Positions 1 through 64,000 of a stretch of DNA of 64,000 nt are shown here, one piece after another. Origin of the DNA: Leucosporidium creatinivorum (taxonomy: Eukaryota; Basidiomycota; Microbotryomycetes; Leucosporidiales; Leucosporidiaceae). The stretch spans positions 1-64,000 of the forward strand of contig BCKL01000038.1 of NCBI GenBank assembly GCA_001600635.1. The letters run 5' to 3'. Made by a program: the position numbers and the translations under genes. Under the pieces are notes generated by a model. It had not been told where the DNA came from. It saw only the letters and a list, made by a program, of their open reading frames with translations, and searched no databases. Position 1 is the first letter of the stretch, and every line of letters begins with the position of its first letter.

Positions 1-853
1 CGTGTGCTGGCTGACTCGCGCTCCCACTGCAGCGAAACACGCCAAAATGAGTTCTTGAGTCTCTCCGTCCTGACCCAGGGTGGGTGTCGTACGGCGTGAA
101 GGGCCAGGGATGGAGAAAGTCGAGGTAGAAGGAGGATCGTCGACGGGCGAGGCGCGAAGGCCTGACTGCTCGAGTCGGTGAGCGATCTAAGGGTGAGGAG
201 GTCAGCTTAGACTTTGCAATCCGGTTCCAAGATGTTCCTACTCGCCCTCGAAAGACTTGTACCAGNCTTCGAACCCTCGGCAGCATCGTGAGCGCCTGCG
301 AAACGAGCGNCGAGTTGGCTGAGGATCGCCGAGGGGTAATGTCGAGACGAGCCAAGAGCCAGACTCACTGAGCACGAGATGGTAGTTGAGTGCAGATGTA
401 AGCTGCTGGCGATTGAGCATGTCTCCTGGCGCCGCCAGTGTCATGTCGGGAGACAACCTCGGAGGCGATGGCGGAGGAGTGACTGGCGCCGGCGTCGAGT
501 CTCTTCGGGGATCCTGCAGACGACCTTCTTCCAATGCTCGCCGACACTCTTCGATCCTGGCTCCTTTGGCTACTCGGCGGAACTTGTGTCCTGTGGGGTG
601 ATGGAACAGGTCAGCCTCAGTGGCTCGGCGGTGCCGAGCTCGGCGCGTCGATCTAGACACAAATCTCACCTGGAGGATAAGGGGNAGGTTTCCCACTACA
701 AGCTACACCTCGTTTTGTGCAAGTCGTGCATACATCCGATGGAGCAGAGAACTGACAGCCGATTCGACGCTGCTGGCACTGTCGGCAGGCGTGAGGCGAC
801 ACTGTACNAGAANAGAGCNCTTCAGTACNANNACTCTNCGGCAATATAATCAT
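1..853 (-). CDS. Partial Zn2Cys6 fungal transcription factor (3' part off the window)
   Basis: Reading leftwards from about 853, the frame contains a complete zinc binuclear cluster with spacing CX2CX6CX8CX2CX6C (HACRQC ... IGC ... VCTTC ... VAC), the DNA-binding module of fungal Gal4-type regulators. A further exon starting near 598 encodes a basic then Pro/Ser-rich linker (VTPPPSPPRLSPD). Downstream exons stay open to base 1 (PTLGQDGETQEL at about 60-90), so the gene continues beyond the window. The cluster is read without introns and has a longer C3-C4 loop than the five small Zn2Cys6 proteins elsewhere here, so it is a different subtype. Nine or more N bases lie in its first exons, so the exact start and the joins beyond the second exon are uncertain. 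No target can be inferred. Confidence 0.7.
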
Positions 854-2088
854 CCTCTACAGAACTCACTCCCTTGTCAAGAAGTGCGTCGGGTGGCCGT
901 CGGCGGCAGACGGCTGGGGCCGAGCGAGCGGAGGTTCTCCTCGGTCGAGCAGGGCTGCAGGAGAGGCGATGGATACAGAGAGACTGAGCGAGCTGGTGCT
1001 GCTGGTGCTGCCTCTGTAACGAGTGGCTTGAGATCAAGAGGCGAAGATGCAGTCGTTCCGCCTCCGCTCTAAACAGCGCGCCGAGTGACAGGGGAGCAGG
1101 GAAAGGGGTGATGAATATCGTCCCCCCCCCCCAAAAGACGCCGCATGGCTACAGCCGAGGGAGCGAGGCGAAAGTGCAGCAGAGAAGCGCCGAGACGAGT
1201 CGGTCGACGGCGAGGGGAAGCGATTTGGAGACAGAAGAAGGGCTGAAGAGCAAGCTGTAGGTTTCTAGGAAGCTATCCGAAAGCCATGAGATATGTGTCG
1301 ATGCTGTAGTAGCAGCGAGCGAGTCCAAGCAGTGCAGCGAGAGGAAGGAGATCAAGCTTCCTTTTTGACTTTTGAGCTCCGCCGAGCTCCTTCCTCAGCT
1401 CAGTCAGCGGTTGATCTGCCCTAGAGGTGCGGGATCAGAGTAGCTAGGGTAGATTTACTCTGTAGGATGTCACTCGAGCCTCAAACGCGACAGATTCGGC
1501 GCCAGCTGCTCGGTTCACCTTCTCGGCGTTGGCGCACCGGCACCTGTGTCGGTCCTGTTGCTTGCTTCGACTGGTCGGGCAAGCGATCTAACGATCTTCA
1601 GTCTCTTCGCGCTTTCCTCCTGCACCTTTGACTGCACCTCCTTCGTTCACGGCTCGATTCGAATCGCCTCCGAGTCGATTCGGCGCACGGCCCCCTCTGC
1701 CCTCTTTGCCTCCCGCCGACTCGTTCGAATCTTCTCTCACTGCTCGCTGCTCGCTGCTCGCTCGCTCCCAGGCTACATCAGAGACGCTGTAGCGAGTTCC
1801 CACAGGTGAGACATGCACCCACATCCTGACCTCAGCCTCGACTTACAGCTGAAACCTCCGCATCTGCCTTCTTGCAGCTCTTTCTTCGACTCTTACGCTC
1901 AGTCAGCTCCTTTGTACGGCTCGGGGGGAGTATATCGTACGGCAGAAGCCCACAGCGCTCCATCCACACTCGTTAGCACCTTCACTGCTCGACAGCAGCT
2001 CAGGTTGACGGCTCGAAGAGGTGCGTCCTGCCTCCCGTCGAGAGGGCGACAGCCGCTGACAAATAGAGACCTACAGAGCACCACCACC
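854..2088. other. Divergent intergenic region
   Basis: Lies between the leftward Zn2Cys6 gene and the rightward Ser/Pro-rich gene and should hold both promoters. It contains a run of about a dozen C near 1120-1132 and a strongly pyrimidine-rich stretch from about 1600 to 1810. Sequence at 1813-2088 is open in frame with the next gene but reads like 5' leader with possible leader introns. No gene seen. Confidence 0.5.
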
Positions 2089-5022
2089 ATGTTCTCACTC
2101 AAATCATCTCGCTCCACCAACAATCTGGCACCTTCAACGTCCAGCAGCTCGAATCGACTCTCGCCGACGTCGCCTCGCCCCACAAGGACCTTCCCGACAG
2201 GGCTTCAGTCGCCGCTGCAGCTCAGTACACCTCCCCTCTCCGACACCTCCGACAGTACGCTACAGAGCGCTTCCAGCGACGGCTGGTCACCGACAGACGA
2301 ACGAGGTTACGACGAGGCTCGAGGGCGCGGGCATCATAGCGCTCAGCAGGCCGCGAGCGAAGGGTCGAGCGGCGGGGGAGGAGGGCTGGGAGGCTTCGTC
2401 AGGCGTGTGAGGAGCAGCAGTAGAGGAAGAAAGAAGGATGAGCAGGCCAAGGTGCAGCACCGAGCCCCTCCCGTCCCGGCTGTCCCTTCGGACTTCAGGC
2501 TCAGCTTGGGCTTGGGCGCGATGGGTGTTGGAGGCGCCGGGATCGGCATTGCAGGCGACGACGGGACAAATGGAGATTTAGGGATGGGTATGGCAGTAGA
2601 GCAGGCGCTGAAGGAGCCCGCAAAGGTCACGCCGAGAGACGGAGGGGACCTCGGCGATTTGCTCTACCTCGTCCACGCTGCTGGGGATCGCTTCACCTCG
2701 GAACCCTCTTCCACCGACTGGTACATCCCTTCGCCATCACCTCCTCCCATCCACACCAGCCCTCGGCAGACCACGCCTACCCTCCTGCAACCCTCGGCTT
2801 CCTCCTCTCCCGGCTCGCCTTCTTCGCCCGCTACGCCGAAGCCCTACTACTCGTTCCTTTCCCACCTGAGCAACAATAATCTTGGCGCCTACCAGTCTCC
2901 ACCTTCGTCTCCTCCCTTCCTTCGCACGCCTCCACCGAAACCCGAGAGCGAGGACGACCATGGAGGCAGCTCATCTGAAGAAGAGGCACTGTGGAGTCGC
3001 AAGCCCAACACTTCCTTTGGCCGAGCTCCGAGTGGCTCCTCCCTTCCATACTCAGCGCCTTCGAAGCAGACGAAGGCTCTGCGCCCGCCCATCCTCTCTC
3101 CGACTCGCGCTCGTGGCCGCGCTCTCGGTCCCAAGGCCAAGGATATCCTCGACTATACCCTCCTTCGCCTTTCTCCCAGCCCTTCCACTCTTTCCACCGC
3201 CGTACCGACTCGCTACCAACCCTCCTCCCTCAACCACCCACTCTCGACAACCCCTCACCGATCCATCTCCGCTTTCGGCCCAACCAGTACCATCGGAGTC
3301 GTCCTCGGTCGGACTCTCATCGCTCGCAAGCTCCTGCGAGGACTCACCATGCTCGAGTCGATGGATCTGGAGCGAGGCGCCGCGAGACCGAGGACGATTA
3401 GTCTGGATTCCCAGTCGTCGGCGTCCACCGCCGGCTCGTTCGACGAGGCTGCTCCCAGGCGCACCACTCCTTCCCTCACCTCTCTGATCGACACTTTCGA
3501 GATTGATGTTGAGCAACCATCGCGTTCAAGTCCTACACGACCCGCCGTCTCGCCTCTCGCCCTCTCCGCCAAACCTCCGTCTCCTCAGCCCTCCTCGCCC
3601 TCGCTCCAACCCGCTCGCCTTCGAAGCTGGATCGCTCGACCCTCGTTTGCCGACAGTCATCTCAATACCGTCGTTATTGAAGGAGGGATCGAGATAGTCG
3701 ACCTCGTCCGACCAGCGAGGGGCAGGGTGCCCAAGCTGGCCGTGAGCGAGAGGTTGAAGGCGATGGCGGGACTGGGGGAGGCGCAGGCGATAGAGGGTGC
3801 GCTGGGGAAAGGAGAGGGACGACCGACGAGGCAGCGAGCGCCTAGTCTGGGCGCGAAGGAGGGGCCGCAGCGTGGTGGGCTGAGAGCATCGTCGCTCCCT
3901 CCTCCCTCGGCGGTGGGAAGGAAGCCAGTCCTTCCCGGCCCGCTCCTCCTTCGTACGCTGGCCGAGAAGAAGCTCAAGGGCACCTCCGACTCGAGCGACG
4001 ACGAGGATCTGCCACTCGCCGTACTTCGCTCGCGAGGATCCTCCACTCCCGCCTCTCCCTCTTCCGCTGCTGTCGTCCCGCCCACCACGACAGCGGCTCT
4101 ACAGAAGGCCCAAGCTGGGGCTGAGAAGCTGGAAGCTGAGGTCAGCAAGCTGAGGAAGAAGGAGGAATCGAGGAAGGTCAGCATGCAGAGGGAGAAGGAG
4201 CAGCGGGAGATGGAGTGGGAGGAGGAGAGAAGGGAGGAAGAGAAGAAGAGGCGGGTAGCAGAGCAGAGGAGGAGGAGTAGAGCGGCCGGGCAGGTGGAAG
4301 AGAAGCCGACGGGAGCGAGATCGTCGAGCAAGGATAGGCAGCACAAGCGCGCCTCCGCCCCTCATCCGAAGCAGCAAGCCTCATCAATCCCCTCTCCTTC
4401 AACCCACGCCGCTCCCTTTCTTCCTTCGGCACCATCACACCCATGGGCACACCCACACATGCTCGCCGTCCCTCCTCCCGGCTGGGGTATCGTTCCCGTC
4501 CCCATCATGATGCCTCTTCCGTCTCCCAACACTCCTCCTTACTACTCTCCCCATCCCTCTCCTCGCTTCTCCACCTCGGCACCGAGCTACAACTCGTCAT
4601 CGCCCTTTTCGACCTTCGCTCAAGCCGGCTCTGCTCGACCCCCTCCCCCTCCACTCCCTCATTCCCACTCGGCGCCGAACCGAATCTCTCATCGCTCAAC
4701 TTCGCAAGATCCATCTTCCTCATCCCTCAAGCCTACCTCCGCCTCTCCAACTTCCACGCGCCGCTCCTCTTCCCACGGCCCAACTCTCAACCACCGCTCC
4801 TCTCGTCACGCTCCACCGCCGCTTCCTTCGGCGATGGCCTCGAGCAAGAGGGTGTCGTTCAAGCCGTCGGCTTCAGTCGTCGGCGCCACGAGTATGGGTA
4901 TGGAAAGGTCGAGGAGTAGTCCGGAGAGCAGTATGGTCGAGCGGGAGAGGGCAAAGGCGAGGGATCAGCTTGTCGGTGGAGGAGGGGCGGCGGGAGGAAG
5001 GAAGCTCGTGAGGCGGCAGTGA
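2089..5022 (+). CDS. Large Ser/Pro-rich protein with a charged coiled coil, function unknown
   Basis: One uninterrupted exon of 977 codons from the ATG at 2089, chosen because it follows CACCACCACC and starts a normal-looking N-terminus (MFSLKSSRSTNNL); the frame is also open upstream to 1813. Most of the protein is low-complexity Ser/Pro/Thr sequence, typical of disordered fungal signalling or cell-cortex proteins. Near residues 665-750 there is a heptad-like, highly charged segment (KLEAEVSKLRKKEE, then Glu/Arg-rich repeats) that should form a long helix or coiled coil. A basic patch (RRVRSSSRGRKK) lies near residue 110. The C-terminus has a short ordered-looking motif (KRVSFKPSASVVGA). No catalytic domain or known family is visible. 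A 2.9-kb intronless frame is unusual in this intron-rich region. Confidence 0.8.
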   Translation: MFSLKSSRSTNNLAPSTSSSSNRLSPTSPRPTRTFPTGLQSPLQLSTPPLSDTSDSTLQSASSDGWSPTDERGYDEARGRGHHSAQQAASEGSSGGGGGLGGFVRRVRSSSRGRKKDEQAKVQHRAPPVPAVPSDFRLSLGLGAMGVGGAGIGIAGDDGTNGDLGMGMAVEQALKEPAKVTPRDGGDLGDLLYLVHAAGDRFTSEPSSTDWYIPSPSPPPIHTSPRQTTPTLLQPSASSSPGSPSSPATPKPYYSFLSHLSNNNLGAYQSPPSSPPFLRTPPPKPESEDDHGGSSSEEEALWSRKPNTSFGRAPSGSSLPYSAPSKQTKALRPPILSPTRARGRALGPKAKDILDYTLLRLSPSPSTLSTAVPTRYQPSSLNHPLSTTPHRSISAFGPTSTIGVVLGRTLIARKLLRGLTMLESMDLERGAARPRTISLDSQSSASTAGSFDEAAPRRTTPSLTSLIDTFEIDVEQPSRSSPTRPAVSPLALSAKPPSPQPSSPSLQPARLRSWIARPSFADSHLNTVVIEGGIEIVDLVRPARGRVPKLAVSERLKAMAGLGEAQAIEGALGKGEGRPTRQRAPSLGAKEGPQRGGLRASSLPPPSAVGRKPVLPGPLLLRTLAEKKLKGTSDSSDDEDLPLAVLRSRGSSTPASPSSAAVVPPTTTAALQKAQAGAEKLEAEVSKLRKKEESRKVSMQREKEQREMEWEEERREEEKKRRVAEQRRRSRAAGQVEEKPTGARSSSKDRQHKRASAPHPKQQASSIPSPSTHAAPFLPSAPSHPWAHPHMLAVPPPGWGIVPVPIMMPLPSPNTPPYYSPHPSPRFSTSAPSYNSSSPFSTFAQAGSARPPPPPLPHSHSAPNRISHRSTSQDPSSSSLKPTSASPTSTRRSSSHGPTLNHRSSRHAPPPLPSAMASSKRVSFKPSASVVGATSMGMERSRSSPESSMVERERAKARDQLVGGGGAAGGRKLVRRQ

Positions 5023-5197
5023 GCGTATACACTTTGCCAAGCAGTCTATTGAAGGCATTTCGAGATCGAGAGGATCGAGCTTTGGCGGGCGATTCGGCGA
5101 CTCGGCGACAGACTCAAAACACATCCTTTTTTGTTTCAGCATTTAAAATACGAGGAGAGAGGCGGAGGGAAGCTGGAAAGCCGCGCTCGTTCTGTCT

Positions 5198-7270
5198 TTA
5201 CCAGCGGGCAGGGCTCCTCTCGCGCACAGGCGAGCGCTCACGCTCCCTCTCGTCAGCGGGAGGGGGCGAGCGACGAGCGACGGGCGAGCGGGAACGACGC
5301 TCATCGCGACGGCTGTCCCTATCATCGCCGCGCCTGTCATCCCTGCGGTCGCGGTCATCGCGGCGGGGGTAGTCCCTCTCGTCGCGACGGTAGTCGCGGG
5401 GAGGAGGGCGGTCGTAGCCTCCACGATCGTCGCGGTATCCTCCTCCTCCTCCTCCGTAGCCGCCACGGCGGTCGTCGTAGTAGGGGTCGCGGGGAGGAGG
5501 GCGACGGAAGTCCTCGCGGACTGGGCCTGCGCCGGGAGCCTAATCAGAGAGAGACGAGTCAGCGAGGGAAGCGAGCCGAGAAGCAAAGGAAGGCAAACGG
5601 ACAGCATCCTCGATGGTGACGTTGGATCCCTTGAGAGCGGTGTTGCTGAGGGTGCGGATGGCCTCATCGGCATCACCACGCGAGGGGTACTCGATGTAGC
5701 TGGTGAGGAGCGCAAGATTAGCTTCGGCGAGGACGAAGCGAAAAATGATAACTCACCCCTTGCCATCGCGGTCGACGTCGGCGAAGGTGACGGTTCCGGC
5801 TCCGCGAGCGAAGTCCTTCAAGTCCTGTTGGTGTGAGGGGTAGCGAGGAGAAAGAGGTGAGAGAAGCGAGTCAGCAATCAGCCTCGGCAGTGAGTCCAGG
5901 TCGTCCTGAGAAAGGGTCGGCTGGTAGGGGACAGAGGTAGAGGTTCGACCCTCTTAGGCGCCTTTAACGATGATCCATCGAGTGCAGAGCCACCGCGAGT
6001 CGACCTCGACCTGTTTGAGCGCCAACGCCCGAAACGATCCTTTCGATGATCCTCGCTCGACCCGATACGATCCAACGCCAATGACGCCGCCTTTGGCTTG
6101 TCCTGGTTCCCGCCATGCTCATCGGAGCGTCCCGATCCTGCGTTTACATGCTCCAGCGCGATCTCGTAGCGCCTCCGGCCAATCCTGCGTCCGTGCTCGT
6201 CCTGACCGCCATCGAGCCAACGAGGGAGGTCCAGACGAGTAGCGAGCCCGCTGACGATCCATCCTGATCCTACGAGCGCGATCCTTTCCGCCCGATCCCA
6301 ACACGCGCGAATCGCGACGACCGACGACCGAAGACCGACGACCTTCCTCGGCTCCTTCGAAGCGGAAACGGAATCCTCGACCGGCGGCCTCTCCAGCGAG
6401 GTCCCTGCCATCCATAGACGTGCGAAGACGATCCTGGTCCATGGTCCAGCGCACGCCGTCCATGCGCGTCCATTCTCGCCAAACGAGCCCCGCAAAACCT
6501 CTCGCCTTGGATCCAAAGTCGAAGCGTACCTGCCAGCTGCATCCCTCGGGAACGCCGAGAACGACGAGACGGTGTCCTCCTCCACTGGGGCGGGGTCCCC
6601 GAGGGCGGTCGTCGAAACGAGGAGGAGCGCCGTATCCTCCACGGTCGTAGCCTCCACGGTCACCGTATCCTCCGGGAGGTCCACGACGGTCATCGAAGCG
6701 GGGGCTGAAGCGTGTAGGGTATTAGTATTAATGGGCTGACGGATTGAGTGCAGAAGCTCACCGCTCATCGAGGCTGCGAGGGGGTTTGGCGAACTCGACG
6801 ATGAGGCTGAAGCGTGGGCGGCTGATCAGCGATCCGTACTCCTCGACAAGCTGTAGTCGACTACTCACCGCTCTCCCATGAAGTCCTTGCCACTGAGTTG
6901 CGAAACGGCCTCCTCGGCATCCTGTGCAGCGTGGCAAGGAGAGCAAAGTCAGCGTCTGTTTGCGCCATTCCAGCCGGCTCTGGTCGCCCGCTTTCTGCAG
7001 CAGACTCACCTTGAGCTCGGCGTACTCGACAAAGGCGAAGCCCGACATGAGCCTCGTCTCTACGACGGTTCCGATGGGCCCGAAGAGGTCCTCTGCGGGG
7101 GGCGAGAGGGTCAGCAAAGAGTGACTGACGATGGGCGCAGGAGGAGCTGCAACGCTGCAGGCTGCAGAGCTGCTGCAGGGCGATGTAGGTGAGTAGGATG
7201 AGAACATACCAAGGTCTTTGCGTGTCGCCTCGCTCCCGACTCTACCTATGTAAAGACGTCTTCCGGACAT
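5198..7270 (-). CDS. SR-family splicing factor with two RRMs (SRSF1/Npl3/Srp2 type)
   Basis: Eight exons read leftwards: 7270-7210, 7092-7020, 6921-6868, 6821-6762, 6704-6530, 5824-5757, 5699-5603 and 5539-5198, giving 309 residues. RRM1 carries RNP2 (RLYIGRV) and RNP1 (SGFAFVEY). A Gly/Arg/Asp-rich linker (DDRRGPPGGYGDRGG) leads to RRM2, which has the diagnostic heptapeptide SWQDLKD of SRSF1-type pseudo-RRMs (residues about 141-147) followed by FADVDRDGKGYIEYPS. The C-terminus is Gly/Tyr/Asp/Arg-rich and ends in RS/SP dipeptides (RRSRSPVARRSP). Members bind exonic GGA-rich enhancers, promote spliceosome assembly and often shuttle with mRNA. The first RRM is cut by four short introns, whereas a 705-nt intron splits SWQ from DLKD. 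Strong family assignment; the exact orthologue (Npl3 or Srp2) is not decided. Confidence 0.92.
5825..6529 (-). other. Unusually long intron of the SR-protein gene, rich in GGATCG
   Basis: A 705-nt intron, about ten times the local norm, with donor GTACGC after CSWQ and acceptor CACCAACAG before DLKDF. On the coding strand the core GGATC/GGATCG recurs about ten times (seen as CGATCC or GATCC on the plus strand between about 5975 and 6435). Long introns in SR genes often mediate autoregulation in other eukaryotes; here that is an inference. Confidence 0.75.
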
Positions 7271-7737
7271 TGCGATTTTGGTTAGAGGAGAAGGGCGAGA
7301 ATCGACCAACTCGTTTGTACCACCTCAATTTCTCCATCTCACTACAGCAGCTGGAAGGAAGTGGCCTGCAACCTCTGCATTGAATCTGAGAGCTCGAAAG
7401 TCGTCCTGTAAAGACCCTTTCAGGCGGCAGTCCCCTCAACGCCGAGCGAGCGCCGAGAGACGCGATTCTGCTGTCTGCGGGTAGGAGGGCAGTCAGCGAG
7501 GAAAGCGCGTAGCTGGGAGCAGCAATGGACTTTTCGTCTGCTCGAACTACCCCTGCAGATAGCGCTCGCCGTGAGGTCTGAGAGCAGGCAGGGAAAGCCG
7601 AGCATCCCCTGCAGAAGGCCGACACCCTCGGGACATGTCTTCCTGGGCAGAAGGGAGCAGCGAATATACCCTCGTACATCACTTAGTCAAGTGAGCAAGC
7701 TGCACGGGTGTATGGGAGCAGCGCACGGTCAGCGACG

Positions 7738-8380
7738 GCCTTTGAATGCTCCGCTCAGTTTCAAACGCCGGTGGCTCGCCTCCGACCAGTATCTCCTCGT
7801 TCACCGTATCCCACCAATCGTTGCTAGGTCGGGAGGCATGTACCGATACGATACAGGGACATCGAAGGTGAGCAGATCAATTCTCGGCGATGGACACTGC
7901 TGAACGGAAGGGATCAGCGCGTTCTTGTTTGCTAGAGGATGGCTCCGCTTACCCTTGCAATCTGCTCCATAGCGCACGTCGAATCGACCGCCACCTACAC
8001 ATCCACCTCTACAGCTCGCCAGCTAGCTCCACCGCCTTTCTCGGTCGGCAAAGCACCTGCGCGCTCCCCTGCTCCTCGATGAGCCGAAGACTTTCGGTCA
8101 AACAGGCGACGATGGACACTGCGCATCTCGTATGAGATGCTCGAGGTTGTTGAAGATGCCTAATGTGGTCGAGACGAGGTGAGTTCGGCTTGAGAAAGCA
8201 GAGGTCGGTCCAGGGGTCGGGCACAGCAGCGATGCTTGCGAGGGAGGGCTGTAGGGCTTCGGGGGAGACGGGCACCAGCTCAGGAGGATACAAAAGGCTG
8301 TAGCTGACTCTCGGTGCTGTCTCAAGCAGATCAAGCCGGAGATGGTCGAAGGTCAAGACGGCGTCGACGACTTGAGGCCG
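7738..8380 (-). other. Probable exons of an unrecognised leftward gene
   Basis: Two stretches on the minus strand have protein-like composition. One (about 8380-8040) reads VVDAVLTFDHLRLDLLET and, further on, DPWTDLCFLKPNSPRLDHI. The other (about 7875-7745) reads SNDWWDTVNEEILVGGEPP. Between them are plausible short exons and GCTGAC-type branch sites. A clean start codon and a consistent splice chain could not be established, and further exons may extend left to about 7400. No family is recognised. It could be a real multi-exon gene or a decaying one. Confidence 0.35.
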
Positions 8381-9135
8381 CTTTGAGCCCTCCCTCCTCC
8401 GCTTCGTCTACTTCGCTTCGCTTCGACTCGGTATTCGCCTACAGCTCCATATAGCACATACCTACTCGCCGGCTACTTAGCCTACACAGCTACCGCTTCA
8501 GTAGCAGGTCTTGCAGAGTCGCGTTTCGTTGAGTCTGGTAAGGACCTTCTCACAGCTCATTAGTAGGGCGGTAAGGGCGGGAAAGAGGGCAGAAGGGAAG
8601 TCACACGTCGTAGGAGAGCCCGAAAGCGCTCGAATAGCTAGGAGCAGCTCCTTGAAGCTGCTGCAGAGCTGCTTTCGCGCGCACTCGCCTTAGAGTTGCA
8701 CTCGGAGCATGGCCAATGCCTAGTAGCTGGGGTGGTTCTGTGAACCCTCACCAGTGCGCTACATGATGAGCCTGCTACCTCCTCTTCGACCTCGAGCGCG
8801 CTTTACAACTTCAACAGCTCGGCGCACAAGCTGATCTGTGCTTCTGCCTCCTACACAGCGTCGACTCGCTTCAGATCTCTTCCACGCCACCACCAGCTCG
8901 TCAGTCAATCAGCCAGTCCCTGCACTTCTCGCTTTCTCGCCCTCAGCCTCGTCCGAGCTTCCGAGCGCCCCCCGTCCCCGTCCCCCTCCACCTCGCAACT
9001 TCGGCTACACCTCTCCGCAAGCTCCGCCCACCGGCCCTCGCTCGCCCTTTGACCCTCCTTCACTACCACTGTCGAACTCTCGTCGCAGCTCGCCTCGCTC
9101 TTCCTCACTCGTCTCGCCCCCCTCGGTCCGTAACG
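8381..9135. other. Intergenic region, no gene seen
   Basis: GC-rich sequence with pyrimidine-rich runs towards 9120, which look like the leader of the rightward gene that follows. A frame open from 8838 is Pro/Ser-rich but is replaced by the coding frame at 9136. Confidence 0.4.
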
Positions 9136-12100
9136 ATGGGAGCATTCGCAGAGACCACCCTCGCTACGGGTCGCAGCGGCAACTACTTCTTGATCACCAT
9201 TACCAATAGCAGCGGCCACCAGCTCCGAGTTGCTTTCGTCGACCAAGCAGGACTGTTCGGTCGACTCTACCGGCTCAAGAACCTCGCCATCTACAAGGCG
9301 CAGTCGATGCACCGTCGCGAGTTACACACGCTCTGCAACACGCATGCGGTAGTGATCAACATTCGGGATGGAGACGTCGCCGCCCCCAAGCACTCGCACA
9401 TCAACGGCAAGAAGAAGGTCGAGGGAGAACCCGAGCCGAAGGATTGGGTCGCCGTCGTTCCGCAAGCTCGAGACGGCTCCGAGAAGTCTTCGGAGAGGGG
9501 AAGCTGCACCTGGCAATGTCCGAAGCCTCCGACCAGGTGGCTCTCGTCAGGAGCACCTTCTTCAACGTCCAGTCGATCGGCGAGGCGGAAGCTTTCCTCG
9601 GCCAGCTCGTCAAGGAGTGCTCGACCTTTCCCTCCTTCGACCCTCGTCCACTTCCTCGCGCCCCACCCACTCGTGCACGCTACAGCGTCCCCGTTCGCCT
9701 CGGTACCAACTTCCTCATCGAGCAAGCGGCAAAGACCGAGGACGACCAGCTTCGCACGGTCGAGGAACAAGTCGAGCGAGTGATTGCCTTCTACAACGAT
9801 GAGATCGCGCCACAGGCCGACGAGTCGTCTCCCCTCACATCGGACCCGGACTCGGAAGACGAAGACGGCTCGGCTTCCCCCTCTCGAGACCGTTCCTCTC
9901 CTACCGCCGACACCTCCTCCTCCTCCACCAACTCCACCAGCTCCCGCTTCACCCCCATCATCTTCTCCCCCGACATCGATGTCCATGAGGATGCCATCGA
10001 CCTCGACGTCTCGGTCGTTCAGCAGCAGTTTGCAGAGGGAGTTCAAGCGCTCGAACTCAAGGCTTCGGATGTCGCATCAAACCACAAGGCGGCTCAAGGT
10101 CGGATTTGTCAACTGGCGACGGAGATGGCGCAAGGCGACTGGCGAGAGGTGAAGGGTGTTGGAGTGCAGGAGCTCGTCGAGAAGCGGCTCGAGGCGGCGG
10201 AGAAGTGGCGAGGCTCAGCTTCCGACGAGGACAAGGCGACGTTCTACCGCTCGGTGGGAAGCTTCGAGTCGATCATCTTCGGGGACGCTCACTGGCTCCA
10301 TCGCCTCGGACTTGGACCGAACACCGTCGTCAAACTCCTCACCCTCTTCACTCAGCCCAACTCGCCCTACCTCGACATCCTCTCCTTCCTCGCCTTTCTC
10401 CTCCGCGCCGACCTGTATGCTACCATCCACGACCGAGTCTGCGATCCTTATGAGTCGGTCGAGGCCGCCCTCCGCGCCATCCTCTACGAAGCCAACCCCT
10501 CCGGCCTCATCTCCAACATTCTCGCCGACGCTCCTCCCGCTCTTCGCGAGCAGCTTCATATCTCTCCCCCTCCTCGTATCGGCCCTCGCGTCTACACCCT
10601 TCCGACTCCTCTCGATGAGGACAAGCGGTACCTTCTCATCGCAGCTACGGCGGGCGCGAAGATGTTGGAGGAGTTCAGGCAGTCGATGGGAGTGGAGAGA
10701 GAGCGCTACCTGTGAGTATCCAGACCATCACTACCTCCTTTAATCTTGCTGACCCTTTCTCCTGCACACAGCGCACCTCTCTCTTCCAAGGCTCTCCAGA
10801 AGCAGCTCTTCAACCTCGGACGTCTCGAGAAGGCCCCTCCCCCTCCTGCAACCCGCGAACGAGGAGCTCCCACCCCCATCGCCCTCTCCCTCGCCGCCAA
10901 GCTTGAGGAGACCGCTGTCGCTCTTCGCTCGCTCGCGCCTCCCGCCCTCCCCGAGCTCGAAGCTCGCGTCAACGAAGCCAACCGAATCGTTCGCCGCTTC
11001 TCCCCAGACGCTCCCGACGTCTCGCTCGGCTATTTCGCCCCTTCGCCCTGGGTCGTGCGTGGAGGACCCGCTCGCTTCAAGAAGGCCCCCGCACCCCTCG
11101 CCGACGAGAAGCTTTACCGCGAGGCCAAGGGCAAAGCATGGCAAAAGGAGGAGCCGGACGTCGATCTGGAGGATATGGCGGAGCCGCTGCCTCCTCCACC
11201 GATGCACCCGAATCATGTGGAGAGGAGGGCCGAGGGCATCAAGGCTCGAACCGACGTGGTCGCCGAGCGCGCCGCCACGATCCCCGACCCTCTTCGCGCC
11301 GCCCTCGCTCGTCATGGGACTCTCACCTACCCCGACCCCGACCCTACAGTCCGAGCGTTCGACCGCATGGGGGAGCAGCACCTCACCCTACTCCTCAACT
11401 CGACCCTCCCTCCTCTCCAAGATCTTTGGCCGCTCGTCATCTTGCGCGAGGAGAAGAACATCGACTTGGGACCGCTGGTAGATCGCCGCTTGTCCCTTCT
11501 GTTCGAGGCTATCGAGGCGGCGGTCGCGACGGGGGCCGACCAGGAGCACGCCGAAGCGGTCCTCGCCATCCTTAAAGACGTCCCAAGGAGGCAGTGGGTC
11601 ACTCTGACTCTTTCTCATGCGGCAAGGGAGTCGGGCTGGACCATCAAAGCTGCCCGAGTCGACCGTCCTCTTTGGGAGCCGATCGTCAACTTCCTCCGCT
11701 CGCTCCCGCACTTCCCTCGCTGTCTCGCCGCTGCCGGTACTTTCGACATCGTACGCCTCAAGTCGAACCTGCTCCCATTCCTCCCCGCCGCTTCCACGAC
11801 GTCCTACACGCCTCTCTCTCTCCTCCGCTTCCTGCCTTCCAACGCCGAGGAGGACGCAGTTTTCCGAGGCATCTCGGAGCTGGTCTTGTTGAGGTTGGAC
11901 GTTGATTGGAGGAAGTGCAGACATGCTAAGAGGGCGTTGAGGTCGATGGGATTGTGGAATCCTATCTCGCAGGATGATCAGCTCAAGGAGGAGGCCGAGT
12001 CGAGCGAGGCGACGGTTGGAGAAGGTGAGCTCTCCCTCTCTGTGTGACAATCGCTCAGCTGTCGACTAGGCTCGTTGACTTATCCCCCTCTCCACAGATT

Positions 12101-12529
12101 CCTCATCGGCCGACATGGCCTCGGCTTTAGCTTCGACTCTCGACGGCCGCTCGCAGGGCTCGATGTCGACCGAGTTCGGCTCTCCTGGTGGGTCTTGCCT
12201 TATTCTGCTATCCTCTGCCGGACGAAGCTGACTCTCAACTATACAGCTTCCACTGCGATGGCCTCCCAGTGGTCCAGCATCCTCCCATCCTCGCCGTCGC
12301 TTCAGTCGCCCGGTTCGTAGCTTCGTCTCGCTCTCCTCACTCGGATCCGTAGCTGACGTCCTTCCCTACAGCCTCTACGCCCGCTTCTACCAGCTCCTCC
12401 GCGCGCGCCGCTCGCACGACGTCAAGCTACAAGGAGCCCGAGGAAGAGGAGTTCGAGCCAACGCCGAAGAGGCAGAAGCCGAACGACAGGCGCGCGGCGG
12501 CCAAGAAAAACCTTGCTCTGTTTGGGTAG
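9136..12529 (+). CDS. Large protein of unknown function, with an apparent frame break
   Basis: From the ATG at 9136 (MGAFAETTLATGRSGNYF) the frame looks coding for about 113 residues, up to DWVAVVPQARDG near 9475. Protein-like sequence then continues one frame over (REVFGEGKLHLAMSEASD) and runs to an intron near 10713-10772, followed by a long exon to about 12025 and three short exons. The last exon ends in an acidic/basic tail (EEEEFEPTPKRQKP, a possible nuclear localisation signal) and stops at 12527-12529. The middle has an acidic Ser-rich linker (SDPDSEDEDGSAS) and helical, leucine-rich regions. No family is recognised. With no room for an intron at 9475, the break is a base error, a real frameshift, or evidence that translation starts at the ATG at 9514. 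Confidence 0.7.
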
Positions 12530-13060
12530 TGGCTGATGAAGAGTGTGAACGCGATACCGCTTTTGATGCTGCTGTAGAAGAACTCGGAGCGCCTCGAGTG
12601 AGCTCGAGATCCGCTTGCCAAACCGGGGCAGCGCCGAGCCACCGGCGACGGTTTGCAAGGCGCTAGCAAAGCTGATCAAGCGCTGCTGTACTCGAGCAGC
12701 GTCTAAGAAAGGCTCTGAGCTGCCCCTAGAGGTCAAAAACTTGAACAGAAGGCGTTGGAGCTGCTCGGCGAAGCGCATGCGAAGGCAGGCGCGACTCCTC
12801 TGTAGCGCAGTAGAAACTGCGCGAGTAAGCACCGGAGCACTCATTGTAGGCTCTGCAGCACGCATAGCTCAACTACAGACCCCTACAACTTTCATTGCAG
12901 GCTCAACTCGCTGAGAAGAGCGGCGAAGCGAGCCAAATCGCCTCTTTCTTTCATGCCACTCACTGCGACGCAAGCGACTCGTCGTTTCGCTCCGCCGTCG
13001 TCTCGAGCTTAGTACAGCAGCCGATACGCCCTTCTAGCTCTTCTCCACTAGTCTACAGCC
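12530..13060. other. Intergenic region, no gene seen
   Basis: Separates two rightward genes. It holds a short imperfect inverted repeat around CTGCGC/GCGCAG near 12800-12820 and a pyrimidine-rich leader before 13061. Nothing codes convincingly. Confidence 0.4.
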
Positions 13061-14338
13061 ATGTCGACCTCCGGCTCCCCCACCTCCAGCAACAGCAGCG
13101 GCAGTGGCAGCGCCACCCCCGCCACTTCGCCCGCCTCCGCCTCGTCGCCTACTACTCTCAGCAGGCAGCAGGCAGCAGCTCCTCGCTCTGATCCCCAGTC
13201 CCAAGGTCAGGGGTCCCGCCGGTGAGGGTGAGTCTGACCGATGCGGCCTGAAGCTGAGCGCGCGAGCTGATCTCTCCCTCTCTCTCTCTGTAGTCCACTG
13301 GCAGCTCTACCACGTCGACGGCAACTGCGAGATTCAGCAAATCTTCATCGCCATCGACGGAACCTGGAGTCTCATCGGCGAGAAGTGGAGGATCTCGGCC
13401 GACGAGGTCATCAAGCACTGCTTCACGGGAGTCATCAAGACTGTCGACATGATCGAAGCGGAGCCCATTCTGCTCAAGTGGCAGTGGGACGTCCCCGTCT
13501 ACACGCACAACGTTCGTGGAAAGCAGAACAAGTCGTTTCATCCCAGCGTGAGCTGGCTCGAGTTCGGTCGACTCGGCTTAGAACGGGCGCTGACGCTCAG
13601 TTACTCGGAGCAGAAGATCTACCATACCCTCGGAGATGTCAAGAAGGGCGGCCTCGCTGTTTGGAAGAACTACTTTGAGAACGACCAGTTCACCGAGGCG
13701 GGCGCCAACATGGACGATGAGCAGGGTGTGTGGAAGGGCTTTTCTTACCGTGTGATGAGTGAGTCCCATTGCTTTGAGAAGCAGGCTCGAGCGGAAGATG
13801 ACCATTGTCGCCCACAGGCGGAAAGTGGACTGGAGAAGACGGCGACGCCGTCGTGCACCCGTGAGTAGATTCCCTCGACCGAAAGCGGCAGAGTAGGCTG
13901 TCTGACCTCTCTTCTCCCTCCGTCTCCTTCTCTCTTCCATCCCTTCTCTCTTCTCGCCATCGTCCATCCCCATCGCTTCGGTCGACCTCGGCGTTGCTAC
14001 CCGCCTCTCTCCCTCCATTCCTCCTGCCTCCTCCCTCCCTCCTGCCTCCTCCCTCCCTTCTCCCTCCTCCTTTCCCCGTTCTTCATTCTCCTCTTTCTTG
14101 ATCGGCTACCAGTCTCCTCTACAACTTCGCCGCCTACCTCGCCGAGAATCCCTGCGAGGGCAACCCCATCAACATCGACGATTGGACGACCAAGCCCGAG
14201 CTTCCCTGGGGTACGGTCACGGTGACGAAGCTTGGCGGAGATGGGAAGATCACCCATGTTCACGAGAATGACCGTCGCCTCATTACCCTGTTGGCTCGGA
14301 ACAAGTTGGAGGTGGACTTGGCGACTTTTCTTCAGTGA
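13061..14338 (+). CDS. Conserved-looking protein of unknown function
   Basis: Starts at MSTSGSPTSSNSSG with a Ser/Thr-rich, probably disordered N-terminus. The first intron starts at 13206, and the second exon at 13294 opens a compact ordered region (VHWQLYHVDGNCEIQQIF, then DGTWSLIGEKWRISADEVI). A third exon follows the intron after RVMS (GKWTGEDGDAVVHP), and after a 252-nt intron the last exon reads LLYNFAAYLAENPCEGNPI to the stop at 14336-14338. The Trp/Tyr-rich core looks like a small globular domain, but I recognise no family. An intron-like 53-nt stretch at about 13550-13602 (GTGAGC ... GCTGACGCTCAG) is also open in frame. Removing it would break the frame, so it is kept as coding. Confidence 0.75.
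13861..14112 (+). repeat. Polypyrimidine intron with direct repeats
   Basis: This 252-nt intron lies between HP and LLYN. From about 13905 to 14100 it is almost pure C/T on the plus strand and includes a tandem CTCCTGCCTCCTCCCTCC-type repeat near 14018-14070. A tract this long can adopt triplex structure; the intron role comes from the flanking GTGAGT and TACCAG sites. Confidence 0.7.
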
Positions 14339-14990
14339 GGGAAGAGTAGTTGATACCCTGCTTTTGTCGATAGCTCTGCAGTACAATACCGAGGCTGTTC
14401 ATACCACTTTGTCGGCGGCAGCGCGAGAGTGGCTCGAGCGAGTGAGAACAGCGACTTTCGAGAGGAGAGTCGAGCCGAACGTCTGCTCTCGTCTCGAGCA
14501 GAGCCGTTCGAGGTTGATGAGGGTTGGATGAAAGTCTGTAGCACACTAGGAGCATATGAAAAGGAATCTCAGCAAGCCCTTTGTATGTTACCAGCCGCTT
14601 ACAACATACCTAGTCGAGCAAACGCCTCCCCTCGGCGATGGCTACATAAGGGGTTCGGCGCAGGTCTCGGACCATCTTACTCGACTCGTGCTCACCGTCA
14701 GGATAGCTGAACATGCTACAGCTGTCGATTTACATCTCACTCGGACCCCTAAGCTCAAATAGGCCCACTTTAGTCGAGTGCAGCTCGCTTCTCGCCTTTG
14801 CCTCTCGGCTCGGCTTGAGTGCTCTCAAGCCTCGACACGAGTCTGTACCGAGCAACAGAGCCTATTTACACCAAAAAAGACTAACTATGGTTAAAAACCA
14901 ATAAGTGCGAATGTATACAACAAGGCGACTAGCGCCGCTCAAACCCTCCACCGCACCCTCCCACCCTCGCCGAGCCCCTTCTCCCCGCTC
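14339..14990. other. Convergent intergenic region
   Basis: Lies between the 3' ends of the rightward unknown gene and the leftward Zn2Cys6 gene. It contains AT-richer stretches near 14860-14910 that fit 3' ends. No gene seen. Confidence 0.5.
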
Positions 14991-15947
14991 TCAGTACACC
15001 TTGGGGTTGAGAAACTCGGTGCCATCCGACACAAAGATGTCGCCCGGTTGGGATCCCGATCCTGTGGCCGAGAGCGAGCTAGGGTTGATGTACGACGACG
15101 ACGACTGGCTCGAGGAGCCAACTCCAGGCGGGGCAAACGGCAGCCCCGAAGGGTATCCAGGGAAGAGGCCGTCCTCGCCGCTGTACCCTCTGTCCATCGA
15201 CGACGAGACGGAGCTCATTGAGTCGTCCGTGTTGGAGCGGCGGTCAAAGATGGAAGAGGCGCCAGAGGAGGAGGAAGGAGGAGCGGGATAGTAGGAGCCC
15301 GAGGGACCGCCGCCGTAAAGGTGAGCGGGCGAGGAAGGGTAGGGGTGGTAGTGGTTCGAGTGTTGGTGACCGTGGTGGTGTTGAACCGACGAGTAGCCGT
15401 GACGATGTTGAGGGCCAGGAGAGGGGAAGGGGATGTGCGAAGGCGGGAGGGGAGGAAGGCCGAAGCCGTCGACGAGGCGCGAGTGGTCGTCCTGCACCTC
15501 TTGCAGTCGACCCATGAGCATGTCGACGAGCTTGCGAAGTCGTCGTACCTCGTTGTGCGCGGCTTCGAGCTCAGTGTCGCCGGCGGGACTGTACAGCAAA
15601 AGAGGCAAGTTCAGCTTCGGCGATCGATTTGAAGCGAGCGCGAAGTGCCGAACGGACTCACGCTGGCATTGTGCCCTCCTTCCATACACAGTCTTCATCT
15701 CGCATATCACATGAAGCACATGGGTAGGTCCGACCTGTAGCAAAGCAAGTCAGCGGGTCATTCGATTCGGGCTGGCGGAGCGATGAGAGAGCGACTGACT
15801 GCACTTCACTGAGGAAGGGCGAGACAAATCGTGGCGAGCAGCAGGCGGGTCAGCTCATGTAGTGCATCGATCCTTGCACTGAACTAGAGACTCACTCTTT
15901 CTGCGTCGACAGTTCTCACAGCTGACGGCTCGACTTCCAACGTTCAT
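14991..15947 (-). CDS. Small Zn2Cys6 protein with coiled coil (microexon member)
   Basis: Four exons read leftwards: 15947-15896, 15808-15800, 15734-15662 and 15588-14991. Joined, they give a Zn2Cys6 cluster right at the N-terminus: MNVGSRAVSCENCRRRK, then MKC from a 9-nt microexon, then SRTYPCASC and EDCVWKEG, with spacing CX2CX6CX5CX2CX6C. A leucine/arginine heptad region follows (EVRRLRKLVDMLMGRLQEV), probably for dimerisation, and then a His/Pro/Ser/Tyr-rich tail. It lacks the large fungal transcription factor middle domain, so at roughly 240 residues it is far shorter than typical family members. It shares the C-SRT-x2-C-x2-C-x6-CVW signature with the genes at 31, 34 and 46.8 kb. DNA binding is inferred from the cluster; targets are unknown. 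Confidence 0.85.
15800..15808 (-). other. 9-nt coding microexon (third zinc-binding Cys)
   Basis: The bases TGAAGTGCA on the coding strand are flanked by a CCTCAG acceptor and a GTCAGT donor. Inclusion restores frame and supplies Met-Lys-Cys, the third cysteine of the zinc cluster; skipping it removes that ligand. Confidence 0.75.
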
Positions 15948-17012
15948 CGGACTCACGGCCGCCTGCCAGTTGAAGGCGCGAGCTGGTGGCATAGTAGCTG
16001 GTGATAGAGTGGAGGTAGATTAAAGTGAAGGTACAAAGTAGCAAGCTGCTGCTGGATACTTTGCTGAGCGAGACCGAAGAGGGAGGAGAGAGAGAGCAAG
16101 CGAGAGGCGAGAAGGCAAAGGGTGTTCGACTCCTTCCCCGACAGACGGCAGCGTGACATCGCTGAGTCCCTTTCGGTCCCCTGCCCACCCCTTTCCCAAG
16201 TGCTCCTGCGGTGCTTCGATCCTCGTTCGGCGGCCCCTCGGCCACCTCGGCGCCCTCGGTGCTGCATCAAAACGCACTCAGAGCTGCCGTTGTGGTTGTG
16301 TACTCCTTGTTGCATCCTTACAGCTCCCTCCTCCCCTTCCTGCGCCGCGAAAGGCAGAGGAAAGGGAGGGAGGAGGTTGACTCCTGGGCCCCGTCCGTCT
16401 CATCATCCTTTCAGGGATCATCGCTTTGCATTTTCTGTGCAAGTCGTTCACAGAGCCGCGCTATTGCTGTACACGTGCAACAACACCGCAATCTGTAGCG
16501 TCTTCAGTGCCCTCTGACGAAGGAAGCCATCGCCGAGCTTTGCGCCGAACTGCTCCCTCCCGCCGTTCAGAGGGGAACTTCAACGCCTCCTGCTCCTCGA
16601 CACCTCGCCACCCTGTTCCGCCCATCCGAAACTCCTTCCACCTAAGGCTGGAGGCTGGGCGGAGACTCGGCGGCGCCGGACCCCTCGGTTTCGTTCGTGC
16701 TCAGGCGATGTGGGGAAGATGATGCTCCGCTCATGAAGGTGAATGAGCAACAGAGGACGGAGGGCAGGCTCTGAGCGGGTCAAGTGTGTGTCATGCTAAC
16801 TCGAGAGACAGAGGCCTGTGTAGCTGAGTAGATACTAAGCGATCCGAGCCAAAAGCATCTCCGCCGAGATGAGAACGAGGCGAGCGAGAAATGGTAGCAA
16901 ACGGGGCGTTACACATCTTAGAGGATCAAAGTAATCAATCAAGCAAGTACAAGCGCATCGTTCTTCTCAGTATCGTCCACTCCTTCCCACTCCTGCTCGG
17001 CTCAGCGACACC
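15948..17012. other. Intergenic region, promoter of the Zn2Cys6 gene
   Basis: About 1.1 kb between the start of the leftward Zn2Cys6 gene and the 3' end of CAC2. No convincing coding frame on either strand. It contains a purine-rich patch (about 16355-16380) and short AT-richer pieces near 16900-16960, the probable CAC2 3' region. Confidence 0.5.
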
Positions 17013-20000
17013 TCACTCGTGGAGGGTCAAGACGGCCCTCTTCCTCGGCTTCTTGACCGGCTGCTCTCCCTCTGGCGCGCCCTCGCCCTCCCTCTTCTTG
17101 TTCGCCTCCCCAGCAGCAGCCGAAGTCGAAGCGGAAGGAGCGGAAGGAGTAGGCTCTGCCTTCTTGAAGAGGGCGGGCAGGGTCGCTGGTGCCGGAGCAG
17201 CAGCGACGGGTGCAGCGGTTTGGGGGAGTGAAGTGGTGAAGGGCGAGGGAGGGGGAGGGAGGTCCTTGAGCGCCGTCTTGTAGGGAGTGCCGAGCTCGAG
17301 GGGGTCGAAGGCGATGATGGAGCAGTAGCCGTCCTGCGCCGAGAGGATGAGGGTCTGGCCGTCGGGGGTCCTGGTAGTATAAACGAGAGTTAGCTAGCGT
17401 CAGAGAAACAGGGGAAGCCCCAACTCACCAGCTCAGATCGGTGAACGGAGCGTAGTGGAGGTTACCGAACATGGCGAGCGGCGCGGCTTGCTGAGTGTCG
17501 TAGAGGAAGACGGTGTCGAGAGTAGCGACGGCGTAGACCATGCGGTACGGGAGGTCGAACAAACTGGACGGCTTGACGTGGTCCTCCTCCTTGCCCTTGC
17601 CCTTCTCCTCCTCCCCACTCGGCAGCTTGACTTCCTTCCCCTCGCTCGTCAAATCGACCACAACCGGCTCCCTCTCGCTCTCCTCGCCCACTCCCTCACT
17701 CTTCAACATCCTCAAGTTCCAGAGCACGGGGCAGAACCTGATGGCGATGCTCGTCGTCTTGTGGCCCGGGAGATGAGCGACGGGAGGACGAGCGACGTTG
17801 GAGCGCGAGTAGATGTAGACCGTGGGCTTTCCTCCCGCCCTGGTGGAGAGTGCGTTGGACTCCTTGTCCTTGGTCGAAACGGGGGCGGGGCCCTTGCGCT
17901 TCTTGCTCGAGGTGGAAGCGTCCTTGTCCTCCTTCGTCGCCGCTGGCGGGATGTTGGCGTAGGGGTCCTCGAAGAGTCCCGCCGGCGTCAAGAGCAGGCT
18001 ACCATCGGTGCTCCAGCTCAGCCTACGGAAGAAGGGCGTCGAGTTGGCGTCGGTGTAGAGCTTGAGCGTCTCAACCTTGCCGCCTGGACCAGTCGAAGGC
18101 GCCATGGTGGGCGAGAGGGGGACCTTGACGGCGGGCAGAGGGGCGGGAGAAGGCGAGCGGAGGTGAGGAGGGTGGTGCTGAGGGGAGCGGGGGACGAGGG
18201 AAGGCGACTGGCCAGGGTGAGAGCCCGAGGTGGACGAACGGCGCGAGACAGGACGAGGAGCGGCGGGAGGGTCCATGGGAGTCGTCTCCTCGTCGATGAT
18301 GATGGCGTCGTCGCTGGCGGCCGTGGTCGAGTTGTCGCCTTGAGGAGGAGGGTGAGGGATGTGCGAGTGAGGGTGCGAGACGACGGAGGAGGTCTCGGAG
18401 ACGCCCGAGTCGCTCGCGCGAGAGTGGGAGCGTTGGTGCAGAAGAGGGCGAGCGAGAGACTTGTCCTTGTCGTCGGCCTTCTCGAAAGAGGACGAAGGGG
18501 TCTGAGCGGGAGTAGGTGGCCTCCAGGATCCTCCAGGCGTGTGCTGCACCTCCATGCGCGAGTTCTTGCCGACGGCGTGGACTTGAAGGCCACCGCTCGC
18601 CGTGTCGGCGATCGAGTAGATGTGCATCGACCTAATGAGAGATGCGACATCAGCGCCTGACGCGAAGTCGAATGGACGAGAGCCGAAGACTAACCGATCC
18701 GAGCTCTGCGTCGCGATGAAGCGGTTCCAAGGATCCCAGCTGACTCCTTGGACGTAGTTGGTGTGTTCGGCGATGGTGTGGATGAGCTGACCTGAGCCGA
18801 CGTCGTAGATGTTGGCCGTATGGTCGATCGAGCCGGTGAGGATGCGCTGGCCGTCGGGCGAGAAGCTGAGATCGTAAATCTCTTGACCCGTCTTGGTCCT
18901 GTGGGATAGGAGCGAAGAAGTCAGTCCCTCTATACTGCGAAGCTCTCGAAGGGCTCAAGTGCCGCTGCCCCTTCGACGCTGGACAGTTGGCGAGTCGAGT
19001 CTGCGAGCGACCTACCTGCACATCGTCTTGACCCTCCACTTCTCCCTCTCATACTGCAGATCCTCAACCGACTCTCCAAAGTTCGAGGTCGACTCGCCGG
19101 GAACCCAGAAGAGAACGTTGCCATCTGCCGAGTAAGGGAGCGGGGTCAGTGAGTAGTTCGAGAGGCTCCAGCATAGTCGAGCAAGGTACGTACCATCTCC
19201 AGCACTCGCGAGAAGATCGCCTGTGAACGCAGCCCGTCGTCAGCGACTCGAGCCGTCCGAACCTCGACGAGCGCCGAACTCACCGACTGGGGAGAACCTG
19301 ACGACGTTGACGATTCCAGTGTGCTGCTTGAGGGTAGCGAGGTACTCGACGGTCGGTCCTCCGCTGTCGGCTTGCTTGGCGGCAGAAGGAGGAGGAGGAG
19401 GAGGGAGCTTGGACGACGAGGCGAGGGGAGTGGGAGGGAGAGTGAGAGGCGCCGAGGAGGCCGAGGGGCGGGGGTGCACGAGCCAGAGCTATTGAGGGGC
19501 GAGGAACGTTAGCGTTGTTGAAGATAGCTTGCTCGACTGCAGACACTGCAGAGGCTGCGGCAGAGGACCTCCTTCAACTAGCGGCGCAAGCTCGGCGGGA
19601 CGACAACGAGGGCCATGATCCAGCATCGCCGCGCTACTCTGTAGCACAGTATGCGCCAGCTGTCAGGCCTCCGCGCCCTCCCGCTACGTCCGAACAGGCC
19701 TACGAGCCCATCACTCTGCGCGCCCCACCTTCTCGCCTCGCCGTCCTCACAGCCGCTCTGCACCTCACCAGACCAGCGCGTTCGATACCGAGGACTCACC
19801 CTGACGTTCTTATCCCCACCGCACGTTGCCAACCTCCACATCTTGTCCTCCTCTTCCTCTCCCGCCTTGCGCTGCTCGTCCTGGGCTACATCGACTCCTC
19901 CGGCCGTCTTGAGGTAAGGGTGAGCTGCTTTCTTGTGCTGCAGAGGAGGGGAAGCGTGGAAGTCGGTCGAGAAGATGGGCCTGTAGTTGAGCAGTGCAGG

Positions 20001-20109
20001 TCGAGACGAGGGTCAGCTGGCTGTGTGCGCTGGGGCTTGACGAGCTGCAGAAAGCGGATGTAGCCTACGTAGTGTCATGCCACCTGATTTCTACAACTTT
20101 GCACTTCAT
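17013..20109 (-). CDS. CAC2: Chromatin assembly factor 1 subunit B (Cac2/p60), WD40 protein
   Basis: The first exon (20109-20069) encodes MKCKVVEIRWHDT, matching the conserved Cac2/CHAF1B N-terminus, and is joined to PIFSTDFH at 19980. WD repeats follow: WRLATCGGDKNVR, HTGIVNVVRFSPVG, the DGNVLFWVPGE exon, YDLSFSPDGQRILTGSIDHT and YVQGVSWDPWNRF. The diagnostic Cac2 segments FFRRLSWSTDGSLLLTPAG, IRFCPVLWNLR and TLDTVFLYDTQQ are present. A long Ser/Pro/acidic insertion sits between the blades, and the basic C-terminus ends VKKPRKRAVLTLHE. The protein is the beta-propeller subunit of CAF-1, which deposits H3-H4 on newly replicated DNA with Cac1 and Cac3. Around ten short introns; the stop is at 17015-17013. 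Confidence 0.93.
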
Positions 20110-20588
20110 GCTGGGCTGTTGTCGACTACTTCAGCGGGCTTGAGAAGCGGGAAAGAGACGCGCTGCTTTGGAGACGCGTCGAGGGGCGGGTTGAAGCGAG
20201 CTGTAGCTCTGTAGGAGGTTGGGTGAGGGTGCTGTGCTGTAGATCTGCTGTGCTGAAGCTGTCTGTTAGGCTGCAGAGAGAGCTGGAAGCGGGAGCGAGG
20301 TTGAGGAGGGAAGCAGAGGAGGGGCGCGACTCGGAAAGTGCTAGCTCGACATGGGTGATAAGCTGTAGCTCATCAGAGGGACCCGTTCACGCTTTGTTGT
20401 GAAAAATGTGAGGAGACTAGAATGATTTGTATCTGCTTTGCATGCTCTCCTTCCCCCACAACAGCCTTCTCGGCGATAGCTCGGGCGACTCGGAGCAGGG
20501 TCGCTCAGTCAAGCTCCCTTGATGTGCAGCGAATGGGGATGGGGGAGTCAAAGGGTGTATCTATCATCGATAACGAAACCTCCCGACC
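20110..20588. other. Intergenic region upstream of CAC2
   Basis: Carries the CAC2 promoter and the 3' flank of the tandem gene at 20.6 kb. No gene seen. Confidence 0.5.
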
Positions 20589-21649
20589 TCAAGCCCATCT
20601 CGCCCTCAGCTCCTCCTCCGACACGCCCGAGCGCCGAGCCTGCCTCGCCGTCAAGGAAGGAACATGCTGCAAGCTGTGCAGCTGCTGATCGGGCTGACGC
20701 CCGAGATGAGCCAGAAAGTCATCGAGACCGCGGTGGTCGCCCTCCGTATGGCGTAAATGTCCGCTGGTGATTGTCTGCGAGTGAAATAGTCAGTCTGACT
20801 CGGATTTCTCGGCGCTGGCAAGGAAAGAGACTGTGAGACGCCTCGAATCACCTTCCTGTACTCGCAAGCATAAAGCAAAAGCTGTGCAGAAGTATGTGGT
20901 CAGCTTAGTATCAGCAAAAATCGTCCAAAGGTCAAGGATCACCACGCCGCGAGTCCACGCCGAGCTCGTCTCCCAGTCCCGTAGGCCGACCCAAAGCAGA
21001 GGACGAAAAGCCTTACGCCCCTTGCCACCGTTCATCATCCATTCCTCCGCCGTCTCAATGTACTCGAGCATCATGTCAGCTGCGAAGGGTGAATCACGTT
21101 CGAAGTCAGCCAAAAGCTCGGCGATGTTGGACGAGCGTGAAGCGCCTCTTAGAAGGCGCACAAACCGTTGGGTCAAACATGAGCTGTTTGGAAGATGTAT
21201 TAGCGTGGCTATAGACCGGAGAAGCTGTAGAAGCATCATCTACTCACCCGCAGGAAGGGAATGTTGGCGTTGCCGTGAATGATGTCCTCTCGATGGCCGA
21301 ACGTCCTCAGGAAGTTAAAGTCGTCGTTTCTATTCTTGTGTGCAAATCCAGACTTCATGGGATGCTCTCCCCCTAGCGTGTGTTGCTTCCTCTGGTTGCG
21401 CCGGAGCGCCTGCTCGGTCCACTCGTTCGGCCCGGGCGAGTATTGGAACTCTACGTCGACGAGAGGCAGGATGGGATCGTGATTGGTGTCTGCTATGAAG
21501 CAGTGCACAACTTTGGTGCAGATGTTGATCATGTACCGCGCCATGCCCGTCGTGATGCGACGGTCTGCTCTCAACGGACGAACCGCTGTGAGCTCGTCGG
21601 CGGTGGTTGCGCCTGCCCATTGGTGGGCTTCCCCCGCAGAGATGGGCAT
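20589..21649 (-). CDS. Tandem paralogue A of an unrecognised two-gene family
   Basis: Five exons (21649-21248, 21183-21162, 21079-20943, 20881-20852, 20774-20589) give 258 residues. It starts MPISAGEAHQWAGATTADEL and contains TGMARYMINICTKVVHCFI, FLRTFGHREDIIHGNANIPF, FRPLLWVGLRDWETSSAWTR, LLLYACEYRK and a C-terminus SLTARQARRSGVSEEELR. The second exon is only 22 nt and reads LMFDPTV. The gene about 1.7 kb to the right has the same exon plan and the same sequence blocks, so the pair arose by tandem duplication. The sequence looks soluble and mostly helical, with no signal peptide, membrane segment or known catalytic motif. I do not recognise the family. Confidence 0.82.
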
Positions 21650-22360
21650 TTTGCGGTCGCTGAGGGAGGATTAAAAGATTGGAGAAGCGAATGGGAGAAG
21701 GAACAGACGCGCAAAGTCCAAGGACAGCTACACGGCGCCTGCCCTTCGCTCCGAGCTCGGCGGCTATGGGCTGAGCGGAGAACGCTGTGCTACAGCACAG
21801 GAGCCCCCGTTTAGCTATTCAGCTCTACTGCCGTCAAGGGCTGCTTTCCGAACAGCCGGGGCAATGTACGAGTCTCTACATACCTGCCACTCGGAAACGG
21901 CGCCGAAGGTGAGCGCCGAGCTCGTCGTGTCTCCGAAAGGCAAGCTCTAGGTCCTCCCTCTCATTGAGCGACCTTGCGCCCATCTCGCTCATCTTTTTCT
22001 CGTATCACCGACTCCAGCGTTCCGTCATCGACCGCCATGGCCCCCTCGCTCGCTCGCCCAATCACACTTTCTGAATCTCAGACTCGCTCGGCTCAGTTGC
22101 TGAGCCTGCAGCAGTGCAGCCAGCCATCAAGCTGCACCTCCCTCGCCTGCATCCGTTCAGTTCATCATATCTTTCCGACACCGGCTCAAAGAAGCAGGAG
22201 GCAGAGTAGCGAGCTAGCAGCGAGAGAAGGAGAAGCAGAGAGGGATTGGTCGACTCGCGAGGCCGGAACTTCTGCTCCTCTCGAGGATGATGCGACAGAC
22301 GGGACAGCACCCAGTCCATGTATCTGAAATTCGACAGTCATGCAGATCCCTTCACCTATT
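21650..22360. other. Intergenic region between the tandem paralogues
   Basis: About 710 nt holding the promoter of paralogue A and the 3' flank of paralogue B. A frame at 22062-22319 is not protein-like. No gene seen. Confidence 0.45.
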
Positions 22361-23403
22361 TCACGCCCACCTCCTCCTCAGCTCAGCCTCGGAAACCCCC
22401 GAGCGCCGAGCCTGCCTCGCCGTCAAGGAGGGCACATGAGCTAAGCTGTGGAGCTGTTGCTCCGGCTGCACCCCAAAGTCCAGAAGTAGTTCATTTAACC
22501 GCTTTTGCTGCTGCTCCAGGTGGCGCATGTGTCCCCCGTGGATCGTCTGCGGACGAGAGAGTCAACTGTGCTGCTCGGCGATGGCAAGAGAGCGGGAATT
22601 GAGAAGGGTGGGGCCCCCAATCACCTTCCGGTACTCCTGAGCGTAAAGCAGAAGCTGTTCAACAGCATTCAATCAGCCCAACAAAGTCTGAATCTTGCAG
22701 AGCTCCCGACTCACCACACCACGAGTCCAGGCCGAGCTCGCTTCCCAGTCTCTCACACCGACCCAGAGCAGAGGTCGGAAGCTCTTGCGCCCCGTTACGC
22801 CGCGCATCATCCATGTCTTTGCCGTCTGGATGTATTTGTGCATCATGGCGGCTGCGAGTTGGTGCGTAAATTGACCGTCAGCGAAAGGCTCGGCGATGGC
22901 AATCGAGCACGGCGCGCTTGGAAAAAGACGCACAAACCGTAGCGTCAAACATGAGCTGGCAAGTTGATAAAATCAGCCAGATTTCTAAGCGGAGGCAGGT
23001 AGAGAATACTCACTCGTAAGAAGGGAACAGTGTGGCTCCTCGGTGTAATCCCGTCTCGGTGGCCAAACGTCCGCAAGAAAGCAGGATCGTCCTTGCCATT
23101 CTGATTGGCCACATTACTCTTGGAAGCGAGCTCATTTCCCAGCGCCTCCAGCTTATTCTTGTTGCGGCTGAGGGTCTGCTGGCACCAATTCCACGGCGTG
23201 ACGGACTCGGCGGGAAGAGGTAGGATCGGCTCTTGCTCGCCCTCCTTGATGAGACAGTGCACAACCTTTGTGGACATTCCGACCATGTGTCGAACCATGC
23301 CGGTAGTGACGCGGCCGTCAGCTCGAGACGAGCGAATTTCCGTCAGCTCGTCGGCGGTGGTTGCTCCTGCCCATGCGGCGGCTTCTTCCTCAGAGATGGG
23401 CAT
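22361..23403 (-). CDS. Tandem paralogue B of an unrecognised two-gene family
   Basis: Starts MPISEEEAAAWAGATTADEL at 23403, chosen by alignment with paralogue A although the frame is open further upstream. It has the same five-exon plan: 23403-23014, a 22-nt exon 22955-22934 (LMFDATV), 22851-22715, a short LLLYAQEYRK exon and a last exon ending at 22361. Exon 3 is exactly 137 nt in both copies. Shared blocks are FLRTFGHRDGI, FRPLLWVGVRDWEASSAWTR and SLTARQARRSGVSEAELR. The middle of exon 1 is diverged (KEGEQEPILPLP against a different A segment), while the WVG-RDWE and C-terminal blocks are conserved, suggesting that both proteins are maintained. Function unknown. Confidence 0.82.
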
Positions 23404-23888
23404 GTTGAGGTACTCAAGAGATAGCTTGACAGGCGTAAAAGTGCAAGGGAGAAGGAGGAGCGATGCAAAGCTGCAGCACACCGCGGCGTCTGTCCTTCGC
23501 GCCGAGCTCGGCGGCTGTGAGCTGGGAGACGGGCTATAGACTGCAGTACAGTCTTTGCGTTGGGCATAGCGCCGATCTGAGCTGAATTAGTGCACAACAA
23601 TGAGTCGGGGCGGTGACTGAGGCCGTAGACGAGATTGAGGCGGCCTGCGAAGCTCCCTCACCGAGTGGATCGCCGAGAAGCTGGCTGCAGCCTTTTCAGA
23701 GCGTCCGACAGCCATGTAGTCTGCTCCAGGCGAGCCTTTGCTACACATTTCTCCCGTCTGCACCTTAGCGGCTTACACTTCTGCTCTTCTTGACCTTCTT
23801 GACCCGTTGAAAGGCGAGCGGAACAGCGTCGAGCCCTTTCGCGCTCTCGCTACACCTCACCTCGTCGGCACCTCGACTCCGAGCACCG
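23404..23888. promoter_or_regulatory. Divergent promoter region
   Basis: 485 nt between the starts of paralogue B (leftwards) and the zinc-ribbon gene (rightwards). No coding frame seen; no specific operator recognised. Confidence 0.45.
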
Positions 23889-24722
23889 ATGGACAGCAGT
23901 ACAGCGCATCTTGCGACTCAAGCATACCTCTCTACACTCTCCCTCCTCCTCGCGCCACACCCTCACCTTTCCGCCTCCGCCTCCCACTCGCTCGCCTCTC
24001 AAAAACCTCACGCGCCGGCCGCGCTGGACACGAAATGCTCAGCATGCCAAGCAGAACTGATAGGAGGACTCAATGCTGCTTTCTGGGTCGAAGGAGGGTC
24101 ATTGTGGGCGAGGTGCGAGAGTTGCGGATGGGCCAGCAAAAGAGGAGGAGCGGGGGCCGCTGAGACGGTACAGAGCGGCAAGGCAAAGTTTAAGCGGGTC
24201 AAGAAGAGGAGAAGGATGGATGTTGATGTGCTGCAGAGAAGCAGCACGACGACGAAGTACTACAAACCGGCCCCTTCGCCTCTCCCTTCTCGCGCTTCGG
24301 CGACGGCCTCAATAAGTCCGAGACCAATCACGGGAGCATCAGGGTCGGCTTCTCCTGCACCACCGACTTCCTCACGCCCCTCCCTCGCTCCTTTCGGCGC
24401 CTCCTCAACCGCTCAGCCCACCGGCGCTCGCTCAGCTCCCCCCTCTCGCCTCGCCTCGCCATCTTCGGCCCCCACCTCGGCTCGACCGTCCCCGACCCCT
24501 GTATCCTCAGCTACCGCCTCCCCCTCCGTTTCCGCCCGAGCCTCTCCTTCTCCCGCCCTCGGCTCCGGATCCGACACCTCGGCGGCGAGCAAGAAACGCA
24601 AACGAGCCAAGCAGCAACCGAGCGGGCTAGCTGAGCTACTGGAAGCAAAAAGGAAGGAGAAGGCTGCTGCTAGTTCGGGCGGTGGAGCTGCGGGGTTGAT
24701 GGATTTCTTGCAGGGGATTTGA
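23889..24722 (+). CDS. Zinc-ribbon protein, possible RNase P/MRP subunit of the Rpr2/Rpp21/Snm1 family
   Basis: A single exon of 277 codons. The N-terminal 40 residues are helical. Then comes a four-cysteine ribbon, KCSACQAELIGGLNA about 20 residues before ARCESCGWAS, and a basic stretch (KFKRVKKRRRMD). That order of helix, CX2C, CX2C and basic patch fits the Rpr2/Rpp21/Snm1 family, whose members bind RNase P or MRP RNA through the ribbon. The C-terminal half is a long Ser/Pro/Ala-rich tail ending in a charged helix (LAELLEAKRKEKAAA) and MDFLQGI, longer than usual for the family. The assignment rests on cysteine spacing and layout only; another RNA-binding zinc ribbon is possible. Confidence 0.6.
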   Translation: MDSSTAHLATQAYLSTLSLLLAPHPHLSASASHSLASQKPHAPAALDTKCSACQAELIGGLNAAFWVEGGSLWARCESCGWASKRGGAGAAETVQSGKAKFKRVKKRRRMDVDVLQRSSTTTKYYKPAPSPLPSRASATASISPRPITGASGSASPAPPTSSRPSLAPFGASSTAQPTGARSAPPSRLASPSSAPTSARPSPTPVSSATASPSVSARASPSPALGSGSDTSAASKKRKRAKQQPSGLAELLEAKRKEKAAASSGGGAAGLMDFLQGI

Positions 24723-25103
24723 GGGAAAGGCGAGGGAATCGGGAGTGCCGAGCGAGGGAGGGCAAGTAGGAGCTCTGCACGATACATCACGATTATTTGC
24801 CTACGTTCGCAAGCCCTCCGTTGGAGAGGACGAGGCAGAGGCAAGGCTGGGTTTGCTTCGGCGCTGTCGGCTCTGGCTCGCCGACTCGAGTTGCCCGCTA
24901 CTTGGGGTACAGTAGAGCACGAGTGCGAGTCGCAGTATCCTGCTTTGTTGTGTAGCTTGTGTTGTACTCGCAGCCTCCCACGAAGCACCGAGGAGGGCAT
25001 TTTCGAAGGCAGCGACGCTCTCGTCGATATTCGAGATCTCTCAGCCCAGTCTAAGCTGGAAAACAATCGTGTCCGTTACTGGCCTGTATCTCATCTAGCT
25101 ACA
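24723..25103. other. Convergent intergenic region
   Basis: Lies between the ends of the zinc-ribbon gene and BRO1. No coding signal; 3' flanks only. Confidence 0.5.
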
Positions 25104-28100
25104 TCAATAACCCCTCGGCGGCTGCGGTGGATGCGAGTAGCCATAAGGCGATGGCGGTTGAGGCTGCCCATACGGCGACTGAGGCGGCCTTGGTGCACCG
25201 TACTGATACTGCTGAGGCTGCTGAGGTGGCGGCGGGGGTGGTCCATACGCTCCATAGCTGACGGGCTGCGACGGCGGCGGTAGCGAGCCATACGAGACTG
25301 GCTGGGAGGGAGGAGGGAGGGAAGGCTGCCTTTGCGCGGAGGGTGATGAGGCGGAGGGAGGGAGAGGAGGAGCAGGCGCGTAGGGCGAGCGAGCGGCGGG
25401 TGCTGAGGGAGGAGAAGGAGCGGAGGAGAAGGCGCCGGTGGTGGGGAAGGAGGAGTAGGGCGAAGCTGAGGGAATGAGAGGAGCGGGCGAGTAGGCGGGT
25501 TGAGCTGGTGGTGTAGGGTAGGAAGGCTGTTGAGGGTATGAGGGTTGGGAAGGCGGCTGCTGGTAGGAGGAGTGTTGCGACCAGGATGGGGGCTGAGGCG
25601 GGAGAGTAGGGGGCGATCGTGCTGTAGCGCCGAGATCCATTCCTCCCATCTGCCTCTCCAGCCCGGAGGAGGGAGATGCGACTCGAGGTCCCTCCAGCCT
25701 CTGCTTAATATCCGCCGCCGAGGCCAGCTCTGACCTCTCCGAGTCCCTCTGCCTCAAGAACGACGACACCTGCTGCTTGAGGCCATCGACGAGCTCGACC
25801 AGATCCGAGTAGAACTGGACGCCCTTCTGCAAGCCGACTCGGACTTCGGCGTACGTCTGCGCTGCCCTGCCGAGCCTGGTCGTCAGATCTCGCTTGTTAC
25901 GCTCGGCCTCGCCCCAGCGTCCCTGCGTCGCCTTGGCTCCCCTGCTCTCGGTGACGAGCTTGAAGTCGGCGCTGATCTCGGAGAGGGTTGATTGCTGGTG
26001 GTGCATTGTGGCGGTGATGCGAGTTTGATGGGCGCGGAACTTTTCGAGTTCGGTTGCGAAGAGTGTGGGTTCGACGGAGGCGGAGCCCTTGCGGTTGAGG
26101 ATGAGGAGGTGCGAGATGTCGTCGGCTTGAACCTGCACACAGTTGTTGAGGAAGTCAGCTCAGTACAGAAGCGCTGAAAGAACTGCGCGGATACGCACCC
26201 GCTCCTTGAGATCCTTGAGCACATCAGCTCGCTCCTTCTTGACCTTGGAGAGCCGGGAGAGCGCCTCCGAGATGTTGGCGACGCGCTGCTTGGTTTCCTC
26301 CTCTTCCTCATCTCCATCGTCTCCGTCTAGGAGGTTCGTCTCTGCCTGACTGCTCCCCACCGCCTCGACGAAAGCCCTCTCTAGCGCCGCGCCCGAGGGG
26401 TCGGCGAGGATGTGGACCTCCCTCCTCACTCCGTCCCACAGTCCCTGCGCCTGTCCATCCGAAGCCGAGGCTTGCTCCAGCGACTCGCGGTGGGAGCGAA
26501 TGTCCTGACGGTAGGAGCGAGTCAATCCCGACGACGGTTGCTGCTCCCATAGCCCTCCATAGCGAGCGCGCATCGATTCGCACTCGCGCGACTCGACCTC
26601 CAGATCCCTCGATGCGTTCTCGAGCGACTTGGCGGCGTTCTCCTTGAGCGAGTTGAGGCGTTTGAAGAGGTCCTCGACGCGGCCCCCTGCCTCCTCGCGA
26701 CGAATCTCATCTGCCCATCCTCGGACCTGCGCTCCTGGGTCCGCCAGCCCATCCTGCCCTCCCGCGCCCGACTTGAAGCGCTCGAGGCTGGCGGGAAGTC
26801 CCATATATTCGAGGGCGGCGACGAGCTCTCCGTCGGCGAGGTCGGCGCGTTCGGCTTCGGCGCGAACGAGCTTGGCCTTCTCCTCCGAGTACATGCTGGC
26901 GCTCTCGTGCACGCTCAGAGGGACGAGCTTGGAGAAGAGGTCGGGGCCGACAATTTTCTGCACGTCGGGGGTGGCGTAGACATCGTGGATGGGGATGGGT
27001 TCGGCGACGTCCTTGCCCTTCTCGATGGCGGCGAGGGAGGCCTCGGAGGGTACGACCTCGTTGTAGACGATGTCGTTATCCTTCTGCGCCTTGTTCTTGG
27101 CGTCCGTGACGAGGCTGAGGTGGGTTTTGGTGATCTCGGCGAGGGAGACGGGGGCGTCAGGGAGGATGGAGGTCGAGGTGGAGGAGGTGGAGAAGGATCC
27201 AGCGAAGGCTTGGGCGAGGCGGTGAGCCTCCTTGGCGAGCGACTCCGAGAGGTTGAGACGAGCGAGGGCTTCGCCGTACTTGAGCGCGGTGGTGTCGGCG
27301 AGTGAGCGATAGTACTGCGCCAGTGAGGCAAAGTACTTGGCCTTGGTCTGTAGATAGATGGGTGAGCTGTCGTACTTCTCGTCGACTTGATGAGAAGTAT
27401 CTACCTGGATGAGCATGCTCCACTCGCGGATGAAGACTCCCTTGGTGACCCACTCCTTGACCTCCTCGACGATTCCAGCGTACAGCGACGAGGCCTGCAT
27501 GCAGAGCTTGGCCCTCAGACCAGCTCCCTTGGCCGAAGCCGGCCCCATCGTCTCGATGAACACCTCGGTCGCTTGGGCTCCCATCAGGCCAACGAGCACC
27601 TTGACGACCTCGCGGCTGAGGTCGGTGCTCGGAGCATGGAGGAAGTTGTCGTTGATGTAGGTGAACATGCCCGAAGCGCAACGGAACGAGTGGAAAGCGC
27701 GCTTGAGGCCTTCGGGCGAGGAGCGAGGTGACGACGCGGCGAGCGACGAGAGGGTGGCTCCAATGTTGAAGATGACGGAGGCCTTCTCGTAGGCCAACGA
27801 GAGCTGCGAGATCTTGCCGTGGGTGAAGGCGTCGTTCCTGCAGGGGAGCAACTCGAGTCAGCTCATTCGTCGCTCGCCCCCTCCACAACAGCTGGGAAAG
27901 GCTAAGCACTAGAACTCACCAAGGGAAGGGTACACGGAGCTCGGGGAACCGTAGCTCAAGCAGCTCGAGTTGCCCAAAGTACTTGTACAGCAAATCGCGC
28001 CCTGTAACGTCCGAGCCAGCCGATCCGCGCAAGGCATCCTGGCGTGAGCGGTTGAGCTGAGCTAGCTCGTCGGCGTAAGCGTCGGGTTGCTCTGCGTAGG

Positions 28101-28263
28101 TGCGAGAGATGACAGTGCGAAGGTGCGGTGCAAAGTCGACGTCCTGAGTGAGCTTCTTGGGCACTGTCGGGGCGAAGAGAGCGTGGCGTCAGCGGTGGGG
28201 CGGTTGATCCTGAGAGCTCGAGCTGGCTGTAAGTGACTGACCAAAGATGAGGGGAGAGGCCAT
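25104..28263 (-). CDS. BRO1: BRO1-domain ESCRT-associated protein (Bro1/ALIX)
   Basis: Four exons (28263-28242, 28163-27920, 27837-26199, 26132-25104) give 977 residues. The N-terminus MASPLIFVPKKLTQDVDF, with RDLLYKYFGQLELLELRFP and SLAYEKASVIFNIGATLSSL, is a clear BRO1 domain (about residues 1-390). A helical V domain follows to about residue 750 (DRLVPLSVHES-type region, then long charged helices). The last 200 residues are Pro/Tyr/Gln-rich (SPYGQPQPPSPYGYSHPP), as in Bro1 and ALIX tails that recruit the deubiquitinase Doa4 or ESCRT partners. Bro1 binds Snf7 on endosomes and helps sort cargo into multivesicular bodies. The pH-signalling relative Rim20/PalA is the alternative; the Pro-rich tail and the N-terminus favour Bro1. 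Confidence 0.88.
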
Positions 28264-28598
28264 GCTAGATACGCCTGTGCTGCTGTGCTCTCCTTAGTCG
28301 ACGAGAAGCGAGACGAGGGATTGGTCAGAAGCGAGAGAGGCGATCGCTCGCCTTGTCTTCGATTCGAGATGGGTGTCCTCTGGTGTCCTGCAGCTTCTTA
28401 AAGCCTCGAGGATGTCGAAGTAGAGTCGAAAAACGTATTGGAGCTTGTTCTGAGGCATCTGTAGCTCTCCAACAATCCACACTTCGACCCTGCAGGCTCG
28501 CCGAGAATCGCTCGGTCTCGGACCTCGCAACCATCTTGGATGACGCCCATGGGCAAAATCTAGCTACAAATTTGATCTAACTAAGCGATCCACACCCT
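28264..28598. other. Intergenic region, no gene seen
   Basis: Contains the BRO1 promoter and the 3' flank of the Zn2Cys6 gene at 28.6 kb. Confidence 0.45.
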
Positions 28599-30408
28599 TC
28601 ACGCGTCCATTGGCCCATTTTCAGCGCCAACAGAGCCCTCCATCTCCTCCGCCGAGCCGGTCGGGGTCGGCTCTCCTCCTCCAACCCCATCTACAGCAGC
28701 CCCCACACTCGGCTCCTGCTCTTCTACCTCTACCACTTCCCCTAAGCGACTCTCATGCCTCTCCTTTGCCGGGCTCAGCAACTTGTCGATAGGGCTCGGC
28801 GCCATCCCTCCGAGCATCGCATCGCCGCTTCCCTGCCTCCACGCGCTCAAGAGGGCAGGTCGCTGCGGTGCTGCTCTTCCTCTTACCTCTTGCTCCTGAC
28901 CCTCCCTTCCGAGTGGTCCGCCGTCTCGCGCCTCGTCGGTCGACCGATCCCCCTCGGCCCTCCCCTTCCCCTTCCTCCCTCTCATCATCTCCGCCACAGC
29001 CGCATCATATCTCCTCTCGTGCGCCTCCCTTGCTTCTACCCGCTTCTTCGGATCAGACATTTCCTTTCTATACACCTGTCCCTGCGCCTGCTCCAATGCC
29101 CACTCCTCGGCCGTAGCGCCCTCGGCGGGGATGGTCATGAAGTAGAGGAGTGGAGGGTAGGGAGCTCGGAATTGGTCGAGGGCGGAGGCTGGAGAGCTGA
29201 TCGAGGGAGAGAGGAAGATATGACGGCGGTCGGGGCCGGCTAGAGCTGGGGAGCGATAGGTGAAAGGAGAATGGAGTGGAGGAGGTGGTGCGCCGAGCGG
29301 CGTACAGTGGTGGCCGAGGCGGATAGGGGAGAGTGCGAAAGGGTGGGCTGAGCGAAGAGCTGCGGCGCGAGCAGAAGACAATGGCCCCGGTGAAGGAGAC
29401 GTCGAAGGGATGGAAAGCCGAAGGGAGGGGAGTCGGATCGGTGCTCGAGGCGAGCCTTTCGACGTCGAAGGGGTCGGAGGTCGCTGCATGAGTGGTGGAG
29501 GAGGAAAAGAGTCGTCCATGGGCGCCAGAGGTTGAGTAGCCGAGTGTGGTGTAGGGTACTCTGGGTAGTCTCCATGTCGACTGCCGCTGTTGGGATGCGC
29601 CGAGGTCGCCGAGATTGGCGAGTTGGAGAGCGAGACCAGGGCTTCTGCACCTTGGATCGCGGTTGGCTCTGGTGGAGGAGGCGGTTGAAAGGAACGCGGC
29701 TGCGGGGAGGAGGGAGGAGGAGATGGGCGTGCGCCGAACTCGTGAGGCTGGGGATAGAGCTCGTGAGGCGCCAGCGGAAGTGGCGGATGGTGATGGGCGT
29801 GGGAGTGGGAGTGAGGTCGACCTCCGTAGCCTGGCGGTGGGTATGGAACGGACCAGGGAGAGAGGTTCGGTCGTCTTCTCGTAGGGTATTCGAGGAATTG
29901 GTCGCTCAGCAGCGATACGAGCTTGGTCAAGCGATTGATCTCCGCCGTAGCAGCCTGTAGCTCTTGTTGCCTTCGGCTTGGACCTTGCACCGAGATATCA
30001 TTGGCTCTGAGAAGGCGAGAGGATCAGCTGCGAAGGCAGAGCGACGCCGAGAGGGGGTTCACCTCGCCCGAATCGTGCCGGCAGGCCAAACACAGGATTC
30101 GTTGCGCATAGTACATTGGCCGCAGACGTCGTTGATAGCTGCTGAGCGCATACATTTCTCTGCGAGCGGAAGAAGCGTCAGCACATGGTGGCGAGAAGCG
30201 GCGGCGGCAGCGAGCAGCGTCGCCGAGCAGCTGCAGGTCGTAACTTACGCTTACGTTCTCGACACGCTTTGCCTGTAGACGTGCAGAATCCCTGATTAGC
30301 TCCCCCGCCCTTCACCTCTTCGACGCAAACACACTCACAAGCCGTCGCCGCGGACCCTCCGGCGCGGCCCCCTCTTCCTTGCGAAGGCTGCCGAACTTGT
30401 GCACTCAT
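28599..30408 (-). CDS. Small Zn2Cys6 protein with coiled coil and Pro-rich tail
   Basis: Exons 30408-30339, 30272-30249 (24 nt), 30159-30063 and 30006-28599. The join gives ATACKACRERKQKCMRSA and then DVCGQCTMRNESCVWPAG, a full cluster with spacing CX2CX6CX9CX2CX6C. The first intron cuts the codon of the first zinc Cys, and the second falls after RK, the same position as in the 15.9 and 46.9 kb genes. A leucine-rich heptad region (EINRLTKLVSLLSDQFL) and a roughly 420-residue Pro/Ser/His-rich tail follow. The tail has one ordered-looking piece, YFMTIPAEGATAEEWALEQA. No fungal transcription factor middle domain is seen. It is the longest member of the small-regulator set here. Confidence 0.83.
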
Positions 30409-30735
30409 GTACAGTATTCCAGAGCCGTTGAATGAGCGGCGAGCGTGTAGGCGAGTGCAGACGAGTGAGAGGCAGGAGGAAAAGCGGTGTTTCGGGGCTC
30501 GTGCTCACTCAAAGGCGGACGGGGCGGGACCGTGCAGCAAACAAAACCGAGTTAAAAGGCTACAGAATCGTTCAAAAGAGTATTGTCGTATCTTGTAGTG
30601 ACCGAAAAGGCTCAGGGAGCACCCTCCGATCCTGTTCGGACTCGCCCGGCGCCCTCCCAACATCGCCGAGCATCTCCGTCTCATTCCTGCAGCGATTTGA
30701 GCTCGTTGCGAGCTACGATGACCATGATAATTATT
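30409..30735. other. Short intergenic region between two Zn2Cys6 genes
   Basis: 327 nt separate the 3' end of the 30.7 kb gene from the start of the 28.6 kb gene, both read leftwards. No gene seen. Confidence 0.5.
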
Positions 30736-31811
30736 CTATCGATATCCTCCCTTCAGCTCATCCTCCTGCGGGCCCTCCTGCGGGCCCTCCTGCGGGCCCT
30801 CCTGCACGGTCGGCAAGCCTCTCACCGAGGGCCGGAAGGCAGCAAACATCGACCACAGCCCGAGCGGGGCTGTAGACGGCGCTACAGCAGGCATTGGCGA
30901 AGGTAATGTGGCTGAGTACACTGAGGACGAGCCGGAAGAAGACGAGAGGAAAGGCGGAAGCGACTCGGCGCTGGGTGGCTGAGACGGAAAGAGGGGAACT
31001 CCGACCGGCGGTTGGAAGAAGGGGGTGAAGGTCGGAGGAGGGAATGGCGAGGGGTAAGGCTGATGATGAGGGTAGACCATGGGCGTGGAGCACGCCAAGT
31101 CGACCGTGCCTAGCGAGGAGACCAAGCTGCCTCTCGAGCAGGTGTGAATGGAGCTGGTTCGAGGGCCGAGGGAAACATTGTCGAAGGCCGAGCGTAGCGA
31201 TCCCTGGGAGGAAGAAGAACCGCGTCGAGAGGGACTGGAGGGAGAAGTCGAGGCTGGGGCTTGCTGCTCCTCGAGACGAGCCAGCCGCTCCTCCAAGCCG
31301 AGCACGATCTTATTGAGCCGAAGTACCTCGGCTTGCGACTGCATTATAGGATTAAACGTCAGCTTGTGGTAGGTATCGGCGTCCGAAGATTCTCATACAG
31401 CTTCAATCTTGGCATCCTCCTCAGTTCGCCTGCAGAACGAGGAAGGGGTCAGCTCGGCGCACCTCGTTTGCCGCTTCAGAGCAACTCACGAGGGCGCTCC
31501 CTCGTCCCAAACACACTCCTTCTTTGCTTTCGAACACTGCGTACACTGTAGCTCTCTCGAACACTTCAATTTCCCGCCTGTGTGTGAGTGCCGAAAACGG
31601 GTCAGCCTCCGCTCGGCGCTCGACGTTCAGGTGCAGCAAACAGACATACCGACACTGTAGCGCACCAGAGTAGAGTATCAGTTGAATCCTCCCAGAACCC
31701 AAGTCAAGCAAAACTCACATCAACGCATGCTCGGACGCGTCCGTTCTTTGCTCCCTCCCCCCCAGACTCCTTGCGCTTCTTGGTCGAGCTGTTGGCCGAG
31801 GCGCTGACCAT
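30736..31811 (-). CDS. Small Zn2Cys6 protein, 5-nt microexon member with a two-base frame discrepancy
   Basis: The start at MVSASANSSTKKRKESG (31811) was chosen from the length of its relatives; upstream sequence is open in frame. Exons: 31811-31719 (ending VRACVD), 31654-31650 (TGTCG), 31577-31490 (GKLKCSRELQCTQC, then KKECVWDEG), 31429-31399 and 31338-30736. The heptad region EVLRLNKIVLGLEERLARL and a Ser/Pro tail follow, ending in a QEGP repeat. The layout matches the 34.3 kb gene intron for intron. With canonical splice sites, however, the link from the microexon to GKLKC is two bases short, giving 16 instead of 18 nt between the second and third zinc Cys codons. Either the acceptor is unusual, the CA-rich acceptor has an assembly error, or the gene is damaged. 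Confidence 0.7.
30761..30808 (-). repeat. 12-nt coding minisatellite (QEGP repeat)
   Basis: The unit CCTCCTGCGGGC on the plus strand occurs three times and then once imperfectly near the 3' end of the 30.7 kb Zn2Cys6 gene. On the coding strand it encodes repeated Gln-Glu-Gly-Pro. Near-perfect identity suggests recent slippage. Confidence 0.8.
31650..31654 (-). other. Candidate 5-nt microexon (second zinc-binding Cys)
   Basis: TGTCG lies between a GCTACAG acceptor and a GTATGT donor, at the position equivalent to the TGCAG microexon of the 34.3 kb gene. It supplies the second Cys of the cluster after VRACVD. The downstream join is two bases out of frame with canonical sites. Confidence 0.55.
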
Positions 31812-32432
31812 GGTGGAGGGAAAGAGGGAAGAGATCATTCCAATGCTGCTCAGGCGGAATCTGTAGCGAAGCGAGATGGCGCGGGAGGGCAAGCCAGCGG
31901 CGAGACGAACCGCGACCGAGCGGACCGCCCCCCCTTTCTCCTCGTGGTCGGATGACATTTTCGGGAGGTGGACCAGCTTTAGTAGCATGTACGGCGAGGA
32001 GCAAGGTGCAGATGGGTGCTGCTGAAAGGTACTGAAGCTTCTGCAGGACCATCTCCGAGAGACGAGCTGCTCGGCGCTCCTTCTGCAGCTGCTGTTGAGC
32101 TCTACCGCCTCTCCCGCGAGTCTCCGAGCCGCTTTACAAAAGCCTCATTTCCTCCACCTCGGTCCTAACGCCTTCCAAAGCCGAGCAGAGATGCAGAACC
32201 CGACCTCGGCGAAAGGGAACCGAAGGCGATGCGAGGCTGAATGGGCAGTCTTCGGCTTCCGATGTCCACGGCGAGGCGCAGTCTGATTACTGTACAGATA
32301 GCGAGATGGCGAGGACGGATCGCGAGCTTCTGGAGACTTCTCATCGCAGGCCCGGCGGAAGAGTGCCCGAGGTGGAAGGCGACCGGCGCCTTGCAGGGAG
32401 GAGAGCCTACAGCGAGAGACGGAGAGCGACCC
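31812..32432. other. Intergenic region, no gene seen
   Basis: Promoter and leader of the Zn2Cys6 gene at 30.7 kb, plus the 3' flank of the membrane-protein gene. An in-frame leader (MSSDHEEKGG at 31960) could be an alternative upstream start of the regulator. Confidence 0.4.
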
Positions 32433-33245
32433 CTAGACCATGCTGGAGCTCGATTGAGTATCCTTCCACTCGACCAGCTCTCCAATCCTGCAAAAAGACA
32501 GCCGAGTCAGCAGATTGTCAGCGCCGAGGGTCTGCAAGCGACACTCACTGAGCCGCTCGAGCAAAGACGATGGAGGTAATGAAGTAGAAGACTCCGGCAT
32601 CGATGGTCTGGTAGGGGAACACTTCAATGAGGGCAAGGGCGTCAGGTCCTGGTCCACGCTCGATGCTTCGGCTGCTCGGCGAAGATGAGGTGAGAGGAAG
32701 GGGAGGCTCACTGGCAACGAAAGCACACCAGAAGTAGAAGAGGGCACGCGTAATCAACGAGCGATGAATAGCAGTTCCGACGACGAAGGGAAGAGGCCAC
32801 TCGAGGGCGAGAGTGAGCACGCCGTTGGCCTGCGAGCCGAAACATGCGCGCCGAGGTTAGCAAGTGGCAGCTGAAGAGCTCGGTCGACTCACGATGTTGA
32901 TGATCTGGAAAACGGGAGCGTCCACGATGGTCATGATGAAGAACTTGGCGCTGGGAGGAGGACTGCAGCGAGTTCAAAGCTCGACGTGCCAGCTTGACTC
33001 TTGCTATCTTCCCTCTGCAGGACTCACATCAAGCCAGCAGGGCCGAGCGTAGCGCCCAACATGTCCCAGAAGAACTTGCGGTAAAAGATGCCCCACAGAC
33101 CCGCCCACACGACGACTGTTGCCCGAGCGCGCGGTGGATAGTCAGCTCCCGATGCGCTTGCTGAGCTGCAGAGCTCGGAGGACGTACAGCACGCCGAGGT
33201 GAGGGCAAGGAGACGTCCCCACTGGTGCAAGATGAACACTCCCAT
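32433..33245 (-). CDS. Small multi-pass membrane protein (resembles fungal DUF7727 proteins)
   Basis: Exons joined leftwards read MGVFILHQWGRLLALTSAC, then FVVWAGLWGIFYRKFFWDML, then AKFFIMTIVDAPVFQIINI, then ALEWPLPFVVGTAIHRS with RALFYFWCAFVA, then DAGVFYFITSIVFARAAR, and end KDTQSSSSMV. The pattern is about four hydrophobic helices with conserved-looking WxGFWGxFYRKFFWD and ALEWPxPxxxGTAxHRS motifs. From memory, these match an uncharacterised family of fungal four-helix membrane proteins labelled DUF7727. No enzymatic residues are evident and localisation is unknown. Six or seven short introns. It sits between the 30.7 and 34.3 kb Zn2Cys6 genes, with no sign that they act together. Confidence 0.75.
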
Positions 33246-34291
33246 GCTACTGCGAGGCTGCTGTGGCTTGGTAGGCTGCAGCGCAAAGGCGAGCTTGACG
33301 ACGAGCCTGAGGCGAGAGAGGTGCAGCAAAAGGAGGGTGGGCTCGACCGGCGAGCTGATACGATGTACAGCTGTCTTTGCAGCCACCTGGGCTGTGATTT
33401 GACAGGCGATAGAAGCGACCGAGACGAGGTACAGCGATGTGGTAGGAGGGTAACCTCCGAAAGCGAGCTGCCCGTTGCCTTGCCCTTCGGTCGTTCAGCT
33501 CTGCTCTTTCGTTGGCCTCGTCGACTCCCGGTATTGAGTAGTAGGGTCTCGGAAGTGGTTTGTCGTCCCACACGGAAGCAGGCAGCTTTTTCGCAGTCAG
33601 CTCAGCTGCTCGGTCGAGCTTGATTCTCTATCATCTCGCTCGCTAGTCGACTCTCGGTCGCCGGGTTCTCTGCACCGCTGCTTTGAGCTTGTATAATGCA
33701 CAAACGGCATCCTCTTCTATTCGACCTCTGCACCGCTGACGAGCAGGATTACTGTAGCTGTGCTTCCCTCGGCACTTCAGATTCGGCACTGCTCGGCGCC
33801 GAGTCTACGGAAGAGGAGCAGCTTCTGCCGCGGATCTGCATCGCTCGTGTGGAAGCCTTTCGACTGATCGCGCACCTCGAAGGACCAACGTCCGAGCAAT
33901 GTCCTTCGTGCAGAGCTCGACCGAGAGTGCGGTAAAGCTGCTGTCAACTCCACTGCTTAGTAAGCTTCCCAGCTCGTGGGTCTGCATATGGCATAAAAGC
34001 TACTAACAGCTATCATAGTACAGCAGAGGAATCGCCAGAACAGAGCAAACGAAGCGAAGGGAGACGAAGCGTTCGGCGTTCGGAGGGGGTGTAAGGTCAG
34101 TGCANCTACGGGCCGGGTCTCGGACCGTATCTGCGGGTGTGCACGGTCAGGTGAGATTGATAGATCAGGAGCAACTTCACGGGTGCCGAGATGGCCAGGA
34201 CAGACTCGGCGGAATCCGAACGGCGTTNGCCGTCCTAATTTTCGCTCAACTTGTTGCTTGTCTTCCTGCACCGTTCCAGCTCGCTCGACAG
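33246..34291. other. Divergent intergenic region
   Basis: About 1 kb between the membrane-protein gene (leftwards) and the Zn2Cys6 gene (rightwards). It has N at 34104 and 34227 and an AT-richer stretch near 33990-34020. No convincing gene. Confidence 0.45.
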
Positions 34292-35375
34292 ATGCCTCGA
34301 CTTACACCCAAGCTCGGCAAAGGGAGACAATTTAAGGGCGAAGTCATCTATCTCTCGTGTGAAGGTGTAAGTGCTTCCTTGTTCAGCTCTTGCCCGCTCG
34401 GCGGGAGGCTGACTTGCTTGCCTTTGCTCGTAATTCGTCTCCCACAGTGCAGGTGAGCTTTCGATGCTTACTTGGAGTCGTACACGATCCCACAGCTGAC
34501 CCTCGTATTCTCGCAGAGCTCGCAAGACCCGTTGCAGCCGGACCGAGGCTTGCGCCGAGTGTAGGGCTCGAGGCGAGAGATGCGTATGGGGTGGCAGTTC
34601 CAAGCCTTCGTAAGTTGCACGACACTGGAATGCTACTAGGAGGCGACCAGCTGACCAGCTCCTGCCCCGAACCAGGCGCACAATCGAGGAGGCCAACCTC
34701 GCCACCTCGGAGCACGAAGTCCTTCGACTGAACCGCATTGTCGGCAGACTCGAGGCGCACATCGCTATGCTCACCCAAGAGCTCATCAAGGAGCGCAAGG
34801 CGAGACGAGCGCTTGAGGAAGGCCCAAGAGTTGCCAACACGGACGAGGCAGGTCCTCTTCCTCCCACCGGCGCCGCTGCTTCCCCTCCGTCAGCGCCGCT
34901 CGACGACACTGGCGCATCAGTCAGCTCTTCCAGCTCAGATATGTCCTACTACAGTCACGAAGCATCGCCAGCACTACTACCAGCAGCAGATGCTTTCTCC
35001 TCCCTCCCCACGCCACCCTCAGCCTTCGCAGAACTCGCTCCCTTCGCCTTCCCAACTTTCCCCAATGTCGCTCCCGAGCCCACACCATACGCTACCTCCG
35101 CGCCATACATCCATCATCCTCCCCACCACCCTCCTCCCTCCTACTCCGACCGTCAACGCTACGCATCTGTCACCGCGCCTTCCCATCCACCTTCCGCCAT
35201 CGCCTACTCCTTCCCTCCGACCCCTCGAGATCACTACACGGCGGTACAAGCTCGGCCAAGCTTGGTGGTGGACACAGGCGTGTATCCAGCCCTCGAGCCC
35301 AACGTGCAGCACCAGGCGGCTTCGTGGTGGGATCTCGGCGCTGGCGAGGGAGGGGGCCGGGCGCAGGCGTCGTAG
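34292..35375 (+). CDS. Small Zn2Cys6 protein with a 5-nt microexon
   Basis: Exons 34292-34366, 34448-34452, 34517-34609 and 34676-35375. Joined, they read MPRLTPKLGKGRQF, then YLSCEGCRARKTRCSRTEAC, AECRARGERCVWGG, a perfect CX2CX6CX5CX2CX6C cluster. The second cluster Cys comes entirely from the 5-nt exon TGCAG, whose last two bases also begin the Arg codon; skipping it shifts the frame. A helix follows (EHEVLRLNRIVGRLEAHIAML), nearly the same as in the 30.7 kb gene, then a Ser/Pro/Tyr-rich tail of about 180 residues with no known domain. All splice sites are canonical (GTAAGT and CACAG; GTGAGC and TCGCAG). At about 290 residues it is much shorter than standard Zn2Cys6 activators. DNA binding is inferred from the cluster. 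Confidence 0.86.
34448..34452 (+). other. 5-nt coding microexon TGCAG (second zinc-binding Cys)
   Basis: Flanked by CCCACAG and GTGAGC, between introns of 81 and 64 nt. Inclusion gives CEGCRARK in frame; direct joining of the outer exons does not. It is among the smallest coding exons one could predict. Confidence 0.78.
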
Positions 35376-35596
35376 AGGCGAGGGTCGAGGCTGTGTCGAC
35401 TTGTTGCCTCGACAGAAGCAGAGTAATCTATCGCCCCTAGTAACTAGTCGTCACGGTTCATCCTTCGTCGACCACTGGGAAGCTCGCAAAGCGGTGGAGA
35501 GGAGAAAGAGCGAGATGCAAGACGACTGAGCGTATTCGATACAAGGCTACATCACACGGCTACAACAGCATCTCGAGATATATCAGAAGCGCAGGC

Positions 35597-38003
35597 TCAC
35601 ATCAGCCTACACTCTCCCGCTTCTCCCTCCGTCTCCTGGCCATCATCCTCGCCCTGCAGAGCGACTCGCACTTGACCTCGCATCTCGGTCGGGACCCTCG
35701 CCAGCAGCAGTGCCATCATCTGACGAGCCTGTAAGTATTCAGTGTCAGCGGCGAACTCCAGCACGAAGTAGAGCGAGTATGAACAACGCACCGACATGAT
35801 GTTGCCCGACTCTCGACCCTCCTGGCTTCGGTTGCGAGCGAGAATCTCGTCGGCTTCCTTGACGAGGTTGTTACGAAGAGCAGGGTCGGAAGTGGGTCCA
35901 AAGATCTTGACGGTAGGATCGATGCCCGAGATGGCCAGGAGAGGGAGACGAGGGTGAGGTTGGAGGACGTTGACGACTGTGAGAGAGAGAGGTGAGCTGG
36001 CGAGTTGACGCCCAAGATGAGCGACTCCAACTCACCACTACCATCGCCCTCGAAGATCCCTACCAGCTCCTCAGTCTCTTTGTCCCACACGAACCAATTG
36101 CCATCATCCGAGCCCGAGACGACAAACGAGTCGTTGCCGAAAGCAAAGTTGACGTCCTTGACGGTCGTCTCGTTGCGATGGCCAGTGTACTCGCGACGAG
36201 GCGCAATGAGCGGGACGTCCGAGTGGTAGGAGCGGAAGCGGTCGAGGCGGGAGAGGGCTTCCTCATCGTCCGAATCGTCGCCCGAGTCGGCGCCGATACG
36301 CTGCTCGCCTGCCTCCTCCTCCTCCTCGTCGACGGCGGCTTCCTCGAGATGCGGTCCAATCGAGGGAGATGATCCTCGGCGTGGACTGTCTTCCTCCCTC
36401 GGCCTCTTCCCGGGCACAGTCGAGCGCGACTCGTTGGACTCGCCATCGCTGCCCAGCAGAGCGTCGCCGCTCTCGGTCTCCTTTGCCGCGGGTGTAGATG
36501 GCTTAACGACGGGTTCGGGAGGGACATGAGGATCTGCATCCGTGTCGAAGAGGAAGACGCCTGCTCCCGAGTACGAGACGAGAAGGTCGCGAGGTTTGGC
36601 GCCGGAGAGCTTGGTCGCGACGACGTGGTTGGTGATCTACAGCTCGTGAAGAGTCAGCTTAAGCCTGAGTTTTAATGCAGAATAGCTCACCTCTCCTGCT
36701 CCCTCCTTCTTGGGCACGCCGAACCTGCGCACGCATTGAGTGAGATCCTTGTCGTTCGCCTCGACGCCCCAGTCTCGCTTCATCGGCTGTCGAAGCATGC
36801 GGCGGTCGTCTGCAGAGTGAGGGTCAGCTACCAGCCTCAGCGTGGTGAGGTATGAGCTTCAACTCACGAAGGAAGGCGTGAGGTGCAGTCCCGGCGACGA
36901 CGAAGAGGTGAGGCCGAAGCTTGGAGACGCTGAGCGAGTACAGGGAGAGGCCATCGTACTCGACGAGCGGTGGACCACACGCAGCTTCGTCACTTCGCAA
37001 CCCTGGTCGACGACAGGTGTGGGTCGTGCGCAGGTCGTGTTGCCTGTTGAGAGGGGAACGAAGAGATCAGCCTCGGCGACGAGAAGGCGAGTTTGGAGAC
37101 CATAGCGCACCTCACTGTCCCATCCTCGCTGCAGGTGAGAAAGACGTCGGGCGAGTTCTCCGTAGCTACTCGCTTGACTCGACTGGTATGGCAGCGGAGA
37201 ACTCGAGTGCACGCCGTAGCAGCTTCATGATGAGTCCAAGGTGGGTGCGCCGAGTCCGACGAGGATTGAAAGACAGTGGACGAGCTGAGAGCAGGGTTAC
37301 TGACGAGAGAGAGATCGTAGACGCGGACCTGTGGTATGTGGCGGTCAGCGAGAAGCCTGCACGCAGAGAGCTGTGAAACGTACGGTCGAATCGCCGGCGC
37401 AGGAGAAGAGACGAGTCGGGCTGTAGGGGGCCCACTTGACGCTGAAGATGTTGGCGCGGTGTCCTATAGACAGAGAATCAGCTCTGATGTAGCACGTCTA
37501 CCTGCTGAAGCGCACCCGTGTCGATGACCTCGGTCAAGCCGAGACGAAGCGAAGGAGCGGTCGCCGAGTCATTGCTGGTGAACGAGTCGACCCCTGGCTT
37601 CCAGATGCAGATTCTGCAGGTCGGTAAAGATGGTTAGCCAGGCTTTACTATGCTTCCCTCGGCTCTACTAGCTCCATCGCTCGTAGCGACCACAGCGTTC
37701 GGCAGCTGCATCTGAAGCTCACTTGGTATCGTCTCCCGCACTCGCCAGCCTTCCTTCACCTCCCATCTCCCAATCCAGAGCGTTGACACAGCCTGTACTG
37801 CCCCAAGCCTCGCGAGCGACTCGATGGCCGCTGGTCGTCGGATGCGGGTCGCCTAGAGTAGCGAGCAGAGACAGGCGAGGGGGCCAGGAAGGTGCAGCGA
37901 GTATATTGTTGTACAGCTGCTTCACCGGGCGATTCGGCGGAGCCAGCGAGAGCGACGGCAACTCGAGGAAGCTGTTGCTGTTGGGTTCGAGTGGAGCCCA
38001 CAT
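35597..38003 (-). CDS. DCAF-like WD40 protein, left copy (candidate CUL4-DDB1 substrate receptor)
   Basis: The start MWAPLEPNSNSFLELPSL (38003) is followed by WD blades GCVNALDWEMGGEGRLASAG, HRANIFSVKWAPYSPTRLFS, SPDVFLTCSEDGTVR joined to QHDLR, SYSGAGVFLFD, VKDVNFAFGNDSFVVSGSDD joined to GNWFVWD, and VVNVLQPHPRLPLLAISGID. The ...DGTVRxHDLR blade is the WDXR-type motif that docks DCAFs to DDB1; the layout resembles DCAF6/DCAF8/WDTC1. An acidic insert with a basic motif (PGKRPREED) separates the last blades. The C-terminus ends ECRLM at 35597. Ten or so short introns. Most of the gene (to 36363) is repeated in inverted orientation at 62.2-64 kb. E3 ligase adaptor function is inferred from the family. 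Confidence 0.82.
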
Positions 38004-38135
38004 CGTTGGAAGCTGTAGTCGAGTGTTGTAGGAGCGACGAGGGAGAGCAGCGAATGACTTCTGTAGCTGAACAGGTCCTGCTGGGCAACCGCCCTTTATG
38101 CTAAGTGAGCGCCGAGATGAGCGAAGGAGAGCAAG
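36363..38135 (-). repeat. Left arm of a long inverted repeat
   Basis: About 1.77 kb of this strand, reverse-complemented, aligns end to end with 62230-64000, introns included. In a roughly 600-nt stretch read side by side I saw about 18 differences, or about 97% identity. The outer breakpoint is at 38135; the inner limit is set only by the window end. Confidence 0.88.
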
Positions 38136-38506
38136 GGGCGGCGAGGCGCTGAGCTCTTCTCCTTCGACATCGCAGAGCTCCCGACAGGCTCAAGCTGGCT
38201 TGGTGCCGCTCGAAGCGACTCTCGTGCGGTTTCTTCGGCTGGCCGGCTAGACAGCAGGGGAATTGCTTCTCCCGCCTGCTGGAGCTCCCTTCATCTCATC
38301 GGCGCCGAGCAGCTGAGCTCGTACTTTGACCGCAGCCGTCTCTACACAGCTTCTCGAAGTGCCCCAACAATATACAGAGTCACCTCTGCTGCAGCTCGTT
38401 CTTGCTGCCGACATGGTCCGTCCGGACGAGGCTCCTGCAGCCATCTCTTAGTAGCCGACGCTGAGCCTCTTTCGCTTTTGCTCTTTCTCTTGCTCGCCGT
38501 TCGACG
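38004..38506. promoter_or_regulatory. Divergent promoter region (DCAF-like / GH71)
   Basis: 503 nt between the two starts. The first 130 nt next to the DCAF-like gene (to 38135) are part of the inverted repeat, so both copies keep only a short shared upstream region. No operator recognised. Confidence 0.45.
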
Positions 38507-41434
38507 ATGACCTCGTACAAGCAGGCCCAGCGAGACGACACCGACTCGGTGAGCGATGCTGGCTCGTACAGCAGCAGCGACAACGATTCGGCGCCTCCTC
38601 GGACGCCTGCTCGACGACGACCATCGATTCTCTGGCTCGTTGTGGGCCTTCCAGTCTTGTTAATCGTCACAACAGGTGCTGTCTGGGGCAGTCGTTACTA
38701 CGCCAACAAGTCGGCATCAACTTCGGCGCCCGATAATGTCTCGCCAGCTCTCCACTCAGCCGAGCCTTCGCATGCACCTATGAGCGCAGATACTGCTCAC
38801 AGATCCGGCGCATCCATCGCTAATTCTACTGGTGGAAAAGTCGGAGGACCCCCGCTACCGTCAGCGGCCAAGACAGGCGCGACATCGACTGCAGCTGCTC
38901 CGGCTTCGGCGAAGAGCAATTCTCGAAAAGGTGAGCGATTTGTACAGTTTCGGCCTCAGACCTTTGGTAAACTTGACTGAGACGTCGTCCTTCCAGTCTT
39001 CGCTCATGTGCTACAAGGCCTCTCGCAAGACACGACCGCCGAGGAGTGGGCGAGCGACATCGCCCTCGCAAAAGCGGCCGGTATTGATGGATTGTAGGCC
39101 GTTACCTCTTCACCGGGCACCACGACGAGTAAGCTGACCTACTGGTATCGCAGTGCAATAAACGTGAGCCGTCTCGGTTCACTTCTCGCTCGCCTAGCTC
39201 ACTCCTTCGCAGGTGGGGCACGACGAGACGGACAAAGTCCAGATGCCGCTCGTGTTCAAGATCGCTGCTGAAGCTGGCGACTTCGTCCTCTTCTTCTCAT
39301 TCGACTGCAGTAAGCTTCGTGCATTTGTAATCCGAGCAAGAGCTCACCTTCTCCTCTCAGACCACTTCAACGCCAAGGGCTCTTCGGAAATCATCCTCAA
39401 CGAGTATCTCGTCCCTTACGCTCTCAACGACATCTACTACAAGGTCAATGGAGCATCTCTTGTGAGCACCTTTGCCGGTGACAACACTGCTACCTACCTA
39501 GACGGCAACCCGGACATCTCAAAGAGTGAGGAGTGCAGCGAGCGATGCGCCGAACATCGCTGACAAGCTCTGTTGCAGCATGGTCCTCTCTTATCTCCTC
39601 GGCAAAATCAAAATCTCCTTCTATCTCTGTCTACTTCGTACCATGCCCGCTCGGCGATAGTGTAAGTGTTCAGCATCTGCCCCTCGAGCTCGGCGATAGC
39701 GGCTGATCTTGTCGGGAGCCAGAACACCATCCTCGACCTATACGACGGTGTCATGAGATGGTTCGCATGGCCATTCGATAACTCGGCACCCTCCATCGAC
39801 ACCGATGAGGCCTTCATTAAAGCGACTCGGGCGAAAAACCAAACGTATATGGCTCCAATTGGCGCCTTCTTCTACGCCCACTACAACGCCGAAACTAATT
39901 ACATCTTTGTGAGTTCCGGCTTTGGCTTGAGCGGGGTCGTGTAGGCTGATCTGAAGCTTACTTTAAATCTCGGCGTTCGCAGAAATCGGACAACTGGCTC
40001 TTGCCGACTCACTATGAGCAAGTGATCAAGATGAAGACGCAGCCTGATTGGATTGAGGTGAGCTCAAAAGACTTTCGAGCTTTACAACTGCTGACTAACT
40101 CGCCTACAGCTCCTCACTTGGAACGACTACAGCGAATGTGAGTCGCCTGCTCTCAAAGCCTTCCTGTTGCTCAAGCTGACCCCGGGATCTTGCACAGCTC
40201 ACTACCTCGGTCCCCTGCACAAGACCTCCATCTTACCCGGCACAAACCGACTCTACGTGCGTTTCCAGCGGAGCTCGGGCGACCCGACCGAACTCACCTC
40301 GCTCTCCCCACAGGTCAACTCGACCTTCGACCACACGCCCATGCTCACTCTCAGCAGCTACTACAATCGCTGGTACAAAACAGGGAGTGCTCCCTCTATT
40401 GCTACGTAAGCCTTCTTCTCGCGCTGAGCCGAACTGGCCCTCGCTGACTTGCCTCGCTGCGTAGAGAGACAATCATCTGGTGGTGAGGAGCGACGGTAAC
40501 TGGGGAGTCTTGCAAGGACTTACCATTCATCTGCGTAGGTACCGACCTCACCCATCGGCAGCTACAGCTTCGAAGGACACGCTCGACCGACCGCGCGATG
40601 TCGAATGGCTGGAGGACAAGTGAGCGGAACGGAGCGTCCTTGCGCGATCTGCCAGCTTACCCTCACAATATAACAGCCTTTATGCCGCTGTCCTGATCCC
40701 CGAAGGCTCGTCAGCGGCCTCCCTCGTCTTCAGCACGGGTGCGAAGGCGCAGAAGGGCCAGCCCGTCTCGGCGGGCGTCAATCTCGTCAAGGCGGCCTTT
40801 TCTGCAGGCTCCCAGTCAATAGTGAGTCGCGAGGAGATGCTACAGACTGGTCTGGAGGCCTCGCTGAACCCGCTATCTGGCTGCAGACCCTTCTCGACGG
40901 CTCGGGCAAGTCAGTCTTGTCGGGCAACGGATGGCCCATCACCGATTCGCCAGAGACCTACAACTACGTGGGTGGTCCCAGGGTGCTTTTTTATTGCTGT
41001 AGCTAACCTTGCACCTCCATCAGAACTATTGGTGCGGGATCTTGCCCGCCGACGCTTCGCCTTCGTGGGTGTCCCTTCCCCTGGCCTCGCTCCTCTCATC
41101 GTCGCTGATCTCGTACAGCTTACAGAACCATGTTGGGCAGCTGAGTGTAGCCGCCTACCCGGATCCCCTCCTACCAACGTGCAGTGTGTCTGTCAGCGCC
41201 CTTCTCCTGCTCGGCGCTCGTTCGGCGAGCTCGTTCTCAGCGCTCTCGCTCGGGCTTGCTGTCTGTCGACTGTACATTGTCAGGCTCACACGATTGTTGC
41301 GAGATATGGAAGCGAGGGACGCACCTGCTCGATCTCGAGAGCGTGCTGCTTCTTCGATCCGGTGGCGACGGAGGCGACGGGCTCACGTCCAGCAACGTAG
41401 ACTACAATTGTACATGATCAGCGTCGCTCTGTAG
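38507..41434 (+). CDS. Membrane-anchored glycoside hydrolase family 71 (alpha-1,3-glucanase)
   Basis: Starts MTSYKQAQRDDTDSVSDAG, a Ser/Asp-rich cytosolic segment, followed by one membrane helix (LWLVVGLPVLLIVTTGAVWG, about residues 44-63) and a Ser/Thr/Ala stalk. The GH71 domain opens VFAHVLQGLSQDTTAEEWAS and continues AKAAGIDGFAINVG, VLFFSFDC, RWFAWPFDN and TWNDYSESHYLGP. Family members cut alpha-1,3-glucan, so this is probably a type II membrane enzyme acting on cell-wall glucan. About ten short introns. After NYWCGILPADASPSW the tail runs through LSVAAYP ... LAVCRLYIVRLTRLL. It then passes the site where the duplicated copy has a TGA and continues about 44 residues antisense to a KGD1 fragment before stopping at 41434. 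Confidence 0.85.
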
Positions 41435-41513
41435 CTGTTCAAAGGCGAAAGACCTACTGCGCTTGCTCGCGTGGAGCTGAGCTTTCCGCATGGCAGTCTC
41501 AAGGCGGCTTAGC
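41050..41513. repeat. Tandem duplication, copy 1 (GH71 3' end plus KGD1 3' piece)
   Basis: 41050-41305 matches 41527-41779 (GH71 tail, roughly 80-85% by eye). 41312-41513 matches 41955-42155 (KGD1 penultimate exons and introns, almost identical at first). Copy 1 lacks the roughly 180 nt that hold the last KGD1 exon. Confidence 0.85.
41312..41513 (-). pseudogene. KGD1 3' fragment
   Basis: A displaced copy of the KGD1 exon encoding [18 protein letters not shown], plus the neighbouring intron and part of the upstream exon. It is cut off from the gene, lacks the terminal exon and is overlapped in antisense by the extended GH71 frame. Confidence 0.8.
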
Positions 41514-41526
41514 TGCTGGCCTCGGC

Positions 41527-41772
41527 CGACTCACTCGCCTTCTCGGGTCTCTCGCCTTGCTCATCGCTTCGTCGCTGATCTCGTACATCTGCAAGAACCA
41601 TGTTGGGAAGCTGAGTGTAGTTACATACCCGTCCCTGCGCCTAACAACGTGCAATGTGTCTGTCAGCACCCTTCGCCCGCTCGGCGCTCGTTCGGCGAGC
41701 TCGTTTTTGGCGCTGTCTCTCGGGCTCGCTGTCTCTCGACTGCACACCATCAAGCTCACACGGCTGATGTGA
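41527..41772 (+). pseudogene. GH71 3' fragment retaining the ancestral-looking stop
   Basis: It reads LISYICKNHVGKLSVVTYP and LGARSASSFLALSLGLAVSR and ends IKLTRLM followed by TGA at 41770-41772. This is the diverged partner of the GH71 tail in copy 1. It has no upstream exons of its own. Confidence 0.8.
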
Positions 41773-42155
41773 GATATGTAGGCGAGTCAGAGAGAAAAGG
41801 TTACAAAAGTGGCCTCAAAGGTGCTAGAGATTCGATCAGTGAGCTCGCTGACCTCCATGGGACTGTGCATGCTTCTCCAAATCGAAGGCCTGCGACAAAA
41901 ACTGTGGTTCGCTGTAGGTTAGCACCTTGCTACTCGTAGGGAAGAAGGAGAGCGAAGGGACGAACCTGCTCGATCTCGAGAGCGTGCTGCTTCTTCGATC
42001 CGGTGGCGACGGAGGCCACGGGCTCACGTCCAGCAACGTAGACTACAATTGTACATGGTCAGCGTCGCTCTGTAGCTGTTCAAAGGCGAAAGACCTACTG
42101 CGCTTGCTCGCGTGGTGCTGAGTTTCCCGCATTGCGGTTTCGATACGAGGCTGAA
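41527..42155. repeat. Tandem duplication, copy 2
   Basis: Second unit of the convergent-junction duplication. Its left part is a GH71 tail remnant and its right part holds the working 3' end of KGD1, including the terminal exon at 41836-41890. Confidence 0.85.
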
Positions 42156-45100
42156 GGTAGGTCCAGCTCCCGCCGTTTACGGGCTCTTCTTGAACGTGGT
42201 ACATGACTGCATGACGATAAGCAGGAGAGTAGAATCAGCAGGTGTCGCCTGTAAAAATGACGAAAACGACTGCTCGCCTGCAGAAAGGAGAGAGAGGCAA
42301 CTCACCAGCGTTGGGGTAGCGATCGAGATGGGGGGTGATCAGGTCGTAAGGCAGGGGGGAGAGCTGCTCAATACGTGAGATGGCCACAACACTCTGCAGG
42401 CCACGCTTCTCCCTCTCAGCGAGAAGGGTGTAGTAGACCTGACCCGAGCAGAGCTGTGGCGCAGGGAAAAGGTCAGCTTCTCGGCGCTCGGCGAAGATGA
42501 AGCGAAAGGACGCACGATATGGCGCTTGACGTCCTCGGGGGCACCGAAGCCTTCAGGTTCGGGCTCGGGGATGTAGCGCTGGAAGTGGGTATCGGGGGCG
42601 AACTCCTCAATCGAGGAGCGAGCCTGAGGGTGACGGAGGAGGTTCTTGGAGAAGAAGACGATGAGGGGCTTGCGGAAGTCGCGGTGGATCTGGCGACGGA
42701 GGGCGTGGCTGTAGAGAGATAAGCAGATTAGCAACAGGACCAGGGGCGAAGAGTAGCTGAGCGAGCGCACAAGATGTTGGACTGCGAAAGCGAGGAAAGT
42801 CAGTCGAAGGCTTCTCGACCAAGAAGGCTCAACAAACGTACAGGAATGGTTGGGTAGATGAGCTGCATGTTGCAATCCTGGTGTTGACGAGCGAGCTTCT
42901 CGGCGGTAGGGTAGAAGAAGGGGTGGTCGTCGCAGAGCTGGAGGAAACGCTCGATACGAGCCGACGAGTGCTCGGGTCCTTGTCCGTCGTATCCGTGAGG
43001 AAGCGACATGACGAGTCCAGAGCGCTGGAGCCACTTCTTCTCTCCCGAGGCGATGAACTGCGAGTGGAGAGGGCATTAGCGAAGGTGAGGCGAAGAAGCG
43101 TTGCGCTCGGCGAGAGGAGCGCACCTGATCAATCATGATCTGGCAACCGTTGGCAAAGTCACCGACTGTACGAGATGGAAACGAAGTCAGCTACAGACCA
43201 AGACTGCGACAGCGATTCGAAACGTACACTGAGCCTCCCAGATGACGAGGAGAGCGGGGTCGACCAGCGAGTATCCCAACTCGAAGCCGAGGACTCCAAA
43301 CTCGGAGAGGGAAGAGTTGCAGACGGTGACGGAAGCCTGATCCTCAGCGAGGTGCTTGAGGGGCATATACAGCTCGTCGTTGTTCTGGTCGTGGAGCACA
43401 GCGTGGCGCTGGGAGAAGGTTCCACGCTCGACATCCTGTCCCGAGACACGGACGTGGTTCTTCTCGAGCGCGAGGGTTCCGAAGGCGAGCGCCTCGGCGG
43501 TCGAGTAGTCGATGCCCTTGCCCTCGGCGACTGACTTGCCACGGGCCTTGAGGATACGCTGGAGGTTGCGGTGGACCTCGAAGCCTTCGGGGTAGGAGGA
43601 GATGACGTCTCCGACCTTCTTAAGGGTGTCGAGCTCGACTCCAGTGGGGCGCGACTCGAGGATCTGCTCCTTGAGCTCGCGAGGGCTGGGGAATCCATCC
43701 CACGACGACGAGAGCCACTCCTTGGAGGTAGGCTTGTACTCCTTTGACGCCTCGAACGACTTCTCGAGAAGGCCCCAGACCCAGCTCTTGTGCTTCTCGG
43801 TCTCCTCGTTGGTGAAGGACTCCTCGGCGACGAGCGATTTGGTGTAGACGTCGAGGGTGGTGGGCTGGTTCTTGATGACCTCGTACATCTTGGGCTGAGT
43901 GAACGAGGGCTGATCTCCCTCATTATGACCGTGACGACGGTAGCAGATGAGGTCGATAACGACGTCCTTTTGGAACTTGGCACGCCAGTCGGCGGCGAGC
44001 TGGCAGACGAAGGTGACGGCCTCGGCGTCGTCTCCGTTAACGTGGAAGATGGGGGCGTCGATGGCCTTGGCGATATCGGAGGGGTAAGGGGTCGAGCGAC
44101 CCTGGGCGGGGTTGGTGGTGAATCCGATCTGGTTGTTGACGATGAGGTGGATCGTGCCTCCCGTGCCGTAGTTGGGGAGATCGTGGAAGCCCATGGTCTC
44201 GTAGACGATACCCTGGCCGGCGAAGGCGGCGTCTCCGTGGAGGAGGAGACCCATGGCCGTCTTCTTGTCGGCGTTGCCCTCGAAGTGCTGGATGCCCTTG
44301 GTCTTGCCGAGCACGACACCATCCTCAGCCTCGAGATGGGAGGGGTTGGCGACGAGGGAGAGGGCGACACGCTTGCCGGAGGGAGTAGGGCGAACGTAGT
44401 TGGCGCCGAGATGGTACTTGACGTCGGCGGCAGCCTCCTCGTCGGGGTTGGTGGAGGGGGCGAACTCGGCGAGAATGGCCTCGGTGGGCTTGCGAATGAC
44501 GTTGGCGAGGACGTTAAGGCGACCACGGTGAGGCATTCCGATGACGACGGATCCGACTCCGAGCTCGACGGAGCGGTCGATGAGGGCCTTCATACCGGGG
44601 ATGAGAGTCTCGGCTCCCTCGAGTCCGAAGCGCTTCTCGTTGGGGTACTTGGAGGCAATGAAGCGCTCGAACGAGTCGGACCAGATGAGGCGGTCGAGGA
44701 TGGCGCGCTTCTCGTCGGTGGTGTACTTCCATGGCTCGGGGATCTCGACGCGCTCGCGGATCCAGTCGCACTCGTCGCGGTTGGGAATGTGGATGTACTG
44801 GATGCCGATGGAGCCGGCTGCGCGAGGGAAATCAAGTCAGCTCATGTAACCTTTGTCGGCAGTGATTTCGACACTCACAGTAGATCTTCTTGCACGACTC
44901 GATGATCTTGCGAAGGGTCATCTTCTGCTGACCGGCCTCCTTGAAGCGAGGGAGGATACCGGCACCGAGCTCGAACTCCTTGTCGAGGTCCTTCTCGGTC
45001 CAGCCGTAGTTCTCGATCGTGAGCTCGGGAGGCATGGTCGAGTCGAGGTCGGGCTGGTTGATACCGAGAGGGTCGAGGTTGGCGATGTGGTGTCCACGGA

Positions 45101-45972
45101 CCTGGAAGGCGCGGACAAGGAGTTGGACCTGGTAAAGTACATCGAGAGCACATTGTTGAAGAGGTAGAGTGAATGTAGGACATCAAGGTCAGCGATTCGT
45201 CGCTTGTTTTCCTGGGCCCACTGCGAGCCGACCGCCGGCAATCGCCCAAAGCTCACCTTCATGTGGTCCTCGACGGCGCTACTGCTAGCGCCACCGATGG
45301 AGATGGGAGCCTCACCCTCGAGGTGAGCTACAAGACCAGGAGGAGGACGGAAAGCGTCTTCCGACTCGAGTCCCTTCTCGAGGCCGGCGAAGTAGGTGGC
45401 CCAGGAGACGTGGACGGAGGAAGGGTCCTGTAGCAAGATAGCGAAATGTTAGCTGATAGTCCTCGGACCTGCGCGGGTGCTCTGTAGCCATGTATCGCCC
45501 TCCGCTTGTGCTGAACCGGGCCCGCGTGACGTCTCGTTCGGTTCCCGCTTCTCCGACCTTTTCTACGCCTGCTGAGCTTGAGCTACAGCAGCGGAAAATG
45601 TTCCTTGTACTCGAATGCATCCTCTTGTACCTCCTGCATCTTACTCAACCTCCCTGCGACGCCCATCGAAGCTGACGAACGAGAAACCCTCGGGATGCGA
45701 CGCGAAAGGCCCTGTGACTTCTGTAGCAAATCCGGGCGTAGAGAGCTTACCTCCTTCCAGCACCTGTACATCTCCTCGGCGTAGAAAGCATTGGTGGAAG
45801 AGGCGAAGCTGTCGGCGGGCGATGGAGGCTTGTGCAGGTCGACGGAGGAAGCCTGCCGGCTGGTGGCGCTCGAGAAGGGAGCAGCAAAGGCTGTAGGGCG
45901 ACGGAGCAAGGTCGAAGGTTTGCTCAGAGATGGGAGGCGACGCCCCAATAGGCGACGGGAAGCGGGCAACAT
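41836..45972 (-). CDS. KGD1: 2-oxoglutarate dehydrogenase E1 component, mitochondrial
   Basis: Starts [20 protein letters not shown], an Arg/Ser-rich mitochondrial presequence, then [12 protein letters not shown] joined to [17 protein letters not shown]. Family hallmarks in order: [86 protein letters not shown], the thiamine-diphosphate region [62 protein letters not shown] and [12 protein letters not shown], ending [18 protein letters not shown]. With Kgd2 and Lpd1 the enzyme oxidises 2-oxoglutarate to succinyl-CoA in the TCA cycle. About a thousand residues, the usual size. Long central exons are flanked by small ones. The 3' end lies in copy 2 of the tandem duplication; its penultimate exon also exists as a fragment at 41.3 kb. 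Confidence 0.96.
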
Positions 45973-46845
45973 CCTACAGGCGAGCGAAGTGCGAGACGAA
46001 GTGGTTGGAGAGAGGCCAAGTTCGAAGTCCGGCAGGTCCCGCCTTACAGGCTGCAGTTTCGAAGCGGCCTCGGTGCTTGTTCATCATGTACCATCATTCA
46101 ATCATTACCATTTTTACTATTCAATTCTCCTGCCGTTGCTTGCTTGGGCTTGTTCTCTTTCGCGGTCGCTCGCTCGCCTCATCCCCCTGCGAAACGGCAA
46201 GTCTCGGCCCCAGCCTGTACCCCGTGGAGAGAGGTAACCTTTCAGCGGATACATGGCAATCGCAACATACTTACTACACCTTGTTGCGGTCACAGCTTGC
46301 CCAGCAGCTTTCAAGGCCGCTGCAGCCTCAGACCGAGGTTCGGCTCCGAAGGTGCGCCGCGGCTGGCCCTTGTGAGGCGAAGCTGCCAGGACGGGACGAC
46401 GGTATTGGGCCACAGAATCTGTCTGTACGTAATAAGCGTCTAGGAGTAGGTAGCAAGGACGGGGAACGACTCCAGAGCTCACTCTGAGTCGAGCGAGCTG
46501 TTCGCCGAGCTCTCTCGCTTCGGCTTTTGCACTTTCAGACCATCTCTGACCGCCTTGACGCTCGGTAGCAGCTGCAGGGGCTCAGTATAGTGCACTGCAT
46601 CCCGTGTCCAAATTGAACCGCTGCACGTTTCTGCCCGCCTGACCCCCTTCCATCGCGGAGTCCGACCTCCGAGCGAGGTTGCCAGCGCGCTCTCCTCTAT
46701 CCCACGAGCATGGGGCTGTCGGTTCTCCTCGGCAGCGCAGTAGGATGCACAAGGATTGGCAGCGTATGACCACATCTGGACTTCCTGCTCGTCGACGCTG
46801 GTCGTCAAGCTCGCTCGCTCGTCAGCTCGTTCTTCGCCGAGCACG
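45973..46845. promoter_or_regulatory. Divergent intergenic region (KGD1 / Zn2Cys6)
   Basis: 873 nt between two starts. On the minus strand, about 46350-46160 has short exon-like pieces, an Ala-rich run (EAAAALKAAGQAVTATR) and a piece reading KYVAIAMYPLKGYLSPRG. These could belong to a small gene but could not be assembled with confidence. Confidence 0.4.
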
Positions 46846-47800
46846 ATGCCGGCTTCTGCTTCCACCAGCAGGTCGAAGGGAAAACGGAAGTGCGATGAGG
46901 TTGAGCCAGTGCCAGGTAAACGACTCATCAGCTGTGAAGGCTGTCGTCGGCGCAAATGTAAGCCGAGAAGGGAGCCGAAGTGCACTGCTGGCTTCGCCTC
47001 ACCCGACCTGAAGACTGACGACAACGACTCCTGCTCCTACAGCCGCTTGCAGTCGTACCGCACCGTGTCGCGCGTGTGTGGTCCGGGAGGAGCCTTGCGT
47101 TTGGTCCGAAGGAGCTCAGCCGAGGTAATTTTGACCGAAGTGCAAAGAGGTGAAGTGATCGTCGCCGAAGATGACTTTTGCCATCCCTCCTGCTCGCCCC
47201 TACAGTCGCACACACGAGCAGTTTAATCTCGAGGAAGCTCAGATCGAGATCGTCCGCCTACGAGCCGAGAACGACTCGCTTAGGGAGCAAGTCCGAGCGC
47301 TCCAAAGCGGCGCTCAAGATGCCGCCAGGCCACTCGCCCCGCCTAGACGCCACTCTTCCTACTTCCCCGTCCGACCGCATCCATCTCAACCATCAGTCGA
47401 CCCTCAGCACTCCGACCCGGCGCTCCACTACCCCTCGGCTCCTTCCTTTCCTTCGTTCCCCTCCCTTCATAGTCCATCGCTCTTGCCTCTGTCGCAGACC
47501 ACCAGCACAGCAGCGAGTAACTCGCTTTTCAACACCGTCAATCCGTTCGGCGACCCCGCTCATCTCGCAGTCGGAGGCTCGGCGTTGAGGAGGGAAGTTT
47601 CGATGGAGGGAGAGGCGTTAGTCTTTCCTCTCTGGCTGAGTCGAGGCGCTGGCGTACGGGAGCAAGACGAAAGGGGCGGACTTCTCGGCGGTGAAGCGGA
47701 CGAGGAAGCTGTGCAGGGAGGTGGAGAGTTGAGAGAGGAAGAAGCTGAAGACGGGTGTGGAAAACGAAGGAGGAAGAGGGCGAAACGAGACAGGACTTGA
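46846..47800 (+). CDS. Small Zn2Cys6 protein with coiled coil
   Basis: Exons 46846-46957, 47043-47124 and 47206-47800. The join reads MPASASTSRSKGKRKCDE, then LISCEGCRRRKSACSRTAPC, RACVVREEPCVWSEG, a CX2CX6CX5CX2CX6C cluster. Its first intron lies after RRRK in phase 1, the same place as in the 15.9 and 30.4 kb genes. A clear heptad helix follows (EEAQIEIVRLRAENDSLREQ), then a Pro/Ser/His-rich middle. The C-terminus is acidic then basic and ends KRRRKRAKRDRT, a probable nuclear localisation signal. About 260 residues with no middle homology domain. It shares the CVW-x-EG ending of the cluster with the 15.9 and 31.8 kb proteins. Here the cluster needs no microexon. Confidence 0.86.
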
Positions 47801-48037
47801 GCTGCCGAGCGATGCAGCTGTTAGTCTTAGTGCAGAGCTTTTGCCCAGCAAGGAGAGCGAGTGTCTTCCACCGCCGAGAGAAAGTAGCGCCGAAATCTTG
47901 GGATCCGCTCGCCGTTCATCCCCTGCTCCGGCGAGAGCGAGAGTGCCGCGCGTCGCATTCCATCTCGTACATCAACCAGGCCGCAGTTCGAGCTCGAGCA
48001 CTTCGAGAACGAGGCGTTGGCCTTCCTCCTCCTTCCC

Positions 48038-48780
48038 TCATTCGGGCTGGAATCGGGCGTAGAAAGCCTTGGCCTTGGCCTCGATGAGCTCCGGTGTCGA
48101 CTCGGGAAGGGTGACTGTCGGTCGTGCTGTAAGATAGAATGGTCAGCGACCCTGCAAGAGCGACGCAGAGCGCATCGTCGACCGACCTGGGCTTCCTCCC
48201 CACTCTCCCAAGCTCGGCACGATGGTCCCTGGGCCGACGATGCTGTTGTCCGCTATCCGAGCGTTGTCCTTGATGATGGTGAGAGGTCCCTGTAGGGTCA
48301 GAGTGGTTAGCGCTGCAAGCGAGGAGTAGCTCGGAGAACGCACGATGATGCAGTTCTTGCCAATCTCTACGCCATTTCCTATGCTCGCTGCTTCCACAAT
48401 GCTGTTCGAGCCGATGCTCACGAAATCGCCAATCTTCATCGGGTAGTAAGAGAAGACCCTGCAGCCGTACAGAGCAGATCAGCACGCGCCTCCACGCGAC
48501 GCTTGCTCGAAACTCACCCTTTATACGTCTTGCACGGCGGGCGGATCACGCTGTTCTCCCCCATCACGCAGTACTTCCCTACAGCTATGACCACAGCCGG
48601 CCCACTACCTCCCGCTCGCCTCAAATCGCCGCGAATGATCACTCCCGCTTGGATGATCGTCTTCCCTCCTAGTACGATGTTTTGCGAGCCCGAGATGACA
48701 CACTTGCGCGAGACTTTGTTGCCTGTGTCGGTTTCGATGTACTCGGACTTGGCATAGCGGATGGGCGTCGAGGAGGACAT
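48038..48780 (-). CDS. DCTN5: Dynactin subunit 5 (p25), left-handed beta-helix protein
   Basis: Exons joined leftwards read [73 protein letters not shown]-type repeats, [54 protein letters not shown] and a C-terminus [11 protein letters not shown]. The isoleucine/valine hexapeptide periodicity (IxxGxxI-type) is the left-handed beta-helix of p25, and the N-terminal [22 protein letters not shown] block is specific to DCTN5. The protein forms the pointed-end complex of dynactin with p27, Arp11 and p62, which links dynein to endosomal cargo. Length of about 190 residues is normal for the family. Four or so short introns; the stop is at 48040-48038. Confidence 0.93.
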
Positions 48781-49435
48781 GGGAGGAGCGGCGCGAGCTC
48801 AGCGCGGGCGAGTTGTAGAGGTGCAGGAAGCGAGGGGCGCGTTGTGAGGTGCTTTGGAGATTGTACGTGAGTCGGCGGGCGCTAAGAGTCGAGACGAGAT
48901 CGAACGAAGGAGAAGGAGGGACGAGCGGCTCGCGACTCCTCGAGTCGTCGGAGGGGAAGAATCGAAGAGAACGTGCAGACTCGTCCGAATACCATCCTAT
49001 TACATAGCACAGTAGATCTGGCCTCGTGTAAGACCTCAAGGGCTCTGTACAAGCCCGTGAGAGCTCGGCCGAGCTGCCTTCTAGACGTTCGCCGACCTGT
49101 AAGCTAAGACCTAACTACTGCTGCTCGCTGTTCTCGCGAGCACTCCTTCTAAATCGTGTGTCTCATCTCGCACACGAGCTCCATCAATATTGTTCGCCGA
49201 GAGCGAAGCGCGAGATTCAGAAGCGAAAGCGAAAGCGACGGGAGAAATCTGACTTGCAAAGGCTAAGGGTCGCGCCAGGGGTTGTACTAAGCTAAAGATG
49301 GGAAGGAGAAGGACCCGAGATAACCAGAGATGAGCGAGTGACAAAGAGGTGCAAAGAGGGAGCTGCAGTGCCAGTCCGCCCGCTCGGTCGACAGGAAAAG
49401 GGAGAGGGCAGCGAAGAAGGAAGGGCAGACAATCC
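48781..49435. other. Intergenic region, no gene seen
   Basis: Promoter of dynactin p25 and 3' flank of the permease gene. A minus-strand frame at 49111-49475 is not protein-like. Confidence 0.5.
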
Positions 49436-52400
49436 CTACATGAGCCTGTAGAGCGACGGAGGTCAGCATCTGCATCCCCTTGCGAGGACCGACTACTCAC
49501 CAAGCCCAGAACTTCTGCACGGCGTTCTTCGGCTTCTTGTCGCGGGGGTCCACCTCCTCCTCCACGCGCGAGCCGGTTTGCAGGTCGGCGACAGAGAGAT
49601 CGACGACCTCGCTCTTTCCGATGATCCTGAAGCCGAAGTAGAGGACGGGGAAGAAGACGATGGGGAAGTAGCTGTAGAGGGCAAACAAGCGCCGAGCATC
49701 CGCCGAAGATCAGTTTTCGTTGCATTTCTCAAGCGCTGGGGACCCTCAGGGTGCTCAAAACCTCCGCAGATACTCCATAAGTAATCGCCGAGTTGCAAAA
49801 AATGACTCACGATGTGACGAAGGTCGCCTTGTCGAACACCCAGTCGGGATCGCTCTTGATGAACACCGCGAAGCCGTTGAAGATGACTGCAGAAGGCGAA
49901 GTGTGTCAGAATTTGCCCTAGAAGAAGGGAAATGAAACGCACGAATGATGATGCAGAACACGAGTCCGTAATAGGCCAAGAAAGGCTGCAGAGGGGCTCG
50001 GAAAGGGAGGGTTCGGCGATCCAGCCCTTGAAGCCTCATTGCCTTGTGGAAGCGGATGTAGGTGAAGCAGATGGCAGCCCAGGTGATCAGTCCGCAGACC
50101 GACGTCATGTTGGCGCTGTAGGAATGCCGGAGAAAGGTCAGCGTTCGTCTCTCGGCGATGAGCTCGGAGTTCGCTGCATCGAAGCCTAGGTAACGAGAGC
50201 CGCCAGCAGTACTCACAAGTAGCCGAAGACCTTGCCAGCTGAGGTAGATCCGACCGACATGTAGGAGAGTAGTCCGAAAGCGGAACCGATTGCCACGCAC
50301 ACGTAGGGGAGGCCCCACGAGTTGACCTTGCGAAGGACCTTGGGGGCGTTGCCGTTCAGAGCGAGTCCGTATCTATGATTGGATACAGCGTAAGTACAAA
50401 ACGTCACCGTTCAATCTGAGCGAAACGTACAGCGCTCGACTGCCGGTGTCTATCGATGGAAACGGTCAGGTCTCTGCCTGGCGCCGAGGAGACGGAGGCG
50501 AACTCACAAAGATCCGAGGATCCAGCCGACCAGGCCGAGCTGAGTAGCGCTGCGTTGATGACTAGAGATGGTTAAGTGTCAGCAAAGCTCGTCCTGCAAC
50601 GTCTAATACCCTTCAGCGACGAGCAAGTCAGCGCCGAACTCACTTGACGGGAGGGCAGGGATACCGGCGTTCTGAATGGCGATAACGAAGGGCGAGGAGG
50701 CGGCGTCTCCAGATGAGAGGTTCAGGCGCGGATCGTTTGAAGCGACCAAGAGACCGATGACGAACTGCAGAAGGGCGCGAGAAAGCAAGGGCCGCAGGGT
50801 TAGCCTTGCTCGTGGGCTACGGAGAAGGGGGGTCCCCCTACAGTTCCGAGGAAATAGAAGACTATGATACGGAAGACCCTGAATGGGTGTAGAGTGCGAG
50901 GGACGTCAGTATGGGGACTCAGAGGAGGTGAGCCCGGCATCGTCGCCGATGCTCGGCGTCGCCGGACAGGAGGCTTCGGCTTCGAGGAGAGAAGGACTCG
51001 GAACGTACACCCTCTTGATAGCTTTAGGAAGGTTCCTCTTCGGATCTTTCGCCTCTCCAGCAGCGATGGCGACGATCTGTAGCGAGCAGCAATAGCGAAG
51101 TCAGCTTCGGCGCTTTCCTCTCGGCGGACACTCCTCGGCGCAGACTCACCTCAGTTCCGATGTAGGAGAAAGCTGCTTGAATGAGCACAGCCCAGAAACC
51201 GAGGAAGCGACCTGTAGGAGAGCAGTGTTGGTCAGTAAGGTAGTAAACCGCAAGCGCCCGCTCGGCGACCACGAGATGATGTCGAACCAGGCGAAGGCCT
51301 CCGACCCTCGAAACCTCAGCTCCGGCTCAAACTCACCGAGAGATCCAGGAACACCCTTGTACTGCACGAAGGGGCCGGGGTTGTGCCAGTAGCGGAAGCC
51401 GATGCGAGATCCGTCGGCGTTCTTCTTCGTGTCGAGGATGATGCCGAGGAGGATGAGGCCGATGATGGTGATGACCTTGATGATGGCGAACCAGAACTCG
51501 CACTCGCCTGTGAGGTGTAGCAAGTTAGAGAAGAAGCGACAGCGCGGGGCCTCGCGAGAAGCGACAGCGCAGGAAGACCGAGCTGCTCGGAGGAGGACGT
51601 CGAACTCACCGTACACCTTGGTTCCACCGACATTGATAGCGATAGCAACAACGAGGCACACTGTGATCCATACACCAGGGTTGACGTCCGACCAGTAGCC
51701 GATGAGAACAGCAGCGGCGTTCATTTCGGCGGGAAGGACGACTCTGCGAGAGTGCGAACGTTTGCGTGAGCTCTAGGTCTCCTGCAGGCTCTCAAGACCT
51801 CACTTACGTCCAGTTGTACCAGTATAGCCAGCCCATGCTGTCGTACGTCAAGAAGGAGTCGTCTCAGTCGATGTTCGGCGCGGCGCTCGGCGAGGACCAA
51901 AAGCTGAAGCCTGCTCCGGCTCGAGCCGACTTACGCGAAGGAGAAGGCCGGGTCAACAAAGCGGTGACCAAGAGTAATGTGTCCACCAGGGACGGGGAGA
52001 TGGGCAATCATCTAGGAAGAGAGAAAAGTAGCGAGTCAAGTCAGCCCAGCTCGCCGTTTCCGGAGGCGTTGCTGCACCAGAAGCGTTGCTGTACAGAGCT
52101 ACTCACCTCTCCAAGGCTGACCATCATACTGTAACACACCGAACCGAGGACTACGAAGCCCATAAACAGGCCGAGGGGTCCTCCATTGCGGACTACAAGG
52201 ATAAGTCGATTAGCGCAGTGTAAGGGTGCAGCGATAAACAGTCAAATTACGAGCTCCGGCTGATCCAAGAAAGAGGCCGGTACCAATGACTCCTCCCTGC
52301 GAAAGCCGAACAAAAGTCAGCTCGTGATCTCGGCGCCGATCTGTTGCAGCAAATACCCACGATTGAGATCATTTGAACATGACGAGACTTGAGCCTGTAG

Positions 52401-52618
52401 GTCGACAAACAGATCCAACAAGTCAGCTATCGTCCTGCACCCCGTCCCCCGATGAAAAGATTCCCCCTTCCCCCGCCTGGAGCTCACTGTCGCTGGAGCG
52501 GGGCATTGCCTCCAAGGTCGGTCGAGGGCTCAACAGCTGCGAAAGTGGTGGGTCCTCCCTTCTCCGATTTGTTCTCCTCCATGGCTTGCGAGTGGAAGTG
52601 CTGCTCCTGAATCGACAT
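49436..52618 (-). CDS. Amino-acid permease (yeast AAP/YAT family, APC superfamily)
   Basis: Starts MSIQEQHFHSQAMEENKSEK, a charged cytosolic tail. An early exon reads LKSRHVQMISIVG joined to GVIGTGLFLGSAGAL, the signature first helix of yeast amino-acid transporters. Later helices include SMMVSLGEMIAHLPV, FSYIGTEIVAIAAGEAKDP (the consensus amphipathic loop), FYFLGTFVIGLLVASNDP, SAWSAGSSDLYTGSRALYGL and GLITWAAICFTYIRFHKAMR. The protein ends KKPKNAVQKFWAWLM. About 12 membrane helices are expected at the plasma membrane, importing amino acids with protons. More than fifteen short introns. The terminal join to a WLM exon (stop 49438-49436) is optional, since the previous exon also meets a TGA. 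Substrate range cannot be told from sequence. Confidence 0.92.
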
Positions 52619-53134
52619 GGCCGAAGGTCAAAAGTCCGAGTGTGCAGAAGGGGAGCAAAGGCGACGAGTTGCGAAAAGCCGCAAAGTTAGGGACCGTGGA
52701 GATGGACAGGAGTTGCCGTGCCAAGCCCACTGGATAGTAATAGGAAGTGGGGAAGGATCCCGGACAGCGCGTCGGCGCCGGCGGTGCCAAACCCGGGTCT
52801 TGTGACCCGTAATCTGGTGCATGTGAGCTGGAGATGTGCACGAAAGTCTTTTGGATTGCTTGGCAACACGCCGAGAGCAAGCAGAGCACGAGCAGGAGCA
52901 ACAGCAAGGCGAGAGATCAAGACACCGAACCGGCCGAGCAGGCCTCCAACTCCGTTTTCCCTTCCCGCTTACCTCTCTGGTTGCTTCGTAGATGATCTTC
53001 GTGGCACGTCACTACAAAACACATTTCTGCACCTTCTCCTTCCTTTCCGACTTCCCACGTCCGAGGTCTCCGGTGTCGTCTGGCGGACTCACCGTCTCTT
53101 CTTGCCCTCCGCCAATTCGGTCCGTTGAAGAAAG
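52619..53134. promoter_or_regulatory. Divergent promoter region
   Basis: 516 nt between the permease start and the start codon of the rightward membrane-protein gene. No coding signal; pyrimidine-rich near 53020-53110. Confidence 0.45.
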
Positions 53135-54249
53135 ATGGTGAGCCACAGGCGAGACGAAGCGCTGAAGCCCTGCTGCATCAGCGTCGAGGGAGTCATTTGC
53201 TAAACCTGCATTGCAACAGTGCGAGCTGCTGCTCTTGTGCTGCTGCTCGGTGCCCGTCGTGGCGATTGTTGGGGACATGCTCCTCCTCCTCAATTACCTT
53301 GCGATGGCATGGTACATGCAGGTAATCAACGGATGTAAGTCACAAACAGCCTGCGCCAACGAAACAAAATCGAGAAGGCGACACTGACTGCTCGGCTCGG
53401 CCCGCAGCCTCCGACTCTCAAACCAACTTCGGCTCATCCATATCCACGGGCGCAGCGGCCAAAGTCACCTACGGAGCCGGCGTAGGTGCAGTAGTCACCC
53501 TCATAGGCCTGATCATCCTCATCGCCGCTCGGAGGCGAGCCCTCGTCGCCACCTACAGCGGATTGACGCTGGTGAGCCCTCTCGGCGATGCTGTTTCCGC
53601 TTCTTGCAAAGCTGACTCTTCTTGTTACCTGATAAGGTCTCGGTTCTGATCACCATGGCACTTTCGGTCAAGTACCGAAGTAGTCTGACCTCCTTGACTC
53701 TCGTTGAATCCAACGCGTGAGTCCGGGCTGCTCGGCTGCGATGCTTTTTGGCTCGCCATTTGACTACGCACTGAGTTCGGTCGCCTTTCACTAGTCCATC
53801 AACTCGCGTAACTACTGCATACGACATCTATTCACTCGCCGGTGTGAGTGATCTTCTCGGATCCCTTCCCTCTCACCCCGTCGCCCGCTCGGCGCTCGCT
53901 CTGAACCGACCTCGTTCTCTCGCACTCATAGGCCACCACAAGTCTCATCACTCAACAAATCGTCGTCTTCGCCCTCTGTCTCTACCTCTACACTCTCCTG
54001 CCCACCTCCGGCACGAGCACTGTCAACAACTCGTTGAGCAAAGGACCAGCGCCGAGGGGGTCTAGGAGGAGGGTCACTCGCCGGTCGAAGCTGGAGGCGT
54101 TTGGGGAGAGTAGCGAGAGCGGGTCGAGTGAGGAGAGTGGGGAGGAGGTGAAGAGGAGGGCTAGAAGGGAGGAGGACGATTCGGTCGAACTGGGCTTGTT
54201 GAGCAGGGTTGGAGAAGAGAGGCGCAGTCGAAACAGCCAGGATCTGTAG
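53135..54249 (+). CDS. Small multi-pass membrane protein, start codon directly before an intron
   Basis: The best model starts with ATG at 53135-53137, followed at once by an intron (GTGAGC ... GCTAAACC ... CAACAG). Exon 2 (53220-53334) encodes CELLLLCCCSVPVVAIVGDM and YLAMAWYMQVINGS, and exon 3 starts at 53408. Further hydrophobic helices are YGAGVGAVVTLIGLIILIAA, VLITMALSVKY and SLITQQIVVFALCLYLYTLL, for about four in all, separated by four short introns. The C-terminus is a Ser/Glu/Arg-rich cytosolic tail (EAFGESSESGSSEESGEE) ending RRSRNSQDL. Family not recognised; a plasma-membrane or Golgi tetraspan protein is possible. If the first intron is not used, translation could start at the ATG at 53277. 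Confidence 0.65.
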
Positions 54250-54350
54250 CCAAGCTGGAAGTACGGCTCGCATACACGTGAAGCTCGCGCCAGCGATGGG
54301 TATCTATCTATGATCTTTTTTTGCAGCTGCTTGTGGGTAGATCGAGCGCT

Positions 54351-57093
<2,743 letters not shown>

Positions 57094-57296
57094 AGTGAAA
57101 GCGATGAGGTTGAAAGGTAAGAAGCGAGCTGGCCCTGGGCTCGAGGACTTGGTCGCGGTGGCCTGGTTGAGGACTTAGAAACGGCGCGATCTGCCCTCGC
57201 TGCCTCTCTCCCTTCGTCCTCTTCTTCGCTTGCCTGGCTCGTCTTCGCTTTCCGCCTCGGCCGTTCAGTCTGTAGCGGATCACACTCTACAGCAGC
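57094..57296. promoter_or_regulatory. Short bidirectional promoter (CCT6 / VPS74)
   Basis: Only 203 nt separate the two start codons, so both 5' leaders and promoters must fit or overlap here. It is pyrimidine-rich on the plus strand (about 57195-57245). No TATA box is obvious. Confidence 0.6.
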
Positions 57297-59140
57297 ATGG
57301 CCTCTTCTGCCCAGTCCGGACTCTCTCGTCGTCGAGGCGGCGCCGCCTCTTCTCCCGCCAACAACGGCTCGGGGGGCCCAACCTCTCCCTCGCTCGGCTC
57401 GGCCAACCAGCAGAGCGGCTCGTACCTCTCTTCTGCCTCCAACTCATCTCGGCCCACCACGCCGCAACAACCTACAGGACACAAGGTCGCTTACGATGAG
57501 CGGGACATGGAATCTGGCGAGGACCGCATCATGCCCAAGCTCACCCTGATGGAGGAGGTTCTCTTGCTCGGTTTGAAGGATAAGCAGGTCAGTTCTATCA
57601 CCCTACTCTGCTACAGCAGCTGGCTGCACCTCCGCACCTCCAAATCGCCCTCGAAACCGCACTTCCACGACGCCCACCAAGGCCAGGCGCGTCGGAGGGT
57701 TCCAACAACGCGTTCATCGTCTTCGGAAAGCGCTACAGGCGTGGCGATCTACGCATGGGACAGCTGTACATCCTGCACAGGCTGCAGCTTCCTCTCGGCG
57801 ACTCCAACGCGCTTTCTCGGGGGGTCGTGTGTTTGTCGGAGGGGCTCAAGCTCACGCGTTTCTTGCGAGAGGATAAGCTGCTGACCTACAGCTTTGGCTT
57901 GCGCGGACTATAGGGCTACCTCTCTTTTTGGAACGACAACATCTCCTACACTCTTCGCGGCTGCATCATCATCGAGCTCGCCCTCCGTCACCGAATCGCT
58001 ATGGTCAGGGATCCCAACCGGAGACGGTTCCCTCTAGCAGACCGGTGAGTTTTTTAGCAATTGCTTTGCTTCTTTGCGCACCGCTGACCTTTCTCGCTCC
58101 TCCTTCGCCCTTCGTCCTCGATCTCTCGCTGTTTGTGCTGCGACTCCCCTTCCTCCTCCGCAGGTACATCGAAGTCATCGACGAGCGACTTACGGGCGAG
58201 GTGCTACTGGATGAGGCGCTCAAGATGATGAAGGTGTCGGAAAGGATGAGCGTGGGGACTTGGATTGATCTCATGTCGGGTGAGTTGAGACTGCTTGAAG
58301 CGGAGGAGATGAGATCGGCGTTTCGCAGAGAGAAGGGCGGGCGAGCCCTACTCTGCTACAAGATATACTTGACTGACCATCTCTCTCCCACGCACCAACA
58401 GGCGAGACATGGAACGTCATGAAGATCGGCTACCAACTCAAGCAAGTCCGAGAACGTCTCGCCAAAGGGCTCGTCGACAAAGGCGTCCTCCGCACCGAAA
58501 AGCGCAACTTCCTCCTCTTCGACATGGCGACCCACCCCGTCTCGGACCCGACCTTCAAAGACGACGTCCTGCGCCGCACTCTCGGTCTCCTCACCGCCCG
58601 CACCGCCGCCGTCCCGACGTCCAACCTCTACGGCGAGCAAGTTCGCTACCGTACCATTCGCGCAGTCACGATGGTCTGCGCCGCCTTCGCCGCTAATGTA
58701 CTGGAGAACGCGCTGGTCCACTTGGGGTACGATGCGAGGGAGGGAGCGTTCGCCAAGTGCGACGAATTGTTGGCTGAGTACTCGCAGTGGCCGTTTGGCG
58801 CTGTGAGGGGGAATGGAGGGGCGGGGATTGGGACGGGAACGAGTGCGGCGGCGGCCGAGAGTGCCAATTTGGCGGAGATTAATCGGTTGGCGAGGGGAGA
58901 GTTGGGCGCCGAGGGCGGCGGAGAGGCGCAGGCGCAGGTCGAGTTGCATATGGAGATTGTGGCGGCCGTACTGTCGGTTTACTCGAGGTGCGTTTTGAGC
59001 CTGCTTCCCTTTGTGTGAGCCCGAGCTGATCTTGCTTCTCGCCCTTCGCCTTCCTTCCTTCCTCGCTCGTTCTCCCTCCCACCCTGCCCGCCGCCCATCA
59101 ACCTCGTTCTTCATCAATCAGGATGGACTCCCTCATCTAA
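57297..59140 (+). CDS. VPS74: Golgi phosphatidylinositol-4-phosphate effector Vps74 (GOLPH3/GPP34)
   Basis: Starts [20 protein letters not shown], a Ser/Arg-rich tail with an RRR patch near the N-terminus, as in GOLPH3 proteins. The GPP34 domain runs from [19 protein letters not shown] joined to [20 protein letters not shown], through [58 protein letters not shown] and [20 protein letters not shown] to [20 protein letters not shown], and ends SRMDSLI. It binds PI4P on Golgi membranes and retains glycosyltransferases in COPI vesicles. A Gly/Ala/Ser-rich insertion ([18 protein letters not shown]) sits before the last helices. The first intron (57588-57913, 326 nt) is long for this region and has no recognisable cassette exon. 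Confidence 0.95.
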
Positions 59141-59679
59141 ACCTCCCAGTCGACTACCGCGACCGAATGTAGAAGAGGGCCTCCCAGCTTGTCGAGCGCC
59201 GAGGTTTGTGTGAGGGGCGCTGGGGGCGAAGGGATTCTGCTGCTGTGCTTGTGTAGATATAATTTCGTGTAAGAGAGGGCGATGGGTCGTGCTTGACGTG
59301 GAACGGACCGAGGAAGGGAGAACTGAGAGTGCCGAGGGCGTGGATTATGGGATACGGTCGAAAGAAGAGCACGATGCGATGCCTGCGTGGCGTGAGCATG
59401 TTGCTCTATTAGAGGTAGGTATTCGTCGGCAGAGGCTTTGCCTAGAGGCAAGGCGAGTGACGATCTGAAGCGCTTGGCAGGAGCTCAGCCAGGGTTCGGC
59501 GAAGCTTGCGAAAAGGACGTTTGCTCTCGCTCAAAGATTCTATTCAACCTCTTGGAGCTCGTAATAAAGTCTATTTCTACTATTCTGTATCACGGCGCCT
59601 ACGTCTACGACTCGGCTGCCCTGCTTTCTCTCGCTCTGCGATCGCTCGCGCCGCCTGCGACTCTCCCTCTGCTCACACT
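59141..59679. other. Convergent intergenic region
   Basis: Lies between the 3' ends of VPS74 and the asparaginase gene. No protein-like frame; AT-richer near 59560-59600. Confidence 0.5.
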
Positions 59680-61515
<1,836 letters not shown>

Positions 61516-62229
61516 CCTGAACAAACGAGTGAGGAGTAAGAAGGAAAGAGGGAAAGAGAAGTCCAGCACCCTAGAAGTTCTGTGGAACCGTTCGGAGGCC
61601 ACCTCGGCGGGCGGCTCGCGAGTCGTTATCAGACTCCGATGCCAAGGCGAGCACGAGCCAAGCTAGTGTTGTACGTGATCGCAGCGGGAAGTGCTTCAGG
61701 TGACCTGCTGTAAGAATGTGCAGCCGAGCCAAAGAAGGGCCAAAGATGGCTTCAAGGGGTCCAGCCACCATCGCCGAGCCTTGCTCTCGAGACCTGAGGT
61801 GCAGGCTGAGCTCTACAGACAAAGGAGGAGTATTGCGATAGGCGAGAAACTGGAGAATGTGACCCTTATCGGCGAGGAAAGTCTCAACCGCTCCAAGCGC
61901 GAAGCTCGGCCGATCGTGCTCAGCACCTTCTTACCCAGCTGCAGAGCCGACGGCAGTCTGCTGGTTATTCCACTCGCTCGATAACGAATGTGGACTGGTG
62001 TGCGGACGCGCAGCTGCTTGCATGGACGACCCGATGCCCTGCAGAACTGAGGCGACTCGCGACGAGCGAGCGTGATTCGAGCGCGACTGACTCCGTTGGG
62101 CTTGCTGCAGGACGAGGGAGGTCGGCTGTAGGCGAGCAGGGCAGCACAAGATCAAGAGCAGCACAGAAGCAGCTGAAGCCTGTCATGGGCTCCGGGAAGT
62201 CGAAGGAGAAGGAGCAGCGGAGGCGGCCT
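61516..62229. promoter_or_regulatory. Divergent intergenic region up to the inverted repeat
   Basis: 714 nt between the asparaginase start and the edge of the right inverted-repeat arm. A frame open from 61990 runs into the DCAF-like copy, but the left copy has nothing equivalent, so it is taken as chance. Confidence 0.45.
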
Positions 62230-64000
62230 CTTGCTCTCCTTCGCTCATCTCGGCGCTCACTTAGCATCAAGGGCGGCGGCCCAGCAGGACCTGTCCAGCT
62301 ACAGAAGCCATTCGCTGCTCTCCCTCGTCACTCCTACAACACTCGACTACAGCTTCCAACGATGTGGGCTCCACTCGAACCCAACAGCAACAGCTTCCTC
62401 GAGTTACTGTCGCTCTCGCTGGCTCCGCCGAATCGCCCGGTGAAGCAGCTGTACAACAACATACTCGCTGCACCTTCCTGGCCTCCTCGCCTATCTCTGC
62501 TCGCTACTCTAGGCGACCCGCATCCGACTACCAGCGGCCATCGAGTCGCTCGCGAGGCTTGGGGCAGTACAGGCTGTGTCAACGCTCTGGATTGGGAGTT
62601 GGGAGGAGAGGGAAGGCTGGCGAGTGCGGGAGACGATACCAAGTGAGCTTCAGATGCAGCTGCCGAGCGCTGTGGTCGCTACCAGCGATGGAGCTAGTAG
62701 AGCCGAGGGAAGCATAGTACAGCCTGGCTAACCATCTTTACCGACCTGCAGAATCTGCATCTGGAAGCCAGGGGTTGACTCGTTCACCAGCAATGACTCG
62801 GCGACCGCTCCTTCGCTTCATCTCGGCTTGACCGAGGTCATCGACACGGGTGCGCTTCAGCAGGGACATGAGGTACATCAGAGCTGATTCTCTGTCTATA
62901 GGACACCGCGCCAACATCTTCAGCGTCAAGTGGGCTCCCTACAACCCGACTCGGCTCTTCTCCTGCGCCGGCGATTCGACCGTACGTCTCACAGCTCGCT
63001 GCGTGCAGGCTTCTCGCTGACCGCCACATACCACAGGTCCGCGTCTACGATTTCTCTCTCGCCCGTAACCCTGCTCTCAGCTCGTCCACTGTCTTTCAAT
63101 CCTCGTCGGACTCGGCGCACCCACCTTGGACTCATCATGAAGCTGCTTCGGCGTGCACTCGAGTTCTCCGCTGCCACACCAGCCGAGTCAAACGAGTTGC
63201 TACTGAGACCTCGCCCGACGTCTTTCTCACCTGCAGCGAGGATGGGACAGTGAGGTGCGCCAATGCTCGACCTCGCCTTCTTATCGCCGAGACTGATCTC
63301 TTCGCTTCCCTCTCAACAGGCAACACGACCTGCGCACGACCCACACCTGTCGTCAACCAGGGTTGCGAAGTGACGAAGCTGCGTGTGGTCCACCGCTCGT
63401 CGAGTACGATGGCCTCTCCCTGTACTCGCTCAGCGTCTCCAAGCTTCGGCCTCACCTCTTCGTCGTCGCCGGGACTGCACCTCACGCCTTCCTTCGTGAG
63501 TTGAAGCTCATACCTCACCACGCTGAGGCTGGTAGCTGACCCTCACTCTGCAGACGACCGCCGCATGCTTCGACAGCCGATGAAGCGAGACTGGGGCGTC
63601 GAGGCGAACGACAAGGATCTCACTCAATGCGTGCGCAGGTTCGGCGTGCCCAAGAAGGAGGGAGCAGGAGAGGTGAGCTATTCTGCATTAAAACTCAGGC
63701 TTAAGCTGACTCTTCACGAGCTGTAGATCACCAACCACGTCGTCGCGACCAAGCTCTCCGGCGCCAAACCTCGCGACCTTCTCGTCTCGTACTCGGGAGC
63801 AGGCGTCTTCCTCTTCGACACGGATGCAGATCCTCATGTCCCTCCCGAACCCGTCGTTAAGCCATCTACACCCGCGGCAAAGGAGACCGAGAGCGGCGAC
63901 GCTCTGCTGGGCAGCGATGGCGAGTCCAACGAGTCGCGCTCGACTGTGCCCGGGAAGAGGCCGAGGGAGGAAGACAGTCCACGCCGAGGATCATCTCCCT
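62230..64000 (+). repeat. Right arm of the long inverted repeat (continues past the window)
   Basis: Matches the reverse complement of 36363-38135 with only scattered substitutions and a few small indels. The left boundary is sharp at about 62230; the right boundary is not reached by 64000. Confidence 0.88.
62362..64000 (+). CDS. DCAF-like WD40 protein, right copy (3' end off the window)
   Basis: Reads MWAPLEPNSNSFLELLSLSL, LDWELGGEGRLASAGDDTK, ICIWKPGVDSFTSNDSATAP, HRANIFSVKWAPYNPTRLFS, RVYDFSLARNPALSSSTVFQ, SPDVFLTCSEDGTVR, QHDLRTTHTC and ITNHVVATKLSGAKPRDLLV, up to PGKRPREEDSPRRGSSP at the window end. It is nearly the same protein as the left copy, with a few substitutions (P to L and M to L in the first exon; LV-SN to LA-RN after RVYD). 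Intron positions and splice sites are kept, so the visible part looks functional. Role as for the left copy: candidate DDB1-CUL4 substrate receptor. Confidence 0.82.

Follow-up and report, generated by a model that had tools for sequence, protein, structure and literature searches.

The closest described counterpart of the locus reported here is Xlr2 of Trichoderma virens, in which a 20-nt microexon within the zinc cluster encodes the stretch PCRRCE, with two cysteines, and is used in a glucose-dependent manner (PMC11121469). That microexon is backed by RNA-seq and RT-PCR and is missing from the JGI gene model; in the available text of the same report no reads join exons 1 and 3, and in T. reesei Xlr2 the retention of intron 1 varies with the sugar source (PMC11121469). 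Very short coding exons have also been described from other fungal genes. In the bglA genes of basidiomycetous yeasts, comparison with cDNA gave minimal exons of 5 bp in Sirobasidium magnum and 6 bp in Rhodotorula minuta (PMC9142197), the RNA-seq-revised annotation of Cryptococcus neoformans var. grubii contains exons down to 1 bp (PMC3990503), and in P450 genes of Phanerochaete exons can be as short as 6 bp (PMC1184071). Our search of the open-licence PMC literature found no report of the gene described below or of a five-base exon in a zinc cluster.

The gene lies on the + strand of the window, i.e., the whole stretch of 64,000 nt of Leucosporidium creatinivorum DNA that was analysed. Intron density, the branch-point-like CTGAC motifs and the gene content of the window point to a basidiomycete; ARAGORN and Rfam (gathering threshold) gave nothing of use for taxonomic placement. 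The predicted spliced frame of the gene joins 34292-34366, the five bases TGCAG (34448-34452), 34517-34609 and 34676-35375 into a CDS of 873 nt that encodes 290 amino acids and ends with a stop codon at 35373-35375. The initial annotation had set TGCAG apart by canonical splice sites, and its coordinates are exact, base for base, against the window sequence, with GT-AG introns on both sides. The features of the gene are as follows.

34292..34366, + strand: exon 1, 75 nt, from the start codon to just past Cys23 (the first zinc ligand), ending in phase 0
34367..34447, + strand: intron 1, 81 nt, with a GTAAGT donor, a branch-point-like CTGAC at 34409-34413 and a CCCACAG acceptor
34448..34452, + strand: the microexon TGCAG, made up of TGC for Cys26 (the second zinc ligand) and the two leading bases of the Arg27 codon
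34453..34516, + strand: intron 2, 64 nt, with a GTGAGC donor, CTGAC at 34496-34500 and a CTCGCAG acceptor
34517..34609, + strand: exon 3, 93 nt, with Cys33, 39, 42 and 49, the other four zinc ligands
34610..34675, + strand: intron 3, 66 nt, with a GTAAGT donor, CTGAC at 34651-34655 and an ACCAG acceptor
34676..35375, + strand: exon 4, with a leucine-rich segment, a Pro/Ser-rich low-complexity tail and the stop codon

Exon 1 closes on Ser-Cys-Glu-Gly (TGT GAA GGT for the last three residues) directly before GTAAGT; TGCAG stands between CTCCCACAG and GTGAGC; and exon 3, which starts at 34517 after TTCTCGCAG, completes the Arg27 codon with its third base and continues with Ala-Arg-Lys-Thr-Arg-Cys. 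The spliced translation reads MPRLTPKLGKGRQFKGEVIYLSCEGCRARKTRCSRTEACAECRARGERCVW... and places cysteines at residues 23, 26, 33, 39, 42 and 49, giving CX2CX6CX5CX2CX6C. TGCAG supplies one of these ligands, as had been proposed, and its omission does shift the frame, which then stops after 40 aa. The cluster can also be lost with the frame kept, in two ways that the initial annotation does not mention. Intron 1 has a length that is a multiple of three and contains no in-frame stop, and its retention gives a protein of 317 aa with 27 additional residues between the first two cysteines, whereas use of an acceptor at 34538 removes seven residues in frame, including the usual context of the third cysteine. 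The GTGAGC donor directly follows CAG, so that 34453 is itself a possible acceptor (score 4.3), the use of which would create an AG|GT zero-length exon of the kind seen in recursive splicing. The window holds twelve N bases, ten of them within 266-838 and two (34105 and 34228) upstream of this gene, both less than 190 nt from its start codon.

That a perfect cluster arises only when TGCAG is included, another element of the initial annotation, is borne out by enumeration. With the start fixed at 34292, the end of exon 3 fixed at 34609 and 0, 1 or 2 GT-AG introns of 35-260 nt allowed, 1670 stop-free splice structures exist in this region, and a Zn2Cys6-type motif occurs in a single one, that which includes TGCAG. 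To gauge chance, the outer splice sites were kept fixed and the intervening 138 nt were shuffled 20,000 times with dinucleotide composition preserved. Some AG-N5-GT was present in 4008 of the shuffled sequences and one that completed the cluster in 113; an N5 of any kind with splice sites at least as strong as the weakest flanking ones was present in three, and one that in addition completed the cluster in two.

The splice sites of the microexon were compared with a yardstick of 62 introns, all from other genes of the window that scored at least 25 in a simple home-made gene model trained on the window, which was run with a stricter intron score at three penalties. In score, the acceptor of the microexon equals or exceeds 82% of the yardstick introns, a level reached by 0.24% of the AG dinucleotides of the window, and its donor equals or exceeds 52%, a level reached by 1.24% of the GT dinucleotides; each is the best of its kind within 34281-34700. 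The outer sites are ordinary and fall in the lower third of the yardstick (donor 34367 at 32%, acceptor 34517 at 26%), and the flanking introns, at 81 and 64 nt, compare with a yardstick median of 66.5. CTGAC is present in all three introns of the gene. Acceptor choice generally follows the rule that the first AG after the branch point is taken, and in introns 1 and 2 the AG used is the first after CTGAC. As a possible origin of the arrangement, we considered intron gain, with TGCAG and the CGCAG that closes intron 2 as target-site-like repeats. Four of the five bases match, but the splice consensus dictates three of them, and the match was not accepted as evidence.

Scored as whole-gene parses, inclusion of TGCAG reached -16.0, retention of intron 1 -25.8 and skipping -84.6, which places inclusion ahead by 9.8 and 68.6 natural-log units, respectively. 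All parse scores for this gene are negative, and its codon signal is therefore weak; run unconstrained on 34201-35400, the model limited its call to 34767-35375, inside exon 4. Exon 4 nevertheless distinguishes the frames clearly: its coding score is +9.1 when read as after inclusion, and -25.6 and -59.3 in the other two frames, the last being the skip frame. For exon 3 taken by itself, the skip frame comes out slightly ahead (-7.5, against -9.9 for the inclusion frame). Between the two acceptors for the end of intron 2, the model slightly favours 34538 (-13.6) over 34517, with TGCAG included in both cases, and it is the zinc motif alone that decides for 34517 in the predicted structure.

Zn2Cys6 proteins follow the consensus spacing CX2CX6CX5-12CX2CX6-8C, and the cysteines at residues 23-49 fall within it. 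With TGCAG included, the Pfam Zn_clus family (PF00172) is matched at 22.9 bits by residues 1-140 and at 21.3 bits by the full-length protein, the latter only 0.3 bits over the cutoff of 21. Retention of intron 1 (19.9 bits) and exon 3 alone (19.5 bits) remain below this cutoff, and the Pfam scan did not report Zn_clus for the product of skipping or for that of acceptor 34538, so that among the readings scanned inclusion alone reaches it. A phmmer search against solved structures retrieved LAC9 (E = 0.0025) and three GAL4 chains (E = 0.019-0.062). These scores are modest, yet they point to the right family. The domain resembles the Zn2Cys6 domains of GAL4 and LAC9 (PDB 1cld, 3coq, 1d66) in its six-cysteine cluster and in the basic residues between the second and third cysteines; unlike these, it has a Cys3-Cys4 loop of five residues, one fewer than in the aligned Gal4 and LAC9 chains. 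A leucine-rich segment is seen by eye at about residues 72-105, where the sole Pfam match lies far below cutoff, and the fungal-specific transcription factor domain PF04082 is absent from the full 290-aa protein in a Pfam scan with E up to 1. On sequence grounds we predict a short Gal4-type Zn2Cys6 regulator, the regulatory role being the one expected of its family. Pattern searches with the 290-aa protein gave 3 matches in a collection of viral contigs and 46 in one of prokaryote contigs, and the 66-aa zinc-cluster segment gave 233 in the prokaryote collection, none of which was confirmed. The lack of a relative in these collections is expected for a fungal gene and says little about fungi.

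Set beside the described systems, the locus shares with Xlr2 a frame-shifting microexon within a Zn2Cys6 cluster that supplies zinc-ligand cysteine and is flanked by canonical introns, and just as the Xlr2 microexon is absent from the JGI model, the TGCAG exon goes uncalled by our simple gene model (PMC11121469). The two differ in that Xlr2 is an ascomycete protein of 895 aa with a 20-nt exon carrying two cysteines, whereas here 5 nt carry one cysteine in a protein of 290 aa; Xlr2 moreover has both Zn_clus and PF04082 (PMC11121469), of which the protein described here shows only the first, and by this mark it does not qualify as an Xlr2 orthologue. The bglA genes are alike in having very short coding exons between short introns and unlike in encoding a glycosidase, for which the available text proposes no switch (PMC9142197). 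Cryptococcus neoformans var. grubii likewise has an intron-dense genome with tiny exons, though the statement is a genome-wide one that, in the text available, names no zinc-cluster case (PMC3990503).

The initial annotation called coding exons this short rare and hard to splice; that such an exon is exceptional for this organism is not supported, given published yeast exons of 5 and 6 bp (PMC9142197) and the contents of the window itself. Defining a microexon as a coding exon of 30 nt or less, we found an 11-nt exon encoding Ser-Asn-Ile-Phe in the gene of 2-oxoglutarate dehydrogenase (OGDH), a core TCA-cycle enzyme (42771-42781, - strand), in a region that aligns without gaps to solved OGDH structures; when this exon is skipped the frame shifts and the Pfam match breaks off. 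Two exons of an amino-acid permease gene (49436-52618), 19 and 30 nt long, lie within the domain match of that gene, both in ungapped parts of the alignment to lysine permease, and exons within domain matches are also found in a GH71 (alpha-1,3-glucanase-like) gene, where 28 nt (40110-40137, + strand) encode the LLTWNDYSE stretch, and in a CAF1B/HIR1-like WD40 gene (27 nt). In a looser gene set, 5 of 7 internal exons of at most 30 nt fall inside domain matches; 19648-19659, which is outside the domain match of its gene, and 6148-6172 were left out. A five-base exon is thus probably not strange in this genome. Counted over the window, AG-N(1-15)-GT with a donor score of at least 5.24 and an acceptor score of at least 4.96 occurs three times on the + strand against a mean of 0.5 in 10 shuffles, and not at all on the - strand against 0.9; at cut-offs near the scores of the TGCAG exon itself (6.1 and 7.5) the counts are two against 0.0 and zero against 0.0, respectively. 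The excess is absent on one strand, and the case for small exons in the genome therefore rests on the domain matches and not on this count.

Several further observations concern other parts of the window. The second five-base AG-N-GT match on the + strand, 40133-40137, is nested within the 28-nt GH71 exon, where another strong acceptor, with the exon starting at 40133, would leave an exon of 5 nt. The 3' end of the OGDH gene and the sequence beyond it carry tandem partial repeats (41081-41316 with 41551-41786, and 41311-41500 with 41951-42141; 82% and 95% identity, respectively). Two tandem segments of 1.2 kb (20589-21773 and 22361-23524, 67% identical) each contain, on the - strand, 30 nt of similar sequence flanked by good splice sites (20852-20881 and 22625-22654). 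A 1.85-kb segment (36363-38211) that includes part of a WD40 gene next to the zinc-cluster gene recurs inverted at 62156-64000 with 96% identity, running off the end of the window. This inverted repeat may be either a duplication or an assembly artefact, and the zinc-cluster gene, too, may have a second copy shortly past position 64000.

In our assessment, TGCAG is very probably a coding exon, and most likely a constitutive one, between two closely spaced introns of a predicted short Zn2Cys6 regulator gene. Its anatomy, its uniqueness among the enumerated structures, the strength of its splice sites and the other small exons of the window are observed; constitutive splicing, the order of intron removal and the role of the protein as a DNA-binding regulator are what we infer beside them. 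Short introns are recognized as units (i.e., intron definition), so the length of an exon between two of them matters little, and five bases cannot hold both splicing complexes at once. The introns of 81 and 64 nt, which lie five bases apart within the codons of the zinc cluster, would each be recognized across the intron and would presumably be removed one after the other, given that both complexes cannot occupy the exon together. TGCAG would then be joined as an ordinary constitutive exon, supplying Cys26 and restoring the frame. Constitutive inclusion is the most economical interpretation, as the microexon has good splice sites of its own and another gene of the window, for a housekeeping enzyme, depends on an exon of similar type.

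The initial annotation had suggested instead that inclusion or skipping of the exon acts as a switch, in which condition-dependent splicing would turn DNA binding on and off, as claimed for Trichoderma Xlr2. We consider this very unlikely. The precedent of Xlr2, with its glucose-dependent 20-nt microexon in the Zn2Cys6 cluster (PMC11121469), speaks for it, as does the consequence of skipping; the resulting 40-aa stub is, however, an off state and not an alternative protein, both sites of the exon are at or above the yardstick median, and the frame-shifting 11-nt exon of OGDH argues that tiny exons need not be switches. Even in Xlr2, where the available text reports exon 1-exon 3 reads to be absent, direct skipping is unproven (PMC11121469), and the proposal is unsupported at this locus. 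An isoform retaining intron 1 is also distinctly improbable, though if splicing is regulated at all it is the more plausible form. The 317-aa protein, with its 27 residues between Cys1 and Cys2, would presumably be a competitor dead for DNA binding, a possibility consistent with the open frame through the 81-nt intron and with the sugar-dependent retention of intron 1 reported in T. reesei Xlr2 (PMC11121469). A length that is a multiple of three and free of stops is, however, shared by 5 of the 62 yardstick introns, so that chance suffices and this property is not evidence of regulation; read as coding in frame, moreover, intron 1 scores -10.5, and it carries CTGAC and a strong acceptor.

More broadly, regulated splicing might set the DNA-binding protein against an in-frame competitor with a broken cluster, through retention of intron 1 or acceptor 34538, a scheme that we regard as a long shot; any regulated form of splicing here has about one chance in seven. 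Were it true, a regulated TGCAG exon would be the smallest exon controlling a zinc cluster among the cases compared here. It is more doubtful still that there is no microexon, which would mean a degenerate gene or a zinc cluster that GC-rich sequence yields by chance. The weak codon signal, the Pfam score at its cutoff, the lack of relatives in the viral and prokaryote collections and the two N bases shortly upstream of the start codon are compatible with this view, which is opposed by the rarity of an equal result among the shuffles (2 of 20,000), by six cysteines in canonical spacing and by the weak matches to LAC9 and GAL4 among solved structures.

Taken as a constitutive exon, TGCAG by itself reveals no new mechanism, and its importance lies in gene prediction, as five bases determine whether a DNA-binding domain appears in the gene model. 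Automatic annotation that overlooks exons of this size would leave regulators without their zinc clusters and enzymes such as OGDH with broken frames, and can thereby falsify tallies of transcription factors in fungi as well as presumed losses of such factors.
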